Assembly (NCBI GenBank): GCA_023150375.1
Contig: JAKLLA010000001.1
Coordinates: 310,001-374,000, forward strand
DNA: 64,000 nucleotides
Source of the DNA: Burkholderiaceae bacterium
GTDB lineage: Bacteria > Pseudomonadota > Gammaproteobacteria > Burkholderiales > Burkholderiaceae_C
Reading direction: 5' to 3'
The translations under genes were made by a program, and so were the position numbers. Of this stretch, positions 1 to 64,000 are shown piece by piece. The notes under the pieces are model-generated. The model saw only the letters and a program-made list of their open reading frames with translations, did not search any database and had not been told where the DNA came from. Position 1 is the first letter of the stretch, and every line of letters starts with the position of its first letter.

Positions 1-296
1 TACCCTGGAGTATTGACATCCGGAATACCTGCTTCAGCGTACAGGCCGGCCAACTCCTGGAGTGTGGCCACGCGAAATCCAGAGAACCGAGAATCTGTAG
101 CGAGAAGGTTCGATACCTCCAGGAAGGACAGGCCGACCGTAGCGTTCGGAGTAAGCCAGAAAAGCCCTTGCTCGGTGTCTTGCGTCAGCGATGCCGGGCC
201 GAATATGGGGTGCGATGCCGATGAGAGTCCGGCATAAGTTACGGTAGTTGCCAGCGCCAGAACTGCGGCAACGATGGATCGAACGATTTTGTGCAT
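1..296 (-). CDS. Partial exported protein, PEP-CTERM-like N-terminal region
   Basis: An open frame begins at ATG 296-294 and runs off the left edge, giving 98 codons. An AAGGA ribosome site lies just upstream. The first 22 residues form a Sec signal peptide (MHKIVRSIVAAVLALATTVT, then YA before the likely cleavage). The following stretch has GLFWLTPNATVG, a spaced FSGFRVATLQEL and AEAGIP. From memory this is the pattern of betaproteobacterial PEP-CTERM-sorted surface proteins (a TGLxWL...GWRxAT...AGI arrangement). The C-terminus with any sorting tail is outside the window, so the assignment is tentative. The codons are clearly less GC-rich than those of the denitrification genes, which suggests a different origin. 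Confidence 0.55.
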   Translation of the reverse strand, partial: MHKIVRSIVAAVLALATTVTYAGLSSASHPIFGPASLTQDTEQGLFWLTPNATVGLSFLEVSNLLATDSRFSGFRVATLQELAGLYAEAGIPDVNTPG

Positions 297-782
297 GCGT
301 ATTCCTTGTTTGGGCTGGCTCATCGATTCACCGAAAATCGCATGGGACGTCGTTCCGGTGCATCGACGACATGCCAATCGAGGCAAGCCTGCCGCAGGCC
401 GAACCGCCATGACCTCGCCCCCATCCATCCCACCACCGCCACCTCTTCATCCCCTGACTCCCCTCCCCTGCACCTCCCGGCGCAGCGGAATTGCCACAAT
501 TTGCATTGCAGCTTAGCCACGCCCCCGGCGGCTGTCCATTCAGCCGGTCAAGGGCCGGGCGTGAACAACATCACGACCCGCGGGATCCTGAAGGGGGGGG
601 TGAGGAGGCGATCCGGGCCGACGCCGTGGTGGCGCAGCGGCGGGGGCGTGTGTGCCCGGGGGAGCCAGGCGCCGCGGGGCGGCTGGCTCGCCGGCGCAGC
701 CCGGGCAGGCTGTGCGGCGGTGGTGGTCGGGCGAGCGGGCCGGCGTGGGGCGGGGCTGCGCCGGCGCGTGCGCCCGCTCAGG
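297..782. other. Gap with no recognisable gene
   Basis: Several open frames cross this 486-base stretch on both strands, but they are rich in Arg, Pro and Gly in the way of random GC-rich sequence. None has a recognisable motif or ribosome site. The right part (about 600-780) is extremely G-rich on the plus strand. I see no RNA gene, repeat array or clear promoter. Confidence 0.4.
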
Positions 783-1259
783 TCACTTGAAATCCGGCTG
801 CATCATCGTGCGCGGCTTGCCCTTGTCGACCACCAGGGTGGTGAGCAGCCGGGCGGGCTTGTCGCTGGAGTTGACGAACTGGTGCACCGTGCCGCGCGGG
901 TTGGCGAAGGCGGTGCCGGCCGAGACCGGGCGGGCTTCCTTGCCCTGGGCGCGCAGCTCGATCTGGCCCTCCACCACCGTGCCGACGCAGTCGCCGGGGT
1001 GGTTGTGCGCGGGCGAGGAGCCGCCCGGGGCGATGAGCACCGAGATGACCACGATCTCCTTCTGGTCGTCGCCGGAGATCGGGTGGGTCAGGATGGGCTT
1101 GGAGTCGAAGCCCGGGCGCGTGACGCCTGCGGCGGGGACCGGGGTGCCGGAGGCCGTGGCGGCCGGGGGCGCGGTCTGGGCGCCCACGGGGGCGGCGCAG
1201 CCGGCAAGCAGCGCGGCTGCAGCGGCCAGGAGCGTCGGGGACTCGAGGGTGTGCGGCAA
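783..1259 (-). CDS. Cupin-domain protein with lipoprotein-like signal
   Basis: Small single-domain cupin, probably exported. The conserved part contains SSPAHNHPGDCVGTVVEG and, later, GTVHQFVNSSDKPARLL, the two cupin motifs with a metal-binding HxH and a late His. A hydrophobic stretch ending LLAGC looks like a lipobox. The open frame extends upstream to 1385, but that part overlaps the antitoxin-like ORF and reads as junk. I therefore place the start at a TTG at 1259, 8 bases past that ORF's stop, giving 158 residues. No convincing ribosome site supports it and the signal lacks a basic n-region, so the N-terminus is uncertain. Such cupins often bind or protect small ligands; the ligand cannot be read from the sequence. 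Confidence 0.65.
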   Translation of the reverse strand: MPHTLESPTLLAAAAALLAGCAAPVGAQTAPPAATASGTPVPAAGVTRPGFDSKPILTHPISGDDQKEIVVISVLIAPGGSSPAHNHPGDCVGTVVEGQIELRAQGKEARPVSAGTAFANPRGTVHQFVNSSDKPARLLTTLVVDKGKPRTMMQPDFK

Positions 1260-1266
1260 CAGGGGT

Positions 1267-1506
1267 TCAGCCCGGATGGGCAGAGCGGCCCTTGGGCCCT
1301 GTGGCAACCGCTGGCCGGTACCGCGCGGCGGCAGCGTCCAGCTGGGCCTGCAGTTGTGCGATGGCCTCGTCCACCGAAATGCCACCGCCCTCGATGCGCC
1401 AGCGCGCTATGGCCGCCTCGCCGCGGGCGACGAACTCGGCCTCGGACTCCAGCGGGGCGCCAGGGCTGGCGGGGAGGTCGGGGGGTGGATGGGGGGTGGT
1501 TGTCAT
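1267..1506 (-). CDS. Orphan antitoxin-like small protein
   Basis: A 79-residue frame starts at ATG 1506. Its core (EFVARGEAAIARW, then GISVDEAIAQLQAQLDAA) resembles the helical half of type II antitoxins of the RelB/ParD/StbD kind, which carry an FxARGxA...DE segment. The flanks are low complexity. There is no adjacent RelE/ParE toxin: the next gene downstream is a cupin and the next upstream is hicB. It may be a solitary antitoxin or a remnant of a broken module. The identification is a pattern match from memory and could be wrong. Confidence 0.4.
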   Translation of the reverse strand: MTTTPHPPPDLPASPGAPLESEAEFVARGEAAIARWRIEGGGISVDEAIAQLQAQLDAAAARYRPAVATGPKGRSAHPG

Positions 1507-1624
1507 GCGTGGGCTGGCGCTCATGCCGCGCGAGCAAATGGGGACGGGGCGGCTTTGGCCGCAGACACCGCGCCGTTGCGGGGCTGGCGCAACGGCGAAC
1601 AGGCGGGGCTCTGTGCCGGAGCTG

Positions 1625-1849
1625 CTATGCGGCTGCTTCGATGTATTCGACCCGGCTGGTCGGCTCCGGGATGGCAAGCCCGTCTTCTCGTAAGCCTTCG
1701 ATGTGAAATGCAATGGCTTCGCGAATCTCGGACTCGACCTCTTCCACCGTTGCACCCGTCGCGATGCAGCCTGGAAGGTCAGGAACGTAGGCCGAGTAGT
1801 TGCCTTCGGCCTTCTCGATGACGATGGCGTACTTCAATGAGAACCTCAC
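1625..1849 (-). CDS. hicB: HicB-family antitoxin
   Basis: This 74-residue protein has the HicB partial RNase H-like fold signature: YAIVIEKAEGNYSAYVPDLP followed by GCIATGATVEEVESEIREAI. It is the short HicB form without an obvious C-terminal DNA-binding domain. It would neutralise the HicA mRNA interferase encoded immediately upstream; the hicA stop and hicB start overlap as ATGA (1846-1849), typical of a hicAB operon. Codon use is less GC-rich than in the neighbouring nir genes, consistent with a mobile toxin-antitoxin module at the edge of the respiratory island. Confidence 0.92.
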   Translation of the reverse strand: MRFSLKYAIVIEKAEGNYSAYVPDLPGCIATGATVEEVESEIREAIAFHIEGLREDGLAIPEPTSRVEYIEAAA

Positions 1850-2037
1850 TTCAGGCCAGCTTGCTTGAGGATGCTGTTCTGGGTTCCGAGCGCAAGATCA
1901 TCGCTCGGATTGCCAGGCACTGTCACTCTGCCCGCCTTGGTCGGGTGCTTGAACTGGCGATGGCTGCCCTTCTGCGCGACCAGAAACCACCCGTCCTGCT
2001 GGATCAGACGGAGGACTTCGGCAACTTTCATCGGCAA
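1846..2037 (-). CDS. hicA: HicA-family mRNA interferase toxin
   Basis: This 63-residue HicA toxin has a double-stranded RNA-binding-like fold that cleaves mRNA during translation. Visible signatures are the N-terminal KVAEVLRLIQQDGW and the GSHRQFKHP motif with the catalytic His, followed by RVTVPGNP. The length matches the family (about 60 residues). It is the first gene of the pair and overlaps hicB by 4 bases. The 105 bases upstream, to the nirJ stop, should hold the autoregulated promoter, but I could not pick a clear operator. Confidence 0.93.
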   Translation of the reverse strand: MPMKVAEVLRLIQQDGWFLVAQKGSHRQFKHPTKAGRVTVPGNPSDDLALGTQNSILKQAGLK

Positions 2038-2142
2038 AGCATACCCCAGCGCCCATGCCTGGACCAGGGGCAGCCGTGCCTCGTGCCGACCGGCTCTGAC
2101 CGCTTGGGAAAGGTGGGCAGATGTATGTCGGTCGCGGCCCAG

Positions 2143-3396
2143 CTACCCCGCCACCACCGGCACCTTGACGGCCTTGCGGCCGGCCGAGAAGGGCGTCACC
2201 GCCACGCGCTCGGCCGCGGCGGCGGCGTGGGCATCCAGGCCGATCTCGGCGTCGTCCAGGTAGCAGCCCGGGTCTTCGGCCCAGGGGTCGCCGGTGACCT
2301 GCTGGGCGCGCACGCGGGTGTTGCCGCCGCAGATGGCGAAGTGGGCGCACTGGGCGCAGCGGCCACCGACGCGGCGGGGCTTCTGCTTGAGGCCGGCCAT
2401 CAGCGGGTCGGCGGTGTCGGCCCAGATGTCGCCGAAGGCGCGCTCGCGCACGCTGCCCAGGGGGTGGTGCCACCACATGGTGTCGGGGTGGACGATGCCG
2501 AGGTTGTCGATGTTGGCGACGTTCACGCCGCTGGCGTTGCCGCCCCAGGCCTGCAGGTGCTGGCGCAGAGGCTCCACCCAGCGCGGGAAGCGCTGCTGCA
2601 CCCACTGCAGCAGGTAGACGCCGTCCGCATCGTTGTTGCCGGTGACGTATTCGCGCGCGCTGCCGGCCTGGGCGTCGCGCCAGGCGGTGTCGAAGAGCCG
2701 GTCCATCGCCTGGCGGGTGGCGATGAAGTGGGCGTCGCGGCCGCGGTGGATGTTGCCGCGCCCGGCGTAGTTGAGGTGGGAGAAGTAGAACTTCTCGGCG
2801 CCCTCGTCGTGCATCAACTGCAGCAGCGCGGGCAGCTCGCCGGCGTTGAGGTCGGTCATGGTGTAGCGCAGGCCGACCTTGACGCCGCGCTGGTGCAGGT
2901 GGCGCACGGCGGCCAGGCTGCGGTCGAAGGCGCCCTCCAGCCGGCGGAAGCGGTCGTGCACGGCGCCGATGCCGTCCAGGCTGATGCCGACGTAGTCGAA
3001 GCGGGCGCGGGCGACGCGGTCGGCCATGGGCGCGTCGATCAGGGTGCCGTTGGTGGACAGGCCGACGTAGAAGCCCATCGCCCTGGCGCGCTCGGCGATG
3101 TCGAAGAGATCCGGGCGCAGCAGCGGCTCGCCGCCGGAGAGGATGAGCACCGGCACGCGGGCGGCCTTCAGGTCGTCCATGACGCCGAAGACCTCGGCGG
3201 TGCGCAGCTCGCCGGTGTATTCATGGTCGGCCGAGAGGGCGTAGCAGTGCTTGCAGGTGAGGTTGCAGCGGCGGATCAGGTTCCAGATCACGACTGGGCC
3301 GGGCAATGCGGCGCCACGCCGGGCCGGCAGGGCGGGGTAGCTGCCGCTGCGCTCGGCGGTGGCGAGGTCGCGCAGGTAGTGGGAAATGCGGAACAT
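2143..3396 (-). CDS. nirJ: NirJ, radical SAM protein of heme d1 synthesis
   Basis: NirJ acts in the late steps that convert 12,18-didecarboxysiroheme to heme d1, the cofactor of the cd1 nitrite reductase NirS. The 417-residue product has the radical SAM triad C44-x3-C48-x2-C51 (RRCNLTCKHCY), a GGEPLL SAM-binding segment near residue 95, and a C-terminal Cys cluster (RCAQCAHFAICGG, then a later GC) like the auxiliary cluster domain of NirJ. Length is normal. It is the last gene of the minus-strand nirC-F-DL-GH-J operon; 80 bases, including part of a dispersed repeat, separate it from nirGH. The substrate nitrite reductase is encoded 12 kb away in the same window. Confidence 0.93.
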   Translation of the reverse strand: MFRISHYLRDLATAERSGSYPALPARRGAALPGPVVIWNLIRRCNLTCKHCYALSADHEYTGELRTAEVFGVMDDLKAARVPVLILSGGEPLLRPDLFDIAERARAMGFYVGLSTNGTLIDAPMADRVARARFDYVGISLDGIGAVHDRFRRLEGAFDRSLAAVRHLHQRGVKVGLRYTMTDLNAGELPALLQLMHDEGAEKFYFSHLNYAGRGNIHRGRDAHFIATRQAMDRLFDTAWRDAQAGSAREYVTGNNDADGVYLLQWVQQRFPRWVEPLRQHLQAWGGNASGVNVANIDNLGIVHPDTMWWHHPLGSVRERAFGDIWADTADPLMAGLKQKPRRVGGRCAQCAHFAICGGNTRVRAQQVTGDPWAEDPGCYLDDAEIGLDAHAAAAAERVAVTPFSAGRKAVKVPVVAG

Positions 3397-3452
3397 GGTG
3401 TCCTTTGGGTGCCAGCGGCAACCGCAGATCCGGCTTTGCCGGGCTGCTGGTT

Positions 3453-3496
3453 GCGCCCCCTGGAGGGGGAGCGACGTCAGTCGCTACGGGGGTGGG
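3453..3496 (+). repeat. Dispersed palindromic repeat, copy A
   Basis: GCGCCCCCTGGAGGGGG is followed by a short stem GCGAC/GTCGC with loop GTCA, then TACGGGGGTGGG. It aligns, in inverted orientation, with 10537-10578 (copy B). The inner stem changes on both sides together (GCGAC/GTCGC here, GCGGC/GCCGC there), so structure appears conserved. The repeat supplies the last five codons and stop of nirGH. It looks like a REP-type intergenic element; similar CCCCCT-GAGGGGG elements are common in Burkholderiales as far as I recall. Confidence 0.75.
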
Positions 3497-4535
3497 CCAA
3501 TCTGAGGCCGGTCTTCTTCAGGATGTGGGTGGAATACAGGATGTCCTGCCCGTGGCAGGCGTCGCCCAGCAGGTCGCGCAGCTGGCGGGCTTCGGCCTCG
3601 ACCTCGGCGCGGTTGCGGCCGTGCAGCATCGCGAAGAGGTTGTAGGGCCAGTTGGGCAGGTGGCGCGGGCGGCGGTAGCAGTGGCTCACGCCGGGCAGGG
3701 CGGCCACGCGCTCGCCCAGGGCGTCGACCTGGGCGTCGTCGACGTCCCAGACCGTCATGCCGTTGGCGACGAAGCCCAGCCGGTAGTGGTTGGGCACGGC
3801 GCCGATGCGGCGGATCAGCCCCTGCGCCAGCATGCCGGCCAGGCGCTCGCGCACCTGCTCGGCGGGCACGCCCAGCAGCGCACCGACGGCCTCGTAGGGG
3901 CGCGGCACCAGCGGCAGGCCGCCCTGGGTGACGGCGATCAGCGCGCGGTCGAACGCGCTCAGGCCGGTGCCGGCGGGAACAGCGGCGGGGGCCGGTCGCG
4001 CGGCCGCGGCGGGGGGCGTCGGCGGGGGGGAGGGCAGATCGGTCGGCGCGTCGGGCGGACCCAGCGGCAGGCGCAGCTCGACGAAGAACTCGCGCTCCTT
4101 CGGGAAGGCCAGCACCTCGAGGCCGGTTTCGGCGCGGATCGCGTCGAGCACCGCCCCGGCCTGCGCCACCGTCTCGGCGGCGACGACGAACCACATGTTC
4201 AGCGCATGGTCGCGGCGGTAGTTGTGCGCCACCTCGGGGTGGGCGTTGACCTGCGCCACCACCTCGGCCCAGCGGTCTTCGGGCACGGCGATGGCGGCGA
4301 GCACGAAGCGCCCGCCGGCGCGCTCGATCTGGAACAGCGGGCCGAAGCGGGTCAGCACCCCGCGCGAGAGCAGCTGCTGCAGGCGGCCGATGAGCGCCTC
4401 CTCGCGCAGTCCCAGCTCGGCGCCGACCTGGGCGAAGGGGCGGTCGGACAGGGGCAGGTCGCCGTGCAGGCGCGCCAGGATGCGTCGGTCGACGCCATCC
4501 AGGTCGGCCGCCGCGCGGGCTTCAGGCGGGAACAT
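3477..4535 (-). CDS. nirGH: NirG-NirH fusion, siroheme decarboxylase
   Basis: This protein contains two Lrp/AsnC-like siroheme decarboxylase units in one 352-residue chain. The first half (about 15-165: DLDGVDRRILARLHGDLPLS ... AHNYRRDHALNMWFVVAA) is NirG/NirD-like. The second (about 190-350: LPLVPRPYEAVGALLGV ... CYRRPRHLPNWPYNLFAMLH and a terminal ILKKTGLRL) is NirH-like. Such proteins decarboxylate siroheme to 12,18-didecarboxysiroheme; the His and Arg of HNYRRDH and CYRRP are likely functional. I chose ATG 4535 over the earlier frame start because a GGAGG site sits 6-7 bases before it. It overlaps nirDL by 14 bases. A Pro/Ala-rich linker (about 165-190) joins the halves. The last five residues come from a dispersed repeat. 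Which paralogue each half corresponds to is judged from memory. Confidence 0.88.
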   Translation of the reverse strand: MFPPEARAAADLDGVDRRILARLHGDLPLSDRPFAQVGAELGLREEALIGRLQQLLSRGVLTRFGPLFQIERAGGRFVLAAIAVPEDRWAEVVAQVNAHPEVAHNYRRDHALNMWFVVAAETVAQAGAVLDAIRAETGLEVLAFPKEREFFVELRLPLGPPDAPTDLPSPPPTPPAAAARPAPAAVPAGTGLSAFDRALIAVTQGGLPLVPRPYEAVGALLGVPAEQVRERLAGMLAQGLIRRIGAVPNHYRLGFVANGMTVWDVDDAQVDALGERVAALPGVSHCYRRPRHLPNWPYNLFAMLHGRNRAEVEAEARQLRDLLGDACHGQDILYSTHILKKTGLRLAHPRSD

Positions 4536-5661
4536 GGCAATCCTCCCCCGCGCCGATCCCGGCCGGGACGGCCTCGCGGAAACGCCGGGCGCCGGTCTGC
4601 TTGAAGCGCCGGCAGGAAAACAGCACGGCACGGTCGAAGCGCGCCAGGCCGCAGGGGCCGATGGCTTCGCCCAGCACGCGCAGCACGGCCTCGCGGCTGC
4701 GCCCGTGCACCATGCAGTACAGGTTGTAGGGCCAGCCGGGCGCGCGCTCGCGCCGGTAGGCCAGCGTCACGCCGGGCACGCCGGCCAGGGCGGCGCCGCA
4801 GGCGTCCACCTGGTCGTCGGGCACGTCGAACACGGTCATGGCGTTGGCGCTCCAGCCCAGTTCGTGGTGCCGCACCACGCAGCCGAAGCGGCTGAGCGTG
4901 CCGGCCTGCAGCCAGCCGTCCAGGGTGGCGAGCAGCGCCTCGGGCCGGCGCCCCAGCGCCTGCGCCCAGTGATCGAAGGGGCGGCGCAGCAGCGGCAGGC
5001 CGGCCTCGGCCAGCGCGGCCAGCGGGCGGTCGCGCTCGGCCACCGCGGGCACGGCGGCGCGCCGCAGGGCGCGGGGGGCGGCCGGTGCAGCGGCCGCAGC
5101 GGCCGCAGGGGCTGCAGCGCCAGCAGCGCAAGCAGGGGCGGCAGGCGCCGACGCCCCGGCATCGCCGTGCAGGTCGAAGCCCAGGTCGATGCGGTAGGGC
5201 CGCAGCATGCGCAGGCGCAGGGCAGGCAGGCCGGTGGCGGCCTCGAGGGCGTCCATGGCGGCGTCCACCGCGGCGCGGTCACGCCCGGTCATGACGAACC
5301 AGAGGTTGTAGCGGTGCTCGCGCTGGTAGTTGTGGTTGACGCCGGGGTGCGCCGAGACCCGCGCGGCCACCGCCTCGAGGCGCTCCGGCGGCACGGCCAT
5401 GGCCGCGAGCAGCGCCGCGCCGCCGGCCCCGGCGGCAAAGACGGCGCCGATGCGGCTGAGCCGGCCGTCGGCCAGGGCCTCGCCGTAGCCCTGCAGCACC
5501 GCCTCGGGCGGCAGGTCCAGCGCGGCGGCGATGGCGTCGAAGGGCTCGCGGCACAGCGGAAAGCCGTGCTGCCAGCGGTTCAGCAGCGCGGGCGGTGCGG
5601 CCACGGCCAGCGCCGCGGCGGGCCGGGGGGCGGGGCCGGGGCACAGCAGCGGGGTGGGCAT
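4522..5661 (-). CDS. nirDL: NirD-NirL fusion, siroheme decarboxylase
   Basis: The second double siroheme decarboxylase, 379 residues from ATG 5661. The N-terminal half carries NHNYQREHRYNLWFVMTG, the NirD hallmark. The C-terminal half carries TLAYRRERAPGWPYNLYCMV and RRFKQTGARRF, the NirL hallmark. A long Ala-rich linker (roughly residues 168-195) joins them. NirDL fusions are known from other denitrifiers, where the protein alone can decarboxylate siroheme at C12 and C18. The open frame extends upstream into nirF, but that part is out-of-frame shadow. The chosen start leaves a 14-base gap after the nirF stop. A partner fusion, nirGH, follows. Confidence 0.9.
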   Translation of the reverse strand: MPTPLLCPGPAPRPAAALAVAAPPALLNRWQHGFPLCREPFDAIAAALDLPPEAVLQGYGEALADGRLSRIGAVFAAGAGGAALLAAMAVPPERLEAVAARVSAHPGVNHNYQREHRYNLWFVMTGRDRAAVDAAMDALEAATGLPALRLRMLRPYRIDLGFDLHGDAGASAPAAPACAAGAAAPAAAAAAAPAAPRALRRAAVPAVAERDRPLAALAEAGLPLLRRPFDHWAQALGRRPEALLATLDGWLQAGTLSRFGCVVRHHELGWSANAMTVFDVPDDQVDACGAALAGVPGVTLAYRRERAPGWPYNLYCMVHGRSREAVLRVLGEAIGPCGLARFDRAVLFSCRRFKQTGARRFREAVPAGIGAGEDCHVPA

Positions 5662-5675
5662 GCCGCGCGCCCCGC

Positions 5676-6911
5676 TCAGAAGCCCACCCGCGCGGCGCGC
5701 GCGGTGAAGAAGATGCCGCTGGGCGCCTGCAGCGCCAGCTGCGCCACCGGCTCGAGGCGCTGGGTGTCGTAGACCGCCACGCGGTGGTCGTCGCGGCAGC
5801 TGATCCACACCGCCTCGCCGCGCGGCGTGAACTCCATGTGCAGCACCGCGCGGCCGGGCTCGAGGCTGCGGACGACGCGGCGCTCGAGGGTGTCGATGAC
5901 CTGGACGCGGTGGTAGTCGGGCACCGCGAAGTTGACCCAGACCTGGCGGCCGTCGGGGCGGGCCATGACGAACACCGGCTGGCCGGCCACCGGGATGCGG
6001 GCCACCTCCTGCCAGGTGGTGGTGTCGACCACCAGCACCTCGTGGCGGCCGATGGCGGGCAGGTAAGCGTGCCGGCCGGCCACCGCCCAGCCGCGCAGGT
6101 GCGGCATCTTGAACACCGGCAGGGGCTGCTCGCCGCGGCCGTAGCCGGCCAGGATGCGGCGCACCTGCGGCTGCGGGGCCCAGAGGTCGAGCATCGCCAG
6201 GCCGTCCTCGCCGAACAGGCCGGCGATGTAGTGCCGCCCGTCCGGGGTGACCAGGGCGTCGTAGGGCTGGCGGCCGATGCCGGCGTGCTTCGTCACGCGG
6301 GGGTTCGCCGGGTCGCTGCAGTCGGCCAGCCAGATCGCATCGGCATCGAAGAGGCTGTAGGCGAAGCGCCGCCCGGGCAGGTCGACCAGGCCGACCACGC
6401 GCGAGCGCCGCCCGGGCGCGAACTCGGCCGGCAGGTCGCAGCGCAGCGCCAGGGTGTCGGCATCGAACACCTTGACGCCGCCGGGGGTGTAGTTCTGCGC
6501 CGCCACCAGCGTGCCGTCGGCGCTGATGGCCCCGCCGATGGAGTTGCCGGCCTGCATGATGCGGCCGGTGATGCGCCGGGTCAGCAGGTCCACCCGGGTC
6601 AGGCCGCCGTCGCGGCCGAACACGTAGGCAAAGCGCTGGTCGCGCGAGAACACCACCGAGGCGTGCGAGAGGTCGCCCAGCCCCGTCACCCGGCCGATCA
6701 CGGCGCGCGCGCTGGTGTCGACGATGCCCAGCGAGCCGCTGGCCCGCTCGATCACCACGCCCAGGTCGCCGCTGCCGCGCAGCCCCGTGGCGGCGTCGTC
6801 GGCCGCTGCGGCGGACGGCGCCGGGGACGGTTGCGGGGACAGTTGGGAGTTCAGGGCGCAGCCGCCCAGCGGCAGCGCCAGGCTGCCGAGCATCCAGTGG
6901 CGCCGTCTCAT
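5676..6911 (-). CDS. nirF: NirF, heme d1 synthesis protein
   Basis: Periplasmic eight-bladed beta-propeller protein needed for heme d1 synthesis, related to the d1 domain of NirS. The 411-residue product starts at ATG 6911, which overlaps the nirC stop as ATGA. The signal MRRRHWMLGSLALPLGGC ends in a lipobox Cys, so it is probably a lipoprotein. Propeller repeats are visible as GSGDLGVVIERASGSLGIVD, AYVFGRDGGLTRVDL, GGVKVFDADTLAL, LAMLDLWAPQPQVRR, HEVLVVDTTTWQEVARIPV and AVYDTQRLEPVAQL. NirF is reported to bind d1 and act before NirJ or as a dehydrogenase; the exact step is unsettled. Length is normal for the family. Confidence 0.92.
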   Translation of the reverse strand: MRRRHWMLGSLALPLGGCALNSQLSPQPSPAPSAAAADDAATGLRGSGDLGVVIERASGSLGIVDTSARAVIGRVTGLGDLSHASVVFSRDQRFAYVFGRDGGLTRVDLLTRRITGRIMQAGNSIGGAISADGTLVAAQNYTPGGVKVFDADTLALRCDLPAEFAPGRRSRVVGLVDLPGRRFAYSLFDADAIWLADCSDPANPRVTKHAGIGRQPYDALVTPDGRHYIAGLFGEDGLAMLDLWAPQPQVRRILAGYGRGEQPLPVFKMPHLRGWAVAGRHAYLPAIGRHEVLVVDTTTWQEVARIPVAGQPVFVMARPDGRQVWVNFAVPDYHRVQVIDTLERRVVRSLEPGRAVLHMEFTPRGEAVWISCRDDHRVAVYDTQRLEPVAQLALQAPSGIFFTARAARVGF

Positions 6912-7342
6912 CGCATCTTCTCCTGCGGGAAGCCCGCCATCAGCCGCTCGGCGATCCACTGCGCCTCGGGCTCGCTGAGCATGGACTGCCAGCCCGGCAT
7001 GGGCGTGCCGGGGCGGCCGCGGTAGATCGTCGCCACCAGCCCCTCGAGGGGCTTGTCGGCCAGGGCCTCGCGGGTCAGCGCCGGGCCCAGCCCGCCGGTG
7101 AGCTGCATGCCGTGGCAGGAGCCGCAGTCCTGCCGCACCATGCGCACCAGGGCGTCGCTGCGGGCCGCATCCGGGGTCGGCCCCGGGGTCGGACCCGGGC
7201 TCAGGCCCGGGCCGTTCGCGGCGGCCGGCAGTGCCGCCGTCAGGGCCAGCGCAGCCAGCGCCAGGGCCACGGTCGGGGCCCGGTCGGGGCGTCGCGCCGG
7301 GCAGGGGCGCGGCGCGGGCGGGCGGTCATCGGTCTGTCGCAT
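6908..7342 (-). CDS. nirC: NirC-type monoheme cytochrome c
   Basis: Small c-type cytochrome, first gene of the heme d1 operon. From ATG 7342 it has 144 residues with a Pro/Arg-rich N-terminus, a hydrophobic export segment (VALALAALALTAALPAAANG), then one heme motif CGSCH in VRMVRQDCGSCHGMQLTGG and a distal Met in TPMPGWQ. NirC of Pseudomonas donates electrons to NirS and has been linked to d1 maturation. No good ribosome site is visible at 7342, and an upstream frame to 7405 exists, so the start is uncertain. A TTGAACTGGTTCAA box lies about 100 bases upstream. Confidence 0.82.
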   Translation of the reverse strand: MRQTDDRPPAPRPCPARRPDRAPTVALALAALALTAALPAAANGPGLSPGPTPGPTPDAARSDALVRMVRQDCGSCHGMQLTGGLGPALTREALADKPLEGLVATIYRGRPGTPMPGWQSMLSEPEAQWIAERLMAGFPQEKMR

Positions 7343-7440
7343 GGGGGTGGGGGGCTGTGGCCTGCCGCGTCTGGGGCGGCTGTCACCGGCCGGGGACGAT
7401 TCCATGCCGGTGATGATTGGCCGGCGCCCCCGGACTGGCG

Positions 7441-7454
7441 TTGAACTGGTTCAA
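7441..7454 (-). promoter_or_regulatory. FNR/DNR-type box before nirC
   Basis: TTGAACTGGTTCAA, a perfect palindrome apart from the central two bases. Its centre lies about 105 bases before the nirC ATG, so a class II start (centre at -41.5) would leave a leader of about 64 bases. The same motif recurs at six other respiratory promoters in the window. Confidence 0.75.
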
Positions 7455-7544
7455 GAAAGGCCACGGGCTGCAGCGCCCGGGCGCCGCAGTGCCGGTTTGA
7501 TCAAGCGCAACCGCGCCGCAGCTGCGGGCGGGACCGGCAAAAAC

Positions 7545-7558
7545 ATGAACCGGTTCAA
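7545..7558 (+). promoter_or_regulatory. FNR/DNR-type box before napD
   Basis: ATGAACCGGTTCAA, one mismatch from the TTGAAC-NN-GTTCAA palindrome. It lies 156 bases before the napD ATG. A weaker half-site, TTGATCAAGCGCAA, lies between this and the nirC box (7497-7510), so the nirC-napD divergent region may be shared and graded. Confidence 0.65.
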
Positions 7559-7714
7559 GGATTCGGGCTGGGGCGAACCCTAGGCTGCGCGCATGCCACG
7601 CCGGAGCGGCCGGGTTTGCACCCGGGGCTGCCCGGACGTTCTTCCCGGCGGGTGCCGGCGACCCGCCGCCAGTGCGCCGCCCCTGTGCGGCCACGAACCT
7701 GCGACGAACCCGCG

Positions 7715-7969
7715 ATGAACATCTCCAGCCTCGTGGTCGATGCCCGCCCCGACTTCCTCGCGCCGCTGTGCGAGGCCCTGCAGGCGCTGCCCGGTGTCGA
7801 CCTGCACGCCGCCACCCCCGAGGGCAAGCTGATCGTCACCCTCGAGACCGATTCCAACGACGCCACCACCGACACCTTCGAGCGCCTGGGCGCCCTGGAA
7901 GGCGTGATGTCGGTGGCGATGGTCTACCACCAGTTCGAACCCGACCAGGACCCGATCCAGGAGCACTGA
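7715..7969 (+). CDS. napD: NapD, NapA maturation chaperone
   Basis: NapD is the cytoplasmic chaperone that binds the twin-arginine signal of NapA and prevents premature export. The 84-residue product begins [14 protein letters not shown] and has the small ferredoxin-like fold signature ([11 protein letters not shown], then [20 protein letters not shown]). I start it at ATG 7715; the longer upstream frame is Arg/Pro-rich shadow. No strong ribosome site is visible. It is one base from napA, consistent with translational coupling, and it heads the plus-strand napDAGHB operon. Confidence 0.93.
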
Positions 7970-7970
7970 G

Positions 7971-10529
7971 ATGGAATACCCCGTCACCTTCACCCGCCGC
8001 GCGTTCATCAAGCAGAAGGCCGCCGCCGCGGCCGCCGTGACCGCCGGTGTGGCGCTGCCCGAGGCCTACGCGCAGTCGGCCGCCGCCGCGGACGGCATCC
8101 GCTGGGACAAGGGCGTGTGCCGCTACTGCGGCACCGGCTGCGGCGTGCTGGTGGGGGTGAAGGACGGCCGGGTGGTGGCCACCCAGGGCGATCCGGACGC
8201 GCCGGTGAACAAGGGGCTGAACTGCGTCAAGGGCTACTTCCTGGCCAAGATCATGTACGGGCAGGACCGCCTGACGCGCCCGCTGCTGCGCATGAAGGAC
8301 GGCAAGTTCGACAAGAACGGCGAGTTCCAGCCGATCGGCTGGGACCAGGCCTTCGACCTGATGGCCGAGAAGGTCAAGGCCACGCTGAAGAACCCCGACC
8401 AGGGCGCACGCGGGGTGGCGATGTTCGGCTCGGGCCAGTGGACGGTCTGGGAGGGCTATGCCGCGGCCAAGCTGATGAAGGCCGGCCTGCGCAGCAACAG
8501 CCTCGACCCGAACGCGCGGCACTGCATGGCCTCGGCGGTGGCCGGCTTCATGCGCAGCTTCGGCATCGACGAGCCGATGGGCTGCTACGACGACGCCGAG
8601 CATGCCGACGCCTTCGTGCTCTGGGGCAGCAACATGGCCGAGATGCACCCCATCCTCTGGTCGCGCATCACGAACCGGCGGCTGTCGGCCTCGCACGTCA
8701 AGCTGCACGTGCTGTCGACCTTCTCGCACCGCAGCTGCGAGCTGGCCGACAACGAGCTGATCTTCAAGCCGCAGAGCGACCTGGCGATCCTCAACTACAT
8801 CTGCAATCACATCATCCAGAGCGGCGCGGTGAACCAGGCCTTCGTCGCGAAGAACGTCGGCTTCTTCAAGGGCGTGACCGACATCGGCTACGGCCTGCGG
8901 CCGAACCACCCGCTCGAGCAGGCCGCCGGCAACAACGGCTATCCGGGCGCGGACGGCAAGCCCAAGGGCGACCCGAACCGGCACACGCCGATCAGCTTCG
9001 AGGAGTTCGCCGCCTTCGTCTCGGAGTACACCCTGGACAAGGCGCACGAGATCTCCGGCGTGCCCCGGGAGAAGCTGGAAGCGCTGGCGCAGGCCTATGC
9101 CGATCCGAAGACCCGGGTGACGTCCTACTGGACGATGGGTTTCAACCAGCACACCCGCGGCACCTGGGTGAACAACATGATCTACAACGTCCACCTGCTG
9201 GTGGGCAAGATCAGCGAGCCCGGCAACGGCCCGTTCAGCCTGACCGGACAGCCCAGTGCCTGCGGCACCGCACGCGAGGTGGGCACCTTCGCGCACCGCC
9301 TGCCGGCCGACATGGTGGTGACCAACCCGAAGCACCGCGAACTCAGCGAGAAGCTCTGGAAGCTGCCAGCCGGCACGATCCCCGACTGGATCGGCTACCA
9401 CGCCGTGGCGCAGAGCCGCATGGCCCGCGACGGCAAGATCGGCTTCCTCTGGACCTCGACCACCAACAACATGCAGGCCGGGCCGAACGTCAACCAGGAG
9501 ATCTATCCGGGCTGGCGCAACCCGAAGTGCTTCACGGTGGTGTCGGACGTGTACCCCACCGTCTCGGCCCTGTCGGCCGACCTGATCCTGCCCAGCGCGA
9601 TGTGGATGGAGAAGGAGGGCATGTACGGCAACGCCGAGCGCCGCGGCCAGATGTGGCGCCAGCAGGTCAAGGCACCGGGCGAGGCGAAGTCGGACCTGTG
9701 GCAGTACGTCGAGTTCTCCAAGCGCTTCAAGGTCGAGGAGGTCTGGCCGGCCGAGCTGATCGCGAAGATGCCCGAGCTGCGCGGCAAGACGCTCTACCAG
9801 GTGCTCTACGCCAACGGCCAGGTCGACCGCTTCCCGAAGACCGAGCTGGCGCGGGTGAACGGCCACGCCATCCCGAACTACACCAACGACGAGTCGGAGG
9901 CCTTCGGCTTCTACCTGCAGAAGGGCCTGTTCGAGGAGTACGCCAGCTTCGGGCGCGGCCATGCCCACGACCTGGCCGACTTCGACGTCTATCACAAGGT
10001 GCGCGGCATGCGCTGGCCGGTGGTGAACGGCAAGGAGACGCTGTGGCGCTTCCGCGAGGGCTACGACCCCTATGTCAAGGCCGGCGAGGGCGTGAAGTTC
10101 TACGGCTACCCGGACGGCAAGGCGAAGATCTTCGCCCTGCCCTACCAGCCGGCCGCCGAGGTGCCCGACGCCGAGTACGACCTGTGGCTGTGCACCGGGC
10201 GCGTGCTGGAGCACTGGCACACCGGCTCGATGACGCGGCGCGTGCCCGAGCTGTACAAGGCCTTCCCGGACGCGGTGGTGTGGATGCACCCGAAGGACGC
10301 CCAGAAGCGCGGCCTGAAGCACGGCGATGCGGTCAAGGCCGTCACCCGCCGCGGCGAGATCGGCCTGCGCGTGAACACCCGCGGGCGCAACAAGGTGCCC
10401 GAGGGGCTGGTGTTCATCCCCTTCTTCGACGAGCACCGCCTGGTCAACAAGCTGACGCTGGACGCCACCTGCCCGATCTCGAAGGAGACCGACTACAAGA
10501 AGTGCGCGGTGAAGGTCGTGAAGGCCTGA
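7971..10529 (+). CDS. napA: NapA, periplasmic nitrate reductase catalytic subunit
   Basis: Molybdenum bis-MGD enzyme reducing nitrate to nitrite in the periplasm. The 852-residue protein has a Tat signal ([10 protein letters not shown], residues 8-17), a 4Fe-4S site formed by C50, C53, C57 and C85 ([11 protein letters not shown] ... LNCVKGYF), and the molybdenum-ligand Cys185 in [10 protein letters not shown]. Later NapA motifs include [32 protein letters not shown] and [13 protein letters not shown]. Length is typical (about 830). Electrons should come through NapB and a NapC/NirT-type quinol dehydrogenase or NapGH. The operon order D-A-G-H-B lacks napC, E and F. Confidence 0.97.
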
Positions 10530-10536
10530 ACTGACA

Positions 10537-10578
10537 CCCACCCCCGAAGCGGCTGGCGCCGCGCCCCCTCGAGGGGGC
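10537..10578 (-). repeat. Dispersed palindromic repeat, copy B
   Basis: On the minus strand this reads GCCCCCTCGAGGGGGC, then GCGGC-GCCA-GCCGC, then TTCGGGGGTGGG, matching copy A at 3453-3496 with compensatory stem changes. It sits between the napA stop and napG and contains the perfect 16-bp palindrome 10563-10578. It could act as a processing or differential-stability element between napA and napGHB. Confidence 0.75.
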
Positions 10579-10684
10579 CCCCCCATGGGCCGGCTGAGCC
10601 GGATCCACGGTGGTCGCTGGATGAATGCCAGTGGGCGGGGCGCCACCGCGGAGTGGCTTGTTGCTAGAGACTCAGGAGAGTGTC

Positions 10685-11641
10685 GTGTCCACCGCGGATG
10701 GCAAGGCGCGCGAGCGTCGGCAGTTCCTGCTCGAATCGGCCCGCATGGCCTGCGGGGTCGGGGCGCTGGGCCTCGGCCTGGGCCTGCTGGCCCGCGATGC
10801 GCGCAGCAACCCGCCGCTGGCGCTGCGCCCGCCCGGGGCCCTGGCCGAGCCGGACTTCCTGGGCGCCTGCCTGCGCTGCGGGCTGTGCCTGCGCGACTGC
10901 CCCTACGACATCCTGCGGCTGGCCACACCGGACGAGCCGGTGGCCACCGGCACGCCCTACTTCCTCGCCCGCCACAAGCCCTGCGAGATGTGCGAGGACA
11001 TCCCCTGCGTGAAGGCCTGCCCCAGCGGCGCGCTCGACCCGGCGCTCACCGAGATCGGCCAGGCGCAGATGGGCCTGGCGGTGCTGGTGGACCAGGAGAA
11101 CTGCCTGAACTTCCTCGGGCTGCGCTGCGACATCTGCTACCGGGTCTGCCCGGTGATCGACCGGGCGATCACGCTGGAGGAGCAGTCCAACCTGCGCACC
11201 GGCAAGCACGCGCTGTTCATCCCCGTGGTGCATTCGCAGGCCTGCACCGGCTGCGGCAAGTGCGAGAAGAGCTGCCCGCTCGAAGTGGCGGCCATCAAGG
11301 TCTACCCGCGCGAACTCGCCAAGGGCGAGCCCAATGCGCACTACCGCCTGGGCTGGATCGAAAAGGAGAAGGCCGGCGCCAGCCTGGTGGCCCCCGACGT
11401 GGAGCACCGCTACCACCTGCCCGAGGGGCTGCGCTACGAACAGGGCCGCGGCCTGCTGCCCGCCGATGCGCCCGCCGCGGCCGGCGCGCCGGCGGCGCCC
11501 GCCTCACAGGCCCCCGCGGCGACCGCACCGGCCGTGTCAGGCTCGGCGCCGTCGCCGCTGCCGGTGCCGCCCGCCGCGGCGCCGCCGGCACCGGCCGCGC
11601 CTTTCTCGATCCCGAAGGCCTTGCAGGGGAACCAGCTGTGA
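10685..11641 (+). CDS. napG: NapG, ferredoxin-type protein
   Basis: NapG is a Tat-exported polyferredoxin that, with NapH, forms a quinol-oxidising route to NapAB. I start it at GTG 10685, preceded by CAGGAGAG at the right distance; the 318-residue product then opens with a twin-arginine stretch ([13 protein letters not shown]). Four 4Fe-4S motifs are visible: [43 protein letters not shown] and [12 protein letters not shown]. An unusual 70-residue Ala/Pro-rich tail follows residue 245. It overlaps napH as GTGA. Confidence 0.93.
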
Positions 11642-12639
11642 GCCCCGCCACCCCGGCGCCGTCCGACCGCCAGGCAACGCCTGCGAACCCGGTGCACCCG
11701 GCGCACCCATCCAGGGCCGCCCGGCCCGGCATCGGCCGCGAGGCCCTGGCGGCCAAGGGCTGGTGGCGCACGCACCGCCTGCTGCTGGCACGCCGCGGCA
11801 GCCAGCTGGGCATCCTGCTGCTCTTCCTGGTCGGGCCCTGGTTCGGCAGCTGGATCGTCAAGGGCAACCTGGCCTCCAGCCTGACGCTGGGCGTGCTGCC
11901 GCTGACCGACCCCTACGTCTTCCTGCAGTCGCTGCTGGCCGGGCAGCGGCCGCACCGGGCGGCCCTGGTCGGCGCGGCCATCGTCACCGCCTTCTACCTG
12001 CTGGTGGGCGGGCGCGTCTACTGTTCCTGGGTCTGCCCGGTCAACCCGATCACCGACCTGGCCGCCTGGCTGCGCCAGCGCTGGGGCATCCGGGCCAGCG
12101 CACGCGTGTCGCGCCGGCTGCGCCATGCCGTGCTGGCGATGACCGGCGGGGTCGCGCTGCTGACGGGCAGCATCGCCTGGGAGCTGGTCAACCCGGTGTC
12201 GATGCTGCACCGCGGCCTGATCTTCGGCATGGGCGCGGCCTGGGCCGTGCTGCTGGCCGTCTTCCTGTTCGACCTCTTCGTGCTGCAGCGCGGCTGGTGC
12301 GGGCACCTCTGCCCGGTGGGCGCCTTCTACGGCCTGCTGGGCCGCGCCAGCGTGCTGCGCGTGGCCGCGACGCGGCGCCAGGCCTGCCACGACTGCGCCG
12401 ACTGCTACGCCGTCTGCCCGGAGCCGCTGGTGATCAAGCCGGCGCTCAAGGCGGTGAACGGCGCCGGGCCGGTCATCACCGCCCCCGAATGCACCAACTG
12501 CGGCCGCTGCATCGACATCTGCTCCAAGGATGTCTTCGAGTACGGCAGCCGCTGGCGCCGCGCCGAAGCGCCGCGGCAGATCCCCATCGCCCCCCTGACC
12601 CCGTCCCCGAACAGGGCGACGACAAGCGAAAGGACCTGA
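11638..12639 (+). CDS. napH: NapH, membrane quinol dehydrogenase component
   Basis: Integral membrane iron-sulfur protein that passes electrons from quinol to NapG. From GTG 11638 it has 333 residues with a Pro-rich N-tail, four hydrophobic segments (about 61-77, 115-130, 160-185 and 195-220), the two conserved cytoplasmic CxxxCP motifs ([11 protein letters not shown] and [11 protein letters not shown]), and two C-terminal 4Fe-4S motifs ([12 protein letters not shown] and [12 protein letters not shown]). Length suits NapH (about 290) plus the N-terminal tail. It is translationally coupled to napG and lies one base before napB. Confidence 0.93.
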
Positions 12640-12640
12640 G

Positions 12641-13081
12641 ATGAGCAAGTCCCTCACCCTCCTGCTGAGCGCGGCCGTGGCCGCCGGCGTTTTCGGCTGC
12701 GCCCAGTTCGCGGGCGTCAACTCGCTGCGCGGCAGCGAGGCCTCGGCGCCGGACCTCGCCCCGGCCGAGCAGAAGCTCTACGCCGGCAAGCGCCCCGGCA
12801 GCGGGGCGCCGATCGCACGCACCTTCAAGGAACAGCCGCCGCTGATTCCGCATGCGATCGAGAACTTCGACGAGATCACCAGCACGGACAACCAGTGCCT
12901 GGAGTGCCACAGCCCCGCCAACGCGCCGAAGAAGGCCGCCCCGAAGGTGGGCGACAGCCACCTGACCGTGGCTGCAGCGCTGCGCATGGACCGCTACCAG
13001 TGCAACACCTGCCACGTGCCGCAGGTGGACGCCAAGCCGCTGGTGGCCAACCACTTCAGCGGCAACCTGCCGGGCCGCTGA
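12641..13081 (+). CDS. napB: NapB, diheme cytochrome subunit
   Basis: Small electron-transfer subunit of periplasmic nitrate reductase. The 146-residue product has a signal sequence ending near VFGCAQF (it may even be a lipoprotein) and two c-type heme motifs, CLECH at 86-90 and CNTCH at 121-125, plus the distal His in VGDSHLTV and the LIPHAIENF segment typical of NapB. It closes the nap operon; a GC-rich hairpin follows 14 bases after the stop. Confidence 0.95.
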   Translation: MSKSLTLLLSAAVAAGVFGCAQFAGVNSLRGSEASAPDLAPAEQKLYAGKRPGSGAPIARTFKEQPPLIPHAIENFDEITSTDNQCLECHSPANAPKKAAPKVGDSHLTVAAALRMDRYQCNTCHVPQVDAKPLVANHFSGNLPGR

Positions 13082-13094
13082 GTCTTCGTTCCTG

Positions 13095-13115
13095 CGGGCC
13101 GGCGCGACCGGCCCG
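13095..13115. terminator. Hairpin between napB and the convergent cupredoxin gene
   Basis: CGGGCCGG - CGCGA - CCGGCCCG, an 8-bp perfect stem with a 5-base loop, placed between two convergent genes. There is no T-run on either side, so intrinsic termination is only possible, not certain. Confidence 0.4.
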
Positions 13116-13129
13116 GCGCGACGGCTGCG

Positions 13130-13525
13130 CTACTCCACCACCACCACGCCCTTCATCTCCGGGTGCGGGCCGCACTCGTAGGGGAAGCGGCCGGCCTGGT
13201 CGAAGCGGTGCGTCCAGTGCTCGTCGGGGAAGAAGCGCGGCGACTCGAAGCCCTGCGGGCCGGTGAAGCGCACGCTGTGCGCGGTGCGCTTCTCGCGGTT
13301 GACCCAGCGCACCGTGCTGCCCACCGGCACGCGCAGCTCGGCCGGGATGAAGCTGTAGGCGCGGATCTCGACCTCCACCACCGCGGGCTCGGCCGCCCGG
13401 GACGCCGGCCAGACGACCGCGCCCAGGGCCAGCGCGCCGCCCAGCCGCCGCAGCGCCGCGCGGCGGCCCGCCGGATCCGATCGGGCAGGAAATTCGACGA
13501 AGTCCGAAGGTGGCGCAGTCTGCAT
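13130..13525 (-). CDS. Exported cupredoxin (plastocyanin/azurin-like)
   Basis: This 131-residue blue-copper-type protein has a Tat-like N-terminus (RRAALRRLGGALALGAVVWP) and type 1 copper ligands: His83 in TAHSVRF and Cys118, His121 and Met124 in FPYECGPHPEMKG. It could carry electrons to NirS or NosZ in the periplasm, in the role pseudoazurin plays elsewhere. Start ATG 13525 is chosen because the upstream frame is shadow. It is convergent with napB, and its 194-base upstream gap separates it from the diheme gene of the nirS group. Confidence 0.85.
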   Translation of the reverse strand: MQTAPPSDFVEFPARSDPAGRRAALRRLGGALALGAVVWPASRAAEPAVVEVEIRAYSFIPAELRVPVGSTVRWVNREKRTAHSVRFTGPQGFESPRFFPDEHWTHRFDQAGRFPYECGPHPEMKGVVVVE

Positions 13526-13718
13526 GGCTGACTCCCGGCGGCGCGCCGGCGCGGGTGGAAAAACGGCCGGCAGATCCGCCACGCGGTCCTGCCGGCCGAA
13601 GAGGAGTCGCATCACGTTCGGGAGCGGGCCCGCGGCCCGGCTCCGCCCTTCCCCGGACTCCTCGCATGCCTGAGGGGCCGGCTGCAGCGGGCGCATCGGC
13701 CGGCCGCAGCGGCAGAGT

Positions 13719-14594
13719 TCACTGCTTGGCGGCGGTGATGTCGCCCTTGGTATCGATGCCCAGCGAGTAGCCCAGCGAGACGTGGTGGTAGCGGCCACCG
13801 GCCCAGTCGTCGTGGATCGCGAAGCCGAAGTTGACCGTCTTGCCCGCGGCCAGCGCGACGTCGCCCTCGCCGCCCCCGGCGAGCTTGCGGGTGAAGACCA
13901 CCACCCACTCGTCGCCCTTCTTCTCGCCCTTGGCCTCGACCAGGGCCTTGCCGCCGTCCATCACGCGCTTGTCGGCCACGTAGCCGTCGTGCTTGCCGCC
14001 CTTGCTGGCCCACTGCAGCAGGTCGTAGAACTTGCCCGAGGCCAGGCTGCCGTCCTTGACGTACTTGGTCTTCTTGTCGTCCTTGGCGTCGGGCATGGTG
14101 CGCGCGTCGCTGTGGCAGGTCTCCCAGCAGCCCGACAGGTTGGCGCCGGGCACCTTGTTGTCCTCCAGCATGAAGGCCAGCTTGACCTGGTTGTCCTTGT
14201 CCATCTTGTCGCCGCCGCTGGCCGCCGGCTGCTTCCAGCTGAAGCGCAGGTACAGGTTCGTGCCGTCGTGCGCGGCCTGGACATTGACCGGGATCGCCGC
14301 GGCCTTGCCCTTGATCGGCGCGGGCTCGAGCTTCTGGCCGGTGGCCATCTTCTTGCCCATGTCGGCGGTTTCCTCGTCGTGGCAGCTCGCGCAGCTCTCG
14401 CCCTTGCGAAGCGCGCGCGCGCCGCCGTGCTCGGTGCCCTTGGTGATCCACTCCATCGGCGAGGTGCCGGGGTAGAACGCGGTGATCTTGCGTGCCGGGA
14501 CCTTGCCCCAGTCGGGCGCGGCGGCGAAGGCGGAACTGCTGCCCAGCGCGAGCAGGGCGCAGGCGGCGGCAAAGGCAATGCGGGTCGGTTGCAT
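13719..14594 (-). CDS. Periplasmic heme protein with EB_dh-like domain and an unusual CX3CH motif
   Basis: This 291-residue exported protein starts at ATG 14594 after an AAAGGA site, with a clear Sec signal (cleavage near SAFAAAP). It has one standard heme motif, C68-A-S-C71-H72, and one with three spacer residues, C156-W-E-T-C160-H161. The rest resembles the ethylbenzene-dehydrogenase heme-binding domain family: NLYLRFSWKQ, GYVADKRVMDGG, WVVVFTRKL, VNFGFAIHDDWAGGRYHHVS. It follows nirT by 23 bases, so it probably belongs to the nirS-nirT electron chain as a c-type or mixed b/c electron carrier. The function is inferred from family and position only. Confidence 0.8.
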   Translation of the reverse strand: MQPTRIAFAAACALLALGSSSAFAAAPDWGKVPARKITAFYPGTSPMEWITKGTEHGGARALRKGESCASCHDEETADMGKKMATGQKLEPAPIKGKAAAIPVNVQAAHDGTNLYLRFSWKQPAASGGDKMDKDNQVKLAFMLEDNKVPGANLSGCWETCHSDARTMPDAKDDKKTKYVKDGSLASGKFYDLLQWASKGGKHDGYVADKRVMDGGKALVEAKGEKKGDEWVVVFTRKLAGGGEGDVALAAGKTVNFGFAIHDDWAGGRYHHVSLGYSLGIDTKGDITAAKQ

Positions 14595-14617
14595 GGTGGT
14601 TCCTTTCGATCGTCTCT

Positions 14618-15205
14618 TCACTCGTCTTCTTCTTTCATGCCTTGCGGCTTGTGGTGGGCGATGCCCTTGTGGCAGTCGATGCAGGTATCGCCGTCCTTCT
14701 TCGCCATCTCGTGCGACTTGCGCGCACGCGGCTTCTGCTTCTCCGGATCCATGCTGGTCAGGGTGTGGCAGTTGCGGCACTCCAGCGAATCGTTGGCCTT
14801 CATGCGGGCCCACTCGCTCTCGGCCAGATGCAGGCGCTTGGCCTCGAACTTCTCGCGCGTGTCGATGGAGCCCACCAGCTTGCCCCAGACCTCGCGCGAG
14901 GCCTGGATCTTGCGCATCATCTTCGGCCCCCACTCCTTGGGCACGTGGCAGTCCGGGCAGGTGGCGCGCACGCCGGTGCGGTTGGTGTAGTGGATGGTGT
15001 TTTCCTTGTACTCGGCGTAGACGTTGTCGCGCATCTCGTGGCAGCTGATGCAGAACGCCTCCTTGTTGGTGGCTTCCACCGCGGTGTTGAAGCCACCCCA
15101 GAACAGCACGCCGAGCACGATGCCGACCACCAGCAGGGTCAGCACCGAGTATTTCGAACTGGGCGCACGCAGGCGCCCGATCAGGGAAGTCTTGTTCTCG
15201 CTCAC
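14618..15205 (-). CDS. nirT: NirT/NapC-type tetraheme quinol dehydrogenase
   Basis: Membrane-anchored tetraheme cytochrome that oxidises quinol and feeds periplasmic reductases. I start it at GTG 15205, which has a strong GGAGG 8-12 bases upstream; this gives 195 residues. One transmembrane helix (about 20-38: [19 protein letters not shown]) is followed by four heme motifs, CISCH, CPDCH, CRNCH and CIDCH, with the conserved [15 protein letters not shown] and GIAHHKPQ segments. It lies downstream of nirS, as in other nirST loci. Because the nap operon here has no napC, it may also serve NapAB. Confidence 0.94.
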
Positions 15206-15243
15206 TTGCAGATCCTCCAGATCCGTGGCCCCTCGCGAGGGCA

Positions 15244-15272
15244 CAGGCGCCCGCCCGGCAGGCGGGCGCCTG
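15244..15272 (-). terminator. Strong hairpin between nirS and nirT
   Basis: A 12-bp perfect GC stem, CAGGCGCCCGCC / GGCGGGCGCCTG with a 5-base loop, lies in the nirS-nirT gap. No T-run follows on the minus strand, so it may attenuate transcription or stabilise the nirS 3' end rather than terminate fully. Confidence 0.55.
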
Positions 15273-15332
15273 CCGTGAGCCCTGCCCTCGCAGCGCTCAC
15301 GACGCGGCCGCGCTCAGCGGCCGGGCCAGCGG

Positions 15333-17012
15333 TCAGTAGACGTCGTGCTGGGTATTGAAGACGTTGAACTTGCCCGTCGGCGTCACGATCGCCGGATCGG
15401 TGATCACCTTCTTGAGCTTGAGCGTCTTGTCGTCGTAGACCACGATGGCCGACTGGTCGGTCTTGCCGCCCCACAGGCTGATCCACACCTCGTCGCCCGC
15501 CTGGTTGTATTCCGGGTGAGTGGCACGGCGCAGCGCCTTGGTCTGCGGCAGGCCGCTGTCCTGGGCCACGTTGAGCTTGACCGGGGCCTTGTTCAGGTCC
15601 TTCAAGTCGTAGACGTACACCGACTCGGCGTTCTCACGCTCGGGGTTCATCGGCATGTCGGCCCACAGGTGGGTGGACTTCGGGTGCGTCTTGACGAACA
15701 GGTTGCCCGCACCTGCGGTCTTGAGCTCCTGCACGACCTTCCAGTTGTACTGCTTGTACTTGGCGTCGGCCTTCTTCTCGGACGGGGTGGAGATCAGCGT
15801 GATCGCCGCGTCGCCCAGGTGGCCGGTGGCCCACACCGGCCCGTAGGTCGGGTGCACGAAGTTCGCGCCACGGCCCGGGTGCGGGATCTTCTTGGTGTCC
15901 ACCAGGGCAGCGAGCTTGCCGGTCTTGGTGTCCACCGCGGCGATCTTGTGCGAGGCGTTGGCCGCGACCAGGAAGTAGCGCTTGGACTGGTCCCAGCCGC
16001 CGTCGTGCAGGAACTTGGCCGACTCGATCGTGGTGGTCTTCAGGTTCTTGATGTCGCTGTAGTCCACCAGCATGATCTGGCCGGTCTCCTTGACGTTGAC
16101 CACCCATTCCGGCTTGGTCATCGACGCGACGATGGAGGCCACGCGCGGCTCGGGGTGGTACTCGCCGTCCACCGTGTTGCCGCGGGTCGAGACGATCTTC
16201 TTCGGCTCGAGCGTCTCGCCGTCCATGATCGAGTACTGGGGCGGCCAGTAGGTGCCGCCGATCAGGTACTTGTCCTCGAAGCCCTTGAACTTCGAGGTAT
16301 CCACCGAGCGGGCGTCCGCACCCAGCTTGACCGTGGCGACCGTCTTCGGGTCCTCGAACCACATGTCGATCAGGGTCACCAGGCCGTCGCGGCCCACGGT
16401 GTAGATGTAGCGACCCGAGGCCGACAGGCGCGAGATGTGCACCGCATAGCCGGTGTCCAGGATCTTCCAGATCTGCTTGGTGTCGCCGTCCACCAGCGCC
16501 AGCTTGCCCGCGTCACGCAGGGTGATGGCGAAGATGTTCTTCAGGTTCACCTTGTTCATCTGCTTCGTGGGGCGCTGGTCCACCGGCACCAGCAGCTTCC
16601 AGGACGCCTGCATGTCCTTCAGGCTGAACTCGGGCGGCACATCCGGCGTGCGCTGGATGTAGCGCGCCATGATGTTGATCTCTTCCTTGGTCAGGATGTC
16701 GTCGTAGTTCACCATCCCGCCCTCGGTGCCCAGGGCGATGATCTTCTCGAGGCGGGCCGTGCCGAGCTTGAGCGTGCCGCCTTCGGTGACGTTGCCGTCC
16801 TTGTCCTTCTTGCTCCAGTGCGGCTCCAGGTTCTTGCCGGTGGCGCCCTTGCGCAGCACGCCGTGGCAGCCCGCGCAGCGCTCGAAGTAGATCTTCTTGC
16901 CCACTTCGACTTCGGCTTGCGTCATCTCCGGCGCGCCTTGCTGGGCGTGGGCCCCCGCCGCGAAGGTCGCCATCAGCGCCAGCGCGAGCCGGGTCAGTGT
17001 CCTGGTCGTCAT
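15333..17012 (-). CDS. nirS: NirS, cytochrome cd1 nitrite reductase
   Basis: Periplasmic homodimeric enzyme reducing nitrite to nitric oxide, the defining step of denitrification. The 559-residue precursor starts at ATG 17012 with a Sec signal (cleavage near GAHAQQG). Heme c is bound at C46-A-G-C49-H50. The C-terminal eight-bladed d1 propeller shows NirS motifs including FAITLRDAGKLALVDGD, GYAVHISRLSASGRYIYTV, GGTYWPPQYSIMDGETLEP, PGRGANFVHPTYGPVWATGH and the terminal GKFNVFNTQHDVY. The conserved active-site histidines are in the GEYHPEPRVA and KFLHDGGWD segments. A TTGAACTGGTTCAA box lies 148 bases upstream. The heme d1 operon is at 2.1-7.3 kb. Confidence 0.98.
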   Translation of the reverse strand: MTTRTLTRLALALMATFAAGAHAQQGAPEMTQAEVEVGKKIYFERCAGCHGVLRKGATGKNLEPHWSKKDKDGNVTEGGTLKLGTARLEKIIALGTEGGMVNYDDILTKEEINIMARYIQRTPDVPPEFSLKDMQASWKLLVPVDQRPTKQMNKVNLKNIFAITLRDAGKLALVDGDTKQIWKILDTGYAVHISRLSASGRYIYTVGRDGLVTLIDMWFEDPKTVATVKLGADARSVDTSKFKGFEDKYLIGGTYWPPQYSIMDGETLEPKKIVSTRGNTVDGEYHPEPRVASIVASMTKPEWVVNVKETGQIMLVDYSDIKNLKTTTIESAKFLHDGGWDQSKRYFLVAANASHKIAAVDTKTGKLAALVDTKKIPHPGRGANFVHPTYGPVWATGHLGDAAITLISTPSEKKADAKYKQYNWKVVQELKTAGAGNLFVKTHPKSTHLWADMPMNPERENAESVYVYDLKDLNKAPVKLNVAQDSGLPQTKALRRATHPEYNQAGDEVWISLWGGKTDQSAIVVYDDKTLKLKKVITDPAIVTPTGKFNVFNTQHDVY

Positions 17013-17159
17013 CTCTACACTCCGATTTGCGGGCCACGGATCGCGTGACCCCCTGCAGCACGAACGCCATCGACTCTCCATGTTCCGATGGGCCCGGCGG
17101 GGGCTGCAGATCCTCGCCATGAGCGTGGCCTATGGTCGAGGCGGGGGGGGCGGACGTCC

Positions 17160-17173
17160 TTGAACTGGTTCAA
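17160..17173 (-). promoter_or_regulatory. FNR/DNR-type box before nirS
   Basis: TTGAACTGGTTCAA, identical to the nirC and 33.8-kb copies. With the centre at -41.5, transcription would start near 17125 and leave a leader of about 113 bases before the nirS ATG. The box also lies 190 bases before the divergent GST gene. Confidence 0.78.
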
Positions 17174-17363
17174 GAGCGCCGGCGCCCCCGGCGAGGTCGG
17201 GCCGGCAGCGCCGGACGGAACTTGACCGGCGCCAATTCCGGTCGCCAGCCCGCTGTCCGGCCGGCGACGCCACGAGCGGCGCGTTTCGGGCAGCATCACG
17301 GGACCGGGGGGCCTCCCGCGGCCCCCACCCTCCCCTTCCGGACCGACGCCGAGGAGCTGCCGC

Positions 17364-17996
17364 GTGAAACTGATCGTCTCCCCCCGAGCCCCCAACCCGC
17401 GCCGGGTGCGCATGTTCATCGCCGAGAAGGGCGAGGCCCTGCCAGACATTCCCCTCGAGACCCTCGACCTGGTCAAGGGCGAGCACCGCAGCCCCGCCTT
17501 CAAGGCGCTCAATCCGATGGCCCGGGTGCCGGTGCTGCAGCTCGACGACGGCCGCAGCCTGGCCGAGACCCGTGCGATCTGCACCTGGCTGGAAGGCCTG
17601 GCCCCCGAGCCGAACCTGATGGGCCGCGACGCCGAGGAGCGCGCCTTCGTCGAGATGGCCGACCGGCGCATGGAGCTGACGCTGCTGGCCACGATCGCGA
17701 ACTGGATCCGCCACGGCCACCCCGGGCTGGCCAACCTCGAGCAGCCGCAGTTCCCGGACTTCGCCGCCTCGCAGGGCGAGAAGCTGCACGGCATCACCGC
17801 CTGGCTGGACGGCGAGCTCGCCCGCCAGCCCTTCGTCGCCGGCGAGCGCTTCACCATCGCCGACATCACCGCCTTCTGCGGCCTCGAGTTCGCCCGCGGC
17901 CTGATGAAGTACCGCCCCGGCGACGCCGGCCTGCCCCACCTGCAGGCCTGGCGCGACCGCATCGCCGCGCGGCCCAGCGCCCAGGCCGGCGCCTGA
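17364..17996 (+). CDS. Glutathione S-transferase family protein
   Basis: This 210-residue GST has an N-terminal thioredoxin-like domain (MKLIVSPRAPNPRRVRMFIA, then NPMARVPVLQLDDGRSLAET with the cis-Pro VPVL and the glutathione-binding E-T pair) and an all-helical C-terminal domain ending FTIADITAFCGLEFARG. The N-terminal SPRAPNPRRV has Ser or Pro residues where Cys would sit in omega-type enzymes, so it is probably a Ser-type GST. It is divergent from nirS and may be involved in stress or xenobiotic conjugation; the substrate is unknown. Confidence 0.88.
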   Translation: MKLIVSPRAPNPRRVRMFIAEKGEALPDIPLETLDLVKGEHRSPAFKALNPMARVPVLQLDDGRSLAETRAICTWLEGLAPEPNLMGRDAEERAFVEMADRRMELTLLATIANWIRHGHPGLANLEQPQFPDFAASQGEKLHGITAWLDGELARQPFVAGERFTIADITAFCGLEFARGLMKYRPGDAGLPHLQAWRDRIAARPSAQAGA

Positions 17997-18009
17997 GCGG
18001 TCCAGCGAT

Positions 18010-18028
18010 CCGGCCGTCGGGCGGCCGG
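18010..18028 (+). terminator. Hairpin after the GST gene
   Basis: CCGGCCG - TCGGG - CGGCCGG begins 14 bases after the GST stop. The stem is perfect over 7 bp but no T-run follows. Confidence 0.35.
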
Positions 18029-18171
18029 GCGCCGCGGCCCGGCCCGCGCCGGCCACGGACTGCGCGGCAGAAACCGGCCTATTCGCCGCGCTGCCCGGGG
18101 CGGGGACGCCGCAGACTCGCTTCCCACCGTCGCCCTCTGGTCGGGCGACCCACCGCCGTGGAGAAGTACCG

Positions 18172-19704
18172 ATGCCCCCCATCGTCTGGCTGCCGGGAAG
18201 ACTGCTGCTCGGGCGCGCCTCGCCGGCCCAGCGCCGCGCGCTGCTGTCGCTGTTCATCTTCACCGGCATCGGACTGGGGCTGGCCGATTGGGTCAGCGCG
18301 CCGCTGCTGGCGCTGGCCCTGCTGGGCTGGACCTACTTCTGGGCCTGGCACACGATGGAGCAGATCCAGGCCGTCGCGGTGCTGCGCCAGGCCCTGGCCC
18401 TGATCGAGAAGGGCGACCTGGCCCAGCCCACCGACGCCCGCTCGGCCGGCGCGCTGGCCGACGTGGTGAGCCAGGTCGAGGCGATGAAGCGCACCCTCTC
18501 GCGCCTGGTGGCCGACATCCGCAGCGAGGCCCAGCTGGTCGCGATGGCCGGCGAGCAGATGTCCCAGGCCTCGCGCGACCTGTCCTCGCGCACCGAGGAG
18601 CAGGCCGCCGGCGTCGAGCAGACCACCGCCAACGTGGCCGAACTGCTCCAGGCGGTGCAGCGCAACGCGTCCGATGCCAGCGAGGCCGACCGGCTCGCGC
18701 GCGAACTGCAGGCACACGCCGAGAGCGGCATCGCCGCCGTGACCGAGGCCGTGGGCGCGGTGCAGCGCATCGACGAGCGCTCGCGCCAGATGAGCCAGAT
18801 CATCGGCGCGATCGACGGCATCGCCTTCCAGACCAACATCCTGGCGCTCAACGCCGCCGTCGAGGCTGCCCGCGCCGGCGAGAGCGGCCGCGGCTTCGCC
18901 GTGGTGGCCGGCGAAGTGCGCGTGCTCGCGCAGCGCACCGCCGCGGCGGCCGCCGACGTCAAGCGACTGATCGAAGGCTCGGCCCAGGAGGTCAGCGCCG
19001 GCGTGGCCCGCATCGAGGCCACCCAGGCCCGCCTGCAGGAAATGGTCGCCGGCGTGCGCCTGGTGGCCGGCCGGGTACAGCAGGTCGCGGCCACCAACCA
19101 CACCCAGAACCAGGGCCTGCAGGCCCTGTCCGAGGCGGTAAGCCACATCGACCAGCTGACCCAGCGCAACGTCGTCCTGGTCGACGACTCGGCCCGCTCG
19201 GCCGAGCGCCTGCGCAGCCAGGCCGAGAAGCTGCGCGCCGGCGTGGCCTGGATGCGCCTGCGCCAGGGCTGCGCCGACGAGGCCCGCGCCCTGTGCGAGC
19301 GCGCCGCCGACACCGTGCAGCGCGAGGGCCTGGACGCCGCCGTGCGCCGCTTCCACGACCCGAAGGGCGGCTTCATCGACCGCGACCTGTTCGTCATCGT
19401 GCTGAACCGGCGCAACCACTTCCTCGCCTTCGGCGCCGATCCGTCCAAGGCCGACAAGCCGGCCGTCGCCGCCCCGGGCGTCGACCTCGACGACCTCTGC
19501 CGCCGCACCCTCGCCACCGCCGCCGCCGGCGGCGGCTGGGTGGAGTTCCGCGGCATCCACCCCATCACCCGGCAGCCGGTCGAGAAGATGTCCTACGTCT
19601 GCCCGGCCGGCGAACTGGCCGTGCTGGTGTCGGTGAACAAGAGCGACACCGGCGATGCGCCGGCACCGGCCGCGGCGCAGCACAAGGCCGGCGCGCCGGC
19701 CTGA
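18172..19704 (+). CDS. Methyl-accepting chemotaxis protein with C-terminal Cache-like sensor
   Basis: This 510-residue transducer has two short hydrophobic helices at about 22-58 with almost no periplasmic loop. The MCP signalling domain (about 110-330) contains the hairpin tip IDGIAFQTNILALNAAVEAA and RGFAVVAGEVRVLAQR. After it, residues about 355-490 form a Cache-like ligand-binding module (VQREGLDAAVRRFHDPKGGF, DLFVIVLNRRNHFLAFGADP, GGGWVEFRGIHP ... EKMSYVCP). The sensor is therefore C-terminal and cytoplasmic, the reverse of the usual layout. The ligand is unknown; the genomic position suggests sensing of a respiration-related cue. Confidence 0.9.
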   Translation: MPPIVWLPGRLLLGRASPAQRRALLSLFIFTGIGLGLADWVSAPLLALALLGWTYFWAWHTMEQIQAVAVLRQALALIEKGDLAQPTDARSAGALADVVSQVEAMKRTLSRLVADIRSEAQLVAMAGEQMSQASRDLSSRTEEQAAGVEQTTANVAELLQAVQRNASDASEADRLARELQAHAESGIAAVTEAVGAVQRIDERSRQMSQIIGAIDGIAFQTNILALNAAVEAARAGESGRGFAVVAGEVRVLAQRTAAAAADVKRLIEGSAQEVSAGVARIEATQARLQEMVAGVRLVAGRVQQVAATNHTQNQGLQALSEAVSHIDQLTQRNVVLVDDSARSAERLRSQAEKLRAGVAWMRLRQGCADEARALCERAADTVQREGLDAAVRRFHDPKGGFIDRDLFVIVLNRRNHFLAFGADPSKADKPAVAAPGVDLDDLCRRTLATAAAGGGWVEFRGIHPITRQPVEKMSYVCPAGELAVLVSVNKSDTGDAPAPAAAQHKAGAPA

Positions 19705-19977
19705 TCGAACCGCCCCGGTCGAGCCGCTCGGCCCGCCCACCACGCCCTCACGGGGCCCCCGCTGTTTGCCCGGCGGCATCCCGGCGGCGCCATCGGCCAC
19801 CCGCTACACTCGCGCCGCCTGCGGCCGGCCCAGCGCCGCGGCAGGCATTCGCCGTCTTGCCTCGCCTGTCTGCCCCGTTCGCGGTCCTGTGTCCGCGCAT
19901 GCGGCGGGGATGCGGTCGCATCGCGACCCGCCATCCCCCGCCCGGCCCCGCGCCGGGTGCCAGCCAGGACCGCCCCG

Positions 19978-20676
19978 ATGCCGGGCTATCTCACCCGTTT
20001 CCAGCAGATCGCCGTGGCCGGCGTGGCCGACCTCCAGCTGCGCGCCCTGCTCGACCGCCAGCAGTTCGCCGACCCGCAGGGCGAAGCCGCCGCGCTGGGC
20101 ATCTCCGACGCCGCCTGGCCCCTGTTCGGCCTGGTCTGGCCCGCCGGCCAGGCCCTGGCGGCCGCGGTGGCCACCCGCCCGGTGTGCGAGGACGAGCACA
20201 TCCTCGAGATCGGCTGCGGCCTGGCCCTGGCCAGCCTGGTCTGCCACCGCCGCGGCGCGCGCGTCACCGCCAGCGACTGCCACCCGCTGGCCGGCGAGTT
20301 CCTGCGCGAGAACCTGCGCCTGAACTGCCTGCCCCCGCTGCGCTACCGCCACGGCGACTGGGCCGCCCCGCAGACCGCCGAACTCGCCCCCGTCTGCGCC
20401 CAGGGCCCGCGCCTGCAGGGCCGCTACCAGCTGATCATGGGCAGCGACGTGCTCTACGAACGCGACGACGCGGGCGTGCTGCCCCGCTTCATCGAACGCC
20501 ACGCCGCCACACACGGCGAAGTGCTCATCGTCGACCCCAACCGCGGCAACCGAGCGGCCTTCACCCGCCGCATGCGATCGATGGGCTACGCGCTGGACGA
20601 GTCCCTGCTCACCGGCCCGGCGCCCGAGGCGGGTGCGTCGGCCTGGCGGGGGCGGCTGCTGCGTTATCGGCGTTGA
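19978..20676 (+). CDS. Class I SAM-dependent methyltransferase (PF10294-like)
   Basis: This 232-residue protein resembles the lysine/nicotinamide-N-methyltransferase-like family. It has an N-terminal segment WPLFGLVWPAGQALAAAVA (the WPA motif of the family), SAM motif I ILEIGCGLALASLVCHRRG, the acidic SDCHPLAG, and post-motif MGSDVLYERDDAGVLPRFIE. I prefer ATG 19978 (MPGYLTRF) over the upstream in-frame ATG at 19957. The substrate is unknown. A GC hairpin (20676-20695) follows the stop. Confidence 0.82.
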   Translation: MPGYLTRFQQIAVAGVADLQLRALLDRQQFADPQGEAAALGISDAAWPLFGLVWPAGQALAAAVATRPVCEDEHILEIGCGLALASLVCHRRGARVTASDCHPLAGEFLRENLRLNCLPPLRYRHGDWAAPQTAELAPVCAQGPRLQGRYQLIMGSDVLYERDDAGVLPRFIERHAATHGEVLIVDPNRGNRAAFTRRMRSMGYALDESLLTGPAPEAGASAWRGRLLRYRR

Positions 20677-20695
20677 GCCGGCTGGGGGGCCGGCT
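20676..20695 (+). terminator. Hairpin after the methyltransferase gene
   Basis: AGCCGGC - TGGGGG - GCCGGCT, a 7-bp stem overlapping the stop codon region and directly followed by the arsR promoter. No T-run is present. Confidence 0.35.
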
Positions 20696-20724
20696 TGACG
20701 GCCCTCTTTAATTTCGATTATTGT
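20695..20724 (+). promoter_or_regulatory. Probable arsR promoter placing +1 at the ATG
   Basis: TTGACG (20695-20700) and TATTGT (20719-20724) with an 18-base spacer sit in the only AT-rich patch of the area. A start 6-7 bases after the -10 falls on the arsR ATG (20731), and there is no ribosome site, so the message may be leaderless. The half-palindrome TTTC...GAAA (20712-20729) over the -10 is a candidate ArsR operator. Confidence 0.55.
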
Positions 20725-20730
20725 AGAAAC

Positions 20731-21108
20731 ATGGATTCAGACCTCTCCCACCCCGCCGACATCCCTGCCCCCTCCACGCCCCCGGCTGCCACGGCGCGCT
20801 TCGCGCGCATGCTGGCCGCGATGGGCACCGAGCCGCGGCTGAACATCGTGCGGCTGCTGCTGAGTGCGCATCCCCACGGGCTGGTGGTCGGCGAGATCGC
20901 GGCCGAGCTGGGCATCCCCAACTCCACGCTGTCGCACCACCTCGACAAGCTGCGCAACGAGGGGCTGGTGCAGGTGCAGCGCGAAGGCACCTTCCTGCGC
21001 TACTCCGCCCACACCGCCGGCCTGGAAGAACTGCTCGGATTCCTCTTCGCCGAGTGCTGCACCCGCAACCGCGCGGTGGAGCCCCGGCGCGTCGTGTGCT
21101 GCTCCTGA
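20731..21108 (+). CDS. arsR: ArsR-family arsenic-responsive repressor
   Basis: This 125-residue winged-helix repressor has the ArsR core (TEPRLNIVRLLLSAH, then the recognition helix NSTLSHHLDKLRNEGLV and wing QREGTFLRYSA). Cys pairs C109-C110 (AECCTRN) and C123-C124 (VVCCS) at the C-terminus are likely As(III) ligands, as in the subgroup of ArsR proteins with C-terminal thiols. It precedes arsM by 19 bases and probably represses the pair until arsenite binds. The ATG at 20731 has no ribosome site but lies exactly where transcription is predicted to begin. Confidence 0.9.
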   Translation: MDSDLSHPADIPAPSTPPAATARFARMLAAMGTEPRLNIVRLLLSAHPHGLVVGEIAAELGIPNSTLSHHLDKLRNEGLVQVQREGTFLRYSAHTAGLEELLGFLFAECCTRNRAVEPRRVVCCS

Positions 21109-21127
21109 TCAACCGTTGGAGGTTTCG

Positions 21128-22150
21128 ATGAACGCCCCTGTCGATACGAAAGTCGATGCGAATGTCGATGTGAAGGAGGTCGTGCGCCAGAAGTACGGCG
21201 AAGCGGCCCGGCGGGTCAGCCACGGTGCGGCCGGCAGCTGCTGCGGCGCAGGCAGCGCCAGCGCCGCCTCCGCCCTGGGCCAGTGCGACCCCATCACCGC
21301 CGACCTCTACGACGCGGCCCAGGCCGCCGACGTGCCGGCCGAGGCCATGCTCGCTTCGCTCGGCTGCGGCAACCCCACCGCGCTGGCCGAGCTGCGCCCC
21401 GGCGAAACCGTGCTCGACCTCGGCTGTGGCGGCGGCATCGACGTGCTGCTCTCCGCCCGCCGCGTCGGCCCCACCGGCATGGCCTTCGGCCTGGACATGA
21501 CCGACGACATGCTCGCCCTGGCCGAGGCCAACAAACGCAAGAGCGGCCTGACCCACGTGCACTTCCTGAAGGGCGAGATCGAGCACATCCCCCTGCCGCC
21601 CGACTCGGTAGACGTGATCATCTCCAACTGCGTCATCAACCTCAGCGCCGACAAGGACCAGGTGCTGCGCGAGGCCTTCCGCGTGCTCGAGCCCGGCGGC
21701 CGCTTCGCGGTCTCCGACGTGGTGCTGCGCGGCGAGGTGCCCGAGATCCTCCGCCGCAACGTCGAGCTGTGGATCGGCTGCGTCGCCGGTGCCCTGCGCG
21801 ACCGCGACTACCTCGCCAAGCTCCAGGCCGCCGGCTTCGAGGACGCCAGCATCGAGATCACCCGCGAATACACCGTCGAGGACGCCCGCGACTTCCTCGC
21901 CGGCCAACCCCTGGACCTGCAGGCCCTGGCCCAGCAGGTGGACGGCAAGTTCGCCAGCGGCTTCGTGCGGGCGCGCAAGCCGATGGGGGCGGTCGGCCAG
22001 GTGGCAGGCGGTGGGGCCACTGGCACCGCGGCGGCGACCGCCCCTGCGGCGGGGCCGGCTGCGGCCGCTTCGAGTGCCTGCGGCTGTGCGCCAAGCTGCT
22101 GTGGCGGGCAGCGGGCCTCGGGTTCCGGCCGGGCAGCGGCTTCTCGCTGA
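21128..22150 (+). CDS. arsM: ArsM, arsenite S-adenosylmethionine methyltransferase
   Basis: Methylates As(III) to methylated and volatile arsenicals. The 340-residue product starts at ATG 21128 after a strong GGAGG. SAM motif I is VLDLGCGGGIDVLLSA. The three arsenic-binding Cys positions of ArsM appear as C80 (SLGCGNP), C168 (SNCVINLS) and C218 (WIGCVAG). An extra CC pair lies at 38-39. The C-terminal tail after about residue 285 is Ala/Gly-rich and ends with a CGCAPSCCGG cluster, a Cys-rich extension that could bind arsenic. The operon is arsR-arsM only; no arsB, acr3 or arsC is nearby. Confidence 0.94.
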   Translation: MNAPVDTKVDANVDVKEVVRQKYGEAARRVSHGAAGSCCGAGSASAASALGQCDPITADLYDAAQAADVPAEAMLASLGCGNPTALAELRPGETVLDLGCGGGIDVLLSARRVGPTGMAFGLDMTDDMLALAEANKRKSGLTHVHFLKGEIEHIPLPPDSVDVIISNCVINLSADKDQVLREAFRVLEPGGRFAVSDVVLRGEVPEILRRNVELWIGCVAGALRDRDYLAKLQAAGFEDASIEITREYTVEDARDFLAGQPLDLQALAQQVDGKFASGFVRARKPMGAVGQVAGGGATGTAAATAPAAGPAAAASSACGCAPSCCGGQRASGSGRAAASR

Positions 22151-22175
22151 TGTGGCGCGAGGACCGTCGCGTGGG

Positions 22176-22199
22176 GGCCGCCCGCTGAGCGGGACGGCC
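22176..22199. terminator. Hairpin between arsM and the convergent amidohydrolase
   Basis: GGCCG CCCGC - TGA - GCGGG a CGGCC: a 10-bp stem with one bulged A, 26 bases after the arsM stop and shared by two convergent genes. No T-run. Confidence 0.38.
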
Positions 22200-22321
22200 G
22201 CGGCTGGCACGATGTGCTGCGGGGCGAGGACGTAGTGGTGGCCTGGGCGGCGGTGGCGGCAATCGGTCCATCGCGCACCGGACGAGGGTCCGGGACGTGC
22301 AGCGCCGACAGCCGGATTCGA

Positions 22322-23530
22322 TCAGCCCAGCCAGACGCCTTCCACCCGCCCCAGCGCCTGCGACAGCTTCTCCGTCCCGAACGGCGACACCCCCAGCGCC
22401 ACCACTTCCCAGGGCGCGCCCACGGCCAGCCGCGGCTGCGCCATGCCGAAGTGCCGCCGCGCGGCGCTGGTGGCGGCGCGCAGCACGGCCTCGACGCCCA
22501 GGCCGGCCTCCTGGAAGCGGTCGGCCTCCTCGGCCAGCGCCTGGCCGTGCACCACGCCCATGCTGCCGGCGTCGGTGCCCAGCAGCAGGGTCACGCCCAG
22601 CGCGTCGGCCAGGCGGACCTGTTCGGCGTGGCTGTCCAGGATGCGGCGCAGGTTGCCCACGGTGTTCGCGCTCCAGCCCACCGCGTCCGGCTGGGCCCAC
22701 TGGAAGTGCACGGGGCAGAAGGTGGGCGTCCAGGCCAGGCCGCGGTCGCGCATCTTCAGCAGGTGCTCGCGGGTCATGAAGAAGCCATGTTCGATGGCAT
22801 CGACGCCCGCTTCCACCGCCACGTCCAAGCCCTTGACGCCGCTGCAGTGGGCAAACACCTTGCGGCCACAGGCATGCGCCGTCTCGACCACCAGCCGGGC
22901 GGCGGGGATGTCGAACTGCGGCTCGTCGGTGACGGTGCCGGCATCGAAATCGATGATGCCGGTGAGGATGAGCTTGATCTCGTCGTTGGCCTCGGCCAGC
23001 TTCGTCACCGAAGTGCGGATGCTGGCGGCGTCGTCCACATCGGTGGCCATGAAGGCGCCGTAGCGCTTGGCGCGCTTGACGCCCAGGCCGCCGGAGCGCA
23101 CGCGCGCCAACCCGGCGGAGGGGTCTCTGGCTTCGTCGCGGACGCGGTTGTTGATGCCGTGGCGGTCGCCCGCATCCCGCACAAGGGTGACGCCGGCGGC
23201 GAGGTTCTGGCGCGCGCTGCGGCGGGCGGCTTCGGTGAGCTGCTCGACGTCTTGCTTCAGGTGCGCCGAGCGGGTGGCGCTGTCCGTGGGGCCGCCGTCC
23301 AGGAAGAGGTGCACATGCGCATCCACCAGCCCCGGCATCAGGAAGGCCACGCGCTGCAGCGGCCAGCCCTGCGCGGCGAGCGTCTGGCCGTGGTCCCCTT
23401 CGGCCAGGCCGACCAGGCGGCCGTCCACCACCTTGAACGTGGTCGGGCCACCGGCGTAGCGGCGCTCGCCGTCGAACCACTCGGCGGCGACAAGGGCGAA
23501 GCGGTTCGGCGCTGGATTGGGCGCGTTCAT
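22322..23530 (-). CDS. Amidohydrolase-superfamily protein, last gene of the corrinoid operon
   Basis: This 402-residue metal-dependent hydrolase is of the imidazolonepropionase/prolidase-like group. Metal-site signatures are PGLVDAHVHLFLDGGP, a mid-chain Lys/His segment (DEIKLILTGIIDFDAG, KVFAHCSGVKGLD), AIEHGFFM and LLLGTDAGSMGVVHG. No signal peptide is present. Its start overlaps the upstream pterin methyltransferase stop as ATGA, so it is translationally coupled to a one-carbon pathway; it may hydrolyse the methylated substrate before, or the product after, demethylation. The substrate is unknown. Confidence 0.85.
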   Translation of the reverse strand: MNAPNPAPNRFALVAAEWFDGERRYAGGPTTFKVVDGRLVGLAEGDHGQTLAAQGWPLQRVAFLMPGLVDAHVHLFLDGGPTDSATRSAHLKQDVEQLTEAARRSARQNLAAGVTLVRDAGDRHGINNRVRDEARDPSAGLARVRSGGLGVKRAKRYGAFMATDVDDAASIRTSVTKLAEANDEIKLILTGIIDFDAGTVTDEPQFDIPAARLVVETAHACGRKVFAHCSGVKGLDVAVEAGVDAIEHGFFMTREHLLKMRDRGLAWTPTFCPVHFQWAQPDAVGWSANTVGNLRRILDSHAEQVRLADALGVTLLLGTDAGSMGVVHGQALAEEADRFQEAGLGVEAVLRAATSAARRHFGMAQPRLAVGAPWEVVALGVSPFGTEKLSQALGRVEGVWLG

Positions 23531-24459
23531 GCTTTGTAGAACTTCCGGACCGCTCTCAAGGCATTGGTACCGGTCTGTTCGAGGAAGTTGAGATACGCCT
23601 TCAGCACGTAGTGGTCCTCGGGCAGCGGCTCGTAGCCGCGCCAGGGGGTGCCGAGCACGGTGTCGAAGCCGTGCGGCACGGTCAGCGTCAGGAAGGCGTT
23701 CTCCAGGCTGTGCTTCAGGTCCGAGCCGTCGGCGGCCTTGGGCGGCAGCTGCTGGCCGATGTTGGACAGGCCACCCATCATGTGCACGCCCTCGAGCTCC
23801 GGGTCGGCGCCGATGAGCTGGATGGCGTCCACGGTGCTGCGGTTCAGCCGCTCGGTGTCCGCGATGATGGCGCTGACCGACATGTCGATGAAGATGTCGT
23901 CGGCCGGCATGCCGTAGTCACGCATCAGCCGCAGCACGCCGCGCCGGGCGGTGCCGTAGATTTCCTCGGCGGTCTTGTTGCCCTTGGCCACGGGCTTCCC
24001 ATCCACCTCTTCCACCCGCTCGCTGGCCATCAGGATGACCTTGAAGCGGTACTCACCGTAGAGCTCCATCAGGTCCCAGCGGTGCTCGGTGATCGAATTG
24101 ACGATGGGCAGCGCACCGCCGGCCTTGGCCGGGTCGTAGGCGGCCAGGCAGACGGCCTGCACCTTCTTGCTCGGGAAGTCGAAGGAGATCGGCACGGGGG
24201 TGACCTCCTGGATGGCGCGGATCACGGTGGCCATCCAGTCCGGGTCGGTCAGCGCCTGCGCGCCGATGTTGACGTTCAGCCAGCTCGCGCCCGCCTCGGC
24301 CTGCTTGACGGCCAGGGCCTGGATGCCGGCGATGTCCTGGTTGTCGAACAGCGCCTTGGTGCTCTTGAAGCCGGGGTTGATGCGCTCGCCGATGATGCGG
24401 ATGGGGAAGCCCTGCGGGGTGCTCGTTGGGGTCGCCGATGGGGTGACGGTGTGGGTCAT
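23527..24459 (-). CDS. Pterin-binding methyltransferase (corrinoid to tetrahydrofolate)
   Basis: This 310-residue TIM barrel of the dihydropteroate synthase / methyl-H4folate:corrinoid methyltransferase family resembles MtgA, AcsE and CmuB. Visible family features are IRIIGERINPGFKSTKALF, WLNVNIGAQALTDPDWM, VPISFDFPSKKV, GGALPIVNSITEH and VIMASERVE-like KVILMASERVEEV, then MSVSAIIADTER. It would move the methyl group from methyl-cob(III)alamin to tetrahydrofolate. The product CH3-H4F is the substrate for the MetF encoded at the head of the same operon. Overlaps with both neighbours are ATGA. Confidence 0.87.
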   Translation of the reverse strand: MTHTVTPSATPTSTPQGFPIRIIGERINPGFKSTKALFDNQDIAGIQALAVKQAEAGASWLNVNIGAQALTDPDWMATVIRAIQEVTPVPISFDFPSKKVQAVCLAAYDPAKAGGALPIVNSITEHRWDLMELYGEYRFKVILMASERVEEVDGKPVAKGNKTAEEIYGTARRGVLRLMRDYGMPADDIFIDMSVSAIIADTERLNRSTVDAIQLIGADPELEGVHMMGGLSNIGQQLPPKAADGSDLKHSLENAFLTLTVPHGFDTVLGTPWRGYEPLPEDHYVLKAYLNFLEQTGTNALRAVRKFYKA

Positions 24460-26318
24460 GATCCGAAGCCGATGTGCTGGAGGAAGGTTTTCTGGAAGTC
24501 GCTGCGGGAGCTGAGCTCCACGTAGCGGGCCTGGCGGGCGATCTGGGCGGCGCGCTGGCGGCGCTCGCGGCTGCTGAGCATCTGCTGCACGCCCAGGCCG
24601 GCGGCGTTGCCGACCTGCTCGAAGCGGTCGAGTGGCAGGGGCGGCAGCAGGCCGATGGCGCGGGCGCTCTCGACGCGGATGTAGGCGCCAAAGGCCCCGG
24701 CGATGACGAAGCGGTGAATCTGCGACTCGTCCAACCCCGCCTCGGCGCAGAGCAGCCTGACGCCGGTGCGGATGGCGGACTTGGCCAGCTGCACCGCGCG
24801 CACGTCGTTCTGGCTGAAGCGCACCGCGGGGATGCTGCGATGGCGCTCCTCGGTCTCCTCGGCCAGGGTGACGGCGCGCACGCCATCCACCTCGGCGATG
24901 CAAGGATGGCGGCCGGCGACGATGCGCCCGCGCGCGTCGATCCAGCCGGCGCCGACGAAGGCGGCCAGCGCGTCCAGCACGCCGGAGCCGCACAGGCCCA
25001 CGGGCACGACAGCGCCGATGACCTGCAGGCGCAGGGCGTCATCGACGACCTCGACGCGCTCGATCGCGCCCTCGGCCGCACGCATCCCGCTGCCGATGTG
25101 GCCGCCCTCCAGCGCCGGGCCGGAGGGGCAGGAGGCGGACAGGATGCGGCCGTCGTGGATCAGGCTGATCTCGGTGTTGGTTCCCACATCCATGATCAGT
25201 GACACACCGGGCGCCTGCCAGATCGCCTCGGTCGCCAGCAGCGCGGTGACGTGGTCGCCGCCGACGAAGCCGCCGATCGACGGTGCCAGGTGCAGCGCGG
25301 CGCCCGGCCCCAGCGCCAGGCCGAGGCGGTCGGCTGCCACGTCCAGCGGCTCCAGCGCGGCGGCGACGAAGGGCGCACGGCCCAGCTGCGCCACCGGCCA
25401 GCCGGCCAGCAGGTGCTGCATCGCGGTGTTGCCGCAGACCACGGCGTCGGCGATGTCGGTCACCTGCGCGCCCACCGCGCGGGCCAGGTCGTGCGCCAGC
25501 GACTGGATCGCGCCCACCGCGGCGCGGCGCAGGGCCTCGGCGGTGGCGGGCTCCTTGATCGCGTGGTTGATGCGGCTGATCAGGTCCGCGCCCCAGGCCA
25601 CCTGGGGGTTCTCCAACCCCAGGCTGGCCAGGCGCCGGCCGCAGGTGAGATCGACCAGAAAGGCCGCCGCGTTGGTGGTGCCCAGGTCCACCGCCAAACC
25701 CAGCAGCGGCGCCCCCGGGCGGGCGACGCTGGCCACGCTGAGCGGGCCGCCAGCCTCGGCCTGCCGCAGCCGGGCCTGCACCTGCCAGCCGTGCTGCCGC
25801 AAAACACTGGGCAGCTCGGCGCTGGCCGCCCAGTCGATGGTGGTCGGCTGGATCGGCTCAGGTTGCTCGGCCAGCCCACTGCGCAGCCGGTCGGCGTCGC
25901 TCGCCAGATCCTGCAGCGTGGCGGGCGGTAGTGTCAGCTCGATGGCGCTTAGCGAGGGGTCCAGCGGCAGCAGCGCTTCCTCGCCCTCATGACCCCCATG
26001 CGTGCGCACGTCGGCGCGCACGATGGGCGCCAGCGAGCGCGGTGCCACCTCCACCGTCAGGTCCGAACGCGGCTGGATGCAGCAGGCGCGCAGCCACTTG
26101 CGGTGCGCGCCCTCGCCTTCGCGGTGCACCCGGCCCTCGGTGACGCGCACGATGCAGGAGCCGCAGCTGCCGCGTCCGCCGCAGGCGCCGACGATGCGCA
26201 GGCCGGCGCGACGCGCGGCGGCGAAGAGGGTTTCGTCCTCCCGGCACTCGATCTGCCGGTCCAGCGCCGGCACGTCGATGCGGTGCGGACGGTGGGAGGA
26301 TGACGCGGCACTGCTCAT
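24456..26318 (-). CDS. RACE protein, ATP-dependent reactivator of corrinoid proteins
   Basis: This 620-residue protein has an N-terminal 2Fe-2S ferredoxin domain (C46, C52, C55 and C79 or C80; ACGGRGSCGSC), a linker, and a C-terminal ASKHA-like domain (LGLAVDLGTTNAAAFLVDL near 210, VVCGNTAMQHLL, IMDVGTNTEISLI, GLCGSGVLDALAAF, FVIAGAFGAYI). This is the RamA-like or DUF4445 architecture of reductive activators that return inactive cob(II)alamin to cob(I)alamin. It fits beside a corrinoid protein and two methyltransferases. Start ATG 26318 overlaps the upstream stop by 4 bases. Confidence 0.92.
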   Translation of the reverse strand: MSSAASSSHRPHRIDVPALDRQIECREDETLFAAARRAGLRIVGACGGRGSCGSCIVRVTEGRVHREGEGAHRKWLRACCIQPRSDLTVEVAPRSLAPIVRADVRTHGGHEGEEALLPLDPSLSAIELTLPPATLQDLASDADRLRSGLAEQPEPIQPTTIDWAASAELPSVLRQHGWQVQARLRQAEAGGPLSVASVARPGAPLLGLAVDLGTTNAAAFLVDLTCGRRLASLGLENPQVAWGADLISRINHAIKEPATAEALRRAAVGAIQSLAHDLARAVGAQVTDIADAVVCGNTAMQHLLAGWPVAQLGRAPFVAAALEPLDVAADRLGLALGPGAALHLAPSIGGFVGGDHVTALLATEAIWQAPGVSLIMDVGTNTEISLIHDGRILSASCPSGPALEGGHIGSGMRAAEGAIERVEVVDDALRLQVIGAVVPVGLCGSGVLDALAAFVGAGWIDARGRIVAGRHPCIAEVDGVRAVTLAEETEERHRSIPAVRFSQNDVRAVQLAKSAIRTGVRLLCAEAGLDESQIHRFVIAGAFGAYIRVESARAIGLLPPLPLDRFEQVGNAAGLGVQQMLSSRERRQRAAQIARQARYVELSSRSDFQKTFLQHIGFGS

Positions 26319-27064
26319 GCCGCGCCCTGCGCCTCGATCGGAATGGAACCCGCGGCGCGGAAGGCCGGATCCTTCACCAACGCGCAGCGCTCGCGCGAGC
26401 GACAGCTGTCGCAGCGCGACCAGGCCTGCGGCGGCAGGTCCAGGCCCACGCCCTGGACGATGGAGGTCGATTTGGTCGGGTTCATCATCAGCGTGGAAGT
26501 CAGCCGCACGCCGATCTGCTCGGCGCCGGCCAGGTCCAGCACCACCTGCTGGGCCTTCAGTGCCAGGCCAGGGTCGCCGGCGCGCAGTTCACCCGCGACG
26601 CACAGGCCCTGGCGGCGCATGGCGGCGAGCAGGCGGTCCTGCACGCGGCGCGACAGCGCGAAGAGCAGCTCGTTGGCCACGCCGTCCAGCGCCACCGCCA
26701 GCGAGGCGCGGCGCTCGGCGAACAGCGCGCCGATGCGCTGCTCCACCGCATCGCCCACCGTGGCGACCGCGCAGGCCGCGCCGGTGAGCTGCCCGCTGGC
26801 CGGCACCAGCCAGGGCGCTTCCAGCCGCCCGCCCTCCAGCTCCAGCCAGCCGGTGGCGCCGGGGCTGCCCTGCAGCGGCGCGATGCGCCAGCAGGCCCGC
26901 GCGGACAGCAGACCCTCGTCGCGCACCATCTGCAGCGCCTGCTGGCGCAGCGCGACGAACTTCTCGCGCCGCGCCACCATCGCCGGCACGCGGCCCTGCG
27001 CGACGTCCTTCAGGACATCGACATCGAGAAGAAGGTAGACGTCGGTGGGGGAAGCGGCCGTCAT
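26315..27064 (-). CDS. MetH activation-domain-like protein
   Basis: This 249-residue protein resembles stand-alone proteins of the vitamin B12-dependent methionine synthase activation-domain type found with corrinoid methyltransferases. Features: an N-terminal REKFVALRQQALQMVRDEGL helix, ATVGDAVEQRIGALFAERR in the middle, RLTSTLMMNPTKSTSIVQGV near 195-215 (corresponding to the MetH SAM-binding region), and a C-terminal CDSCRSRERC cluster that could bind an iron-sulfur cluster or metal. It may assist reactivation or docking between the corrinoid protein and RACE. The role is inferred from family resemblance. Confidence 0.72.
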   Translation of the reverse strand: MTAASPTDVYLLLDVDVLKDVAQGRVPAMVARREKFVALRQQALQMVRDEGLLSARACWRIAPLQGSPGATGWLELEGGRLEAPWLVPASGQLTGAACAVATVGDAVEQRIGALFAERRASLAVALDGVANELLFALSRRVQDRLLAAMRRQGLCVAGELRAGDPGLALKAQQVVLDLAGAEQIGVRLTSTLMMNPTKSTSIVQGVGLDLPPQAWSRCDSCRSRERCALVKDPAFRAAGSIPIEAQGAA

Positions 27065-27067
27065 CGC

Positions 27068-28342
27068 TCAGCCTGCGTACTTGCGCGCGGCATCGAACAT
27101 CGCCCGCACATTCGGCGTCGGCGTCTCGTCCGGGATGCCGAAGGCGCCGTCCAGGATCAGCTTTCCGCCCTTGCGCCAGACCTCGTCGACCAGGCGCTTC
27201 ACTGCGGCGTCCACCTCGTGTGGCTGGCCGGTGGTGAGCAGCGAGGGCGAGAGGTTGCCGCGCAGCGCGACGCGGTCGCCGAGCACTTCGAAGGCCTTGA
27301 CCATGTCGGTGCGCTCGAACCAGTAGATGCACTTGCCCGGCGGGATGTCCTTGATGACCTCCAGCCGCTTGGTGCAGTCGGCCTCCCACAGCGGCATCGG
27401 GATCAGGTCGGCCTCGATCAGCGTCATCATCAGCCGACGGAAGGAGGGCCACCAGAACTCCTCGAACTGCTTCGGGCTCATGAAGGCGTCCGGCGCCCAG
27501 TGGATCGGGATGAAGACGATCGGGTGGTTGGCCGCCTTCGCGTTGGCGATCGTCATGCGGGCGATGAACACCGCCGCCTTGTCCAGCACCTGCTTGAGCT
27601 TGTCCTTGTGCCGGAACAGGTCCTTCATCATCCCGGTGGCGCCGCGGAAGTAGTCGGCGATGAAGTCGTAGGGTGCGATCGAGTTGCCGCCGTTGATCAG
27701 CGGGAAGCCGGCGGCGTTGATCTTCTGCACCCAGTCCACATGGTTGGCGAAGAAGCGGTTGGTCTCCTCCGCCGCGGCGACGATCTTTTCGAAGGAAGCG
27801 CGCACCTCCGGCAGCGCAAAGGGCCGGATGCCGTTGACCAGGCGGAAGTAGTGCAGCCCGGGGAAGTCCGGCAGCTTGTCGAAACCCGAGAACGCCCCCG
27901 CCACCCGCGGCAGGTAGGTGTGCAGGTAGAAGCCGGTGGGATCGAAGAGGAAGTCGTCGTACTCCTCGGCCTTCATGTACTCGCGGTCGAGGTACTGGAA
28001 GGGCTGCATCGGCCCCACGCCGTGGCCCGGCCACTGCAGCTGCTTGAACTCCAGCAGCTCCAGCGAGCGGCCCATGTTGGTGCCCATCAGCAGCGGGTAG
28101 ACGCCGTCGGGCTCGAACTCGGCGACCACGTCGAAGCAGACCTTCTTCGCCTTGTCGTAGTCGTACATCAGCTCCTGGTAGGTGATGCCGCCATGCGTGG
28201 CCGGCCAGAAGAAGCTCTGCATCGCCACCGGCATGCGGTCGGGCTGCTCCAGCCGGGCGCAGGCCAGGATGCGCTCCCAGCGGGCGTCGTAAGCGGCCTT
28301 GGCGGCGTCGCTCTGTTCGTAGGCGCCGATCATCGTGGTCAT
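27068..28342 (-). CDS. UroD-family corrinoid methyltransferase
   Basis: This 424-residue TIM-barrel protein of the uroporphyrinogen decarboxylase superfamily is in the methyltransferase branch (MtaA, CmuA, MtvB and similar) rather than HemE. Evidence: no HemE signature, neighbours are a corrinoid protein and RACE, and the internal motifs ACARLEQPDRMPVAMQSFFW, INAAGFPLINGGNSIAP, VFIPIHWAPDAFMSPKQFEE and PMPLWEADCTKRLEVI, where Glu/Asp/Cys could hold the catalytic zinc. It probably demethylates an unknown methyl donor onto the corrinoid protein encoded immediately upstream (ATGA overlap). Confidence 0.85.
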   Translation of the reverse strand: MTTMIGAYEQSDAAKAAYDARWERILACARLEQPDRMPVAMQSFFWPATHGGITYQELMYDYDKAKKVCFDVVAEFEPDGVYPLLMGTNMGRSLELLEFKQLQWPGHGVGPMQPFQYLDREYMKAEEYDDFLFDPTGFYLHTYLPRVAGAFSGFDKLPDFPGLHYFRLVNGIRPFALPEVRASFEKIVAAAEETNRFFANHVDWVQKINAAGFPLINGGNSIAPYDFIADYFRGATGMMKDLFRHKDKLKQVLDKAAVFIARMTIANAKAANHPIVFIPIHWAPDAFMSPKQFEEFWWPSFRRLMMTLIEADLIPMPLWEADCTKRLEVIKDIPPGKCIYWFERTDMVKAFEVLGDRVALRGNLSPSLLTTGQPHEVDAAVKRLVDEVWRKGGKLILDGAFGIPDETPTPNVRAMFDAARKYAG

Positions 28343-29013
28343 GCCGCCACCCCCATCCAGTGGCGGCACAGGCCCACGGCCTCGACCGCGTTCACGCCGA
28401 AGGCGTCCGCCCCCGTGTAGGCGCGCACCGTCTCGTCGATCTGGCCGCCGCCGATCATCACCTTGAAGCCGGGGCGGATGCCGGCGGCGTCGAAGGCGGC
28501 AATCGTTTCCTTCATCGAGTCGAAGGCCAGCGTCAGGAAGCCCGACAGGCCCACCACGGTGGGCTGGAAGGCCTTGATCTCGTCGATGAAGGTCTGCACC
28601 GGCACGTCCACGCCGATGTCCTTCACCTCGAAGCCGTTGATGTCGAGCATGAAGGTGACGATGTTCTTGCCGATGTCGTGCAGGTCGCCGTGCACCGTAC
28701 CGATCAGCACCCGGCCGTGCGTCTGCGCCACGCCGCCGCCGGCGGCCTTGATGAGCGGCTTGGCGACCGCGCCGATGGTGTCCAGCATCTCGCCGGCCAG
28801 CACCAGCTCGGGCAGGAAGTACTCGCCCTCCTCGAAGCGCTTGCCGACGATGTCCATCGCCGCGCGACAGAGGTCGAGCACGTGCATCGGGTCCACCTTG
28901 TCCTCCAGCAGGAAGCGGTGGGCCAGCGGCAGCGCGTCGTCCTCGTTCATGTCGGCCAGCCATTCGACGAGCTGGCGCTCCTCATCGGTCCATTCTTCGG
29001 TCGGTTTGGCCAT
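28339..29013 (-). CDS. Corrinoid-binding methyl carrier protein
   Basis: This 224-residue MtaC/MttC/MtvC-like protein has an N-terminal helical cap (LAHRFLLEDKVDPMHVLDLC ... EEGEYFLPELVLAGEML) and a Rossmann B12-binding domain with the base-off signature D110-L-H112-D-I-G115 (GTVHGDLHDIGKNI), GLSGFLTLAF and MIGGGQIDETVRAY. It shuttles the methyl group from the UroD-family enzyme to the pterin methyltransferase. The family is usual in acetogens and methanogens and less common in a denitrifying betaproteobacterium. Confidence 0.95.
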   Translation of the reverse strand: MAKPTEEWTDEERQLVEWLADMNEDDALPLAHRFLLEDKVDPMHVLDLCRAAMDIVGKRFEEGEYFLPELVLAGEMLDTIGAVAKPLIKAAGGGVAQTHGRVLIGTVHGDLHDIGKNIVTFMLDINGFEVKDIGVDVPVQTFIDEIKAFQPTVVGLSGFLTLAFDSMKETIAAFDAAGIRPGFKVMIGGGQIDETVRAYTGADAFGVNAVEAVGLCRHWMGVAA

Positions 29014-29052
29014 GGGTGTCTCCTCGGTGGGTGCTCGGTGGGGGGTTTGAAA

Positions 29053-30504
29053 TCAGGAAGCTGAAGACGGGCTGATCAGCGGGTTGCTCAGCGGGCTGCT
29101 CGGCAGGCTGCGCAGGCCGGCCTCGACGATCACCTGCGCCAGCGTGGCCTCGTTGCGGTGGCCCATCAGGTGGATGCCGGCCACGCCCTCCAGGCGCTGC
29201 AGCGCGTGGATGGTCTCGATGCAGACACGCCGGCCTTCGCTGCGCTGGTCCTCGGCGGCGACGATGCGGGCGATCACCGCGTCGGGCACCGCCACGCCGG
29301 GCACGTGCTCGGCCATCCACTTCAGGCCGCGGGCGCTGGGCAGCGTGCCCACGCCGATCAGCAGCGCGGCGCGGCGGTGCAGGCCGCGGCGGCAGGCCTC
29401 GTCCAGGAAGGCGCGCAGGCGGTCGAGGTCGAAGCAGAACTGGGTCTGGATGAAGCGCGCGCCCGCGTCGATCTTGCGTTCCAGGTTGTCCACCCGGTCC
29501 ACGAAAGGCGGCACGAAGGGGTTGGCGGTGGCGCCCAGGAAGAGCCGCGGCGCCTGCTCCAGCGCCCGGCCGGAGGCGTAGGTGCCGCGCGCCGTCATGC
29601 CCTGCAGCACGCCCAGCAGGTTGACGGCGTCCAGGTCGAACACCGGCTTGGCCTGAGGGTGGTCGCCCTGGCTCACGTCGTCGCCGGTCAGGCAGAGCAC
29701 GTTGCGCACGCCCAGGGCCGCAGCGCCCAGCACGTCGCCCTGCACCGCGATGCGGTTGCGGTCGCGGCAGCCCACCTGGCAGACCGGCTCGAAGCCCGCC
29801 GCCGCCAGCACCGAGGCCGCCGCCACGCTGGACATGTGGCAGTTGCCGCCCGCGCCATCGGTGATGTTGATGGCGTCCACCAGGCCGCGAAAGCGCTCGG
29901 CCCGCGCCAGCAGCACGGCGGGGTCGGGCGAGTCCGGCGGGGCGATCTCCACCGTCACGGCAAAACGCTCGCCGCGCAGCGCATCCTGCAGGGCCGCGTC
30001 GAACGCGCTGACCGGTTCGACCGGCCGCGGCGCGGGCGGCGGGGCGGTCTGCGTCACCGGGGCCGCGCCCGGCTCCGGCTGGATCACCTGGAGCCAGGTC
30101 GAGCGCTCGCTGCGGCGGCGGTCCAGCGGTGCCAGCCAGGGCGCGGCCACCGAGCCGGCACGGCGCTGGCCGTCGCCCGCCTCCAGCCAGGTGCAGCGCT
30201 GCTGCGGCCTGACCTCGCAGCCGCCGTCGGCGCGCACGCCGCCGCAGGGGCCGTTGCGCAGCTGCTTGGCGCAGGTCATCGGGCAGGCCATGCCGGTGTG
30301 GCCCAGCACGCACTGGCCGCACATGCGGCAGTCGAACAGCAGGCCCTTGCCGGCGCGCTCCAGCGGGCGCAACCAGCGCTCGCTGCGCGCCAGCCCCAGG
30401 CCGCGCGCCAGCGGGGCCAGCCGGGGCGCCCAGCGCGCCCCCCAGCGGTACACGCGTGCCAGCCCCGCGGCATGGCGCACCGACCAGCGACGCAGGCTCA
30501 GCAT
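29053..30504 (-). CDS. Methylenetetrahydrofolate reductase with N-terminal Cys domain
   Basis: This 483-residue protein combines an N-terminal Cys-rich domain (about 50-115: FDCRMCGQCVLGHTGMACPM, then CAKQLRNGPCGG), matching the MTHFR_C module that usually belongs to a separate partner, with a MetF TIM barrel (FAVTVEIAPPDSPDP, NITDGAGGNCHMSS, NVLCLTGDDVSQGDHP, GARFIQTQFCFDLDRLRAFL). In this operon it would oxidise methyl-H4F to methylene-H4F, as MetF2 does in chloromethane degraders. Upstream frames begin at TTG 30564; ATG 30504 follows a GGGAG and is preferred. First gene of the corrinoid operon. Confidence 0.88.
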   Translation of the reverse strand: MLSLRRWSVRHAAGLARVYRWGARWAPRLAPLARGLGLARSERWLRPLERAGKGLLFDCRMCGQCVLGHTGMACPMTCAKQLRNGPCGGVRADGGCEVRPQQRCTWLEAGDGQRRAGSVAAPWLAPLDRRRSERSTWLQVIQPEPGAAPVTQTAPPPAPRPVEPVSAFDAALQDALRGERFAVTVEIAPPDSPDPAVLLARAERFRGLVDAINITDGAGGNCHMSSVAAASVLAAAGFEPVCQVGCRDRNRIAVQGDVLGAAALGVRNVLCLTGDDVSQGDHPQAKPVFDLDAVNLLGVLQGMTARGTYASGRALEQAPRLFLGATANPFVPPFVDRVDNLERKIDAGARFIQTQFCFDLDRLRAFLDEACRRGLHRRAALLIGVGTLPSARGLKWMAEHVPGVAVPDAVIARIVAAEDQRSEGRRVCIETIHALQRLEGVAGIHLMGHRNEATLAQVIVEAGLRSLPSSPLSNPLISPSSAS

Positions 30505-30556
30505 GCGCGGGCTCCCGGACGAGGCAGGCGGCAAAAGGAGGGCATGCACTGATTCT

Positions 30557-30683
30557 GGATCCAATCAGATCCAAATGGGATCCAATGCAACCGACCCATC
30601 GAGCAGATCAATGATGACAATCAAATGATCTCCGCCGAAACGGCCGGATCCGCACAAACCCGATGGCGGCGTATGGATCCAAT
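30557..30683. repeat. GATCCAA repeats in the corrinoid-operon / dctP divergent promoter
   Basis: GATCCAA occurs at 30558, 30569 and 30579, spaced 11 and 10 bases apart (about one helical turn), and again at 30676 within the near-palindrome GTATGGATCCAATAC. An inverted repeat AGATCA...TGATCT spans 30605-30631. The patch is much more AT-rich than its surroundings and lies between the divergent operons, so it is probably an operator array for an unidentified regulator. Confidence 0.6.
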
Positions 30684-30824
30684 ACATAGGATCACGCTGA
30701 CGAACCTGTCGGGTTCCCCCCGGTGACCGCCCCCCGGACGGCTGCCAGAATGACCCGGCCGTCGGTGCCCGCCCGCCCCTTCCGGGCGGCCCTGTCGAGG
30801 TCCACAGAACCACCGGAGACGCCC

Positions 30825-31856
30825 ATGAACCGCCGAATCACCCTCTCGCTGGCTGCGGCCGCGACCCTGCTGCTGGCCGGCCCCGTGCGGGCCCAGGAAG
30901 TGACGCTGAAGTTCCACCACATCTGGAACCCGCAGGCCATGGCCGCGCAGCAGGTCATCGCGCCCTGGTGCGCCAAGATCGCGGCGGAGTCGGGCAACCG
31001 GATGAAGTGTCAGGTGCTGCCGGCCATGAGCGGCGGCGGCACGCCGGCGCAGCTGGTCGACCGGGTCAAGGACGGCGTGGACGACCTGATCATCACGCTG
31101 CCGGGCTACACCGCGGGGCGCTTTCCGACCACCGAGGTGTTCGAGCTGCCCTTCATGACCAACTCGGCCGAGGCCGGCGCGCGCGCCACCTGGGACTTCT
31201 TCAACAAGCACTCGCTGCAGGAGTTCCCCGGCACCAAGCTGCTGGCCACCTGGGTGCACGACGAGGGCTACGTCCACACCACCACGAAGCAGGTGAAGAC
31301 GCTGGCCGACTTCCGCGGCCTGAAGATGCGCGCGCCGACCCGGCAGACCAACAAGCTGCTGGCCAAGCTCGGCGCCAGCCCGGTGGGCATGCCGCTGCCC
31401 GCGGTGGTGGACGCGGTGAGCAAGGGCACGATCGACGGCTTCGTGCTGCCCTGGGAGGTGATCCCGCCGCTCAAGCTGCACGAGATGGTCAAGTACCACA
31501 CCGAGACCGACCCGTCGCGCCCGGCGCTGTACAGCGCGGTGTTCGTCTTCGCGATGAACCAGGCGAAGTACGACAGCCTGCCGCCGGACCTGAAGAAGGT
31601 GATCGACGCCAACAGCGGCGCGGCGCTGTCGCAGCAGATCGGCCGCACCTGGGACGCCAGCCAGGCAGCCGGCCGCAAGGCGGCGCAGGAGCGCGGCAAC
31701 GTCTTCTACACCGTGCCGGCGACCGAACTCGACCAGTGGGTGAAGGCCTCGGAGAGCCTGTACGACGACTGGGCCGCCGACATGGACAAGCGCGGCCGCA
31801 ACGGCCGGGCCATGCTGGCCGAGGCGCGCGAGCTGCTCGCGCGCTACCGCAAGTAA
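30825..31856 (+). CDS. TRAP transporter substrate-binding protein (DctP family)
   Basis: This 343-residue periplasmic solute receptor starts at ATG 30825 with a Sec signal (MNRRITLSLAAAATLLLAGP, cleavage near RAQEV). DctP-family features are FHHIWNPQAMAAQQVIAPWC, GRFPTTEVFELPFMTNSAEA, LRGLKMRAPTR-like FRGLKMRAPTRQTNKLLAKL (the Arg contacts a ligand carboxylate) and GTIDGFVLPWEVIP. The ligand is therefore probably an organic acid. It is divergent from the corrinoid operon with a shared promoter region, so the ligand may be the methylated substrate. Confidence 0.93.
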   Translation: MNRRITLSLAAAATLLLAGPVRAQEVTLKFHHIWNPQAMAAQQVIAPWCAKIAAESGNRMKCQVLPAMSGGGTPAQLVDRVKDGVDDLIITLPGYTAGRFPTTEVFELPFMTNSAEAGARATWDFFNKHSLQEFPGTKLLATWVHDEGYVHTTTKQVKTLADFRGLKMRAPTRQTNKLLAKLGASPVGMPLPAVVDAVSKGTIDGFVLPWEVIPPLKLHEMVKYHTETDPSRPALYSAVFVFAMNQAKYDSLPPDLKKVIDANSGAALSQQIGRTWDASQAAGRKAAQERGNVFYTVPATELDQWVKASESLYDDWAADMDKRGRNGRAMLAEARELLARYRK

Positions 31857-31880
31857 GCCGGCGCGCCTGAGAGGTTGCCG

Positions 31881-32384
31881 ATGCAGCACTGGCTGGAACG
31901 CCTGTCACGCGGGTTCGCCGCCCTCGGCGCACTGGTCGCGCTGGGCGTGGCCGGCATGACGGTGGTGAGCATCGCCGGGCGATCGCTGTGGAGCCGGCCG
32001 ATCCCGGGCGATGTCGAGCTGACCCAGTTCGGCATCGCGCTGTGCATCTCGCTGTGCCTGCCCTGGGCGCAGGTGCGGCGGGCGAACATCGTGGTGGACT
32101 TCTTCACCCAGCGCCTGTCCGGGCGGTCCACGCAGCGGCTCGACGCGGTGGGGGCCGCCCTGCTGGGCGCGATGTGCCTGCTGCTGGCCTGGCGCAGCGC
32201 GGTCGGCGCGATGTCGGTGGCCGAGGCCGGCGAGGCCTCGATGATCCTGGACCTGCCGATGTGGTGGGTCTACGCCTCGCTGGTGCCCGGGCTGGCGCTG
32301 TCCGGCCTGGTGGCGCTGGTGCAGGCCGCGCAACTCGCGCGCGGGGCGCCGGTGGGCGGCGCAGACGCCGGCTTGCCCTCCTGA
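31881..32384 (+). CDS. TRAP transporter small membrane subunit (DctQ family)
   Basis: This 167-residue protein has four hydrophobic segments (about 15-35, 52-70, 91-108, 128-150) and the family pattern GRSLWSRPIPGDVELTQFGI and LPWAQVRRANIVVDFF. The upstream in-frame TTG at 31875 is also possible, but GAGAGG at 31869-31874 is better spaced for ATG 31881. It forms the membrane complex with DctM. Confidence 0.9.
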   Translation: MQHWLERLSRGFAALGALVALGVAGMTVVSIAGRSLWSRPIPGDVELTQFGIALCISLCLPWAQVRRANIVVDFFTQRLSGRSTQRLDAVGAALLGAMCLLLAWRSAVGAMSVAEAGEASMILDLPMWWVYASLVPGLALSGLVALVQAAQLARGAPVGGADAGLPS

Positions 32385-32445
32385 GCCGGCCGATCCGGCT
32401 GCACCGCCCGCCCCCACCCCGCGCCACACCTCGAGGCAGAGCGAC

Positions 32446-33768
32446 TTGACCCCCACGACGATCGGGCTGGCGATGTTCGCCGCCATGCTGCTGGCCATGG
32501 CGCTGCGCGTGCCCATCGCCGCGGCCATGTTCATTCCCGGCGCGCTGGGCTACTGGGCCCTGAGCGGCGAGGCGGCGCTGCTCAACCAGATCAAGGGCTC
32601 GGCGGTGGCCCGGCTGACGGTCTACGACCTGTCGGTGATCCCGCTGTTCCTGCTGATGGGCCAGTTCGCCACCCAGGGCGGGCTGAGTGCAGCGCTGTTC
32701 CGCGCCGCGGCGGCCTGGATCGGGCACATCCGCGGCGGGCTGGGCATGGCCGCGGTGCTGGCCTCGGGCGCCTTCGGTGCGGTCTGCGGCTCGTCGGTGG
32801 CCACCAGCGCGACCATCACCCAGGTGGCCTACCCGGAGATGAAGGCGCACGGCTGGCACGGCCGGCTGTCCACCGCCACGCTGGCCACCGGCGGCACGCT
32901 GGGCATCCTGATCCCGCCCTCGGTGCCGCTGGTGGTCTACGCCATCCTGACCGAGCAGAACATCGCCAAGCTCTTCGCCGCCGCGGTGCTGCCGGGGCTG
33001 CTGGCGATGCTGGGCTACCTCGTCGTGCTGGCGCTGCTGGCACGGCGCCACCCGGACATGGCGCCGGCCAGCCAGCGCGTGCCGCTGCGCGAACGCTGGA
33101 GCCTGCTGTGGGCGATCTGGCCCATCGTCGGCATCTTCGTGGTGGTCTTCGGCGGCATCTACGGCGGCGTGTTCTCGCCCACCGAGGGCGCGGCGGTGGG
33201 CGCCGTCGGCACGCTGCTGGCCGGACTGCTGCAGCGCGAGCTGACCGTGTCGAAGATCGTCACCGCGCTGCTGGGCTGCGCCGAGACCTCGGCGCTGGTG
33301 TTCATGATCTTCCTCGGTGCGGACATGATGAACGCCTCGCTGGCGCTCACCGGCATGCCCGCCGCAGTGGCCGACTGGGTCGGCGGCCTGGCCGTGCCGC
33401 CCTGGCTGATCGTCGCGGCGGTGATGCTGCTCTACGTCGCGCTGGGCTGCGTGATGGACGAGCTGTCGATGCTGCTGCTGACCATCCCGGTGATCTTCCC
33501 GGCCGTGATGGGGCTGGACCTGTTCGGCCTGGTCGGCCAGGAAAAGGCGATCTGGTTCGGCATCCTGGTGCTGATGACGGTCAGCGTGGGCATGATCGTG
33601 CCGCCGGTGGGGCTGAACGTGTACGTGGTCAACAGCCTGGCGCGCGACGTGCCGATGGCCGAGACCTACCGCGGCGTGCTGCCCTTCCTGCTCTGGGACG
33701 CGCTGCGCATGCTGCTGCTGCTGGCCTTCCCGCTGCTGGCGCTGGGCCTGGTGCGGGCGCTGTACTGA
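32446..33768 (+). CDS. TRAP transporter large permease subunit (DctM family)
   Basis: This 440-residue permease has about 12 hydrophobic segments and DctM motifs: RVPIAAAMFIPGALGYW, VIPLFLLMGQFATQGGLSAA, FGAVCGSSVATSATITQVAY, GGTLGILIPPSVPLVVYAIL, FGGIYGGVFSPTEGAAVGA and MIVPPVGLNVYVVNSLARDV. It starts with TTG 32446 behind GAGGCAGAG. It completes the dctPQM operon and uses a sodium or proton gradient for uptake. Confidence 0.93.
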   Translation: MTPTTIGLAMFAAMLLAMALRVPIAAAMFIPGALGYWALSGEAALLNQIKGSAVARLTVYDLSVIPLFLLMGQFATQGGLSAALFRAAAAWIGHIRGGLGMAAVLASGAFGAVCGSSVATSATITQVAYPEMKAHGWHGRLSTATLATGGTLGILIPPSVPLVVYAILTEQNIAKLFAAAVLPGLLAMLGYLVVLALLARRHPDMAPASQRVPLRERWSLLWAIWPIVGIFVVVFGGIYGGVFSPTEGAAVGAVGTLLAGLLQRELTVSKIVTALLGCAETSALVFMIFLGADMMNASLALTGMPAAVADWVGGLAVPPWLIVAAVMLLYVALGCVMDELSMLLLTIPVIFPAVMGLDLFGLVGQEKAIWFGILVLMTVSVGMIVPPVGLNVYVVNSLARDVPMAETYRGVLPFLLWDALRMLLLLAFPLLALGLVRALY

Positions 33769-33811
33769 ATCGACGCGCCGCCCCGCCGGAAGGTGGCCGG
33801 CTGCCGCGCGC

Positions 33812-33825
33812 TTGAACTGGTTCAA
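33812..33825 (+). promoter_or_regulatory. FNR/DNR-type box before the 33.9-kb cytochrome
   Basis: TTGAACTGGTTCAA, identical to the nirS and nirC copies. The centre is about 130 bases before the ATG at 33949, implying a leader of about 89 bases. It separates this cytochrome unit from the TRAP operon. Confidence 0.75.
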
Positions 33826-33948
33826 GGCAGGCGGGGCCCGCCTGTCGGACGCTCGCATCCCGACGCCTCGACCTCGGGGCCGCCCGGCTGCGGTGCCCAT
33901 TCGTGCCGCGGCCCTGCCCCGAACCCTGCCGCTGCTGCCCTGCCCGCG

Positions 33949-34668
33949 ATGCCGATCCCGAACCGCCCCCGTCCCTCCCCGCCGCCGCCGCGGCCCGGCT
34001 GGCGCCGCATCCTGACCCCCTGGCTGCTGATGGCGGCCCTGAGCGGGCTGGGCGCGCCGGCCGGGGCGCAGAACCTCGAGCGCGGCAAGGAGATCAACGC
34101 CACCTGCGCGGGCTGCCACGGCGAGTTCGGCCAGGGCGGCAAGAAGGGCGAGTACCCGCGCCTGGCCGGCCAGCGCGCCGCCCACATCGCCGACCAGCTG
34201 CGCGCCTTCCGGTCCCGCACGCGCATCAACCTGCCGATGTTCCCGTACACGCAGGAGCGCGAACTCTCCGACGAGGACATCGCCGACGTCTCGGCCTACC
34301 TGGCCGCCGTCGACCTGCCCACCGAGTGGCCCACCTTCCGCCCCGAGGACGATGCGCTCACCCGCCTGACCGCGATGGAGAAGGTGATGATCCTGCCGCG
34401 CGCCCCGGGCGATCTGGACAACGGCCGGTCGGTCTACCAGAAGGAATGCGCCGCCTGCCACGCCCGCGACGGCATGGGCCGCGGCAAGTTCCCCCGCCTG
34501 GTCGGCCAGTACACGGCCTACCTGAAGAAGCAGATGGAGGCCTTCGTCAAGGGCGAGCGCTCGCACGACGAGGTCGAGCGGGTGGGCGTGCTCAACCGCC
34601 TGCGCGAGCAGGACATGAACGACGTGCTGGCCTACCTGACGCTGATCCAGGATCCGAAGGCGCGCTGA
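33949..34668 (+). CDS. Diheme cytochrome c (c4-like)
   Basis: This 239-residue exported protein has a long Pro-rich n-region before the signal hydrophobic core (ILTPWLLMAALSGLGAPAGA). There are two class I heme domains: C53-AGC-H57 (INATCAGCHGEFGQGG) with KGEYPRLAGQ, and a second CAACH (QKECAACHARDGMG) with GKFPRLVGQYTAYLKKQM. Distal Met residues are in the NLPMFP and QDMNDV areas. It resembles cytochrome c4 and the diheme protein at 50032-50775, so it could donate electrons to NosZ or NirS. ATG 33949 is chosen as the nearest start to the signal. Confidence 0.9.
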   Translation: MPIPNRPRPSPPPPRPGWRRILTPWLLMAALSGLGAPAGAQNLERGKEINATCAGCHGEFGQGGKKGEYPRLAGQRAAHIADQLRAFRSRTRINLPMFPYTQERELSDEDIADVSAYLAAVDLPTEWPTFRPEDDALTRLTAMEKVMILPRAPGDLDNGRSVYQKECAACHARDGMGRGKFPRLVGQYTAYLKKQMEAFVKGERSHDEVERVGVLNRLREQDMNDVLAYLTLIQDPKAR

Positions 34669-34720
34669 ACACCTCGCCGCCCTGCCCGACCCGCACACCG
34701 CCTGCTCACCGCCTGCCGCC

Positions 34721-35305
34721 ATGCCCACCCTCGCCCCCCTCCTGCTGCGCCCGGCCCGCCCCGCCCGACACGCCACCCTGCGCGGCCTGGCCGCCGGCCT
34801 GACCCTGGGCAGCCTGCTCGGCCTGACCGTCTGGCTGCTGGCCGGCCACGCCCCGGCGCGCGCGCAGCCGGCGCCTGCCGCAGCATCGGCCGCCGCCGAC
34901 CGCGACCTGCCGGTGCACGAGGCCGCCCGGGCCGGCCGCCGCGCCGAGCTGGAGGCGCTGCTGCGCGCCACGCCGGCCCTGCGCGACCTGCGCAACAGCC
35001 TGGGCGCCACGCCGCTGCACCTGGCGGCGCTGAACGAGGACCCCGGGCCGCTGCAGGCCCTGATCGCCGCCGGAGCGAACCCCAACGCCCGCGACGGCGA
35101 GGGCCGCACCCCGCTGCACATGGCCGCGTTCGCCACGCGCACCGCCAACGCCCGGCTGCTGCTGCGTGCCGGCGCCGACCCGCTGCTGAAGACCGATGCC
35201 GGCCGCGACGTGCTGAGCATGGCGCGACGCGTGCGGGCCGACGAGCTGGCCGGCGAGGTCTCGCTGTGGATCCTGAAGGGCTGCACGCCCGCCAGGCCCT
35301 GCTGA
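34721..35305 (+). CDS. Exported ankyrin-repeat protein
   Basis: This 194-residue protein has an N-terminal membrane or signal segment (about 20-45: LRGLAAGLTLGSLLGLTVWL) followed by about three ankyrin repeats: LPVHEAARAGRRAELEALLR, GATPLHLAALNEDPGPLQAL and GRTPLHMAAFATRTANARLL. It ends in a short Cys-containing tail. It sits 52 bases after the diheme cytochrome and 48 bases before the DUF411 gene, probably in one transcript. Periplasmic ankyrin proteins often help peroxidases or maturation systems; the role here is not known. Confidence 0.82.
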   Translation: MPTLAPLLLRPARPARHATLRGLAAGLTLGSLLGLTVWLLAGHAPARAQPAPAAASAAADRDLPVHEAARAGRRAELEALLRATPALRDLRNSLGATPLHLAALNEDPGPLQALIAAGANPNARDGEGRTPLHMAAFATRTANARLLLRAGADPLLKTDAGRDVLSMARRVRADELAGEVSLWILKGCTPARPC

Positions 35306-35353
35306 GCCGCCACCGGCGGCCCCGCCTCGAACGGACCCACCGGGAGCGTGACG

Positions 35354-36016
35354 ATGCCCCTTCCTGCCTTCCTCCCCGCCCGCCCGGCCGCGCTGCGCCT
35401 CGGGCTGCGCCGCCTGCTGCCGCTGTGGCTCACCCTGGCGGCCGCGGCCACCGGCCTGGCGCTGGGCAGCGCCACCGCGCGGGCCGAGCCGGCCGTGCTG
35501 CCGGCCACGGCCGCCGCCCCCGCTGTCGAATCCGCGGCCGAATCCGCCCCCGCGGCGGCGGCCGTGGCGCCGCGCGCCGACCTGCCGCCGGTCACCGTCT
35601 ACGCCCCCAGCCCCTGCCTGGCCTGCATCGACTGGGCCGAGCACCTGCGCCGCCATGGCTTCACGGTGACGCTGCAGGACCAGCCGCTGGCCGAGATGCC
35701 GCGCATCAAGCGCTGGCTGAACGTGCCCAGCGCGCTGGAATCGGTGCACACCGCCCGGGTGGGGCCCTACTTCGTCGAGGGCCACGTGCCGGCCGGGGAC
35801 ATCCTGACCCTGCTGAAGGAGCAGCCCCGGGCCCGCGGCCTGGCGGTGCCCGGCCTGCCGCGCGGCGCCCCCGGCCGGGAGAGCTACAACCCGATCTGCG
35901 ACACCGCCTGCACCATTCTGGACAACGCCTCGGCCGAGCCGGTGGTGCGCCGCGAGGCCTTCGTCACCCTGCTGGTGGGGCGCGACGGCCGCACGAGCAT
36001 CTGGGCCCGGCACTGA
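35354..36016 (+). CDS. DUF411 metal-binding protein
   Basis: This 220-residue exported protein has a signal segment (about 20-45), an Ala-rich linker, then a DUF411 domain: VTVYAPSPCLACIDWAEHLR (CxxC-type metal site), GFTVTLQDQPLAEMPRIKRW, ESVHTARVGPYFVEGHVPAG and DILTLLKEQP. DUF411 proteins are linked to copper handling. A second Cys pair occurs near the end (PICDTACTILD), which is not standard. ATG 35354 is supported by GGGAG 7 bases upstream. It converges with the long nos operon and may supply copper for NosZ. Confidence 0.85.
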   Translation: MPLPAFLPARPAALRLGLRRLLPLWLTLAAAATGLALGSATARAEPAVLPATAAAPAVESAAESAPAAAAVAPRADLPPVTVYAPSPCLACIDWAEHLRRHGFTVTLQDQPLAEMPRIKRWLNVPSALESVHTARVGPYFVEGHVPAGDILTLLKEQPRARGLAVPGLPRGAPGRESYNPICDTACTILDNASAEPVVRREAFVTLLVGRDGRTSIWARH

Positions 36017-36026
36017 GCCGCGCCGA

Positions 36027-36044
36027 GCGGCGCCGAGGCGCCGC
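36027..36044. terminator. Hairpin between convergent DUF411 and FAD oxidoreductase genes
   Basis: GCGGCGCC-GA-GGCGCCGC lies 11 bases after the DUF411 stop. It is followed by a tandem GGGCGGGCCT duplication (36050-36074 area). No T-run. Confidence 0.35.
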
Positions 36045-36073
36045 ACCACGGGCGGGCCTAGGACGGGCGGGCC

Positions 36074-37513
36074 TCAGCCCGCCGCGATGCCCAGGCGCGC
36101 AGCCAGCAGCGCGCGGGCCCATTGCAGGTCCTCGCCGCGCGGCTGCGGGTTGTCGACCTGGCGCTGGGTCTGCACGATGACGCCGTCGCCGCGCAGGCGG
36201 TAGTGGCTGTCGATGCGCAGCTGCTCGGCCGGGTCGGCATCGAGCCAGACATGGCACTGGCTGGCGGGCAGCATCTCGGCGGCCGACGGCGCCGGGCGGT
36301 CCAGCGCCGCGGCCAGGATCTGCCGCGCCGCCGCGTGGCCCAGCTCGGCGGCGATCTGCGCGGTCTTGGGGTAGGCGCCGAAGAGGATCGACACGCGGTC
36401 GAGCAGGTCGCCGGCCAGGAAGATGCGCGCATCCCGCGGCGAGCGCAGGGTGGCCGCATCCACCGCGGCCCAGCGGCTGGGCCGGCCGTCCGGTCCCTGC
36501 GCGAGCAGCCCGGCCTGCGCCGCCAGCGGGCCGGCGCCCATCGGCGGCAGCAGCAGGGCGTGGTCGAAGCGCCACTCGCCGTCGTCGACCTGCACCGTCT
36601 TCGCCCAGGGGTCGACGCGGCGCACCTCGCTGTAGGGGCGGTGCTCGATCAAGCCGCGCCAGCGCTCGGCGAACAGCCGGGTGTAGCGCGGCATGCCGGC
36701 CCCGGCATCGAGCAGGGTGATGCGCGCCTTCAGGCCACGCGCGCGGATCCAGCCGGCCAGCAGCACCGCGCGCTCGTAGGGCGCCGGCGGGCAGCGGTAG
36801 GGCGGCGGCGGCACGGTGAGCAGCAGCTCGCCGCCCGCGAAGGCCTGCAGGCCCTGCTGCAGGCGGTCCAGCTCGTCGGCCTGGAAGCCGGCTGGGAAGC
36901 GCTGCCGCGCCTCGGCCTGCGCGCGGGCATCGCCGCCGTACCAGGCCGCATCGTCACTGCTCGCGCCGCTGGCCAGCAGCAGCCAGTCGTAGTCCAGCAC
37001 GCCGGCACTGCTGTGCACGCGGCGCCGCCCGGGGTCGAGGGCCTGCACCTCGGCGGCCACGAAGCGCGCGCCCTGGGCCTGCACATGGGTGGCCAGGTCG
37101 ACGCGCGGCAGGCGCTCGGGCCCCTGCCCGGCCAGCCAGGCGCTGCTCAGCGGCAGGGCGCGGAACTGCGCCTGCCGGTCCACCAGGGTCACGTCCAGCG
37201 CCGCACCGGCCTGCCGCAGCGTCTGCAGCGCGGCCAGCGCCGCCCAGCCGGCACCGACGATCACCAGCCGCGGCCGGGCCCCTCGCAGCGCCGGGGCGAC
37301 GCCGGACGCGGCGGCCGCCGCCTGGCCGGGGGCCTCGGCCCGCGCCGGGCCCGACCCGAGGCCGCCCCCCGTGCCCAGCGCGGCCAGGCCGGCCAGCCGG
37401 ACCAGGGCGTCGCGGCGGCGCGGTCCGGCCGGGACGGCGACGGCCGGGGGCGCGGCGGCTTCTGCGGCGGTGACCGCCGGCGGGGCGGCGGCGGGCCGGC
37501 CGGGGCGCGTCAT
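36074..37513 (-). CDS. FAD-dependent oxidoreductase, FccB-like, Tat-exported
   Basis: This 479-residue flavoprotein resembles the sulfide dehydrogenase flavoprotein/NAD(FAD)-dependent group. A twin-arginine pair in AGPRRRDALVRLAGLAALG suggests Tat export. The FAD motif is RLVIVGAGWAALAALQTLR near 82-100. Later segments are DYDWLLLASGASSDDAAWYG, LLLTVPPPPYRCPPAPYERA (FccB-like, with one Cys) and DARIFLAGDLLDRV. It is the last gene of the minus-strand nos operon; its ATG overlaps the SCO gene stop by one base. The electron acceptor and substrate are unknown; reduction of the nos copper chaperones or sulfide oxidation are possibilities. Confidence 0.8.
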   Translation of the reverse strand: MTRPGRPAAAPPAVTAAEAAAPPAVAVPAGPRRRDALVRLAGLAALGTGGGLGSGPARAEAPGQAAAAASGVAPALRGARPRLVIVGAGWAALAALQTLRQAGAALDVTLVDRQAQFRALPLSSAWLAGQGPERLPRVDLATHVQAQGARFVAAEVQALDPGRRRVHSSAGVLDYDWLLLASGASSDDAAWYGGDARAQAEARQRFPAGFQADELDRLQQGLQAFAGGELLLTVPPPPYRCPPAPYERAVLLAGWIRARGLKARITLLDAGAGMPRYTRLFAERWRGLIEHRPYSEVRRVDPWAKTVQVDDGEWRFDHALLLPPMGAGPLAAQAGLLAQGPDGRPSRWAAVDAATLRSPRDARIFLAGDLLDRVSILFGAYPKTAQIAAELGHAAARQILAAALDRPAPSAAEMLPASQCHVWLDADPAEQLRIDSHYRLRGDGVIVQTQRQVDNPQPRGEDLQWARALLAARLGIAAG

Positions 37514-38157
37514 CAGCGCGGCTCCGCGTCCATCCAGCGCGTGATGCGCTGCACCAGCTGGTCGACCGGGGTGCCGTAGCCGAAGCGGGTCAGCAGCTGG
37601 CCGTCCGGGCCGACCAGGAACATGCCGGCGCTGTGGTCCACGGTGTAGGCACCGGGGGCGGCGCCGGGCTCGCGCACGATGCGGTAGCTGACGCCGAAGG
37701 CCTCGGTGGCGCGGGCCAGCAGCATCTCGCTGCCGGTCAGGCCGAGGAGGCGGGCATCGAAGGCGCGGGTGTACTCGGCCAGCACCGGCAGCGTGTCACG
37801 CTGCGGGTCGACGCTGACGAAGATCGGCTGCAGCCGCGCGGCGCGCTCGCCCAGCGCGGCCAGCACCTGCTGCATCTCGAGCATCGTGGTGGGGCAGACG
37901 TCGGGACAGGAGACGTAGCCGAAGGCGACCAGCTGGTAGCGGCCGTGGAAGTCGGTGGCCATCAGCGCGCGGCCACCTGGGCCCTGCAGGATCCAGCGCG
38001 GCACGCGGCGCGGCGCCTGGGCGCTGGCCTCGGGCTCGTCGACCACGGCCGGTGCGACGCTGACATGGCCGGGCGACTGCGCCAGGGCGGCGCTGCAGGC
38101 CAGCGAGCCCAGCAGCGCGGCAAGGTGGCGGACCGGGGGGAACGCAGGGGCAGCCAT
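37513..38157 (-). CDS. SCO1/SenC-family copper chaperone
   Basis: This 214-residue exported thioredoxin-fold protein has the SCO motif C84-P-D-V-C88-P (YVSCPDVCPTTMLEMQQVL) and the copper-ligand His in AYTVDHSAGMFLV. The signal sequence precedes QSPGHV. SCO proteins deliver copper to CuA sites; NosZ has a CuA domain, and the location at the end of the nos operon suggests that target. I start it at ATG 38157, because the larger frame upstream is the shadow of other genes. The stop of the preceding 139-residue gene lies 3 bases before this start. Confidence 0.9.
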   Translation of the reverse strand: MAAPAFPPVRHLAALLGSLACSAALAQSPGHVSVAPAVVDEPEASAQAPRRVPRWILQGPGGRALMATDFHGRYQLVAFGYVSCPDVCPTTMLEMQQVLAALGERAARLQPIFVSVDPQRDTLPVLAEYTRAFDARLLGLTGSEMLLARATEAFGVSYRIVREPGAAPGAYTVDHSAGMFLVGPDGQLLTRFGYGTPVDQLVQRITRWMDAEPR

Positions 38158-38159
38158 GG

Positions 38160-38579
38160 TCACTGCCCTGCGGGCTGGGCCGGCAGCACCACCTGCAGGC
38201 GCGGGGCCAGGCGCTCCAGCCGGGCCAGCCGCTGCGCGGGCGCGTCGCAGACCTGGCCCGGCCGGGTCGCGGCCAGGAAGGCCTGCTGGGTGCCGTCGTC
38301 GAAGGCGCTGCCGTAGCGGGCGGTCTTGGGCGCATGGGCCAGCATCAGGGCCTTGGCGCGGCGCGCCGCGGCGCCGTCCTGGCAGGCCAGCGCCTCGCCG
38401 TTGAGCTGGGCGAGCTCGCCGATCTCCGGCAGGCCGGGGGCAGCAGCGGCCGGGGCGGGCTGGGCGGCGACCGGGCCGCACAGGGCGATCGTGCCGGCCA
38501 GCAGCAGCGCCGCGCGCCGGAGGGAGCCCCTGGGCCGGGCCGGGGTCGTGGCAAGGGGGGGAAGGTACGGCGGGTTCAT
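38160..38579 (-). CDS. Small exported protein of the nos operon, unknown function
   Basis: A 139-residue product from ATG 38579, overlapping the second nosD stop as ATGA. It has a signal sequence (RRAALLLAGTIALCGPVAAQ) and a compact mature part with two Cys (LACQDGA and QVCDAPAQRL) and a GSAFDDGTQQAFLAA segment. I do not recognise the family. The two Cys could form a disulfide. It lies between nosD2 and a SCO copper chaperone, so a periplasmic role in copper delivery or NosZ assembly is plausible but inferred only from position. Confidence 0.7.
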   Translation of the reverse strand: MNPPYLPPLATTPARPRGSLRRAALLLAGTIALCGPVAAQPAPAAAAPGLPEIGELAQLNGEALACQDGAAARRAKALMLAHAPKTARYGSAFDDGTQQAFLAATRPGQVCDAPAQRLARLERLAPRLQVVLPAQPAGQ

Positions 38580-39952
38580 GAACGGGACTCTCCGGAAGGG
38601 GTCGGCAGGGTCGACGGGGGCGGCGGCTCGGCGGCACGCAGGCGCGGCCGCGGGTCGATCAGCACCCGGTAGGGCGAGGTGAAGGGGGCCAGGCGCTCGA
38701 GGAAGTCGAGCAGTTCGAGCGCCGGGCTGTTGCGGAAGAAGGTGGCCATCGGCGTTTCCATCCAGAGGCGGTCGGCGAAGAGCAACACCTCGTGCGGGGT
38801 GTCGCCGAAGCCGTCGCCGTCGCGGTCGAAGCCCTGGTACTCGTCCCAGTGGTTGCCCTGCCAGCGGTGCGCCGCCCCGGCGCCCGGCGCGCTGATGGCC
38901 ACCGTGGTCAGGTTGGCGCTGTAGCGGTTGTCCTGAAACTGGTCGGCACCGGCCTCGCCGTAGAAGAACATGCCGATCAGGTTGTGCGCGAAGTGGTTGC
39001 CGCGGATCTGCAGGCCACCGCGCCCCTCGACGCCGGCGTCGAGCTTCAGGCCGACGGCGCAGTGCAGCAGTTCGTTGCCTTCGATCAGGCTGTCCGGGCT
39101 CTCCTTGAGCACGATGCCCGCGCCGCCGTCGGTCAGCGCATGCGCCACGCGGTTGCCGCGCAGCTGCAGCCCGGGTGAGTAGAGCACCACGATGCCGGTG
39201 CCGGTGCGCTCGAGCTGGTTGCCCTCGGCGCGCAGGCGCGGCGAGAACACCGCATGCAGGCCGTAGCGGCCGTCCTCGAAGCGGTTGCCGCGCAGCAGGT
39301 TGTCCGGCGAGTTGATCAGCGTGAGGTCGCGGCCGCGCTGGAAGTGGTTGTCCTCGATGCGGTTGTGAGGGCTGTTCCACAGCCGCAGCGCATCGCCGCG
39401 CATGCCCGGCGCCAGCGCCTTGCCGCGCACCCGGTTGCCGCGCAGCAGGCTGCGCCGGGCGCCCTGCAGCACGAAGCCGAACAGCACGTCGTCGAGCCGG
39501 TTGTCCTCCACGACATGGCCCTCGCCCTGCAGGCGCAGGCCGGCATCGATGCGGTCCTGCGAGTCGCCGCTGCCGCGCAGCAGCAGGCCGCGCAGGGTGA
39601 CGCCATCGGCGGCCACCTCCAGCACGCTGCCCTGGCCGTCGCCCTCGATCACCGCCTGGCCGCCGCCTTCGAGGCGCATCGGCCGGGTGATGCGCGCCGG
39701 CCCCTGGTAGCGCCCGGGCGCCAGCCGCAGCGTCGCGCCGGTCGGGGTGGCTTCCAGCAGCGGCTGCAAGGGCTGCAGCGCGGTCGGCGCCGGTCGCGGC
39801 CCCGGCGCCTGCACCGCCGCGCGCGAGGCGCCCAGCAGCAGGCCCAGGGCCAGCAGCACCCAGCCGGCCAGGCCCAGCGGCGTCAGACCGGCCAGGCCCG
39901 GCGACCGCCGCGCGTCGCGCAGCCTTCGGAAGGGACCGGTTCGCGTCGGCAT
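38576..39952 (-). CDS. Second NosD-like CASH-domain protein
   Basis: This 458-residue right-handed beta-helix protein is a paralogue of the NosD at 47543-48949. Shared features are a start in the 70-90 range with LEATPTGATLRLAPGRYQGP, beta-helix rungs (DAGLRLQGEGHVVEDNRLDD, SLIEGNELLHCAVGLK), NHWDEYQGFDRDGDGFGDTP and the C-terminal LELLDFLERLAPFTSPY. It has a hydrophobic N-terminal segment (LAGWVLLALGLLLGA) for export or anchoring. NosD assists copper cluster assembly in NosZ together with NosF and NosY. A second copy in the same operon is unusual. It lies 9 bases after the BASS transporter gene. Confidence 0.88.
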   Translation of the reverse strand: MPTRTGPFRRLRDARRSPGLAGLTPLGLAGWVLLALGLLLGASRAAVQAPGPRPAPTALQPLQPLLEATPTGATLRLAPGRYQGPARITRPMRLEGGGQAVIEGDGQGSVLEVAADGVTLRGLLLRGSGDSQDRIDAGLRLQGEGHVVEDNRLDDVLFGFVLQGARRSLLRGNRVRGKALAPGMRGDALRLWNSPHNRIEDNHFQRGRDLTLINSPDNLLRGNRFEDGRYGLHAVFSPRLRAEGNQLERTGTGIVVLYSPGLQLRGNRVAHALTDGGAGIVLKESPDSLIEGNELLHCAVGLKLDAGVEGRGGLQIRGNHFAHNLIGMFFYGEAGADQFQDNRYSANLTTVAISAPGAGAAHRWQGNHWDEYQGFDRDGDGFGDTPHEVLLFADRLWMETPMATFFRNSPALELLDFLERLAPFTSPYRVLIDPRPRLRAAEPPPPSTLPTPSGESRS

Positions 39953-39961
39953 GGCCGGGCC

Positions 39962-40849
39962 TCAGGCGCCCTGCCCCGCGTCGGCCGACGCCCGGCCGCG
40001 GCGGCGCATCAGCAGCACGAAGGCGATCGCCCCGCCGTTCATCAGCAGGGCGTAGACCACGCTGGGCACGCTCATGGCCGGGTTGCGCAGCAGCTCCACG
40101 CACACGAAGATGCCCAGCGCCGAGTTCTGCAGGCCGCACTCGGTGGCCACCGCGATGCGCTCGGGTCGGGCCAGCCCGGCCGGCGCGCCCAGCGCCCAGG
40201 CACCGCCCAGCACCGCGGCGTTCAGCAGCAGCGCGGCCAGGCCGACCTGGCCCAGGTGGGCCTGCAGCACCTGGCGCTGCGACCAGAAGGTGGCCAGCAC
40301 GATGAGCAGGAACAGCCCGGTGGCCACCCGCCCGGCCACCGGCACGAGGCGCTGCACCCGCCGCGGCTGCCAGGCACGCAGCGCCATGCCCAGCAGCACC
40401 GGCAGCGTGGTCAGCGCGAAGACGCTGCGCACCATCTGCGCCAGCGGCAGCTCCACCGTCAGCGCACGGCCCTGGAAGTGCTGCAGCGCGGCGTCCAGCC
40501 ACAGCGGCAGGCTGAGCATGGCGGCAATGCTGCTCAGCGCCGTCAGCGTGATCGACAGCGCCACGTTGCCGGCTGCCAGGTGGGTCAGCAGGCCCGCGCT
40601 GACGCCGCCCGGGCAGGCCGCCAGCACCATCAGCCCCACCGCCATCACCGGCTCGAGGCCGACGCCGCGCGCCACGCCCCAGGCCAGCAGCGGCAGCATC
40701 AGCATCTGCCCGGCCAGTCCGAGGGCCAGCGCGCGCGGACGGCGCAGCACGGCGCGGAAGTCGGCCAGCTGCAGCGTCAGCCCCAGGTACAGCATGATGA
40801 AGGCCAGGGCCAGCGGCAGCAGCACGCCGGTGACGGTGGCAGCGTTCAT
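39962..40849 (-). CDS. BASS-family (bile acid:sodium symporter-like) transporter
   Basis: This 295-residue membrane protein has about nine hydrophobic helices and the family pattern GLTLQLADFRAVLRRPRALA, VLAACPGGVSAGLLTHLAAG (with the crossover NVALS) and IAVATECGLQNSALGIFVCV. These transporters carry organic anions with sodium. It is placed between menA and nosD2; the substrate is unknown and no link to nitrous oxide reduction is established. Confidence 0.85.
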   Translation of the reverse strand: MNAATVTGVLLPLALAFIMLYLGLTLQLADFRAVLRRPRALALGLAGQMLMLPLLAWGVARGVGLEPVMAVGLMVLAACPGGVSAGLLTHLAAGNVALSITLTALSSIAAMLSLPLWLDAALQHFQGRALTVELPLAQMVRSVFALTTLPVLLGMALRAWQPRRVQRLVPVAGRVATGLFLLIVLATFWSQRQVLQAHLGQVGLAALLLNAAVLGGAWALGAPAGLARPERIAVATECGLQNSALGIFVCVELLRNPAMSVPSVVYALLMNGGAIAFVLLMRRRGRASADAGQGA

Positions 40850-40862
40850 CGTCGCGCCCGGG

Positions 40863-41798
40863 TCAGAACAGCAGCCCCAGCGCCAGCAGCAGCCCGAGCA
40901 GGCTGCAGGCCCGCGCGGTGGCGGCCAGCTGGGTGTTCAGCCAGGGCCCCGGCGGCTGGGCGCCCAGTGCGCGCACCAGGCGCAGCGCCGCGGGCAGGGC
41001 CAGCAGGGCCAGCAGGGCGCCGGGGCGGCCGCGCGCGGCCAGCAGCAGCAGGCCCAGGTACGGCGCCAGCATCAGCGCGGCGTAGACCTGCCGGGCCTGC
41101 GCGCGCCCGAGCCGGGCCACCAGGGTGCGCCGGCCGCTGCGGCAGTCGCCCTCCAGGTCGCGGTAGTTGTTGACCAGCAGCACGGCCGCGGCCGGCAGGC
41201 CGACCAGCGCGCCGGCCAGCCAGGCCTCGGCCGAGGGCACGCCGGCCTGCAGCCAGTGGCTGCCCGCCACCGCCACCAGGCCGAAGAAGACCAGCACGAA
41301 GACCTCGCCGCTGGCCGAGTGCGAGATCGGCCGCGGCCCGCCCGAGTAGGACCAGGCGGCCGCCAGCGAGGCCAGCCCGGCCAGCAGGATGGGCCAGCCG
41401 CCGCGCTCGACCAGGAACACGCCCAGCCCCAGCGCAGCGCCGAGGCAGCCGTAGGCGGCGCGCTTCAGGAGGGCGGCGCTGATCCAGCCCGCGGCGGCCA
41501 CGCGCAGCGGGCCGATGCGGTCTTCGACATCGGTGCCGTTCTCGAAGTCCGAGGCATCGTTGTGCAGGTTGGTGGCGATCTGGATCAGCAGCGCACAGGC
41601 CAGTGCGGCCAGGAAGGCCCGGAGGTCGTGCGCATGGCCCTCGGCACGTGCGAGCGCCGTGCCCAGCAGCACCGGCGTGACCGCCAGTCCCAGGGTGCGC
41701 GGGCGGATCGCCAGCGCCCAGACGCGCCAGGCCGGCGGCGGGGCATGGCCGGCCGGGGCCGGGATGCGGCGGGCACTGGAGGCGCTCTGGACCTTCAT
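40863..41798 (-). CDS. menA: MenA, 1,4-dihydroxy-2-naphthoate prenyltransferase
   Basis: This 311-residue membrane prenyltransferase of the UbiA superfamily has MenA-type motifs: RPRTLGLAVTPVLLGTALA at the N-terminus, the first Asp motif HNDASDFENGTDVEDRIGP, and the second NNYRDLEGDCRSGRRTLVAR with LG. It attaches the polyprenyl chain to DHNA, the penultimate step of menaquinone synthesis. Its start overlaps the menG stop as ATGA. Eight to nine hydrophobic segments are visible. The other men genes are not in the window. Confidence 0.92.
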   Translation of the reverse strand: MKVQSASSARRIPAPAGHAPPPAWRVWALAIRPRTLGLAVTPVLLGTALARAEGHAHDLRAFLAALACALLIQIATNLHNDASDFENGTDVEDRIGPLRVAAAGWISAALLKRAAYGCLGAALGLGVFLVERGGWPILLAGLASLAAAWSYSGGPRPISHSASGEVFVLVFFGLVAVAGSHWLQAGVPSAEAWLAGALVGLPAAAVLLVNNYRDLEGDCRSGRRTLVARLGRAQARQVYAALMLAPYLGLLLLAARGRPGALLALLALPAALRLVRALGAQPPGPWLNTQLAATARACSLLGLLLALGLLF

Positions 41799-42526
41799 GG
41801 GCGGGTTCCGACGTGCAGGCAGGCGATGCCGAAGGAGAGATTCTCCCAGCGCACCGCGACGAAGCCGGCCTCGGTCATGTGCCGGGCCAGCTCGCGCTGG
41901 TCGGGAAAGCGCCGGATCGACTCGACCAGGTAGCGGTAGGCCTCGGGCTCGCCGGCCACCGCGGCACCCAGGCGGGGAATCACCCAGCGCGAGTACAGGT
42001 CGTACAGCGGCGCCAGCCAGGGCTGCGGGCGGGAGAACTCCAGGCAGACGAACAGCCCGCCCGGACGCAGCACCCGCCGCACCTCGGCCAGCGCCGGCTG
42101 CAGCGCGGTGGCATTGCGCAGGCCGAAGGACAGGGTGAGCAGGTCGACGCTGGCATCGGGCAGCGGCAGCGCCTCGGCCTCGCCCTCGAGCCAGCGGATC
42201 GCCGCGCCGCCCGGCCGGGCCCGGCCGACGGCCATCATCGCCGGGCTGGGGTCGCAGACGGTGACCTCGCGGCCCGGTGCGAGCAGCAGGAAGGCGACGT
42301 CGCCGGTACCGCCGGCCAGATCCACCACCTGGCCGCGGCGGTCGGCCACGCAGCGGGCGAGCCGGCGCTTCCACAGGCGGTGGATGCCCAAGCTCATCAG
42401 GTCGTTCATCAGGTCGTAGCGCGGCGCCACCGCCTGGAAGACCCGCCGGATGCGCGCGCGCCGCTCGTCGGGCGCGACGGTCTGCGCGCCGAAGCTGTGG
42501 TCCAGCGCGGGCCGGCCCGGCTTCAC
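41795..42526 (-). CDS. menG: MenG/UbiE, quinone C-methyltransferase
   Basis: This 243-residue SAM methyltransferase starts at GTG 42526, overlapping the upstream gene as GTGA. UbiE/MenG signatures are VFQAVAPRYDLMNDLMSLGI, HRLWKR, VVDLAGGTGDVAFLL (motif I), SFGLRNATALQPALAEVRRV and CLEFSRP. With menA directly following, it is best read as the last step of menaquinone synthesis (methylation of demethylmenaquinol), though the family also acts on ubiquinone precursors. Confidence 0.9.
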   Translation of the reverse strand: MKPGRPALDHSFGAQTVAPDERRARIRRVFQAVAPRYDLMNDLMSLGIHRLWKRRLARCVADRRGQVVDLAGGTGDVAFLLLAPGREVTVCDPSPAMMAVGRARPGGAAIRWLEGEAEALPLPDASVDLLTLSFGLRNATALQPALAEVRRVLRPGGLFVCLEFSRPQPWLAPLYDLYSRWVIPRLGAAVAGEPEAYRYLVESIRRFPDQRELARHMTEAGFVAVRWENLSFGIACLHVGTRP

Positions 42527-43146
42527 GAGGCCACCTTCTGCACCGCGGCCTCCAGCTGGGCCCGGCTGAGCAGGCCGAGCCGGCTGGCCACGCGCTGGCC
42601 GCTGCGCCCCAGCGCCACCGTGAAGGGCAGGCCGGCCCGGGTGTTGCCCAGCGCGCGCATCAGGTCCAGCCCGCCGCCTCGCGCCAGCACGACCGGATAG
42701 TCCACCTCGTAGGCGCGCAGGAAATCCCGCAGCGGCGCGGCGTCGTTCTCGAGGGCGATGCCCACCACCGCCACCGGCGTGCGGCGCTGGTGCAGCGCGA
42801 CCAGCTCGGGGATCTCGACCCGGCAGGGGGCGCACCAGCGGGCCCAGAAATTGACGATCACCGGCCTCCCGCCCACGAGCGCCGACCAGCGCACCGGCCG
42901 GTCGTCCAGGTCCCAGAGCGCCGCGCGCTCGAGCAGCTCGCGCCCGGGCTGGCCGGGCGGCTCGAGCAACAGCCCGGCGGCATCGGCCGAGGGGCCCGAC
43001 CCGGCCGTGGCAGGGGCCGGGGCGGCCAGGCCGACGCTGCCGACCGCGCCGCCGAGGGCCGCCAGCGGAGCGAGTGCGGCGCCGCCCAGCAGCCGCCGCC
43101 GCAGCGCCCGGCGGGGCGCCGGAGCCGGCAGGGCGCGGCGGCTCAC
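42523..43146 (-). CDS. TlpA/ResA-like thioredoxin-fold protein
   Basis: This 207-residue protein starts at GTG 43146 (GTGA overlap with nosY). An Arg-rich N-terminus (RRALRRRLLGGAALAPLAAL) gives a signal or anchor. The thioredoxin domain has VIVNFWARWCAPCRVEIPEL with a WCAPC redox centre, and GLPFTVALGRSGQRVA with the cis-Pro. It could keep Cys residues of NosL, NosZ CuA or heme motifs reduced in the periplasm. A dedicated member in a nos operon is consistent with such a role, but the target is inferred. Confidence 0.87.
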   Translation of the reverse strand: MSRRALPAPAPRRALRRRLLGGAALAPLAALGGAVGSVGLAAPAPATAGSGPSADAAGLLLEPPGQPGRELLERAALWDLDDRPVRWSALVGGRPVIVNFWARWCAPCRVEIPELVALHQRRTPVAVVGIALENDAAPLRDFLRAYEVDYPVVLARGGGLDLMRALGNTRAGLPFTVALGRSGQRVASRLGLLSRAQLEAAVQKVAS

Positions 43147-44048
43147 GGCAGATCCCCGCGGCGGAAGACCAGGTAGCCCAGCGCGGCCGCCAGCAGCCCC
43201 AGCAGGCTGGGGTAGGCCAGCGCGAAGAGCATGTAGCCCTGGGCGCCGAAGGCATCCAGGATGACGTAGGCGGCCGGGCCGAGCACGATCAGCTGCGGGT
43301 CGAACAGGGCCAGCGCCGCGGTGCGGAAGACCTGCAGCGGGTTGACCAGCGCCAGGCCGACGGCCAGCTCGGGCGCGGCGCGGCCCTGGATCATCACGCC
43401 CAGCAGGATCAGGTCGAGGAAGAGCAGCAGCAGCAGCCAGAGCAGGAAGGCCGCGCCCTGCGCCATGTCGGTGCTGCGCGCGATCGACGAGATCAGCATG
43501 CCGAAACCCAGGAAGCACAGCGCCATCGCCGCCAGCAGCGCGGTGTAGTAGCCGAACATGCCCCAGGGCACCTCGATGCCGCGCAGCAGCGCGATGCCCA
43601 CGGCCGCCGCCATCGCCGCGGCCACCGGCAGGAAGACCACCAGCCAGCGCCCGACGAACTTGCCCCAGTACCAGGCGCCCAGCGACACCGGCAGCGACAG
43701 CAGGTACTCGAACACCCCGGCCTCGCGGTCGCCGGCCACCGAACGCACCGTGGTGATCAGCACGAAGATCGGCAGGATCGCCATGGTCAGCTGGATGTAG
43801 GTCACCAGCAGCCGCGACAGGCCGATGAAGCCCAGCACGCGCGACTCGGTCAGCCCGAACAGGAAGAGCAGCGCGACGATGCCGCCGAACACCAGCGTGT
43901 AGACGGCGAACCAGCGCGAGCGCAGCGACTCGACGATGTCCAGCCGCGCAGTCAGCCACAGCGGCAGGCGGGCCTGCGCAGGGGCCGCCAGGGTCGGCGC
44001 GGCGGACACCGCCAGCGCCACGGGAGAAGACACGGAGGAGGAACTCAT
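43143..44048 (-). CDS. nosY: NosY, ABC-type membrane permease
   Basis: This 301-residue membrane component has six hydrophobic segments (about 52-72, 80-100, 124-145, 155-180, 190-215, 260-290). Family markers are WFAVYTLVFGGIVALLFLFG, VRSVAGDREAGVFEYLLSLP and SIARSTDMAQGAAFLLWL with NPLQVFRTAAL. It forms with NosF an ABC transporter that works with NosD in copper cluster assembly of NosZ. It follows nosL by 18 bases. Confidence 0.94.
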   Translation of the reverse strand: MSSSSVSSPVALAVSAAPTLAAPAQARLPLWLTARLDIVESLRSRWFAVYTLVFGGIVALLFLFGLTESRVLGFIGLSRLLVTYIQLTMAILPIFVLITTVRSVAGDREAGVFEYLLSLPVSLGAWYWGKFVGRWLVVFLPVAAAMAAAVGIALLRGIEVPWGMFGYYTALLAAMALCFLGFGMLISSIARSTDMAQGAAFLLWLLLLLFLDLILLGVMIQGRAAPELAVGLALVNPLQVFRTAALALFDPQLIVLGPAAYVILDAFGAQGYMLFALAYPSLLGLLAAALGYLVFRRGDLP

Positions 44049-44066
44049 GGCGCCACGATCAGGGGC

Positions 44067-44594
44067 TCATCGCCCGCGCGCGAGCAGATGCTCGCGCAGG
44101 GTGGGGAAGTCGACCGAACCGGCCTGGGGCAGCGCCGAGGCGCCCTGGTTGTAGCCCATCGGCGAGGTCCGGGTCAGGTAGTGGGCCTGGTGCGCGTCCA
44201 GCCACTGCGGCATCGCGCCGCGGCTGAAGACGTCGGCCACCCACAGGCGGGTCTGCGGCGCGGCCATCCAGGGGTGCGCGCGGGCCTGGTCGCGCAGCCA
44301 GAAGACGGCGCAGCCGATGTCGTCGAACTTGAACAGCTCGCGCGGGCCGGCACCGACCAGCTCGGCGGCGAAGCGGCGGTCCGAGATCACCATGCGGCAG
44401 CGCGCGCAGGTGTCGCGGTCCCAGTGGATCGGCTGCATGCCGGCGGGCCAGCCTGCGTCGCGGCTGCAGGCGGCCAGGGCGGCAAGCAGCGGCGTGAGCG
44501 CCAGGGCCAGGCCGCCGTGCAGCAGGGCGCGCCGCGCCACCGGCGTCGGGTCGGGCCGGTGCGGCGGAACACGGGGCCCGGGGTGCGCCCTCAT
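44067..44594 (-). CDS. nosL: NosL, copper-binding lipoprotein
   Basis: This 175-residue outer-membrane-type lipoprotein chaperone carries Cu(I) for the CuZ site. A basic N-terminus is followed by a lipobox ending at C43 (LLAALAACSRD), then the copper motif C63-x2-C66-x-M68 (DTCARCRMVISDRRFAAELV), FKFDDIGCAVFWLRD and TSPMGYNQGASAL. Its start overlaps nosF by 4 bases (ATGA). Normal length for NosL. Confidence 0.95.
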   Translation of the reverse strand: MRAHPGPRVPPHRPDPTPVARRALLHGGLALALTPLLAALAACSRDAGWPAGMQPIHWDRDTCARCRMVISDRRFAAELVGAGPRELFKFDDIGCAVFWLRDQARAHPWMAAPQTRLWVADVFSRGAMPQWLDAHQAHYLTRTSPMGYNQGASALPQAGSVDFPTLREHLLARGR

Positions 44595-45508
44595 GCCGCC
44601 TCCTCTTCGCGCAGCTGCAGCTCCTGCACCAGCCCGGCGTAGCGCGAGATCATGCCCAGGAAGCGCAGCCGGTCGGCGCCGGCCACGCGGCCCTGCCAGA
44701 CCCGCCCGGCGTCGGTCCTGCCGGCAGCCTCCCCGGCCGCGCCCGCCGCGCCGATGTCACCGGCGTCGCCGAGATCGCGGAAGCGCCATTCGCCCAGCGC
44801 ACGCGCCAGCGCGGCATCGGCGCGCCGCACCACCACGCGCGCATCGAGCAGGCTGCCCAGCCGGGCGCCGTCGGCGACGCGGTCGTCCAGCACGACCCGG
44901 CCCATGTCCAGCTCGATGACCCGGTTCACCAGCGACGCGACCTCGTCGAGGCGGTGGCTGGAGATCAGCATGGTGGCGTCCTGCGCCCGCTCGGCCAGCA
45001 GCTCGAAGAAGACCTTGCGCGCGGCGGGATCGAGGTTGGCCGCCGGCTCGTCGAGGATCAGCACGCGGGCGTCGCGGCCCAGCGCGATGGCGATCAGCAG
45101 CTTCTGCTTCATGCCGCCGGACAGGCGCACGAAGGGACGTTCCAGGATCGGCGCGGTGTCCAGGCCCAGCCGGGCGGCCAGGTCGAGGATGCGCTGCGGT
45201 GGCGTGCCGCACAGCCCGGCGGCGAAATGGATCAGCGGGCCCACCGGCATCTTCAGCGGCGGCGGCAGCTGCGGCACGAAGCCGATCTGGCCGAGCACCG
45301 CGGTGCGCTCGTGGCGCGGCGAGCGCCCGCCGATGGTGATCTCGCCGTCGTGCGTGTACTCGCCCAGCAGGCAGCGTACCAGCGTGGTCTTGCCCGCGCC
45401 GTTGGAGCCGATCAGTGCGACCCGCTCGCCCGGCCCGATGTCGAGCGCGATGCCGTCGAGCACCCGGGCGCGGCGGAAGGTCTTGGAAACGGAGGCAATG
45501 CGGATCAT
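44591..45508 (-). CDS. nosF: NosF, ABC transporter ATPase
   Basis: This 305-residue ATPase has Walker A ALIGSNGAGKTTLVRCLLGE, a Q-loop region GFVPQLPPP, signature LSGGMKQKLLIAIAL, Walker B ARVLILDEPAANLDP and the switch His in TMLISSHRLDEV. It powers the NosDFY complex. The C-terminal 90 residues after the ATPase core are Ala/Gly-rich. It lies 89 bases after nosH, a gap that holds no clear terminator. Confidence 0.95.
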   Translation of the reverse strand: MIRIASVSKTFRRARVLDGIALDIGPGERVALIGSNGAGKTTLVRCLLGEYTHDGEITIGGRSPRHERTAVLGQIGFVPQLPPPLKMPVGPLIHFAAGLCGTPPQRILDLAARLGLDTAPILERPFVRLSGGMKQKLLIAIALGRDARVLILDEPAANLDPAARKVFFELLAERAQDATMLISSHRLDEVASLVNRVIELDMGRVVLDDRVADGARLGSLLDARVVVRRADAALARALGEWRFRDLGDAGDIGAAGAAGEAAGRTDAGRVWQGRVAGADRLRFLGMISRYAGLVQELQLREEEAA

Positions 45509-45597
45509 GGGGAGGGCAGCACAGGACAGGTCGGGACGGATCGGGGCAGGCAGGCGGGGAGGTCATCGTGACCGCATGCGCGGCCGGCCAACTTGAC

Positions 45598-46635
45598 CTA
45601 CAACAATTTCGACAAGCCCTTGACCTCGAACTTCAGCGAGCCGCTGGGGCAGGCGTCCACGCACAGGCCGCAGCGGGTGCAGTCCGGCCCGATGGGCACC
45701 TCGGTGGCCACCGCGCGGCCCTTGATGACCGTGTCCAGCACATGCGGCACCAGGCAGACCTTGCGGCAGTCGCCCTCGTGGAAGCAGCCCTCCAGCGTGT
45801 ACTTGACGCGCAGCGGCGAGACGATGCCCACCACGCCGTAGGTCAGCCCGATCGGGCAGGCGTAGCGGCACCAGGCGCGGCGCGAGAAGAAGATCTCGAA
45901 CACCAGCAGCGCGGCCACCCACAGCAGCGCCAGCCCGGGCCCGTAGATCAGCGCGCGCGAGAGGATGCCGGTGGGCGAGATGGCCTCGTAGACCGTGTAG
46001 CCGGTCAGCAGCGCCAGCAGCGCGAAGACCAGCCAGAACACGCTGCGCAGGCGGCGGTCGATGGGTACGTCGGCGACCAGCTTCTTCTCGACCAGCTTCA
46101 GGTGGATCTTCTCGGCCCACTCGGCCAGCAGGTGGTAGGGGCAGACCCAGGCACAGAAGCTGCGCCCGCCCAGCAGCGCCCAGCCCAGCAGCACGGTGCC
46201 GGTGCCGATCAGCAGGTTCACGATGATGTGCTTGTGCGCCAGCATCACCTGCAGGGCCGAGTTCAGGTCGATGAGGTGAAAGCCCACGAAGCGCGAGGCG
46301 CTCAGCGAGCCTTCCAGCAGCTGCACGTCCAGCGTCCAGGACAGCACGAACAGCAGGTTGGCCAGGATCAGCGTGACCCAGCGGCGGTTGCGCCAGCGGT
46401 GCGTCGTCACCGCATGGGCGCGGGCGTGCTTCTTCTCGGCGATGAAGTCGCGGTTGCCCTGCTTGTAGACGTGGATCTTCTGCGCCGCAGGGGCGATCTG
46501 CGCCTCCTGCGGGCGCGTGGGCTCGCGGCCGAACAGGATGGCGATCTGCTCGAAGAAGCGCCGTCGCAGCGCCTGCGGCTCGGTCGGTGCCGGGGGGGGC
46601 GGCGCGTCGGGGGCCGCCGGGGGGATCTTCGTCAT
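45598..46635 (-). CDS. nosH: NosH, NapH-like membrane quinol dehydrogenase
   Basis: This 345-residue homologue of NapH is characteristic of clade II nos clusters. It has a cytoplasmic N-terminal region, hydrophobic segments (about 85-105, 140-160, 215-235, 245-265), CxxxCP motifs FCAWVCPYHLLAEWAEKI and WCRYACPIGLTYG, an extra GCFHEGDCRKVC Cys set, and a C-terminal 4Fe-4S motif CTRCGLCVDACP. With NosG it is thought to oxidise menaquinol and pass electrons to periplasmic cytochromes and NosZ. ATG 46635 overlaps the nosG stop. Confidence 0.92.
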   Translation of the reverse strand: MTKIPPAAPDAPPPPAPTEPQALRRRFFEQIAILFGREPTRPQEAQIAPAAQKIHVYKQGNRDFIAEKKHARAHAVTTHRWRNRRWVTLILANLLFVLSWTLDVQLLEGSLSASRFVGFHLIDLNSALQVMLAHKHIIVNLLIGTGTVLLGWALLGGRSFCAWVCPYHLLAEWAEKIHLKLVEKKLVADVPIDRRLRSVFWLVFALLALLTGYTVYEAISPTGILSRALIYGPGLALLWVAALLVFEIFFSRRAWCRYACPIGLTYGVVGIVSPLRVKYTLEGCFHEGDCRKVCLVPHVLDTVIKGRAVATEVPIGPDCTRCGLCVDACPSGSLKFEVKGLSKLL

Positions 46636-47543
46636 GCTCGCCACACCTCCCGGGGCACCACCTCGATGGCGGCCTGCTCGACCGGACAGATCATCTCGCA
46701 CACGCCGCAGCCCACGCAGGGCTCGTGCACCACCGGCTGACGGCGCTGGCGCCCGTCGGCCAGCGTCACCGTCTCGATCGAGATCGCCTGCAGCACCGGG
46801 CACTCGCGCACGCACAGGTCGCACTCGGGCACGTCGTAGGGCCGGCCGGCCACCGGCACCGGCTTCCAGCGGTCCACCGCCATGTCGCGCAGCTGCCCTT
46901 CGAAGGCGGCGCCGCGCGCCACGCCCTTGAAGCCCTTGCCCTGCATCGCCAGGCAGCTCTCGGGGCGGGTCAGCCGGGCCACGCCCATGCGCTCGGTGAG
47001 GTTCAGGGTCGGCTCGGGGTCGTTCTGCTTGGCCTCCAGCACCGGCCTGGCCGCCAGGGCCGCGCCGGGCCGGGTCTTCAGGAACGCCGGCTTGTGATAG
47101 GTCAGCGCCCCGGTCGGGCAGGCCAGGATGCACTGCACCGCGTCGCAGGAGAAGTCGCAGGCCTGCTCGCGCGCCGCGATGTAGGGCGCACCGACGCCGA
47201 AGCCGTCCACCAGGTCGGCCAGCCGGATGGCCTCGACCGGGCAGACCTGCACGCACTGGCCGCACTTGATGCAGGAGGCGAGGAAGTCCTTCTCGTCGAG
47301 CGCGCCGGGCGGGCGCAGCCGCTCGCGCTGGGCATAGGCCAGCGGCAGCCAGCCCGACAGCGCCGCCCCCAGCACGCCGCCCGACAGCAGCACGGTGTGC
47401 AGCACGCGGCGCCTCGCCTGGCGCTGGCGCTCCAGCGAAAGCCGATCGGCCGCCGAGGCGGGACGCGGCCTGGCGGCGGCGGGCGGCGGGTCGGCCGGCG
47501 CGACGGACGACGCGGGCGGCGGGGCAGGATCGGTGTCGCGCAT
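46632..47543 (-). CDS. nosG: NosG, NapG-like polyferredoxin
   Basis: This 303-residue NapG homologue starts at ATG 47543 (or GTG 47546), overlapping the nosD stop. A Pro/Ala-rich n-region precedes a basic-hydrophobic stretch (QARRRVLHTVLLSGGVLGAA) with adjacent Arg residues, consistent with Tat export. Four 4Fe-4S motifs are visible: CIKCGQCVQVCP, CDFSCDAVQCILACP, CDLCVRECP and CVGCGVCEMICP. Together with NosH it forms the proposed quinol-to-cytochrome route of the atypical nos system. Confidence 0.92.
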   Translation of the reverse strand: MRDTDPAPPPASSVAPADPPPAAARPRPASAADRLSLERQRQARRRVLHTVLLSGGVLGAALSGWLPLAYAQRERLRPPGALDEKDFLASCIKCGQCVQVCPVEAIRLADLVDGFGVGAPYIAAREQACDFSCDAVQCILACPTGALTYHKPAFLKTRPGAALAARPVLEAKQNDPEPTLNLTERMGVARLTRPESCLAMQGKGFKGVARGAAFEGQLRDMAVDRWKPVPVAGRPYDVPECDLCVRECPVLQAISIETVTLADGRQRRQPVVHEPCVGCGVCEMICPVEQAAIEVVPREVWRA

Positions 47544-48949
47544 CACGAACTCGCTTTGCCGGCGCGCAGGTCCGGCTTGTGCAGGCGGGGCCGCTCGTCG
47601 CGCAGCTGCAGCTCCGGCGAGGAGAAGGGCGCCAGCCGCTCGAGGAAGTCCAGCAGCTCCAGCACCGGGGCGGTCTTGAAGAAGCGCGCCGCCGGGAACT
47701 CCATCCAGATCTGGTCGGCGTAGGCGTAGTGCTCGTGCGGCCGGTCGCCGATGCCGTCGCCGTCGCGGTCGAAGCCCTGGTAGCTGTCGAACCAGTTGCC
47801 CTCGAAGCGGTTGGCTGCGCTGCCGCCACGGCCGGACTGCACCATGTCGGTGAGGTTGCCCTCGAAGACGTTGTCGGTGAAGACGTTGCCGCCCAGTTCG
47901 CTGGTGAGCTGGATCGCGATGCCGTTGAAGGCGAAGCGGTTGCGCGCGAAGCGGATGGTGGTGTCGGGCTGGAAGGGCGAGATGTCCGAGCCCACGCCGA
48001 TGGCCGAGTAGATGATCTCGTTGTCCTCGATGAAGAGGTCCGAGGCCTCCTTGAACCCCAGCGCCATGCCGGTGGCGCCGGTGGCGTGCGAGATCAGGTT
48101 GTGGCGGGCCCCGCCGCCCTCGCAGTACATGAAGTACACGCCCACCGCGTTGTCGACGAAGCGGTTGTGCTCCACCACGTTGCGGTTGGCGAACATGAAG
48201 TGGATCGAGTAGCGGCTGCGCCGCCCCTCGTTGCGCACGAAGACGTTGTCGTGCGAGTACCAGGCCACCATGTCGCGGGTGTCGGTGACCTGGTTGCCCT
48301 CGATGCGGTTGCGATGGCTGTACCAGAGCCGGATGCCGTCGCCGCGCACGCCCAGCTCGGCCGGGCGGGAACGCACCCGGTTGCCGCGCAGCAGGTTGTC
48401 GTTCGACTGCTTCAGGTCGATGCCGAACAGGCAGTCGGCCAGGGTCAGGTCCTCGAAGGTGTTGCGATGGCCGCGCACGTTCAGGCAGGCGTCGTCGGAG
48501 TCGTGCGACTCGCCCGAGCCGGTGATGGTCAGGTGGCGCAGCGTGACCCCGTCGGCCTCGACGACGAAGACGGTGCCCTTGTCGCCGCCGTCGATCACCA
48601 CCTCGCCGTGGCCGACCAGGGTCAGCGGCTTCTTCAGGTGCACCGGGCCGGCGTAGTGCCCGGAGGGCAGGTTCAGCACCGAGCCGGGCGGCGCGGCGTC
48701 GACCAGCGCCTGCAGCGGCTGCAGGCCGTGGATGCGCCGGTCGCGCAGGTACAGCGGGATCAGCTCGACCGGCTTGTCCACGTCCACGCGCGGCGCGGTG
48801 GCCAGGTCGGCCTGGCTGACGCGGGGGCCCTCCTCGTCGCCGTCGTCGGGCCGGGCCGGCTCGCCGGGCAGCGTGGCCGCGGCGGCCAGGGCCAGCACGG
48901 CCAGCCAGGCGGCGGCAGCGCGCAGCGGTACGCGCAGGTTCGCGCCCAT
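47543..48949 (-). CDS. nosD: NosD, CuZ assembly protein
   Basis: This 468-residue exported beta-helix protein starts at ATG 48949. A signal (LRAAAAWLAVLALAAAATLP) is followed by CASH/beta-helix rungs: LYLRDRRIHGLQPLQALVDA, GSVLNLPSGHYAGPVHLKKP, NNLLRGNRVRS-like NDNLLRGNRVRSRPAELGVR and GDGIRLWYSHRNRIEGNQV. Typical NosD elements SIHFMFANRNVVEHNRFVD, VGVYFMYCEGG and FDSYQGFDRDGDGIGDRPHE are present. It is essential for copper cluster insertion in NosZ in characterised systems. It lies two bases after nosB. Confidence 0.95.
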   Translation of the reverse strand: MGANLRVPLRAAAAWLAVLALAAAATLPGEPARPDDGDEEGPRVSQADLATAPRVDVDKPVELIPLYLRDRRIHGLQPLQALVDAAPPGSVLNLPSGHYAGPVHLKKPLTLVGHGEVVIDGGDKGTVFVVEADGVTLRHLTITGSGESHDSDDACLNVRGHRNTFEDLTLADCLFGIDLKQSNDNLLRGNRVRSRPAELGVRGDGIRLWYSHRNRIEGNQVTDTRDMVAWYSHDNVFVRNEGRRSRYSIHFMFANRNVVEHNRFVDNAVGVYFMYCEGGGARHNLISHATGATGMALGFKEASDLFIEDNEIIYSAIGVGSDISPFQPDTTIRFARNRFAFNGIAIQLTSELGGNVFTDNVFEGNLTDMVQSGRGGSAANRFEGNWFDSYQGFDRDGDGIGDRPHEHYAYADQIWMEFPAARFFKTAPVLELLDFLERLAPFSSPELQLRDERPRLHKPDLRAGKASS

Positions 48950-48951
48950 GA

Positions 48952-49950
48952 TCACCCCGCGCTGGCCTCGCTGCGCAGCTGCTTGCGGCGCAGCAGCAGG
49001 GCCAGCAGCAGGCAGGCCGAGGCCGCCAGCAGCAGCGCGTAGCCGTAGTGCGGATACGAGAAGGTGGAGAACTGCGCCACCTTGCCCTCGCCGAAGACCG
49101 TGGGCATGAAGGGCTTGACCGTGAAGGCGCCCCAGGGGTGCAGGTTGTGGCCGAAGAACCAGAGCCAGCCGGCGTACTCGATCAGGAAGAACAGTGGCAG
49201 CAGCGCCGGCACCAGCGGCATGAGCAGCTCGAAGCCGCGCCACTTCGCCACCCCGGCCATCACCACGCCCATCGCCACGATCAGCAGCCCCACGGCGATC
49301 TGCGTGATCCACACGACGTTCTCGCCCCAGCCGCGGATCTTCTCGGGCTCGTTGAAGAAGGTGCCGGCCTCGTCGACGTAGACCCGCACATGCTCGGCCA
49401 GGCGCCCGAGCACGAACTGGTCGACCACCGCCCAGGCCGCCACCGCGGCGAAGCCCAGCCCCAGCACCCACAGCCGGGCGCGCCGCCCAGGGGCCGCGAA
49501 GGCCAGCAGCATCACCGCGAAGAAGCCGAAGAAGAACTTCGCCAGCGGCTTTTCCACCGGCGCGCCGGTGGAGATCGGGAACATGCCGACGTAGTGGTTG
49601 ATGGTGTTCATCTCGTGCACGCAGTCCAGCCCCTGCGCGCGCTGGTTGACGTCCTTCTTCGCGTCGGTCACCGGGTTGTAACGCTCGACCTTGCCGTCCA
49701 GGTCCTCCTGCAGCGTCTCGTCGGCCAGGCGCGAGCCCTTCACCGCGGCCTTGCAGCCGTTGTGCACGCCGTCGAAGTGGAAGTGGATGCGGATGCCGTC
49801 GGGAAAGGCGTCCTTGGGGTAGTTCGGCGCGGTCAGCGAGACCCACCAGATGGGCGCGAAGTAGGCCAGCACCATGGCCAGCAACCCCACCAGGGTGAGC
49901 ACTCGGATCAGGCGCGTCGTCTTGGGATCGGCAGGCATGTCGGGTTCCAT
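48952..49950 (-). CDS. nosB: NosB, membrane protein of clade II nos loci
   Basis: This 332-residue membrane protein has five or six helices: one N-terminal (about 17-38) before a 95-residue periplasmic loop, then four or five C-terminal. The loop includes YPKDAFPDGIRIHFHFDGVH and MNTINHYVGMFPIS, features I associate with the NosB protein that follows nosZ in Wolinella-type clusters. The presence of NosB marks a clade II system. ATG 49950 is used; an internal ATG at 49938 is also possible. Its biochemical role is unknown. Confidence 0.82.
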   Translation of the reverse strand: MEPDMPADPKTTRLIRVLTLVGLLAMVLAYFAPIWWVSLTAPNYPKDAFPDGIRIHFHFDGVHNGCKAAVKGSRLADETLQEDLDGKVERYNPVTDAKKDVNQRAQGLDCVHEMNTINHYVGMFPISTGAPVEKPLAKFFFGFFAVMLLAFAAPGRRARLWVLGLGFAAVAAWAVVDQFVLGRLAEHVRVYVDEAGTFFNEPEKIRGWGENVVWITQIAVGLLIVAMGVVMAGVAKWRGFELLMPLVPALLPLFFLIEYAGWLWFFGHNLHPWGAFTVKPFMPTVFGEGKVAQFSTFSYPHYGYALLLAASACLLLALLLRRKQLRSEASAG

Positions 49951-50031
49951 CGGAAACGCATCCCCTCGGGGCAGCAGGCCGCACGAGGGGAGGAGGTTCC
50001 GGCACGGCGGCCCGCAGGCCGCGGGAGAGGG

Positions 50032-50775
50032 TTACTTCTTCCTGGCCGTCGGCTTGGCCTTGCACATCGAGCCGGGCATCGACAGGCTGGCCTGGTAGGC
50101 CGAGATCGCCACCAGCTGCTCGTTGGTGTAGGGCTTGATGACCTTGACCATGTCCGGGTTGGCATTGCGGCGGTGGCCGTCACGGATCTCGGTCATCTGG
50201 CGCAGCAGGTACTTGTAGTGCTGGCCGGCGATGACCGGGTAGAACTTGTCCTTCTGGCCCTCGCCGTTCTTGCCGTGGCACTCGAGGCACTGCTTCTCGT
50301 ACAGCGCCTTGCCGGTGGCGATCTGGGTGGCGGCGTCCTTGCCCTCGTACTTGCCGTGGTCGGTGGGGATGCACAGGCTCTGGATGTACGCCGCGGTGTC
50401 GGCCAGGTCCTGCGGGTCGGTCATCTCCTTGGCGAAGGGGTACATCGTCGGGTTGTCGCGCAGACCCATGCGGATGTCGGCCATCTGCTTGATCAGCACC
50501 GTGGTGTGCTGGCCGGCCAGCTGCGGGAAGGTGCCGTCGGGACGGCCGGCGCCGCTGGGCAGGTGGCAGGCCCCGCAGATCTCGTAGGTCTCCTCGCCGC
50601 GCTTGACGTCGCCCTTCTTGGCCAGTGCGTCCTTGAACTCACCCTCCATCCTGGCCCACTGGTAGTCCTTGGACTCGATGCCCGCGGCCTTCGGGGCCTG
50701 GCGGGGGTCGGCGGCATGGCCGGCCAGCGGCAGCAGGGCCGCAGCGACGGCGGCGAGGATCCAGGTCTTGCTCAT
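50032..50775 (-). CDS. Diheme cytochrome c, NosC-type
   Basis: This 247-residue exported protein starts at ATG 50775; cleavage is expected after GHAADP. The heme motifs are CGACH (YEICGACHLPSGAG) and CLECH (KQCLECHGKNGEG), each with a partner segment (FPQLAGQHTTVLIKQM and YPVIAGQHYKYLLRQM). It is related to the plus-strand cytochrome at 33949-34668. In clade II nos operons, cytochromes c in this position link NosGH to NosZ. It comes 44 bases after a monoheme cytochrome in the same unit. Confidence 0.9.
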   Translation of the reverse strand: MSKTWILAAVAAALLPLAGHAADPRQAPKAAGIESKDYQWARMEGEFKDALAKKGDVKRGEETYEICGACHLPSGAGRPDGTFPQLAGQHTTVLIKQMADIRMGLRDNPTMYPFAKEMTDPQDLADTAAYIQSLCIPTDHGKYEGKDAATQIATGKALYEKQCLECHGKNGEGQKDKFYPVIAGQHYKYLLRQMTEIRDGHRRNANPDMVKVIKPYTNEQLVAISAYQASLSMPGSMCKAKPTARKK

Positions 50776-50819
50776 GTTCGATGACTCCTGATGCGAAGCG
50801 CGTGAGGCGGTGCCGGCCG

Positions 50820-51131
50820 TCAGCTCGGCAGCTTGGAGAGGTACTCGGCGAGCACCTTGATCTCGGCGTCGGAGACCAGGTGCATCACGCCCTTCATCGC
50901 GGCGGTGTTGCCGTTGCTGCGCGCGCCGCTCTTGATGTCGAGCATCTGGCGCTCGGCGTACCGGGCGTTCTGCCCGGCGATCTTGGGGTACTCGGGCATC
51001 AGCGGCTTGCGGCCGTCCTTGCCGTGGCAGGCCACGCAGGTCTTGTCCGCATAGAGCTTGGCGCCGTCGGCGGCCAGGGCCGGGGTGGCCAGGAGGACGC
51101 CGAGCGCGGCGCCGAGCAGGATCTGTTTCAT
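50820..51131 (-). CDS. Monoheme cytochrome c, first gene of the nos accessory operon
   Basis: This 103-residue class I cytochrome has a signal of 20 residues (cleavage near ALAADG), heme motif CVACH at 32-36 (KTCVACHGKDGRKPLM) and a distal Met in AAMKGVMH. ATG 51131 is 61 bases downstream of a TTGAACCAGTTCAA box. It heads the operon that continues through nosB-D-G-H-F-L-Y to the FAD protein. Confidence 0.9.
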   Translation of the reverse strand: MKQILLGAALGVLLATPALAADGAKLYADKTCVACHGKDGRKPLMPEYPKIAGQNARYAERQMLDIKSGARSNGNTAAMKGVMHLVSDAEIKVLAEYLSKLPS

Positions 51132-51192
51132 GGGGGGACCGTCCGTCGCTGGGGGGATGGAAAGAGAATAGGCAGCGCCGATACCCCACGCG

Positions 51193-51206
51193 TTGAACCA
51201 GTTCAA
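51193..51206 (-). promoter_or_regulatory. FNR/DNR-type box before the nos accessory operon
   Basis: TTGAACCAGTTCAA lies between the nosZ terminator (51246-51274) and the cytochrome start. With the centre at -41.5, transcription would start near 51158, leaving a leader of about 27 bases. Confidence 0.75.
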
Positions 51207-51245
51207 GGATTCGAACGAGCAACCGGATACCCCGGCAGGCATCAA

Positions 51246-51274
51246 GAAAAAGGGGGCGGCTCGCGCCGCCCCCT
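51246..51274 (-). terminator. Intrinsic terminator of nosZ
   Basis: On the minus strand AGGGGGCGGC - GCGA - GCCGCCCCCT is a 10-bp perfect stem followed by TTTT. It begins 22 bases after the nosZ stop. This is the clearest Rho-independent terminator in the window and makes nosZ a separate transcript from the operon behind it. Confidence 0.88.
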
Positions 51275-51295
51275 GCTGCCATTCGGCGCCGGGAA

Positions 51296-53590
51296 TCACT
51301 TCACCTTCTTGGCGCCGTTCTGCTCGAGGAAGGTCTTGGCACGCAGGCCCAGGTCGGCGGTCTTGACCTGGTACTGCCAGACCTGCTCGGCCCAGAGGTT
51401 GGCCTGTTCCCAGTCCTTCTTGGCGGCCGCGGCCTCGTGCTTGGCCTTGGCGTCCTTGGTCTTGCCGAGCTGGTCGAAGGCGTCCTCGACCATGGCCACG
51501 ACCTCGGGGAAGTCCTTGTAGTTCACACTGGTGATGTAGGCCACCACCGAGTCGATCACCGCCTGGGTGTCGGCCACCTTCTTCAGCGTGGCCTTGTAGT
51601 CGGCCTCGGTGTAGTTGGCCTTGGCCAGCGTGGTCTTGGTCGGCTTCCAGCCCTTGGGCTTGACCAGCAGGTAGCCCTGCATCTCGAGGTGCAGCGCCGA
51701 GCAGAACTCGGTGCAGTAGTACGGGTAGACACCTTCCTTGTCGGCCTTGAACTTCACCGACACCGTCTTGCCCGGCTCGACCGAGGCGTGCACGTTGAAG
51801 GTCGACACCGTGAAGCCGTGCGTCTCGTCCTGGGCGCGTTCGAGGTTGGTGAGGTGGATGGTGACCTCGTCGCCCACCTCGGTCTCGATGGTCTCGGGCG
51901 TGATGTGCGAGCGGATCAGGGTGGCGAAGACCTCCACCTTGTTGCCCTTGCGCACCACGCGCTCCTCGCCGGCGCGGGTGGCGCCGGGGTGTTTCTCGTC
52001 GGTGCGGCTGTCGGTGCCGACCTTGTAGCGCACCGCCGGCTTGAGCTTCCTGGCGTCGATCGCCGCGACATAGTGCGGCTCACCCAGCGGCAGCGGCATG
52101 TCGTAGAGCAGCTGCATCTTGTCGTTGCTGATGTCGATGAGCTGGTGGTTCTGCGGGTGCAGCGGCCCCACGGGCACGAAGCGGTCGATGGCCAGCTTGT
52201 TGAGCGCCACCAGGTACTTGCCGGCCGGTTTGGTGGAGTCGCCCTCCATCGTCATCAGGTGGCCGATGTTGTAGTGCACGCTGATCTTGTCGAGCACCTT
52301 GCCTTCGCAGAAGTTCCACTTGGCCACCTGCGAGTCCACGTACAGCGAGGTGTAGGCGGTGCAGGCCTTGCTGTCGAACTGCGTGTGCAGCGGCCCCAGG
52401 CCCAGCGACACCTGGGTGTGCAGCGCGTCCTTCATCGACAGGACAGGGATGCCGTAGGGGTCTTTGCTCTCGAACTTGCCGGCCTTGATGGCGGCCTGGA
52501 TCTTCTCGAAGCTGTAGACCGACACATGCGTGTCGAGCTTGCCGGCCACGATGATCTTGGTGCCGTCGGGGGTCACGTCCACGCCGTGCGGGCTCTTGGG
52601 CTCGGGGATCAGGAACAGCACGCCTTCCTTGACGGCCGTCTCCATCATCAGCACGTCGTGGCCGTTGATCTTCCTGGCCTTGCCCTGGGCCACCAGTTCG
52701 GCCGCGCGCTTCCAGTTGATCACGTGCAGGTAGTCGGTGTCCTTGGCGGAGCAGCCCGCCTCGTAGGGCGGACGGCCGGTCTCGATGCCGCCGACGTAGC
52801 GCTCCGAGCAGAAGCTGTTGGTGAAGCTCCAGCCGTCGCTCGGGCCCTTGCCGAAGTCCGACAGGTCCTGCGAGTAGGGCGGCAGCTCCAGCGAGAAGGA
52901 CTTCTTCGGATCGATGCGCCCTTCCTTGCGGTCGAACTTCCAGTAGGTCACGCCGCCGCGGTACTTCTCGTTGAACTCCTCGAGCGGGAAGAACTTCTTG
53001 TTCTCCAGCGGCGCGGCGTACTGCGCGGCCTCGATGATGTAGTCGGTGTTCGGGCTGACGAAGGCACCGCCGTGCTCGGACTTGAAGATCGGGTTGACCA
53101 CGATCTGCTTGGTCTCGAAGTCGCGCAGATCGATCACCGCGATGCGCGGGTTGGCCTTGTCGTTGATGAAGAGGAACTGGCCGTCGTACTCGCCGTTGGT
53201 CTCGGAGATCGCCGGGTGATGCGTGTCGCCCCAGGTGATGTCCTTGCCGTCGATGCGGCCCTGCTTGAGCACCGCCTTGGAGTTCTCGTCGAAGCCGTAG
53301 CCCTGCCAGGGCTCGGGCGTGAACACGCCGATGTACTTCAGGATGCGCATCGACGGCAGCGCGTAGACGATGACCTGCCCGGACTGGCCACCCGAGCTGA
53401 AGGCGACGAACTCGTCGCGCTTGCCGGTGGGCACGTAGGTCTTGGCCGCGGCCAGCAGATCCTGCTGGCTCAGGCCGCGTCGCTTCATCACGTCCTGCAG
53501 CGATTCTGCGGCGAAGGCGCCGGTGGCGGCGGCAAACGCCGCGGCGGCAATGACCGCCCGGCGCCAGCGCGGGTGCGAGCTGACTGTCAT
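51296..53590 (-). CDS. nosZ: NosZ, nitrous oxide reductase (clade II type)
   Basis: Reduces N2O to N2 in the periplasm. The 764-residue precursor starts at ATG 53590 (GGAG site 7-10 bases upstream). Its signal peptide is Sec-like and lacks the RRxFL motif of clade I NosZ. CuZ-site His residues include H124 and H125 (WGDTHHPAISE) and others in SPHGVDVTP, HTQVSLGLGPLHTQFD and LHPQNHQL. The CuA site is YYCTEFCSALHLEMQGY with C626, C630, His and M637. About 120 residues follow CuA, mostly helical and Lys/Ala-rich, without a CxxCH. The Sec signal together with NosB/G/H neighbours indicates clade II. An FNR/DNR-type box lies 108 bases upstream. Confidence 0.96.
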   Translation of the reverse strand: MTVSSHPRWRRAVIAAAAFAAATGAFAAESLQDVMKRRGLSQQDLLAAAKTYVPTGKRDEFVAFSSGGQSGQVIVYALPSMRILKYIGVFTPEPWQGYGFDENSKAVLKQGRIDGKDITWGDTHHPAISETNGEYDGQFLFINDKANPRIAVIDLRDFETKQIVVNPIFKSEHGGAFVSPNTDYIIEAAQYAAPLENKKFFPLEEFNEKYRGGVTYWKFDRKEGRIDPKKSFSLELPPYSQDLSDFGKGPSDGWSFTNSFCSERYVGGIETGRPPYEAGCSAKDTDYLHVINWKRAAELVAQGKARKINGHDVLMMETAVKEGVLFLIPEPKSPHGVDVTPDGTKIIVAGKLDTHVSVYSFEKIQAAIKAGKFESKDPYGIPVLSMKDALHTQVSLGLGPLHTQFDSKACTAYTSLYVDSQVAKWNFCEGKVLDKISVHYNIGHLMTMEGDSTKPAGKYLVALNKLAIDRFVPVGPLHPQNHQLIDISNDKMQLLYDMPLPLGEPHYVAAIDARKLKPAVRYKVGTDSRTDEKHPGATRAGEERVVRKGNKVEVFATLIRSHITPETIETEVGDEVTIHLTNLERAQDETHGFTVSTFNVHASVEPGKTVSVKFKADKEGVYPYYCTEFCSALHLEMQGYLLVKPKGWKPTKTTLAKANYTEADYKATLKKVADTQAVIDSVVAYITSVNYKDFPEVVAMVEDAFDQLGKTKDAKAKHEAAAAKKDWEQANLWAEQVWQYQVKTADLGLRAKTFLEQNGAKKVK

Positions 53591-53697
53591 GGTGTTCTCC
53601 AGGGAGCGATGTGAGTGCCGTCCCGTGCGCAGCGCACGGTGTGCCTGCCGGGTCACAACGTGGACGGGAGTCTCGATCCCCAGGCAAACCCGGATCC

Positions 53698-53711
53698 TTG
53701 AACCAGTTCAA
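53698..53711. promoter_or_regulatory. FNR/DNR-type box shared by nosZ and the divergent gene
   Basis: TTGAACCAGTTCAA, a palindrome lying 108 bases before the nosZ ATG and 53 bases before the divergent ATG at 53764. Symmetric class II starts would leave leaders of about 73 and 18 bases, so it could drive either or both genes. Confidence 0.72.
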
Positions 53712-53763
53712 GTACGAAAACGAAGCGGCCCCGACGCAACAGCCGCGCCCTTATGCTGCCGCC

Positions 53764-54327
53764 ATGCACCCGTCGATGCCCCTGCGCGGCGGCGCTGCCG
53801 CCGGGCCGCAGCAGGCGCCCGGCGGGCCCGCCGGGCGCCTGCTCTCCCGCCGCAACCGCCGTCGCCGCCCTCTGGCCCTGGCGCTGGCCGCCGCCGTGCC
53901 GATCGCCCTCGCCCTGGCCGCCACCGGACTGTGGAGCCGCTGGCTCGCGCCCCCCTGGGGCGAACAGGTCGGCCGCACCGAGCCCGGCTGCGACCCGCGC
54001 CAGCGGGCCTGCCGGGTCGATTTCGGCCACGGCCGCGCCCTGCAGGTGCAGGCCCGCCCCGAATCGGCCGCCCCCACCGCACCCCTTCAGCTCGAGGTGC
54101 GGGCCCTGGGCTTCGAGCCGCGCCAGGTGAGCGTGGACCTGGACGGCGCGACCATGAACATGGGCCCCAACCCCACCCGGCTCGTCCCCCAGGCCGACGG
54201 CCGCTGGAGCGGCCGCACCGCCCTGAGCGCCTGCATCAGCGGGCGCATGACCTGGGTGATGACGGTGCGCGCGGCCGCGGGCGGCGGCACGCAGGTCGGC
54301 CGGCTGCGCTTCGAGTCGGGCGACTGA
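53764..54327 (+). CDS. Membrane-anchored periplasmic protein, YtkA/FixH-like
   Basis: This 187-residue protein has a basic N-terminus, one transmembrane helix (about 36-60: RPLALALAAAVPIALALAAT) and a periplasmic domain with VSVDLDGATMNMGPNPTRL followed by GRWSGRTALSACISGRMTWV. The M-x-M-G ... C-x-x-G-x-M-x-W pattern resembles YtkA- or FixH-like domains, which are often linked to copper or cytochrome assembly; two other Cys lie near 75-83. It is divergent from nosZ and shares its regulatory box, so it may support NosZ assembly. The identification is from pattern memory. Confidence 0.68.
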   Translation: MHPSMPLRGGAAAGPQQAPGGPAGRLLSRRNRRRRPLALALAAAVPIALALAATGLWSRWLAPPWGEQVGRTEPGCDPRQRACRVDFGHGRALQVQARPESAAPTAPLQLEVRALGFEPRQVSVDLDGATMNMGPNPTRLVPQADGRWSGRTALSACISGRMTWVMTVRAAAGGGTQVGRLRFESGD

Positions 54328-54363
54328 CCCGGCCGTGGCGCGGCGACCTCCGACCGCCGGCGC

Positions 54364-55287
54364 TCAGTTGGCCAGCAGCTGGGTGCGCGCCGCGGTGGTG
54401 ATCGCCACCACGCAGGGGTGCGTGACGCGGCGCTCCACCGAGATGGCGTAGAACTCCTCGATCAGCTCGTCGCTGCGGCCGAGCACCTCGACGCCGTACT
54501 GGGCGCAGGTCTCCGCCTCCAGCACGGTCGGCGACATGAACACGCCGCGCCCTTCGGCGCCGAAGGCCTTGAGCAGCGCGGCGTCGTCGAACTCGCCCAC
54601 CGCACGGGGGCGCAGGCCGCGCTCGGACAGCCAGAGGTCCAGGCGCTGGCGCATCGCCGCCGCGCGACCCTGGATGAGCATCGGCGCGCCCTCCAGGCAG
54701 GCCGGGAAGTCGCCCTGCAGCCGCTGGCGCAGCGCCGGAGCGGCAAAGAAGCTCATCGCCGTTCGCCCCAGCGCGTGGTTGAAGGCGCGCACGCTGGTGC
54801 GCCGGCTCATCGGCTCGTCGGCGATCACCAGGTCGAGCCGGTGCACCGACAGCTGGCCCAGCAGGTCCGCGAGCTTGCCCTCGTGGCAGATCAGCCGGAC
54901 CGCACCGGCGGGCGTGGCCGCGCCGTGCTCCGGGGCGGGCTCGAGGGCCGGCTCGAGCAGCCGGTAGGCGATCGCCTTGGGCACCGCATCGGCAATGCCG
55001 ACGCGGAAGTCCAGCCCCTCGTCGCCGCCCTGGGCACGCCCCAGCACCGCCTCGAGCTCGGCCCCGAGCGAGAAGATCTGGTCGGCGTAGCGCAGCGCGG
55101 TGCGGCCCTCGGCCGTGAGCTCGAGCGCGCGCCCCTGGCGGCGCAGCAGCCGGCAGCCCAGCCGCTGCTCGAGCAGCTTGATCTGGCCCGACAGGGTCTG
55201 CGGCGTCAGGTGCAGCTGCTCGCCTGCGCGCAGCACACCGCCGGCCTTGGCGGTGGCCCAGAAGTAGTACAGGTGCTTGAAGTTCAT
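54364..55287 (-). CDS. nhaR: NhaR-like LysR-family regulator
   Basis: This 307-residue LysR regulator begins MNFKHLYYFWATAKAGGVLR, the NhaR-type N-terminus, with helix-turn-helix QLHLTPQTLSGQIKLLEQRL and the LTAEGRTALRYADQIF segment. The effector domain includes SRRTSVRAFNHALGRTAMSF and LGRSDELIEEFYAISVERR. In enterics NhaR responds to sodium and alkaline pH. It is divergent from terC across a region with two palindromic sites, a likely autoregulated operator. Confidence 0.9.
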   Translation of the reverse strand: MNFKHLYYFWATAKAGGVLRAGEQLHLTPQTLSGQIKLLEQRLGCRLLRRQGRALELTAEGRTALRYADQIFSLGAELEAVLGRAQGGDEGLDFRVGIADAVPKAIAYRLLEPALEPAPEHGAATPAGAVRLICHEGKLADLLGQLSVHRLDLVIADEPMSRRTSVRAFNHALGRTAMSFFAAPALRQRLQGDFPACLEGAPMLIQGRAAAMRQRLDLWLSERGLRPRAVGEFDDAALLKAFGAEGRGVFMSPTVLEAETCAQYGVEVLGRSDELIEEFYAISVERRVTHPCVVAITTAARTQLLAN

Positions 55288-55303
55288 CGGCGGCGACCTT
55301 CCT

Positions 55304-55322
55304 GTTTCGAAATTCTCGAAAC
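55304..55322. promoter_or_regulatory. Inverted repeat between nhaR and terC
   Basis: GTTTCGA-AATTC-TCGAAAC, a 19-base inverted repeat just upstream of nhaR. A related palindrome CCGAAATTTCGG lies at 55380-55391. Both share CGAAATT and are candidate NhaR sites. Confidence 0.55.
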
Positions 55323-55390
55323 GACAGGTGCGTTAATTCGACTTTACGCGAAGTGGCCGCGCCGTTATCTTCGGCGCTTCCGAAATTTCG

Positions 55391-55412
55391 GGGCGGTGTC
55401 GCGACACCGCCC
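55391..55412 (+). repeat. 22-bp perfect palindrome in the terC leader
   Basis: GGGCGGTGTCGCGACACCGCCC reads the same on both strands and ends 7 bases before the terC ATG. In RNA it would fold into a hairpin over the ribosome site, so it might control translation of terC. Confidence 0.65.
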
Positions 55413-55419
55413 GCCGTTC

Positions 55420-56223
55420 ATGGACTTCCTGCTCGATCCGAACCTCTGGATCGCCTTCGCAATGCTCACCGCCCTGGAGATCGTCCTGGGCGTGGACAAC
55501 ATCATCTTCATCTCCATCCTGGTGGCCCGCCTGCCGGCGCACCTGCGCGACAAGGCGCGCCGGCTCGGCCTGGGCTTCGCGATGCTGTCGCGCCTGGCGC
55601 TGCTGTTCTCGCTGAGCTGGGTGATGGGGCTGAAGGACGACCTCTTCCACGTCTTCGGCCAGGGCATCAGCGGGCGCGACCTGGTGCTGCTGTTCGGTGG
55701 CCTGTTCCTGCTCTACAAGGCCTCGCACGAGATCTTCGTCGAGGTCGAGGCACGCGAGCAGGACGGCCCGCCCGCCACCGACGCAGCGGTGATGAAGGCC
55801 GCCGGCAACCGCCTGTTCTGGGCCGTGATCGGCCAGATCGCGGTGATCGACATCGTCTTCTCGCTCGACTCCGTCATCACCGCCGTGGGCATGGTCGACC
55901 AGATCGGCGTGATGGTCGCCGCCGTCGTCACCTCGGTGGCCGTGATGCTGGTGGCGGCCAGGCCGATCGGCGAGTTCGTCGACCGCCACCCCTCGGTGAA
56001 GGTGCTGGCGCTGGCCTTCCTGGTGATGGTGGGCATGGCACTGACGGCCGAGGCCTTCGAGATGCACATGCCCAAGGGCTACATCTACGCGGCGATGGCC
56101 TTCTCGCTGGCGGTGGAAGCCCTGAACATCCGCTCGCGCTCGAAGCGGCTGGCACGCCGGTCGGCCCAGGCCGCCACGCCGGAGGCTGACGATGTCTCGC
56201 CCGCGCCGGCCACCCCGCTGTGA
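55420..56223 (+). CDS. TerC-family integral membrane protein
   Basis: This 267-residue membrane protein has seven or eight helices. TerC motifs are TALEIVLGVDNIIFISILVA (with the conserved acidic E/D pair), VLLFGGLFLLYKASHEIFVE and IDIVFSLDSVITAVGM, and near the end FLVMVGMALTAEAFEMHMPK. TerC proteins export metals such as manganese or act in membrane protein metalation. ATG 55420 is the first in-frame start after the palindromic leader. It is 76 bases before a Bax-inhibitor-1 family gene. Confidence 0.93.
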   Translation: MDFLLDPNLWIAFAMLTALEIVLGVDNIIFISILVARLPAHLRDKARRLGLGFAMLSRLALLFSLSWVMGLKDDLFHVFGQGISGRDLVLLFGGLFLLYKASHEIFVEVEAREQDGPPATDAAVMKAAGNRLFWAVIGQIAVIDIVFSLDSVITAVGMVDQIGVMVAAVVTSVAVMLVAARPIGEFVDRHPSVKVLALAFLVMVGMALTAEAFEMHMPKGYIYAAMAFSLAVEALNIRSRSKRLARRSAQAATPEADDVSPAPATPL

Positions 56224-56299
56224 ACCGACCACCCGGCCCCACTGCACGACACCCCGAGCTTCGCCCTTTCCCCCGACCGACCCAACCCGGAGTCCGACG

Positions 56300-57001
56300 A
56301 TGAGCACCCCCCTGTCGCAAGCGACCCCCTACTACGGTGGGCATGTCCTGTCCGCTGCCGAGCGCAACCGCGTGCTGCGCAACACCTACTGGCTGCTGGC
56401 GCTGTCGATGATCCCGACCGTGCTGGGTGCCTGGATCGGCGTGTCCACCGGCCTGGCCCGGGCGATGTCGCCGGGCGTGGGACTGGTGGTCTTCCTGGTC
56501 GGCTCGTTCGGCCTGATGTTCGCGATCGAGAAGACCAAGAACTCGGCCGCCGGCGTGCCGGTGCTGCTGGCCTTCACCTTCTTCATGGGGCTGATGCTGT
56601 CGCGCCTGATCGGCGCGGTGCTGGGCCTGTCCAATGGCGCCAACCTGATCATGCTGGCCTTTGCCGGCACCGGCGGCGTGTTCTTCGCGATGGCCGCACT
56701 GTCCACCGTGATCAAGCGTGACCTGAGCGGCATGGGCCGCTGGCTCTTCATCGGCGCGATCGTGCTGATGGTGGTCGGCATCGCCAACGTCTTCATCCAG
56801 TCCAGCGCGCTGATGCTGGCGCTGTCGGTGCTGGCGGTGGGCATCTTCTCGGCCTTCATCCTGCACGACCTCAAGCGCGTACGCGACGGCGAGGAGACCA
56901 ACTACATCACCGCCACCCTGGGCGTCTACCTGAGCCTGTACAACGTCTTCCAGTCGCTGCTGGCCATCTTCGGCCTGACCGGCGGCAGCAGCGACGACTG
57001 A
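56300..57001 (+). CDS. Bax inhibitor-1/YccA family membrane protein
   Basis: This 233-residue protein has seven predicted helices and the family patterns VLRNTYWLLALSMIPTVLGA, FMGLMLSRLIGAVLGLSNGA and a C-terminal SAFILHDLKRVRDGEETNYI with the conserved acidic pair and YITATLGVYLSLYNVFQSLL. The start at 56300 follows CCCGGAGTCC. The family is linked to calcium leak and membrane protease control. It is probably co-transcribed with terC. Confidence 0.92.
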   Translation: MSTPLSQATPYYGGHVLSAAERNRVLRNTYWLLALSMIPTVLGAWIGVSTGLARAMSPGVGLVVFLVGSFGLMFAIEKTKNSAAGVPVLLAFTFFMGLMLSRLIGAVLGLSNGANLIMLAFAGTGGVFFAMAALSTVIKRDLSGMGRWLFIGAIVLMVVGIANVFIQSSALMLALSVLAVGIFSAFILHDLKRVRDGEETNYITATLGVYLSLYNVFQSLLAIFGLTGGSSDD

Positions 57002-57010
57002 CGCCTGCTG

Positions 57011-57031
57011 CGGCAGGGCCGGGCCCTGCCG
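57011..57031. terminator. Hairpin between the YccA-like gene and the small peptide gene
   Basis: CGGCAGGGC - CGG - GCCCTGCCG, a 9-bp perfect stem 10 bases after the YccA-like stop and 13 bases past the small-peptide stop of the opposite strand. Both convergent genes could use it. No T-run. Confidence 0.45.
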
Positions 57032-57043
57032 TCGGTGATTCCC

Positions 57044-57169
57044 TCAGCGAGACGCCGGCTGCGCAAGCGCCGGCGTCTGCGCTTGTGCGGACGGCGCGGC
57101 GTAGAGCTGCGCGCCCACCGTGACGAGGCCCACGGCCAGGGCGATCTTGATCAGGTCCTTCAGGTTCAC
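57044..57169 (-). CDS. 41-residue membrane peptide with FNR-type control
   Basis: A GTG-started frame of 41 residues with GGAG 8 bases upstream. The product begins MNLKDLIKIALAVGLVTVGA, a single hydrophobic helix with two basic residues at its start, and ends in an Ala/Gln/Pro-rich tail (APSAQAQTPALAQPASR). It could be a small bitopic membrane subunit or a cleaved exported peptide. Two FNR-type boxes lie 78-91 and 127-140 bases upstream on the same strand, and no other gene is downstream of them. I do not recognise a family. Small peptides of this kind accompany some terminal oxidases and respiratory complexes. Confidence 0.68.
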   Translation of the reverse strand: MNLKDLIKIALAVGLVTVGAQLYAAPSAQAQTPALAQPASR

Positions 57170-57246
57170 GGTCGGTCTCCGAATCGGCGCCCCGCTCCAG
57201 CGCGGGGGCATGCCGTGCATCCTGCCCGGCCGCCGCGCCGCAAACC

Positions 57247-57260
57247 TTGAACCGGTTCAG
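57247..57260 (-). promoter_or_regulatory. FNR/DNR-type box before the 41-residue gene
   Basis: TTGAACCGGTTCAG, one mismatch from the palindrome used at nirS and nosZ. The centre is 84 bases before the GTG; a class II start would leave a leader of about 43 bases. Confidence 0.68.
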
Positions 57261-57295
57261 GATCCGGTGAATCCGGGTGGCGGCACCGGCTTTTC

Positions 57296-57309
57296 TTGAT
57301 CCGCATCAA
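57296..57309 (-). promoter_or_regulatory. Canonical FNR box upstream of the 41-residue gene
   Basis: TTGATCCGCATCAA matches the classical FNR consensus TTGAT-N4-ATCAA exactly. It lies between the nitroreductase stop and the 41-residue gene, 49 bases upstream of the DNR-type box, so the small gene carries tandem sites of two kinds. Confidence 0.75.
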
Positions 57310-57335
57310 CTCCGAACCGACGCGGCGGCGCCCGC

Positions 57336-57932
57336 TCATGCAACCCACTGCACGAACTCGTCGACCGACGGGCGACCCTGCGGCGGCTTGACGCGCGTGG
57401 CCGTGCCCAGGCTGACGAAGCACAGCGCCAGCTCCCCGGCCTGCAGCCCGAAGGCCTCGCGCAGCACCTGCGACTGCAGCGCCCGCCCGCTCGACAGCCC
57501 GCTGGCGAAGCCGCGCGCGTGGGCGGCCAGCAGCAGGTTCTGGATCGCACAGCCCAGCGAGACCAGCCGCTCGGGCGGCGGCACGTCCGGCTGCTCGGCA
57601 CGCAGGTCGGCGATCGCCAGCAGCAGCACCGGGGCCCGGAAGGCCTTCTCGCGCGCCTGCTCCAGCTGGGCGGGCTCGGCCTGCGGATCGCGCTCGCGCA
57701 GCGCCGCGGCAAAGCACTGCGCCAGCCGTTCGCGCGCGGACGGACCGAGGACGAGGAAGCGCCAGGGGCGCAGCCGCTCGTGATCCGGCGCGGCGGCCGC
57801 GCAGGCGAACAGCGCGCGCAGCGTGGCCGCATCGGGGCCGGGCGCCTCCAGACGCCGTGGACCGATGTGGCGGCGGGTCTGGATCAGCGTGTCGCAGAGT
57901 TCGGCCAGCGGCAGGGCGTCCGGGTGTTCCAT
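57336..57932 (-). CDS. Nitroreductase-family flavoprotein
   Basis: This 198-residue protein of the FMN-dependent nitroreductase superfamily has an N-terminal LCDTLIQTRRHIGPRRL, ACAAAAPDHERLRPWRFLVL (the YdjA/TdsD-like APDHxxxxPWRF motif), SLGCAIQNLLLAAHARGFAS and FVSLGTATRVKPPQGRPSVD. The likely role is NAD(P)H-dependent reduction of a small substrate. It is 45 bases after the ccmI stop and could be co-transcribed with the ccm operon. Confidence 0.9.
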   Translation of the reverse strand: MEHPDALPLAELCDTLIQTRRHIGPRRLEAPGPDAATLRALFACAAAAPDHERLRPWRFLVLGPSARERLAQCFAAALRERDPQAEPAQLEQAREKAFRAPVLLLAIADLRAEQPDVPPPERLVSLGCAIQNLLLAAHARGFASGLSSGRALQSQVLREAFGLQAGELALCFVSLGTATRVKPPQGRPSVDEFVQWVA

Positions 57933-57977
57933 GCGGTGTTCCTTCGTCAGGGTGGCCGATCGGGCCGGCCGCCGGGA

Positions 57978-58853
57978 TCAGCGCGGCGGCGCCGACCCCG
58001 CCGCGCCGGGCGGTGCGGGGGCCGCCGCGCGCGGGTCGAGACCCTGCGCCAGGCTGGCCAGCGCATGCTCGAGGGTGACCCGGTCGGGCGAGCCCGGCGC
58101 GGACTGGTCACGCAGGGCTGTGAAGGCCTCGCGCGCGGCGGCGACATCCCCCTGGTCGAGGGCGGCCAGGCCGGCCAGCATCAGCACCCCGGGATGCTGC
58201 GGCGCCAGTGCGCGGGCATGCTGCAGCAGCGCCCGGCTGCGCGCGTCGAAGTGGTCGCCCGCGGCCAGCATGCGCACCTCGATCCAGTCGACCAGCCGGT
58301 TCGGATCGCGCTGCCAGGGCGTCGCGCTGCCGTCGGCGCCCTGCGCCAGCAGGCCGGCCGGGCCGGTGATCGGCGCCGCGGAGGCCCCGGCAGCAGCACC
58401 GGCAGCCGGCTCCGGCGCGGCCCGGTCGGCCTGCTCGAAGGCCTCGGCCGCCTCGGCGACGCGGCCCATCACCTTGTAGCTGTGGGCCAGCATCAGCCAG
58501 CCCTCGACGTCGGCCGGGTCACGCCGCAGACGCGCGGCCAGGCGCTCCACCATGCCCTCGACCTGGGCCACCGAGCCCGTCTCGCGCTCGCCCGGGTCCA
58601 GCGCACGCGGCTGTCCCAGCCCGGCGTACAGCGCCAGCGCCACCAGCGGCACGCCCAGGGCCAGCGCCAGCGGCTGCGCAGCCGGCGCGGGGCCATCACC
58701 GGCCGCGCCGGCCGACCCGGGGGCCCCCGCGGTGGCCGCGCCGGTACGGCCGGCGCGCAGCAGGCTGAAGGTGAGCAGCGCCACCAGCCCCAGGGCGGCC
58801 ACGGCAAAGGCCCAGAACTCCGGCTGCCCGAGCAGCGTGGGGGTCGTCTTCAT
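57978..58853 (-). CDS. ccmI: CcmI, cytochrome c maturation TPR protein
   Basis: This 291-residue protein has two N-terminal membrane segments (about 12-32 and 60-80) and TPR-like repeats: VEGMVERLAARLRRDPADVE, GWLMLAHSYKVMGRVAEAAE and later DWIEVRMLAAGDHFD ... RALLQHARALAPQHPGVLML. It chaperones apocytochrome c to CcmF-CcmH. It overlaps ccmH as ATGA and ends the ccm operon in this window. Confidence 0.9.
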   Translation of the reverse strand: MKTTPTLLGQPEFWAFAVAALGLVALLTFSLLRAGRTGAATAGAPGSAGAAGDGPAPAAQPLALALGVPLVALALYAGLGQPRALDPGERETGSVAQVEGMVERLAARLRRDPADVEGWLMLAHSYKVMGRVAEAAEAFEQADRAAPEPAAGAAAGASAAPITGPAGLLAQGADGSATPWQRDPNRLVDWIEVRMLAAGDHFDARSRALLQHARALAPQHPGVLMLAGLAALDQGDVAAAREAFTALRDQSAPGSPDRVTLEHALASLAQGLDPRAAAPAPPGAAGSAPPR

Positions 58854-59344
58854 CGTGACTCTCCGTCGGTCGCATCGGCCGCTTCGGCCCGCTCGCCCGG
58901 CCCGCCCGGGGCCCGGCGGGACTGGCGCCACAGCACCCCGGCGCCGAGACCCAGCAGCAATAGCGGCCCGACCCAGAGCAGCCCGGTGCGGGCGTCCAGC
59001 GGCGGCCGGTAGGTCACGAAGTCGCCGTAGCGCTGCACCAGGAAGTCGAGGATCTGCGCGTCGCTGTCGCCGGCGGCCATGCGTGCGCGGATTTCGCGCT
59101 TGAGGTCCTCGGCCAGCGGCGCGTGCGAGTCGGCCAGCGACTCGTTCTGGCAGACCAGACAGCGCAGCTCGCTGGTCAGGGCCATGAAGCGGTCGGCGTC
59201 CACGGCCTGCCACGCCGCCTGCGATGCGGCGGCCACAGCGGGCAGGGCCGCCGGACCGGCCGCGCTGACGGCACCGGGCACGGCCGCGCTCAGCGCGGCC
59301 AGGGTCAGCAGGCCGCAGCGCAGCCGCGACGCGAGGCGGCTCAC
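58850..59344 (-). CDS. ccmH: CcmH, thiol-disulfide heme ligation component
   Basis: This 164-residue membrane-anchored protein starts at GTG 59344 (GTGA overlap with ccmG). A signal peptide is followed by the CcmH signature LRCLVCQNESLADSHAPLAE (C62, C65), RYGDFVTYRPP and one C-terminal helix (TGLLWVGPLLLLGLGAGVLW). It reduces the apocytochrome CxxCH thiols. Confidence 0.95.
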   Translation of the reverse strand: MSRLASRLRCGLLTLAALSAAVPGAVSAAGPAALPAVAAASQAAWQAVDADRFMALTSELRCLVCQNESLADSHAPLAEDLKREIRARMAAGDSDAQILDFLVQRYGDFVTYRPPLDARTGLLWVGPLLLLGLGAGVLWRQSRRAPGGPGERAEAADATDGESR

Positions 59345-59940
59345 GAGCCACCTCCCGGGGTTGCGGCGTCGAGCAGCGGCAGGATGCGCGTGCGGATCAC
59401 CTCGGGCGTCAGCGCGCCGATGTGCTTGTGCACGATCACGCCGCGCGCGTCGATCACGAAGGTTTCCGGCGCGCCGTACACCCCCAGCTCGATGCCCAGG
59501 CGACCGTCGGCATCGACCAGCGAGGTGTGGAAGGGATTGCCGCGGCGCGCCAGCCAGGCCTGCGCGTCGCCCGGCCGGTCCTTGTAGTTCAGGCCGACGA
59601 GCTGGTCGCCGCGGCCCTGCGCCCGCAGCTGCGCGGCCAGGGCCAGCAGCGCCGGATGCTCCTCGATGCAGGTCGCGCACCAGGATGCCCAGAGGTTGAT
59701 CACGCGCGGCTTGCCGGCCCACTGCGCCGGGCCCACCGGCGTGGGGTCGCTCAGCTGCGGCAGCGCCATCGCCGGCCAGGGCTTGCCGATCAGCACCGAG
59801 GGCAGCTCGCGCGGGTCGCGGCCCATGCCCACGGCCAGCAGCAGCAGCAGCGCCAGCACGGCGGCCAGCGCAGCCCACAGGCCCCAGCGGGGCCGCTTCG
59901 GCAGCGCGGCGCAGGCGGCGGGAGAGGTCGGCAGGTTCAT
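59341..59940 (-). CDS. ccmG: CcmG/DsbE, thioredoxin-like protein
   Basis: This 199-residue protein has an N-terminal membrane anchor (about 20-40), the redox motif in VINLWASWCATCIEEHPALL, the DsbE feature LVGLNYKDRPGDAQAWL and the GAPETFVIDARGVIVHKHIG cis-Pro loop. It reduces CcmH or apocytochrome. It overlaps ccmF by 4 bases. Confidence 0.95.
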   Translation of the reverse strand: MNLPTSPAACAALPKRPRWGLWAALAAVLALLLLLAVGMGRDPRELPSVLIGKPWPAMALPQLSDPTPVGPAQWAGKPRVINLWASWCATCIEEHPALLALAAQLRAQGRGDQLVGLNYKDRPGDAQAWLARRGNPFHTSLVDADGRLGIELGVYGAPETFVIDARGVIVHKHIGALTPEVIRTRILPLLDAATPGGGS

Positions 59941-61940
59941 GGGGTCGGTTCCGGCAGCGGGGCCATCGGGTCGAGTTCCGGCGGCTGCGGCCGCGACGCC
60001 GGGGCCGGTTGCACGCGCCGGTAGCGCCGGGCCGCGGCAGCCCAGAAGCTGCCCAGCGCCATCAGCAGCACGCCGCCCCAGATCCAGCGGATGAAGGGCT
60101 TGAACTGCACCCGCACGCTCCAGGCGCCGGAGCCGTCGCCGATCTCCTCGCCCAGCGCCACGTAGAGGTCACGCGTGAAGCCGGCGTCGATGGCCGACTC
60201 GGTCATCGGCATGCCCGAGCCCACGTAGGCGCGCTTCTCGCTGAACAGTTGCCGCGGCGGCTGCCCCTCGCAGGCCAGGCGGAAGCGGCCGGCACGCGAC
60301 TCGTAGTTCGGCCCCTTCAGCGCCCCCATGTGCTCGAACTGCAGGCTGCAGCCGGCCAGCTCGTGCCGGTCGCCGGGCGCCAGGCGCACGTCGCGTTCGA
60401 TGCCGTGGCCCTTCACCATGGCCACGCCGACCACGAAGGCGGCCACGCCCAGGTGCGCCAGCACCATGCCGGCCGGCCCGGCCCCGAAGTCGCGCCAGCG
60501 GCCGTGGCGCAGCCGCCGCGCCGCCCAGTGCAGCGTCGAGACGGTCACCCCCAGCGCCAGCAGCAGGGCCAGCAGCACCGGCACCGACCAGGATCCGTAA
60601 TGCTGCTGCAGCAGCCCGGGCAGCACGACCGCCGCCAGCGCCACCGCCGCCAGCGTGGGGCCGAAGCGGCGCAGCAGCGGCGCCTCGTCGCGGCCCCAGT
60701 GCAGCCAGGCCGCCGGCAGCAGCAGCGCGGCCATCGGCAGCAGCAGCGGCGCCATCACGGCATCGAAATAGGGGGGCCCGACCGAGATCTTGCCCAGGTT
60801 CAGCGCGTCCAGCGCCAGCGGGTAGAGCGTGCCCAGCAGCACGCTCGCGCAGGCCACCACCAGCAGCAGGTTGTTCACCGCCAGCGCGCTGTCGCGCGAC
60901 CAGGGGGCCGCCGGGGGCTGTTCGCGCAGGCCCTCGGACAGGCGCGCGGCGGCGCGGGCATACAGCGCCAGGCTGCCCAGCAGGGTCACGGCGATCAGCG
61001 CCAGCATCACGCTGCCACGGCGCGGATCGGAGGCAAAGGCATGCACCGAGGTGAGCACCCCGGAGCGCACCAGGAAGGTCCCCAGCAGCGACAGCACGAA
61101 GGCGATGATCGCCAGCGCGGCACTCCAGTGCACGAACCGGCCGCGCTGTTCACGCGCGGCCAGCGCATGCAGCAGGGCCGCCAGCGCCAGCCAGGGCATC
61201 AGCGAGGCGTTCTCGACCGGATCCCAGAACCACCAGCCGCCCCAGCCCAGCTCGTAGTAGGCCCACCAGGAGCCCAGCCCGATGCCCAGCGAGAGGAAGG
61301 CCAGCGCCGCCGCGGTGTAGGGCCGCGCCCAGCGCGCCCACAGCCGGGTGGCCTGCGGCGAGGCCGGCGCCCACAGCAGCGCCAGCGTCATCGCGAAGGG
61401 CAGCGCGGTGCCCACATAGCCCAGGTAGAGCAGCGGCGGGTGCAGCACCAGTCCGGGATCCTGCAGCAGCGGGTTCAGGCTCTGCCCCTCGGCCGCGCCC
61501 GGCAGCAGGCGCACGAAGGGGTTGGAGGTGAACAGCACGAAGCCCAGGATGGCCAGCGACACCAGCCCCAGCACCCCCAGCACGCGGGCGGCGTAGACAC
61601 GGTCGTGCCGCTGCAGGCCGGCCTGGGCGGCCGCACTCCACAGCGCCAGCACGAAGCCCCAGAGCAGCATCGAGCCCTCGTGCCCGCCCCAGACCGCGGC
61701 GATGCGGTAGGCCAGCGGCAGGCTGCTGTGGCTGTGCTGCACCACGTAGACCAGGCTGAAATCGTGCTGCACGAAGGCCCAGGCCAGCGCCAGCATCGCA
61801 GCACCGCTGCCGGCCAGCTGCCAGCCCATCGCGGCGCCGGCCAGGCGCGGCTGCACGCGCGGCCCCAGCCCGGCCCAGGCCTGCACCGCCGCCGCCAGCC
61901 AGGCCAGCATCAGCATCAGGTGGCCGAGTTCGCCGGTCAC
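59937..61940 (-). CDS. ccmF: CcmF, heme lyase subunit
   Basis: This 667-residue membrane protein has about 15 helices. The WWD signature is GWGGWWFWDPVENASLMPWL. Other conserved segments are QHSHSSLPLAYRIAAVWGGH (heme-ligand His), VFLSLLGTFLVRSGVLTSVH-like and the long periplasmic region starting near 520 (MTESAIDAGFTRDLYVALGE). It ligates heme to apocytochromes with CcmH and CcmI. Length and order are normal. Confidence 0.96.
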   Translation of the reverse strand: MTGELGHLMLMLAWLAAAVQAWAGLGPRVQPRLAGAAMGWQLAGSGAAMLALAWAFVQHDFSLVYVVQHSHSSLPLAYRIAAVWGGHEGSMLLWGFVLALWSAAAQAGLQRHDRVYAARVLGVLGLVSLAILGFVLFTSNPFVRLLPGAAEGQSLNPLLQDPGLVLHPPLLYLGYVGTALPFAMTLALLWAPASPQATRLWARWARPYTAAALAFLSLGIGLGSWWAYYELGWGGWWFWDPVENASLMPWLALAALLHALAAREQRGRFVHWSAALAIIAFVLSLLGTFLVRSGVLTSVHAFASDPRRGSVMLALIAVTLLGSLALYARAAARLSEGLREQPPAAPWSRDSALAVNNLLLVVACASVLLGTLYPLALDALNLGKISVGPPYFDAVMAPLLLPMAALLLPAAWLHWGRDEAPLLRRFGPTLAAVALAAVVLPGLLQQHYGSWSVPVLLALLLALGVTVSTLHWAARRLRHGRWRDFGAGPAGMVLAHLGVAAFVVGVAMVKGHGIERDVRLAPGDRHELAGCSLQFEHMGALKGPNYESRAGRFRLACEGQPPRQLFSEKRAYVGSGMPMTESAIDAGFTRDLYVALGEEIGDGSGAWSVRVQFKPFIRWIWGGVLLMALGSFWAAAARRYRRVQPAPASRPQPPELDPMAPLPEPTP

Positions 61941-62473
61941 GGCTTCACCTCGGGCGAGGAGGCGGCCGACAGCGTCGCGGCGGCCGCCGCGGAGGCCGCC
62001 GCGGCCTGTGCGGCCCCCTGCTTCAGCGCGTCGTGCACTTCCGGCGGCATGTAGTTTTCGTCGTGCTTGGCCAGCACCTCGCTGGCCACCAGGCGGCCCG
62101 AGGCGTCCAGCCGGCCCTGCGCGATGGCCCCCTTGCCGGCGGCGAAGAGGTCGGGCAGCACGCCGTCGTAGACCACCGGCACGCTGTGGGCGTGGTCGGT
62201 CAGCACGAAGTTCACGCGCAGGCTGCCCGGCTCGCGCCGGATCGAGTCGACCTGCACCAGCCCGCCCACGCGCAGCGCGTCGCGCCCCTGTGCCGCACCA
62301 CCGGCCAGCTCGGTGGGCGTGAGGAAGAAGACCAGGTTGCTGCGGAAGGCGTTGAGCAGCAGCGTCGCGGCCACGGCGGCCAGCACGCCCGCGCCGATCA
62401 GCAGGACGAGACGGCGGCGCCGCGGCGTCCAGGCGCCGCGGGCGTGGGCCTGGGGAGGAAGGGGGGCATTCAT
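61937..62473 (-). CDS. ccmE: CcmE, heme chaperone
   Basis: This 178-residue protein has one membrane helix (about 21-41) and an OB-fold domain. The covalent heme attachment site is H137 in LAKHDENYMPPEV with Y141. NLVFFLTPTEL and RVGGLVQVDSIRRE are standard CcmE segments. An Ala-rich tail follows. ATG 62473 overlaps ccmD by 4 bases. Confidence 0.95.
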   Translation of the reverse strand: MNAPLPPQAHARGAWTPRRRRLVLLIGAGVLAAVAATLLLNAFRSNLVFFLTPTELAGGAAQGRDALRVGGLVQVDSIRREPGSLRVNFVLTDHAHSVPVVYDGVLPDLFAAGKGAIAQGRLDASGRLVASEVLAKHDENYMPPEVHDALKQGAAQAAAASAAAAATLSAASSPEVKP

Positions 62474-62646
62474 CGCAGGGTCTCCGCGTTGCGGCGCGTC
62501 AGCAGGCGTTCGCGACGCGCGAGCAGCCACCACTCGCCGGCCAGGGCGAGCAGGCAGATCGCCAGGGTGGGCCAGACGTACAGGCCGTGCCGGCCCATGC
62601 GCAGGAAGCTGGCCAGATCCGGCCACCAGGGCGTGAGAAAGGACAT
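62470..62646 (-). CDS. ccmD: CcmD, small heme exporter subunit
   Basis: This 58-residue protein has one helix (about 20-42: GLYVWPTLAICLLALAGEWW) and a basic tail (LLARRERLLTRRNAETLR). The MGRHGLYVWPT sequence is the CcmD pattern. It stabilises the CcmABC-CcmE complex. It begins 8 bases after the ccmC stop. Confidence 0.92.
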   Translation of the reverse strand: MSFLTPWWPDLASFLRMGRHGLYVWPTLAICLLALAGEWWLLARRERLLTRRNAETLR

Positions 62647-62653
62647 CAGGGCA

Positions 62654-63463
62654 TCAGGCACGGGCCGCCTCCCGGAGAGGGCCGGAGCGGGCCGCGCCGG
62701 TCTCGGCCGGCAGGTCGGCGGGCTCGGCAATTTCGTCGCGCAGCTGCTGCAGCCAGCGGGCCTGCGCCTCGCGCTCGGCGATGATCAGCTGCACGCGCTT
62801 GAAGGCGGTCGCGCCGGTGTAGGCCCAGGCGGCCCCCACCATCAGCAGCAGTGCGGTCAGCATCTGCGGCGCCATGCTCGACTGGCCGGGCGACAGGCTG
62901 GCGCCCTGGTGCAGGGTATTCCACCACTTCACCGAGAAGTAGATCACCGGCAGGTTCACCGCCCCGAGCAGCGCCAGCACCGCGCAGGCGCGATCGGCGC
63001 GCGCGCTGTCCTCGTTGGCACGCAGCAGCGCCAGGTAGCCCAGGTAGAGGAAGAACAGCAGCAGCGACGAGCTCAGCCGGGCATCCCAGACCCACCAGGT
63101 GCCCCACATCGGCTGGCCCCAGAAGGCGCCGGTGACCAGGCTGAGCAGGGCGAAGACCGCCCCGGTGGGCGCCAGGGCATGGGCCATCATCGCCGAGGCG
63201 CGGGTATGCCAGACCAGCCCGACGAAGCTCCAGAAGGCCATCGCCGCATAGACGAGCATGCTCATCCAGGCCGCCGGCACGTGCAGGTAGAGCAGCCGGT
63301 AGCCCTCGCCCTGCACCGCATCGGCGGGCGTGACCCCCAGCCCCAGCCAGAGTCCCGGCAGCAGCAGCAGCAGCGCCAGCCAGAGCAGCGGGCGCACCAG
63401 CCGGCCGGCCAGCGCGTGCAGGCGCATCGGGCTGGCAAAGTAGAAGATCAGGCGGGCAAACAT
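62654..63463 (-). CDS. ccmC: CcmC, heme-handling membrane protein
   Basis: This 269-residue protein has six helices with the WWD motif WGTWWVWDARLSSSLLLFFL and the His residues in LYLHVPAAWMSM and KWWNTLHQGAS. It loads heme onto CcmE. ATG 63463 is used; the longer upstream frame is a shadow of ccmB. Confidence 0.95.
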   Translation of the reverse strand: MFARLIFYFASPMRLHALAGRLVRPLLWLALLLLLPGLWLGLGVTPADAVQGEGYRLLYLHVPAAWMSMLVYAAMAFWSFVGLVWHTRASAMMAHALAPTGAVFALLSLVTGAFWGQPMWGTWWVWDARLSSSLLLFFLYLGYLALLRANEDSARADRACAVLALLGAVNLPVIYFSVKWWNTLHQGASLSPGQSSMAPQMLTALLLMVGAAWAYTGATAFKRVQLIIAEREAQARWLQQLRDEIAEPADLPAETGAARSGPLREAARA

Positions 63464-63498
63464 CGCGAACGACCTTTCCGGATGTCGTGACGGGGTTC

Positions 63499-64000
63499 TC
63501 AGGCCTCGGTGGCGCTGCGCAGCGCCAGCGCACCCAGCAGCGGACAGACCAGCGCCGCGGCGGCCAGCATCGCGCCGAGCAGCGACAGCTCGGCCATCGC
63601 CGGGCGGCCGGCCTGCGCGGCATGCACCGCCATGGCACCGAACACCATCACCGGTGCGGCCATCGGCAGCACCATCAGCATCGTCAGCAGGGCCGCGCCG
63701 CGCAGACCGGCCGCCAGCGCCGCGGCCACGCTGGCCAGCGCCACCAGCACCGCCGTGCCCAGCGCCAGCCCCGCCAGCAGCGCCCCGAGCGCCGCGGCGT
63801 TCAGGCCGAACTGCAGCGCCACCAGCGGCGCCACCAGCAGCACCGGCCCGGCCGCCAGCAACCACTGGATCGCCATGCGCGCGGCCACGATCAGCGCCAG
63901 CGGCAGCCCGACCGCAGCGCTGGCGAGCACGCACTGGTCCAGCCAGCCGCTCTTCAGGTCCTCGTGGAACAGCCGTCCGGTGGCCAGCAGCACCGCCAGC
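63499..64000 (-). CDS. ccmB: CcmB (partial), heme exporter membrane subunit
   Basis: The C-terminal 166 residues of CcmB run off the right edge of the window. CcmB motifs are LLATGRLFHEDLKSGWLDQC, LALIVAARMAIQWLLAAGPV, GLRGAALLTMLMVLPMAAPV and MVFGAMAVHAAQAG. It is followed by ccmC after a 35-base gap. ccmA would be expected beyond the right edge. Confidence 0.93.
   Translation of the reverse strand, partial: LAVLLATGRLFHEDLKSGWLDQCVLASAAVGLPLALIVAARMAIQWLLAAGPVLLVAPLVALQFGLNAAALGALLAGLALGTAVLVALASVAAALAAGLRGAALLTMLMVLPMAAPVMVFGAMAVHAAQAGRPAMAELSLLGAMLAAAALVCPLLGALALRSATEA

Follow-up and report, generated by a model that had tools for sequence, protein, structure and literature searches.

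Which methylated compound does the corrinoid- and H4F-dependent operon in this stretch of DNA act on? The operon occupies positions 22322–30504 on the minus strand of the window (the whole stretch analysed, 64,000 nucleotides), and its seven genes encode MetF, a corrinoid protein, a UroD-superfamily methyltransferase, a MetH-activation-fold protein, RACo, a pterin methyltransferase and an amidohydrolase. We consider it likely that this operon serves the oxygen-independent, corrinoid/H4F-dependent O-demethylation of vanillate or a closely related methoxybenzoate. The demethylase reading draws on gene content and order, two predicted folds, residue conservation, and the operator-like sites and linkage seen in the genomes; from these we infer the substrate, the direction, every reaction and the binding of a repressor.

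Gene content of the operon and its host

The initial annotation had described a complete minus-strand corrinoid/H4F operon divergent from dctPQM, and we found all ten genes where it had placed them. The gene positions also bore out the divergent arrangement, which leaves a shared control region (30505–30824, the gap between the metF and dctP calls). Genes were called with a crude caller and their start sites are approximate. The metF gene (29053–30504) encodes a methylene-H4F reductase of the MetF type whose chain also includes an N-terminal Cys domain (Pfam MTHFR, 1.2e-31; DUF5981, 3.1e-21); we prefer its ATG start at 30504 to a TTG at 30564, which is overlapped by an operator-like site. The corrinoid protein (28339–29013; B12-binding, 2.8e-22; B12-binding_2, 9.9e-14) carries the expected DxHxxG motif as DLHDIG at residues 110–115. 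It is followed by the UroD-superfamily methyltransferase I, the predicted O-demethylase (27068–28342; URO-D, 5.4e-25), and by the MetH-activation-fold protein (26315–27064). The latter had no Pfam match at 0.001, with Met_synt_B12 appearing only at 0.027, and was recognised by its AlphaFold model (pLDDT 90), which Foldseek matched to MetH activation domains (1j6r, E 1.7e-10; by profile, E 0.0015); an alignment of 30 sequences revealed conserved C-terminal cysteines (C218, C221 and C227). The operon continues with a RACo-type protein for reductive activation of the corrinoid subunit (24456–26318; RACo_C_ter, 6.8e-74, with Raco_middle, RACo_linker and Fer2) and a pterin methyltransferase (23527–24459; Pterin_bind, 1.5e-11), presumably the methyltransferase II that passes methyl groups from the corrinoid to H4F, which matched NF005719 at 1.1e-29 and 103.5 bits, below the cut-off of 259. 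The amidohydrolase gene comes last (22322–23530; Amidohydro_1, 5.3e-21). The near-universal four-base overlaps first noted held at four of the six junctions, with gaps of 3 bp (uroD to the activation-protein gene) and 39 bp (metF to the corrinoid gene) at the remaining two. The host genome has a second MTHFR gene, on contig C37.

On the plus strand, dctP (30825–31856; DctP, 2.4e-45; ATG start, with a GTG at 30723 also possible), dctQ (31875–32384; DctQ, 7.6e-22) and dctM (32446–33768; DctM, 8.1e-85) encode a TRAP solute-binding protein and its small and large permeases. The transporter is of an organic-acid type, in line with the ligand that had been suggested from DctP. The nearest solved chains to DctP include 5im2 (E 7.4e-109), 5i5p, 7nr2 and 7nsw; several of these are aromatic-acid complexes, but our reading of the ligand does not rely on them. 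By description, the transporter resembles TarPQM, a TRAP system that takes up cinnamic acids derived from lignin (PMC3610893), in being a putative DctP-type importer of aromatic acids. The linkage of transporter and operon holds at this locus but is not constant: dctP occurs in 8 of 79 named homologous loci, and a genome of the same genus (proteins 92–97% identical) has a gene for a Rieske oxygenase with a VanA_C domain in place of the TRAP genes.

The claim that the host is a denitrifier is reasonable, as NapA and NosZ scored above curated cut-offs; nirS was not confirmed, an NCBIfam search of 15333–17120 at 1e-20 giving no match. The host also has two ligA genes, two LigB-type genes, a FolD-family gene and a PurU above its cut-off. 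Near the second ligB are genes that we named by eye as P450, ferredoxin and reductase, although no P450 model scored above its cut-off. We found no PF06050, taken as a marker of class I benzoyl-CoA reductase, in the host genome, so anaerobic ring opening by that enzyme is unsupported.

The UroD-family methyltransferase and its relatives

The nearest solved sequence to the UroD-family methyltransferase is CdmB (9rui; E 9.9e-38, or 3.8e-54 by profile) of the CdmBCA system of Acetobacterium dehalogenans, with which it shares the UroD-type barrel. Its model is a UroD-type TIM-barrel (pLDDT 93); the top Foldseek matches were uroporphyrinogen decarboxylases (6w2o, E 5.1e-12), MtaA (4ay7) ranked fifteenth, and CdmB was absent from the match list for the structure library searched. 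Residues H281, E320 and C323 are invariant in all 31 aligned rows and are candidate metal ligands, and they are retained together with the corrinoid motif. By contrast, CdmB has W, Q and H at these positions in the sequence alignment. A search of the sequence for an HxC motif found none. A zinc motif, E-X14-E-X20-H, is also absent from this sequence. His-Cys-Cys ligands are reported for S-methyltransferases of the superfamily (PMC10418091), and PMC13222342 describes the Moorella O-demethylase as lacking zinc, which makes metal a weak criterion for membership among O-demethylases. As far as comparisons were run, we saw no tight clustering with a characterised enzyme, CdmB itself being distant.

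The gene set agrees with that of UroD-superfamily O-demethylases: a separate DxHxxG corrinoid protein, a pterin methyltransferase II and a reductive activase accompany the methyltransferase in one operon. Acetogen O-demethylases (MtvABC, Odm and Vdm) and archaeal Mto likewise combine a UroD-superfamily methyltransferase I, a corrinoid protein, a methyltransferase II (acting on H4F, or on H4MPT in archaea) and a reductive activase (PMC13222342, PMC8630106); the likeness to MtvB, OdmB and VdmB is one of described gene sets rather than of directly compared sequences. Unlike those systems, the operon here is proteobacterial and adds a dedicated MetF, the MetH-activation-fold protein, an amidohydrolase and VanR-type sites. 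CdmBCA is described in PMC13222342 as haloalkane specific, with no metal in the crystal, and differs from the operon in gene set as well as in the three residues. CmuA and MtaA/MtbA share the superfamily and the corrinoid chemistry, but the operon's enzyme lacks HxC and scores far below cut-offs (TIGR01463, MtaA/CmuA: 44.4 bits against 235.4). Type 1 mlp clusters have multiple Mlps with His-Cys-Cys ligands and, according to PMC10418091, no H4F methylase gene, whereas the operon has one UroD gene, no HxC and a pterin methyltransferase.

We built a FastTree phylogeny from the UroD proteins of the 79 loci together with those of the window and locus L029 and CdmB, the sole characterised reference; in-frame stops were converted to X, a partial-codon warning was printed, and L108, which had split matches, was left as is. 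In this tree, the window and L031–L047 form one clade. Searches of plasmid and phage sequences gave distant UroD proteins or nothing, and a UroD stretch on a Sporomusa plasmid was dropped, as none of its 12 annotated features was named as another methyltransferase component. The family of this predicted UroD-type demethylase is widespread in Proteobacteria.

VanR-operator-like sites and vanA linkage

The sequence ATTGGATCCAAT is printed as VanO, the VanR operator, in PMC7970624. The window contains three sites within two mismatches of it, all in the control region and all imperfect: TCTGGATCCAAT (30554–30565, two mismatches), ATGGGATCCAAT (30575–30586, one mismatch) and TATGGATCCAAT (30672–30683, two mismatches). 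Three such sites were reached in none of 100 shuffles. The motif was first found by seeking a word common to two promoters, and the test on 79 loci came afterwards. Across the 4.63-Mb host genome, we found 12 sites at this threshold and none with a reversed-pattern control. The only perfect copy (C1:385830) lies 45 kb away, in the gap that separates vanA from a gntR gene of the VanR group, and a one-mismatch site (C1:385883) sits at the called start of that gntR, upstream of which there is an in-frame ATG. This gntR (L123:11884–12606; GntR and FCD domains) adjoins vanA on the same contig as the operon, and the nearest solved relative of its product is Atu1419 (6z74), which has been assigned to the VanR group and proposed to respond to methylene-H4F, not to an aromatic (PMC7797058). 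The operon and dctPQM thus appear, from these sequence matches, to be predicted members of a VanR regulon, sharing a switch with the oxygen-requiring VanA. VanA_C domains were present in the host VanA and in all four neighbouring Rieske proteins scanned. NCBIfam gave no VanA name, the host VanA and three neighbours best matching a methylsterol monooxygenase model far below its cut-off, and by eye we recognised no vanB-like gene beside the host's own vanA.

The operon genes recur together more often than chance would give. Corrinoid, activation, RACo and mtrH genes were all present in 50 of the 79 loci, many of which are cut by contig ends, and 37 of these 50 had metF within the available sequence. 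VanO-like sites recurred as well: 14 of 32 in the 79 loci fall upstream of metF, a space of 14.8 of 1,224 kb (1.2% of bases), and the single control site did not fall there (0 of 1). Within the window's own clade, 7 of the 12 loci in which the region upstream of metF is visible had VanO-like sites, and L034 and L038 carried exact copies of ATGTATACAT, the palindrome of Atu1419. Three of the four exact ATGTATACAT matches in the loci lie upstream of metF; at one mismatch there were six sites upstream of metF, one of them at the metF start itself (L034), and for that reason only exact matches were used. Outside the clade, VanO-like sites were found in only 1 of 28 loci with the region visible, and other subclades may therefore have other substrates.

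We also observed vanA, vanB, ligAB and pobA among the neighbours of homologous loci. VanA-type oxygenase genes were present in 10 of 35 loci tested, against 0.18 expected from a background of 34 genomes (those behind 35 of the 79 loci; the locus and background searches differed in program and database, with thresholds roughly alike). All eight loci with a vanB-like gene had the order vanA–vanB–metF on one strand, and L032, L045 and L046 of the window's clade have metF after vanA and vanB in this way. The Poisson (VanA linkage) and binomial (operator) tails treat loci as independent; because some loci are syntenic relatives (L045/L046; L069/L073/L081), independent events are fewer than the loci counted and the probabilities overstate independence.

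Substrate, proposed pathway and meaning

The substrate had been regarded as not obvious from the protein families. Vanillate, or a methoxybenzoate close to it, is what the VanR-operator-like sites, the vanA, vanB, ligAB and pobA neighbours and the vanA–vanR pair on the contig point to. The same machinery might act on another methoxylated aromatic (veratrate, isovanillate, syringate, 3- or 4-methoxybenzoate or guaiacol), with the VanR-group repressor reading a general lignin-aromatic or methylene-H4F signal. We regard this as unlikely, though it deserves weight: it is favoured by the effector proposed for Atu1419, by the diversity of VanA-type proteins in homologous loci (31–66% identical to that of L032) and by the putative P450 group near the second ligB, and it is countered by host sites that match VanO (PMC7970624), with the perfect copy at the host's own vanA.

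A demethylase for halomethanes, methylamines, betaines or methyl-sulfur compounds is very improbable. Although CdmB, a chloromethane enzyme, is the nearest solved sequence, we rejected a CdmB-like identity given the differing candidate active-site residues; the low MtaA/CmuA score and the aromatic-acid type of the gene neighbours argue in the same direction, and the lack of HxC argues against methyl-sulfur compounds. A methylated amide, ester or lactam opened by the amidohydrolase, as the initial annotation hinted from that gene, seems more improbable still. The gene is nearly constant as the last of the operon (43 of the 48 loci in which the sequence runs on for 700 bp or more past mtrH), and its putative metal ligands (H72, H74, K186, H228, H248 and D320) are invariant in 28 of 28 rows, but it is absent from five operons with room (L058, L080, L085, L103 and L104), and the operator-like sites and neighbours indicate free aromatic acids. 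We also considered a formyl- or methenyl-H4F hydrolase role for the amidohydrolase, one made needless by the host's FolD and PurU. The enzyme is conserved but stands outside the proposed pathway. Least probable of all is reverse operation, in which the system would add a methyl group to its substrate, as does Emt, the estrogen methyltransferase found in denitrifiers; Emt, too, is thought to be cobalamin dependent, and a RACE-like gene lies close to it (PMC7448270). MetF, the TRAP genes and the vanA linkage fit methyl removal, and identity with EmtABCD was rejected, as EmtA is described as MtmB-related (PMC7448270) and the protein here belongs to the URO-D family.

For demethylation of vanillate or a close methoxybenzoate, we propose that DctPQM would import the methoxylated acid and that the UroD-family enzyme would transfer the methyl of its methoxy group to the corrinoid protein in the Co(I) state, leaving protocatechuate or the matching phenol as the product. 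The methyl group would then go to H4F by way of the pterin methyltransferase, and the fused MetF would oxidise methyl-H4F to methylene-H4F, consistent with the earlier expectation of a demethylation set in a denitrifier that delivers methylene-H4F. General folate enzymes (FolD and PurU) could carry this on to formate, with nitrate as the terminal electron acceptor. Corrinoid that has slipped to Co(II) would be re-reduced by RACo, perhaps helped by the MetH-activation-fold protein. Control of the operon and of dctPQM would fall to the VanR-group GntR protein whose gene adjoins vanA; acting at the three operator-like sites, this single repressor would govern both the oxygen-requiring and the oxygen-free routes. 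The aerobic vanillate O-demethylase VanAB and its repressor VanR share the predicted operator type, the genomic linkage and the presumed substrate with the operon, but VanAB is an oxygen-dependent Rieske system, whereas the operon is predicted to be corrinoid/H4F dependent.

More tentatively, and with rather more doubt than confidence, the operon could represent a widespread, previously undescribed proteobacterial branch of corrinoid O-demethylases, in denitrifiers and others, that does the work of VanAB without oxygen and belongs to the VanR regulon. A single repressor, which might sense the methylene-H4F that the operon itself would produce, would preside over both routes; paralogues would cover lignin methoxy-aromatics, and the amidohydrolase would perform a novel step in methoxy-aromatic or folate C1 metabolism. 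Paralogues of the demethylase may, in any case, serve other methoxylated aromatics. A search of one open-access library found no report of such corrinoid demethylase genes in Proteobacteria, which is not proof of novelty. Methoxy groups from lignin make up a large pool of carbon. A nitrate-reducing Thauera is reported to degrade methoxylated aromatics anaerobically. Sulfuritalea, the name attached to 3 of the 79 loci (L046, L069 and L073), was labelled by veratric acid in anoxic groundwater (PMC10602745). The operon offers a concrete gene set and a predicted inducer. If our reading is true, facultative anaerobes keep two demethylases of unrelated chemistry for the same substrate and place both under a single switch, and this would aid the reading of soil, aquifer and wastewater metagenomes in which methoxy carbon could feed denitrification.

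A conserved operon and its methyltransferase

We confirmed the seven-gene operon claimed in the initial annotation, which runs on the minus strand from metF (29053–30504), its first gene, through an amidohydrolase gene (22322–23530), its last, with dctPQM (30825–33768, plus strand) divergent from it. Overlaps of 4 bases, described there as nearly universal, were present at four of six junctions; the other two have gaps of 3 and 39 bp. Family searches backed the gene names, with the sole exception of the 'MetH-activation-like' protein, which had no Pfam match at 0.001. As judged by a structure prediction (pLDDT 90), this protein resembles MetH activation domains (top match 1j6r, E 1.7e-10). Converging on the 3′ end of the operon (20695–22150, plus strand) are an arsR-like gene, for which NCBIfam gave no match at 1e-20, and after it an arsenite methyltransferase gene (NF008823, 349 bits, above cut-off); this enzyme is SAM-type, not corrinoid, and is unrelated to the operon by strand.

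The operon is real and conserved. A same-genus genome (locus L027) carries all seven genes at 92–97% identity. Within the 19.5 kb examined around that operon, dctP, dctQ and dctM had no match, and their place is occupied by a divergent gene for a Rieske oxygenase that has a VanA_C domain. Of 149 genomes in the host's wider group, four, the host's own counted, encode a full-length relative of the UroD-family protein, so the operon is accessory. A scan of a named genome collection yielded 79 loci, kept from the best 80 of 99 confirmed stretches. These are mostly from beta- and alphaproteobacteria by record title, and include Thauera phenylacetica, Aromatoleum anaerobium and Paramagnetospirillum caucaseum. 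The gene-neighbourhood search found the corrinoid, activation, RACo and mtrH genes together in 50 of these 79 loci, with metF within the examined stretch in 37 of the 50. The amidohydrolase is nearly constant (43 of the 48 loci with room for it, among the same best 80 of 99) and its putative metal ligands are all retained in 28 of 28 aligned rows, yet it has no clear step in the scheme proposed below. Several genomes of the collection hold more than one UroD copy. Two related loci have a MetE-like gene on the other strand, upstream of metF (L036:6468–7586; L037 from 6412, minus strand); the L036 protein scores above cut-off for NF005085.

The UroD-family protein (METHYLTRANSFERASE) has a UroD fold in its predicted structure (pLDDT 93). 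The solved sequence closest to it is that of CdmB (profile E 3.8e-54), followed by uroporphyrinogen decarboxylases at 3.7e-9 and weaker, and its score fell far under the MtaA/CmuA cut-off. CdmB is a chloromethane methyltransferase described in PMC13222342 as kin of the O-demethylases MtvB, OdmB, VdmB and MtoB. All 31 aligned sequences keep residues H281, E320 and C323; CdmB has W, Q and H at these positions. According to PMC10418091, S-methyltransferases of this superfamily use His-Cys-Cys, and O-methyltransferases have one or both cysteines replaced. The putative H-E-C ligand set would fit the O-methyltransferase group, if these residues bind metal; the Moorella O-demethylase, however, is noted to lack zinc (PMC13222342).

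Aromatic-acid genes near the operon

Across the 79 loci (best 80 of 99; 1.22 Mb in total), neighbouring genes encode VanA-type Rieske oxygenases in 15 loci, VanR-like GntR regulators in 10, VanB-like reductases in 8, DctP in 8, LigA in 5, LigB in 5 and PobA in 3, as well as two families of LivK-type binding proteins (14 and 8 loci). All eight loci with a vanB-like gene have the same-strand order vanA-vanB-metF, and gntR lies between vanA and vanB in four loci (L045, L046, L062 and L100). The VanA_C domain was found in the host VanA and in all four neighbouring Rieske proteins scanned (L027, L032, L043 and L069); among NCBIfam models, none named these proteins, the top match being methylsterol monooxygenase, far under cut-off. 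Curated cut-offs were exceeded by PobA of L045 and L037 (4-hydroxybenzoate 3-monooxygenase) and LigA of L045 (protocatechuate 4,5-dioxygenase alpha subunit), and L045, L046 and L047 each encode a LigB protein that scored above cut-off as a class III extradiol dioxygenase.

As background, 34 of the genomes contain 40 VanA-like genes in all. A VanA-like gene lay within the examined stretch of 10 of 35 loci, compared with 0.18 expected from this background; the true strength of this excess is lower because the loci are partly related, but it is large nonetheless. In the window's own clade of the UroD tree (17 loci, L031–L047), where many stretches are incomplete, vanA lies near five loci and ligAB near four, seven different loci together.

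Two further arrangements were seen. An indolepyruvate ferredoxin oxidoreductase family gene and a gene recognized by eye as AMP-ligase-like have a related operon directly downstream on the same strand (L083:4377–7838; L028:8349–11828). In L059 (975–5472 and 8274–11242), a solitary UroD paralogue has as neighbours a CoA-ligase-like gene and boxC, boxB and boxA, which all exceed their cut-offs; this is again an aromatic-acid context.

Sites resembling the VanR operator

The contig that carries the operon also has the host vanA, whose product is 68% identical to VanA of L032, together with a GntR/FCD gene, 45 kb from the metF-dctP gap; inspection by eye revealed no vanB-like gene beside vanA. The nearest solved relative of the regulator is 6z74, Atu1419, which PMC7797058 assigns to the VanR group. 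Comparison of promoters identified the word TGGATCCAATC in both the vanA-regulator promoter and the metF-dctP gap. The full palindrome, ATTGGATCCAAT, is the VanR operator VanO as printed in PMC7970624; VanR is the repressor in vanillic-acid-inducible switches. At up to two mismatches, the window contains three VanO-like sites, all within 30554–30683, and none of 100 shuffles reached three. The whole genome contains 12: three in this gap, two at vanA/gntR and seven elsewhere; a reversed-pattern control gave none. The only perfect copy lies between vanA and gntR, and one further site lies at the called gntR start.

Since the motif had been spotted by inspection of two regions, we then looked for it in the other 79 loci (best 80 of 99). 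Of 32 VanO-like sites in these 1,224 kb, 14 fall within the 14.8 kb that lie upstream of metF; the control pattern occurred once, outside that region (0 of 1). The region upstream of metF is visible in 12 loci of the window's clade. Seven have VanO-like sites there, and in two (L034 and L038) the palindrome to which Atu1419 binds, ATGTATACAT, is present without mismatch (PMC7797058). In the remaining three, vanA and vanB precede metF on one strand, and the sites lie upstream of vanA: L032 has VanO-like sites, L045 and L046 a related TTGTATACA-type site. In the same-genus operon there are a pair of TGTATACAT sites, spaced 197 bp apart, and a single VanO-like site with two mismatches. Of 28 loci outside the clade, only one has VanO-like sites, so regulation in the other subclades is probably different, and their substrates may differ too.

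A putative route for vanillate in a denitrifier

The host, whose genome comprises 4.63 Mb in 43 contigs, was said to be a denitrifier; this is reasonable, since NapA (7971–10529, plus strand) and NosZ (51296–53656, minus strand; Sec-dependent type) exceed their curated cut-offs. These genes surround the operon, one on each side. A cytochrome-like protein (15333–17120) matched no NCBIfam model at 1e-20.

We infer every reaction step of the following scheme. Vanillate or a close methoxybenzoate would be imported through the TRAP system, the UroD-family protein would transfer the methyl group of the substrate to Co(I) of the corrinoid protein, and the pterin methyltransferase would pass it to H4F. 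The dedicated MetF would produce methylene-H4F, which could proceed to formate via FolD and PurU, both present in the genome; nitrate would be the electron acceptor. Elsewhere the genome has a second MTHFR gene with a far better family score, which fits this MetF being catabolic.

The aromatic product would be protocatechuate, for which the host's two ligA and two LigB-type genes provide an oxygen-dependent route. PF06050 (HGD-D), which we take to be a marker of class I benzoyl-CoA reductase, is absent from the host genome; without oxygen, the ring may therefore be kept or excreted. Near the second ligB-type gene, on contig C20 of the host genome (L122:990–3860), are genes recognized by eye as cytochrome P450, ferredoxin and ferredoxin reductase; such P450s are presumably 4-methoxybenzoate demethylases (CYP199). 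The signal for the host regulator could be either vanillate or methylene-H4F, the latter having been proposed for Atu1419 (PMC7797058).

In the open-access literature searched, we found no description of a corrinoid O-demethylase operon in Proteobacteria; one may exist elsewhere. The operon is most likely an oxygen-free vanillate-type O-demethylase set within a VanR regulon, a reading that yields a directly testable prediction.
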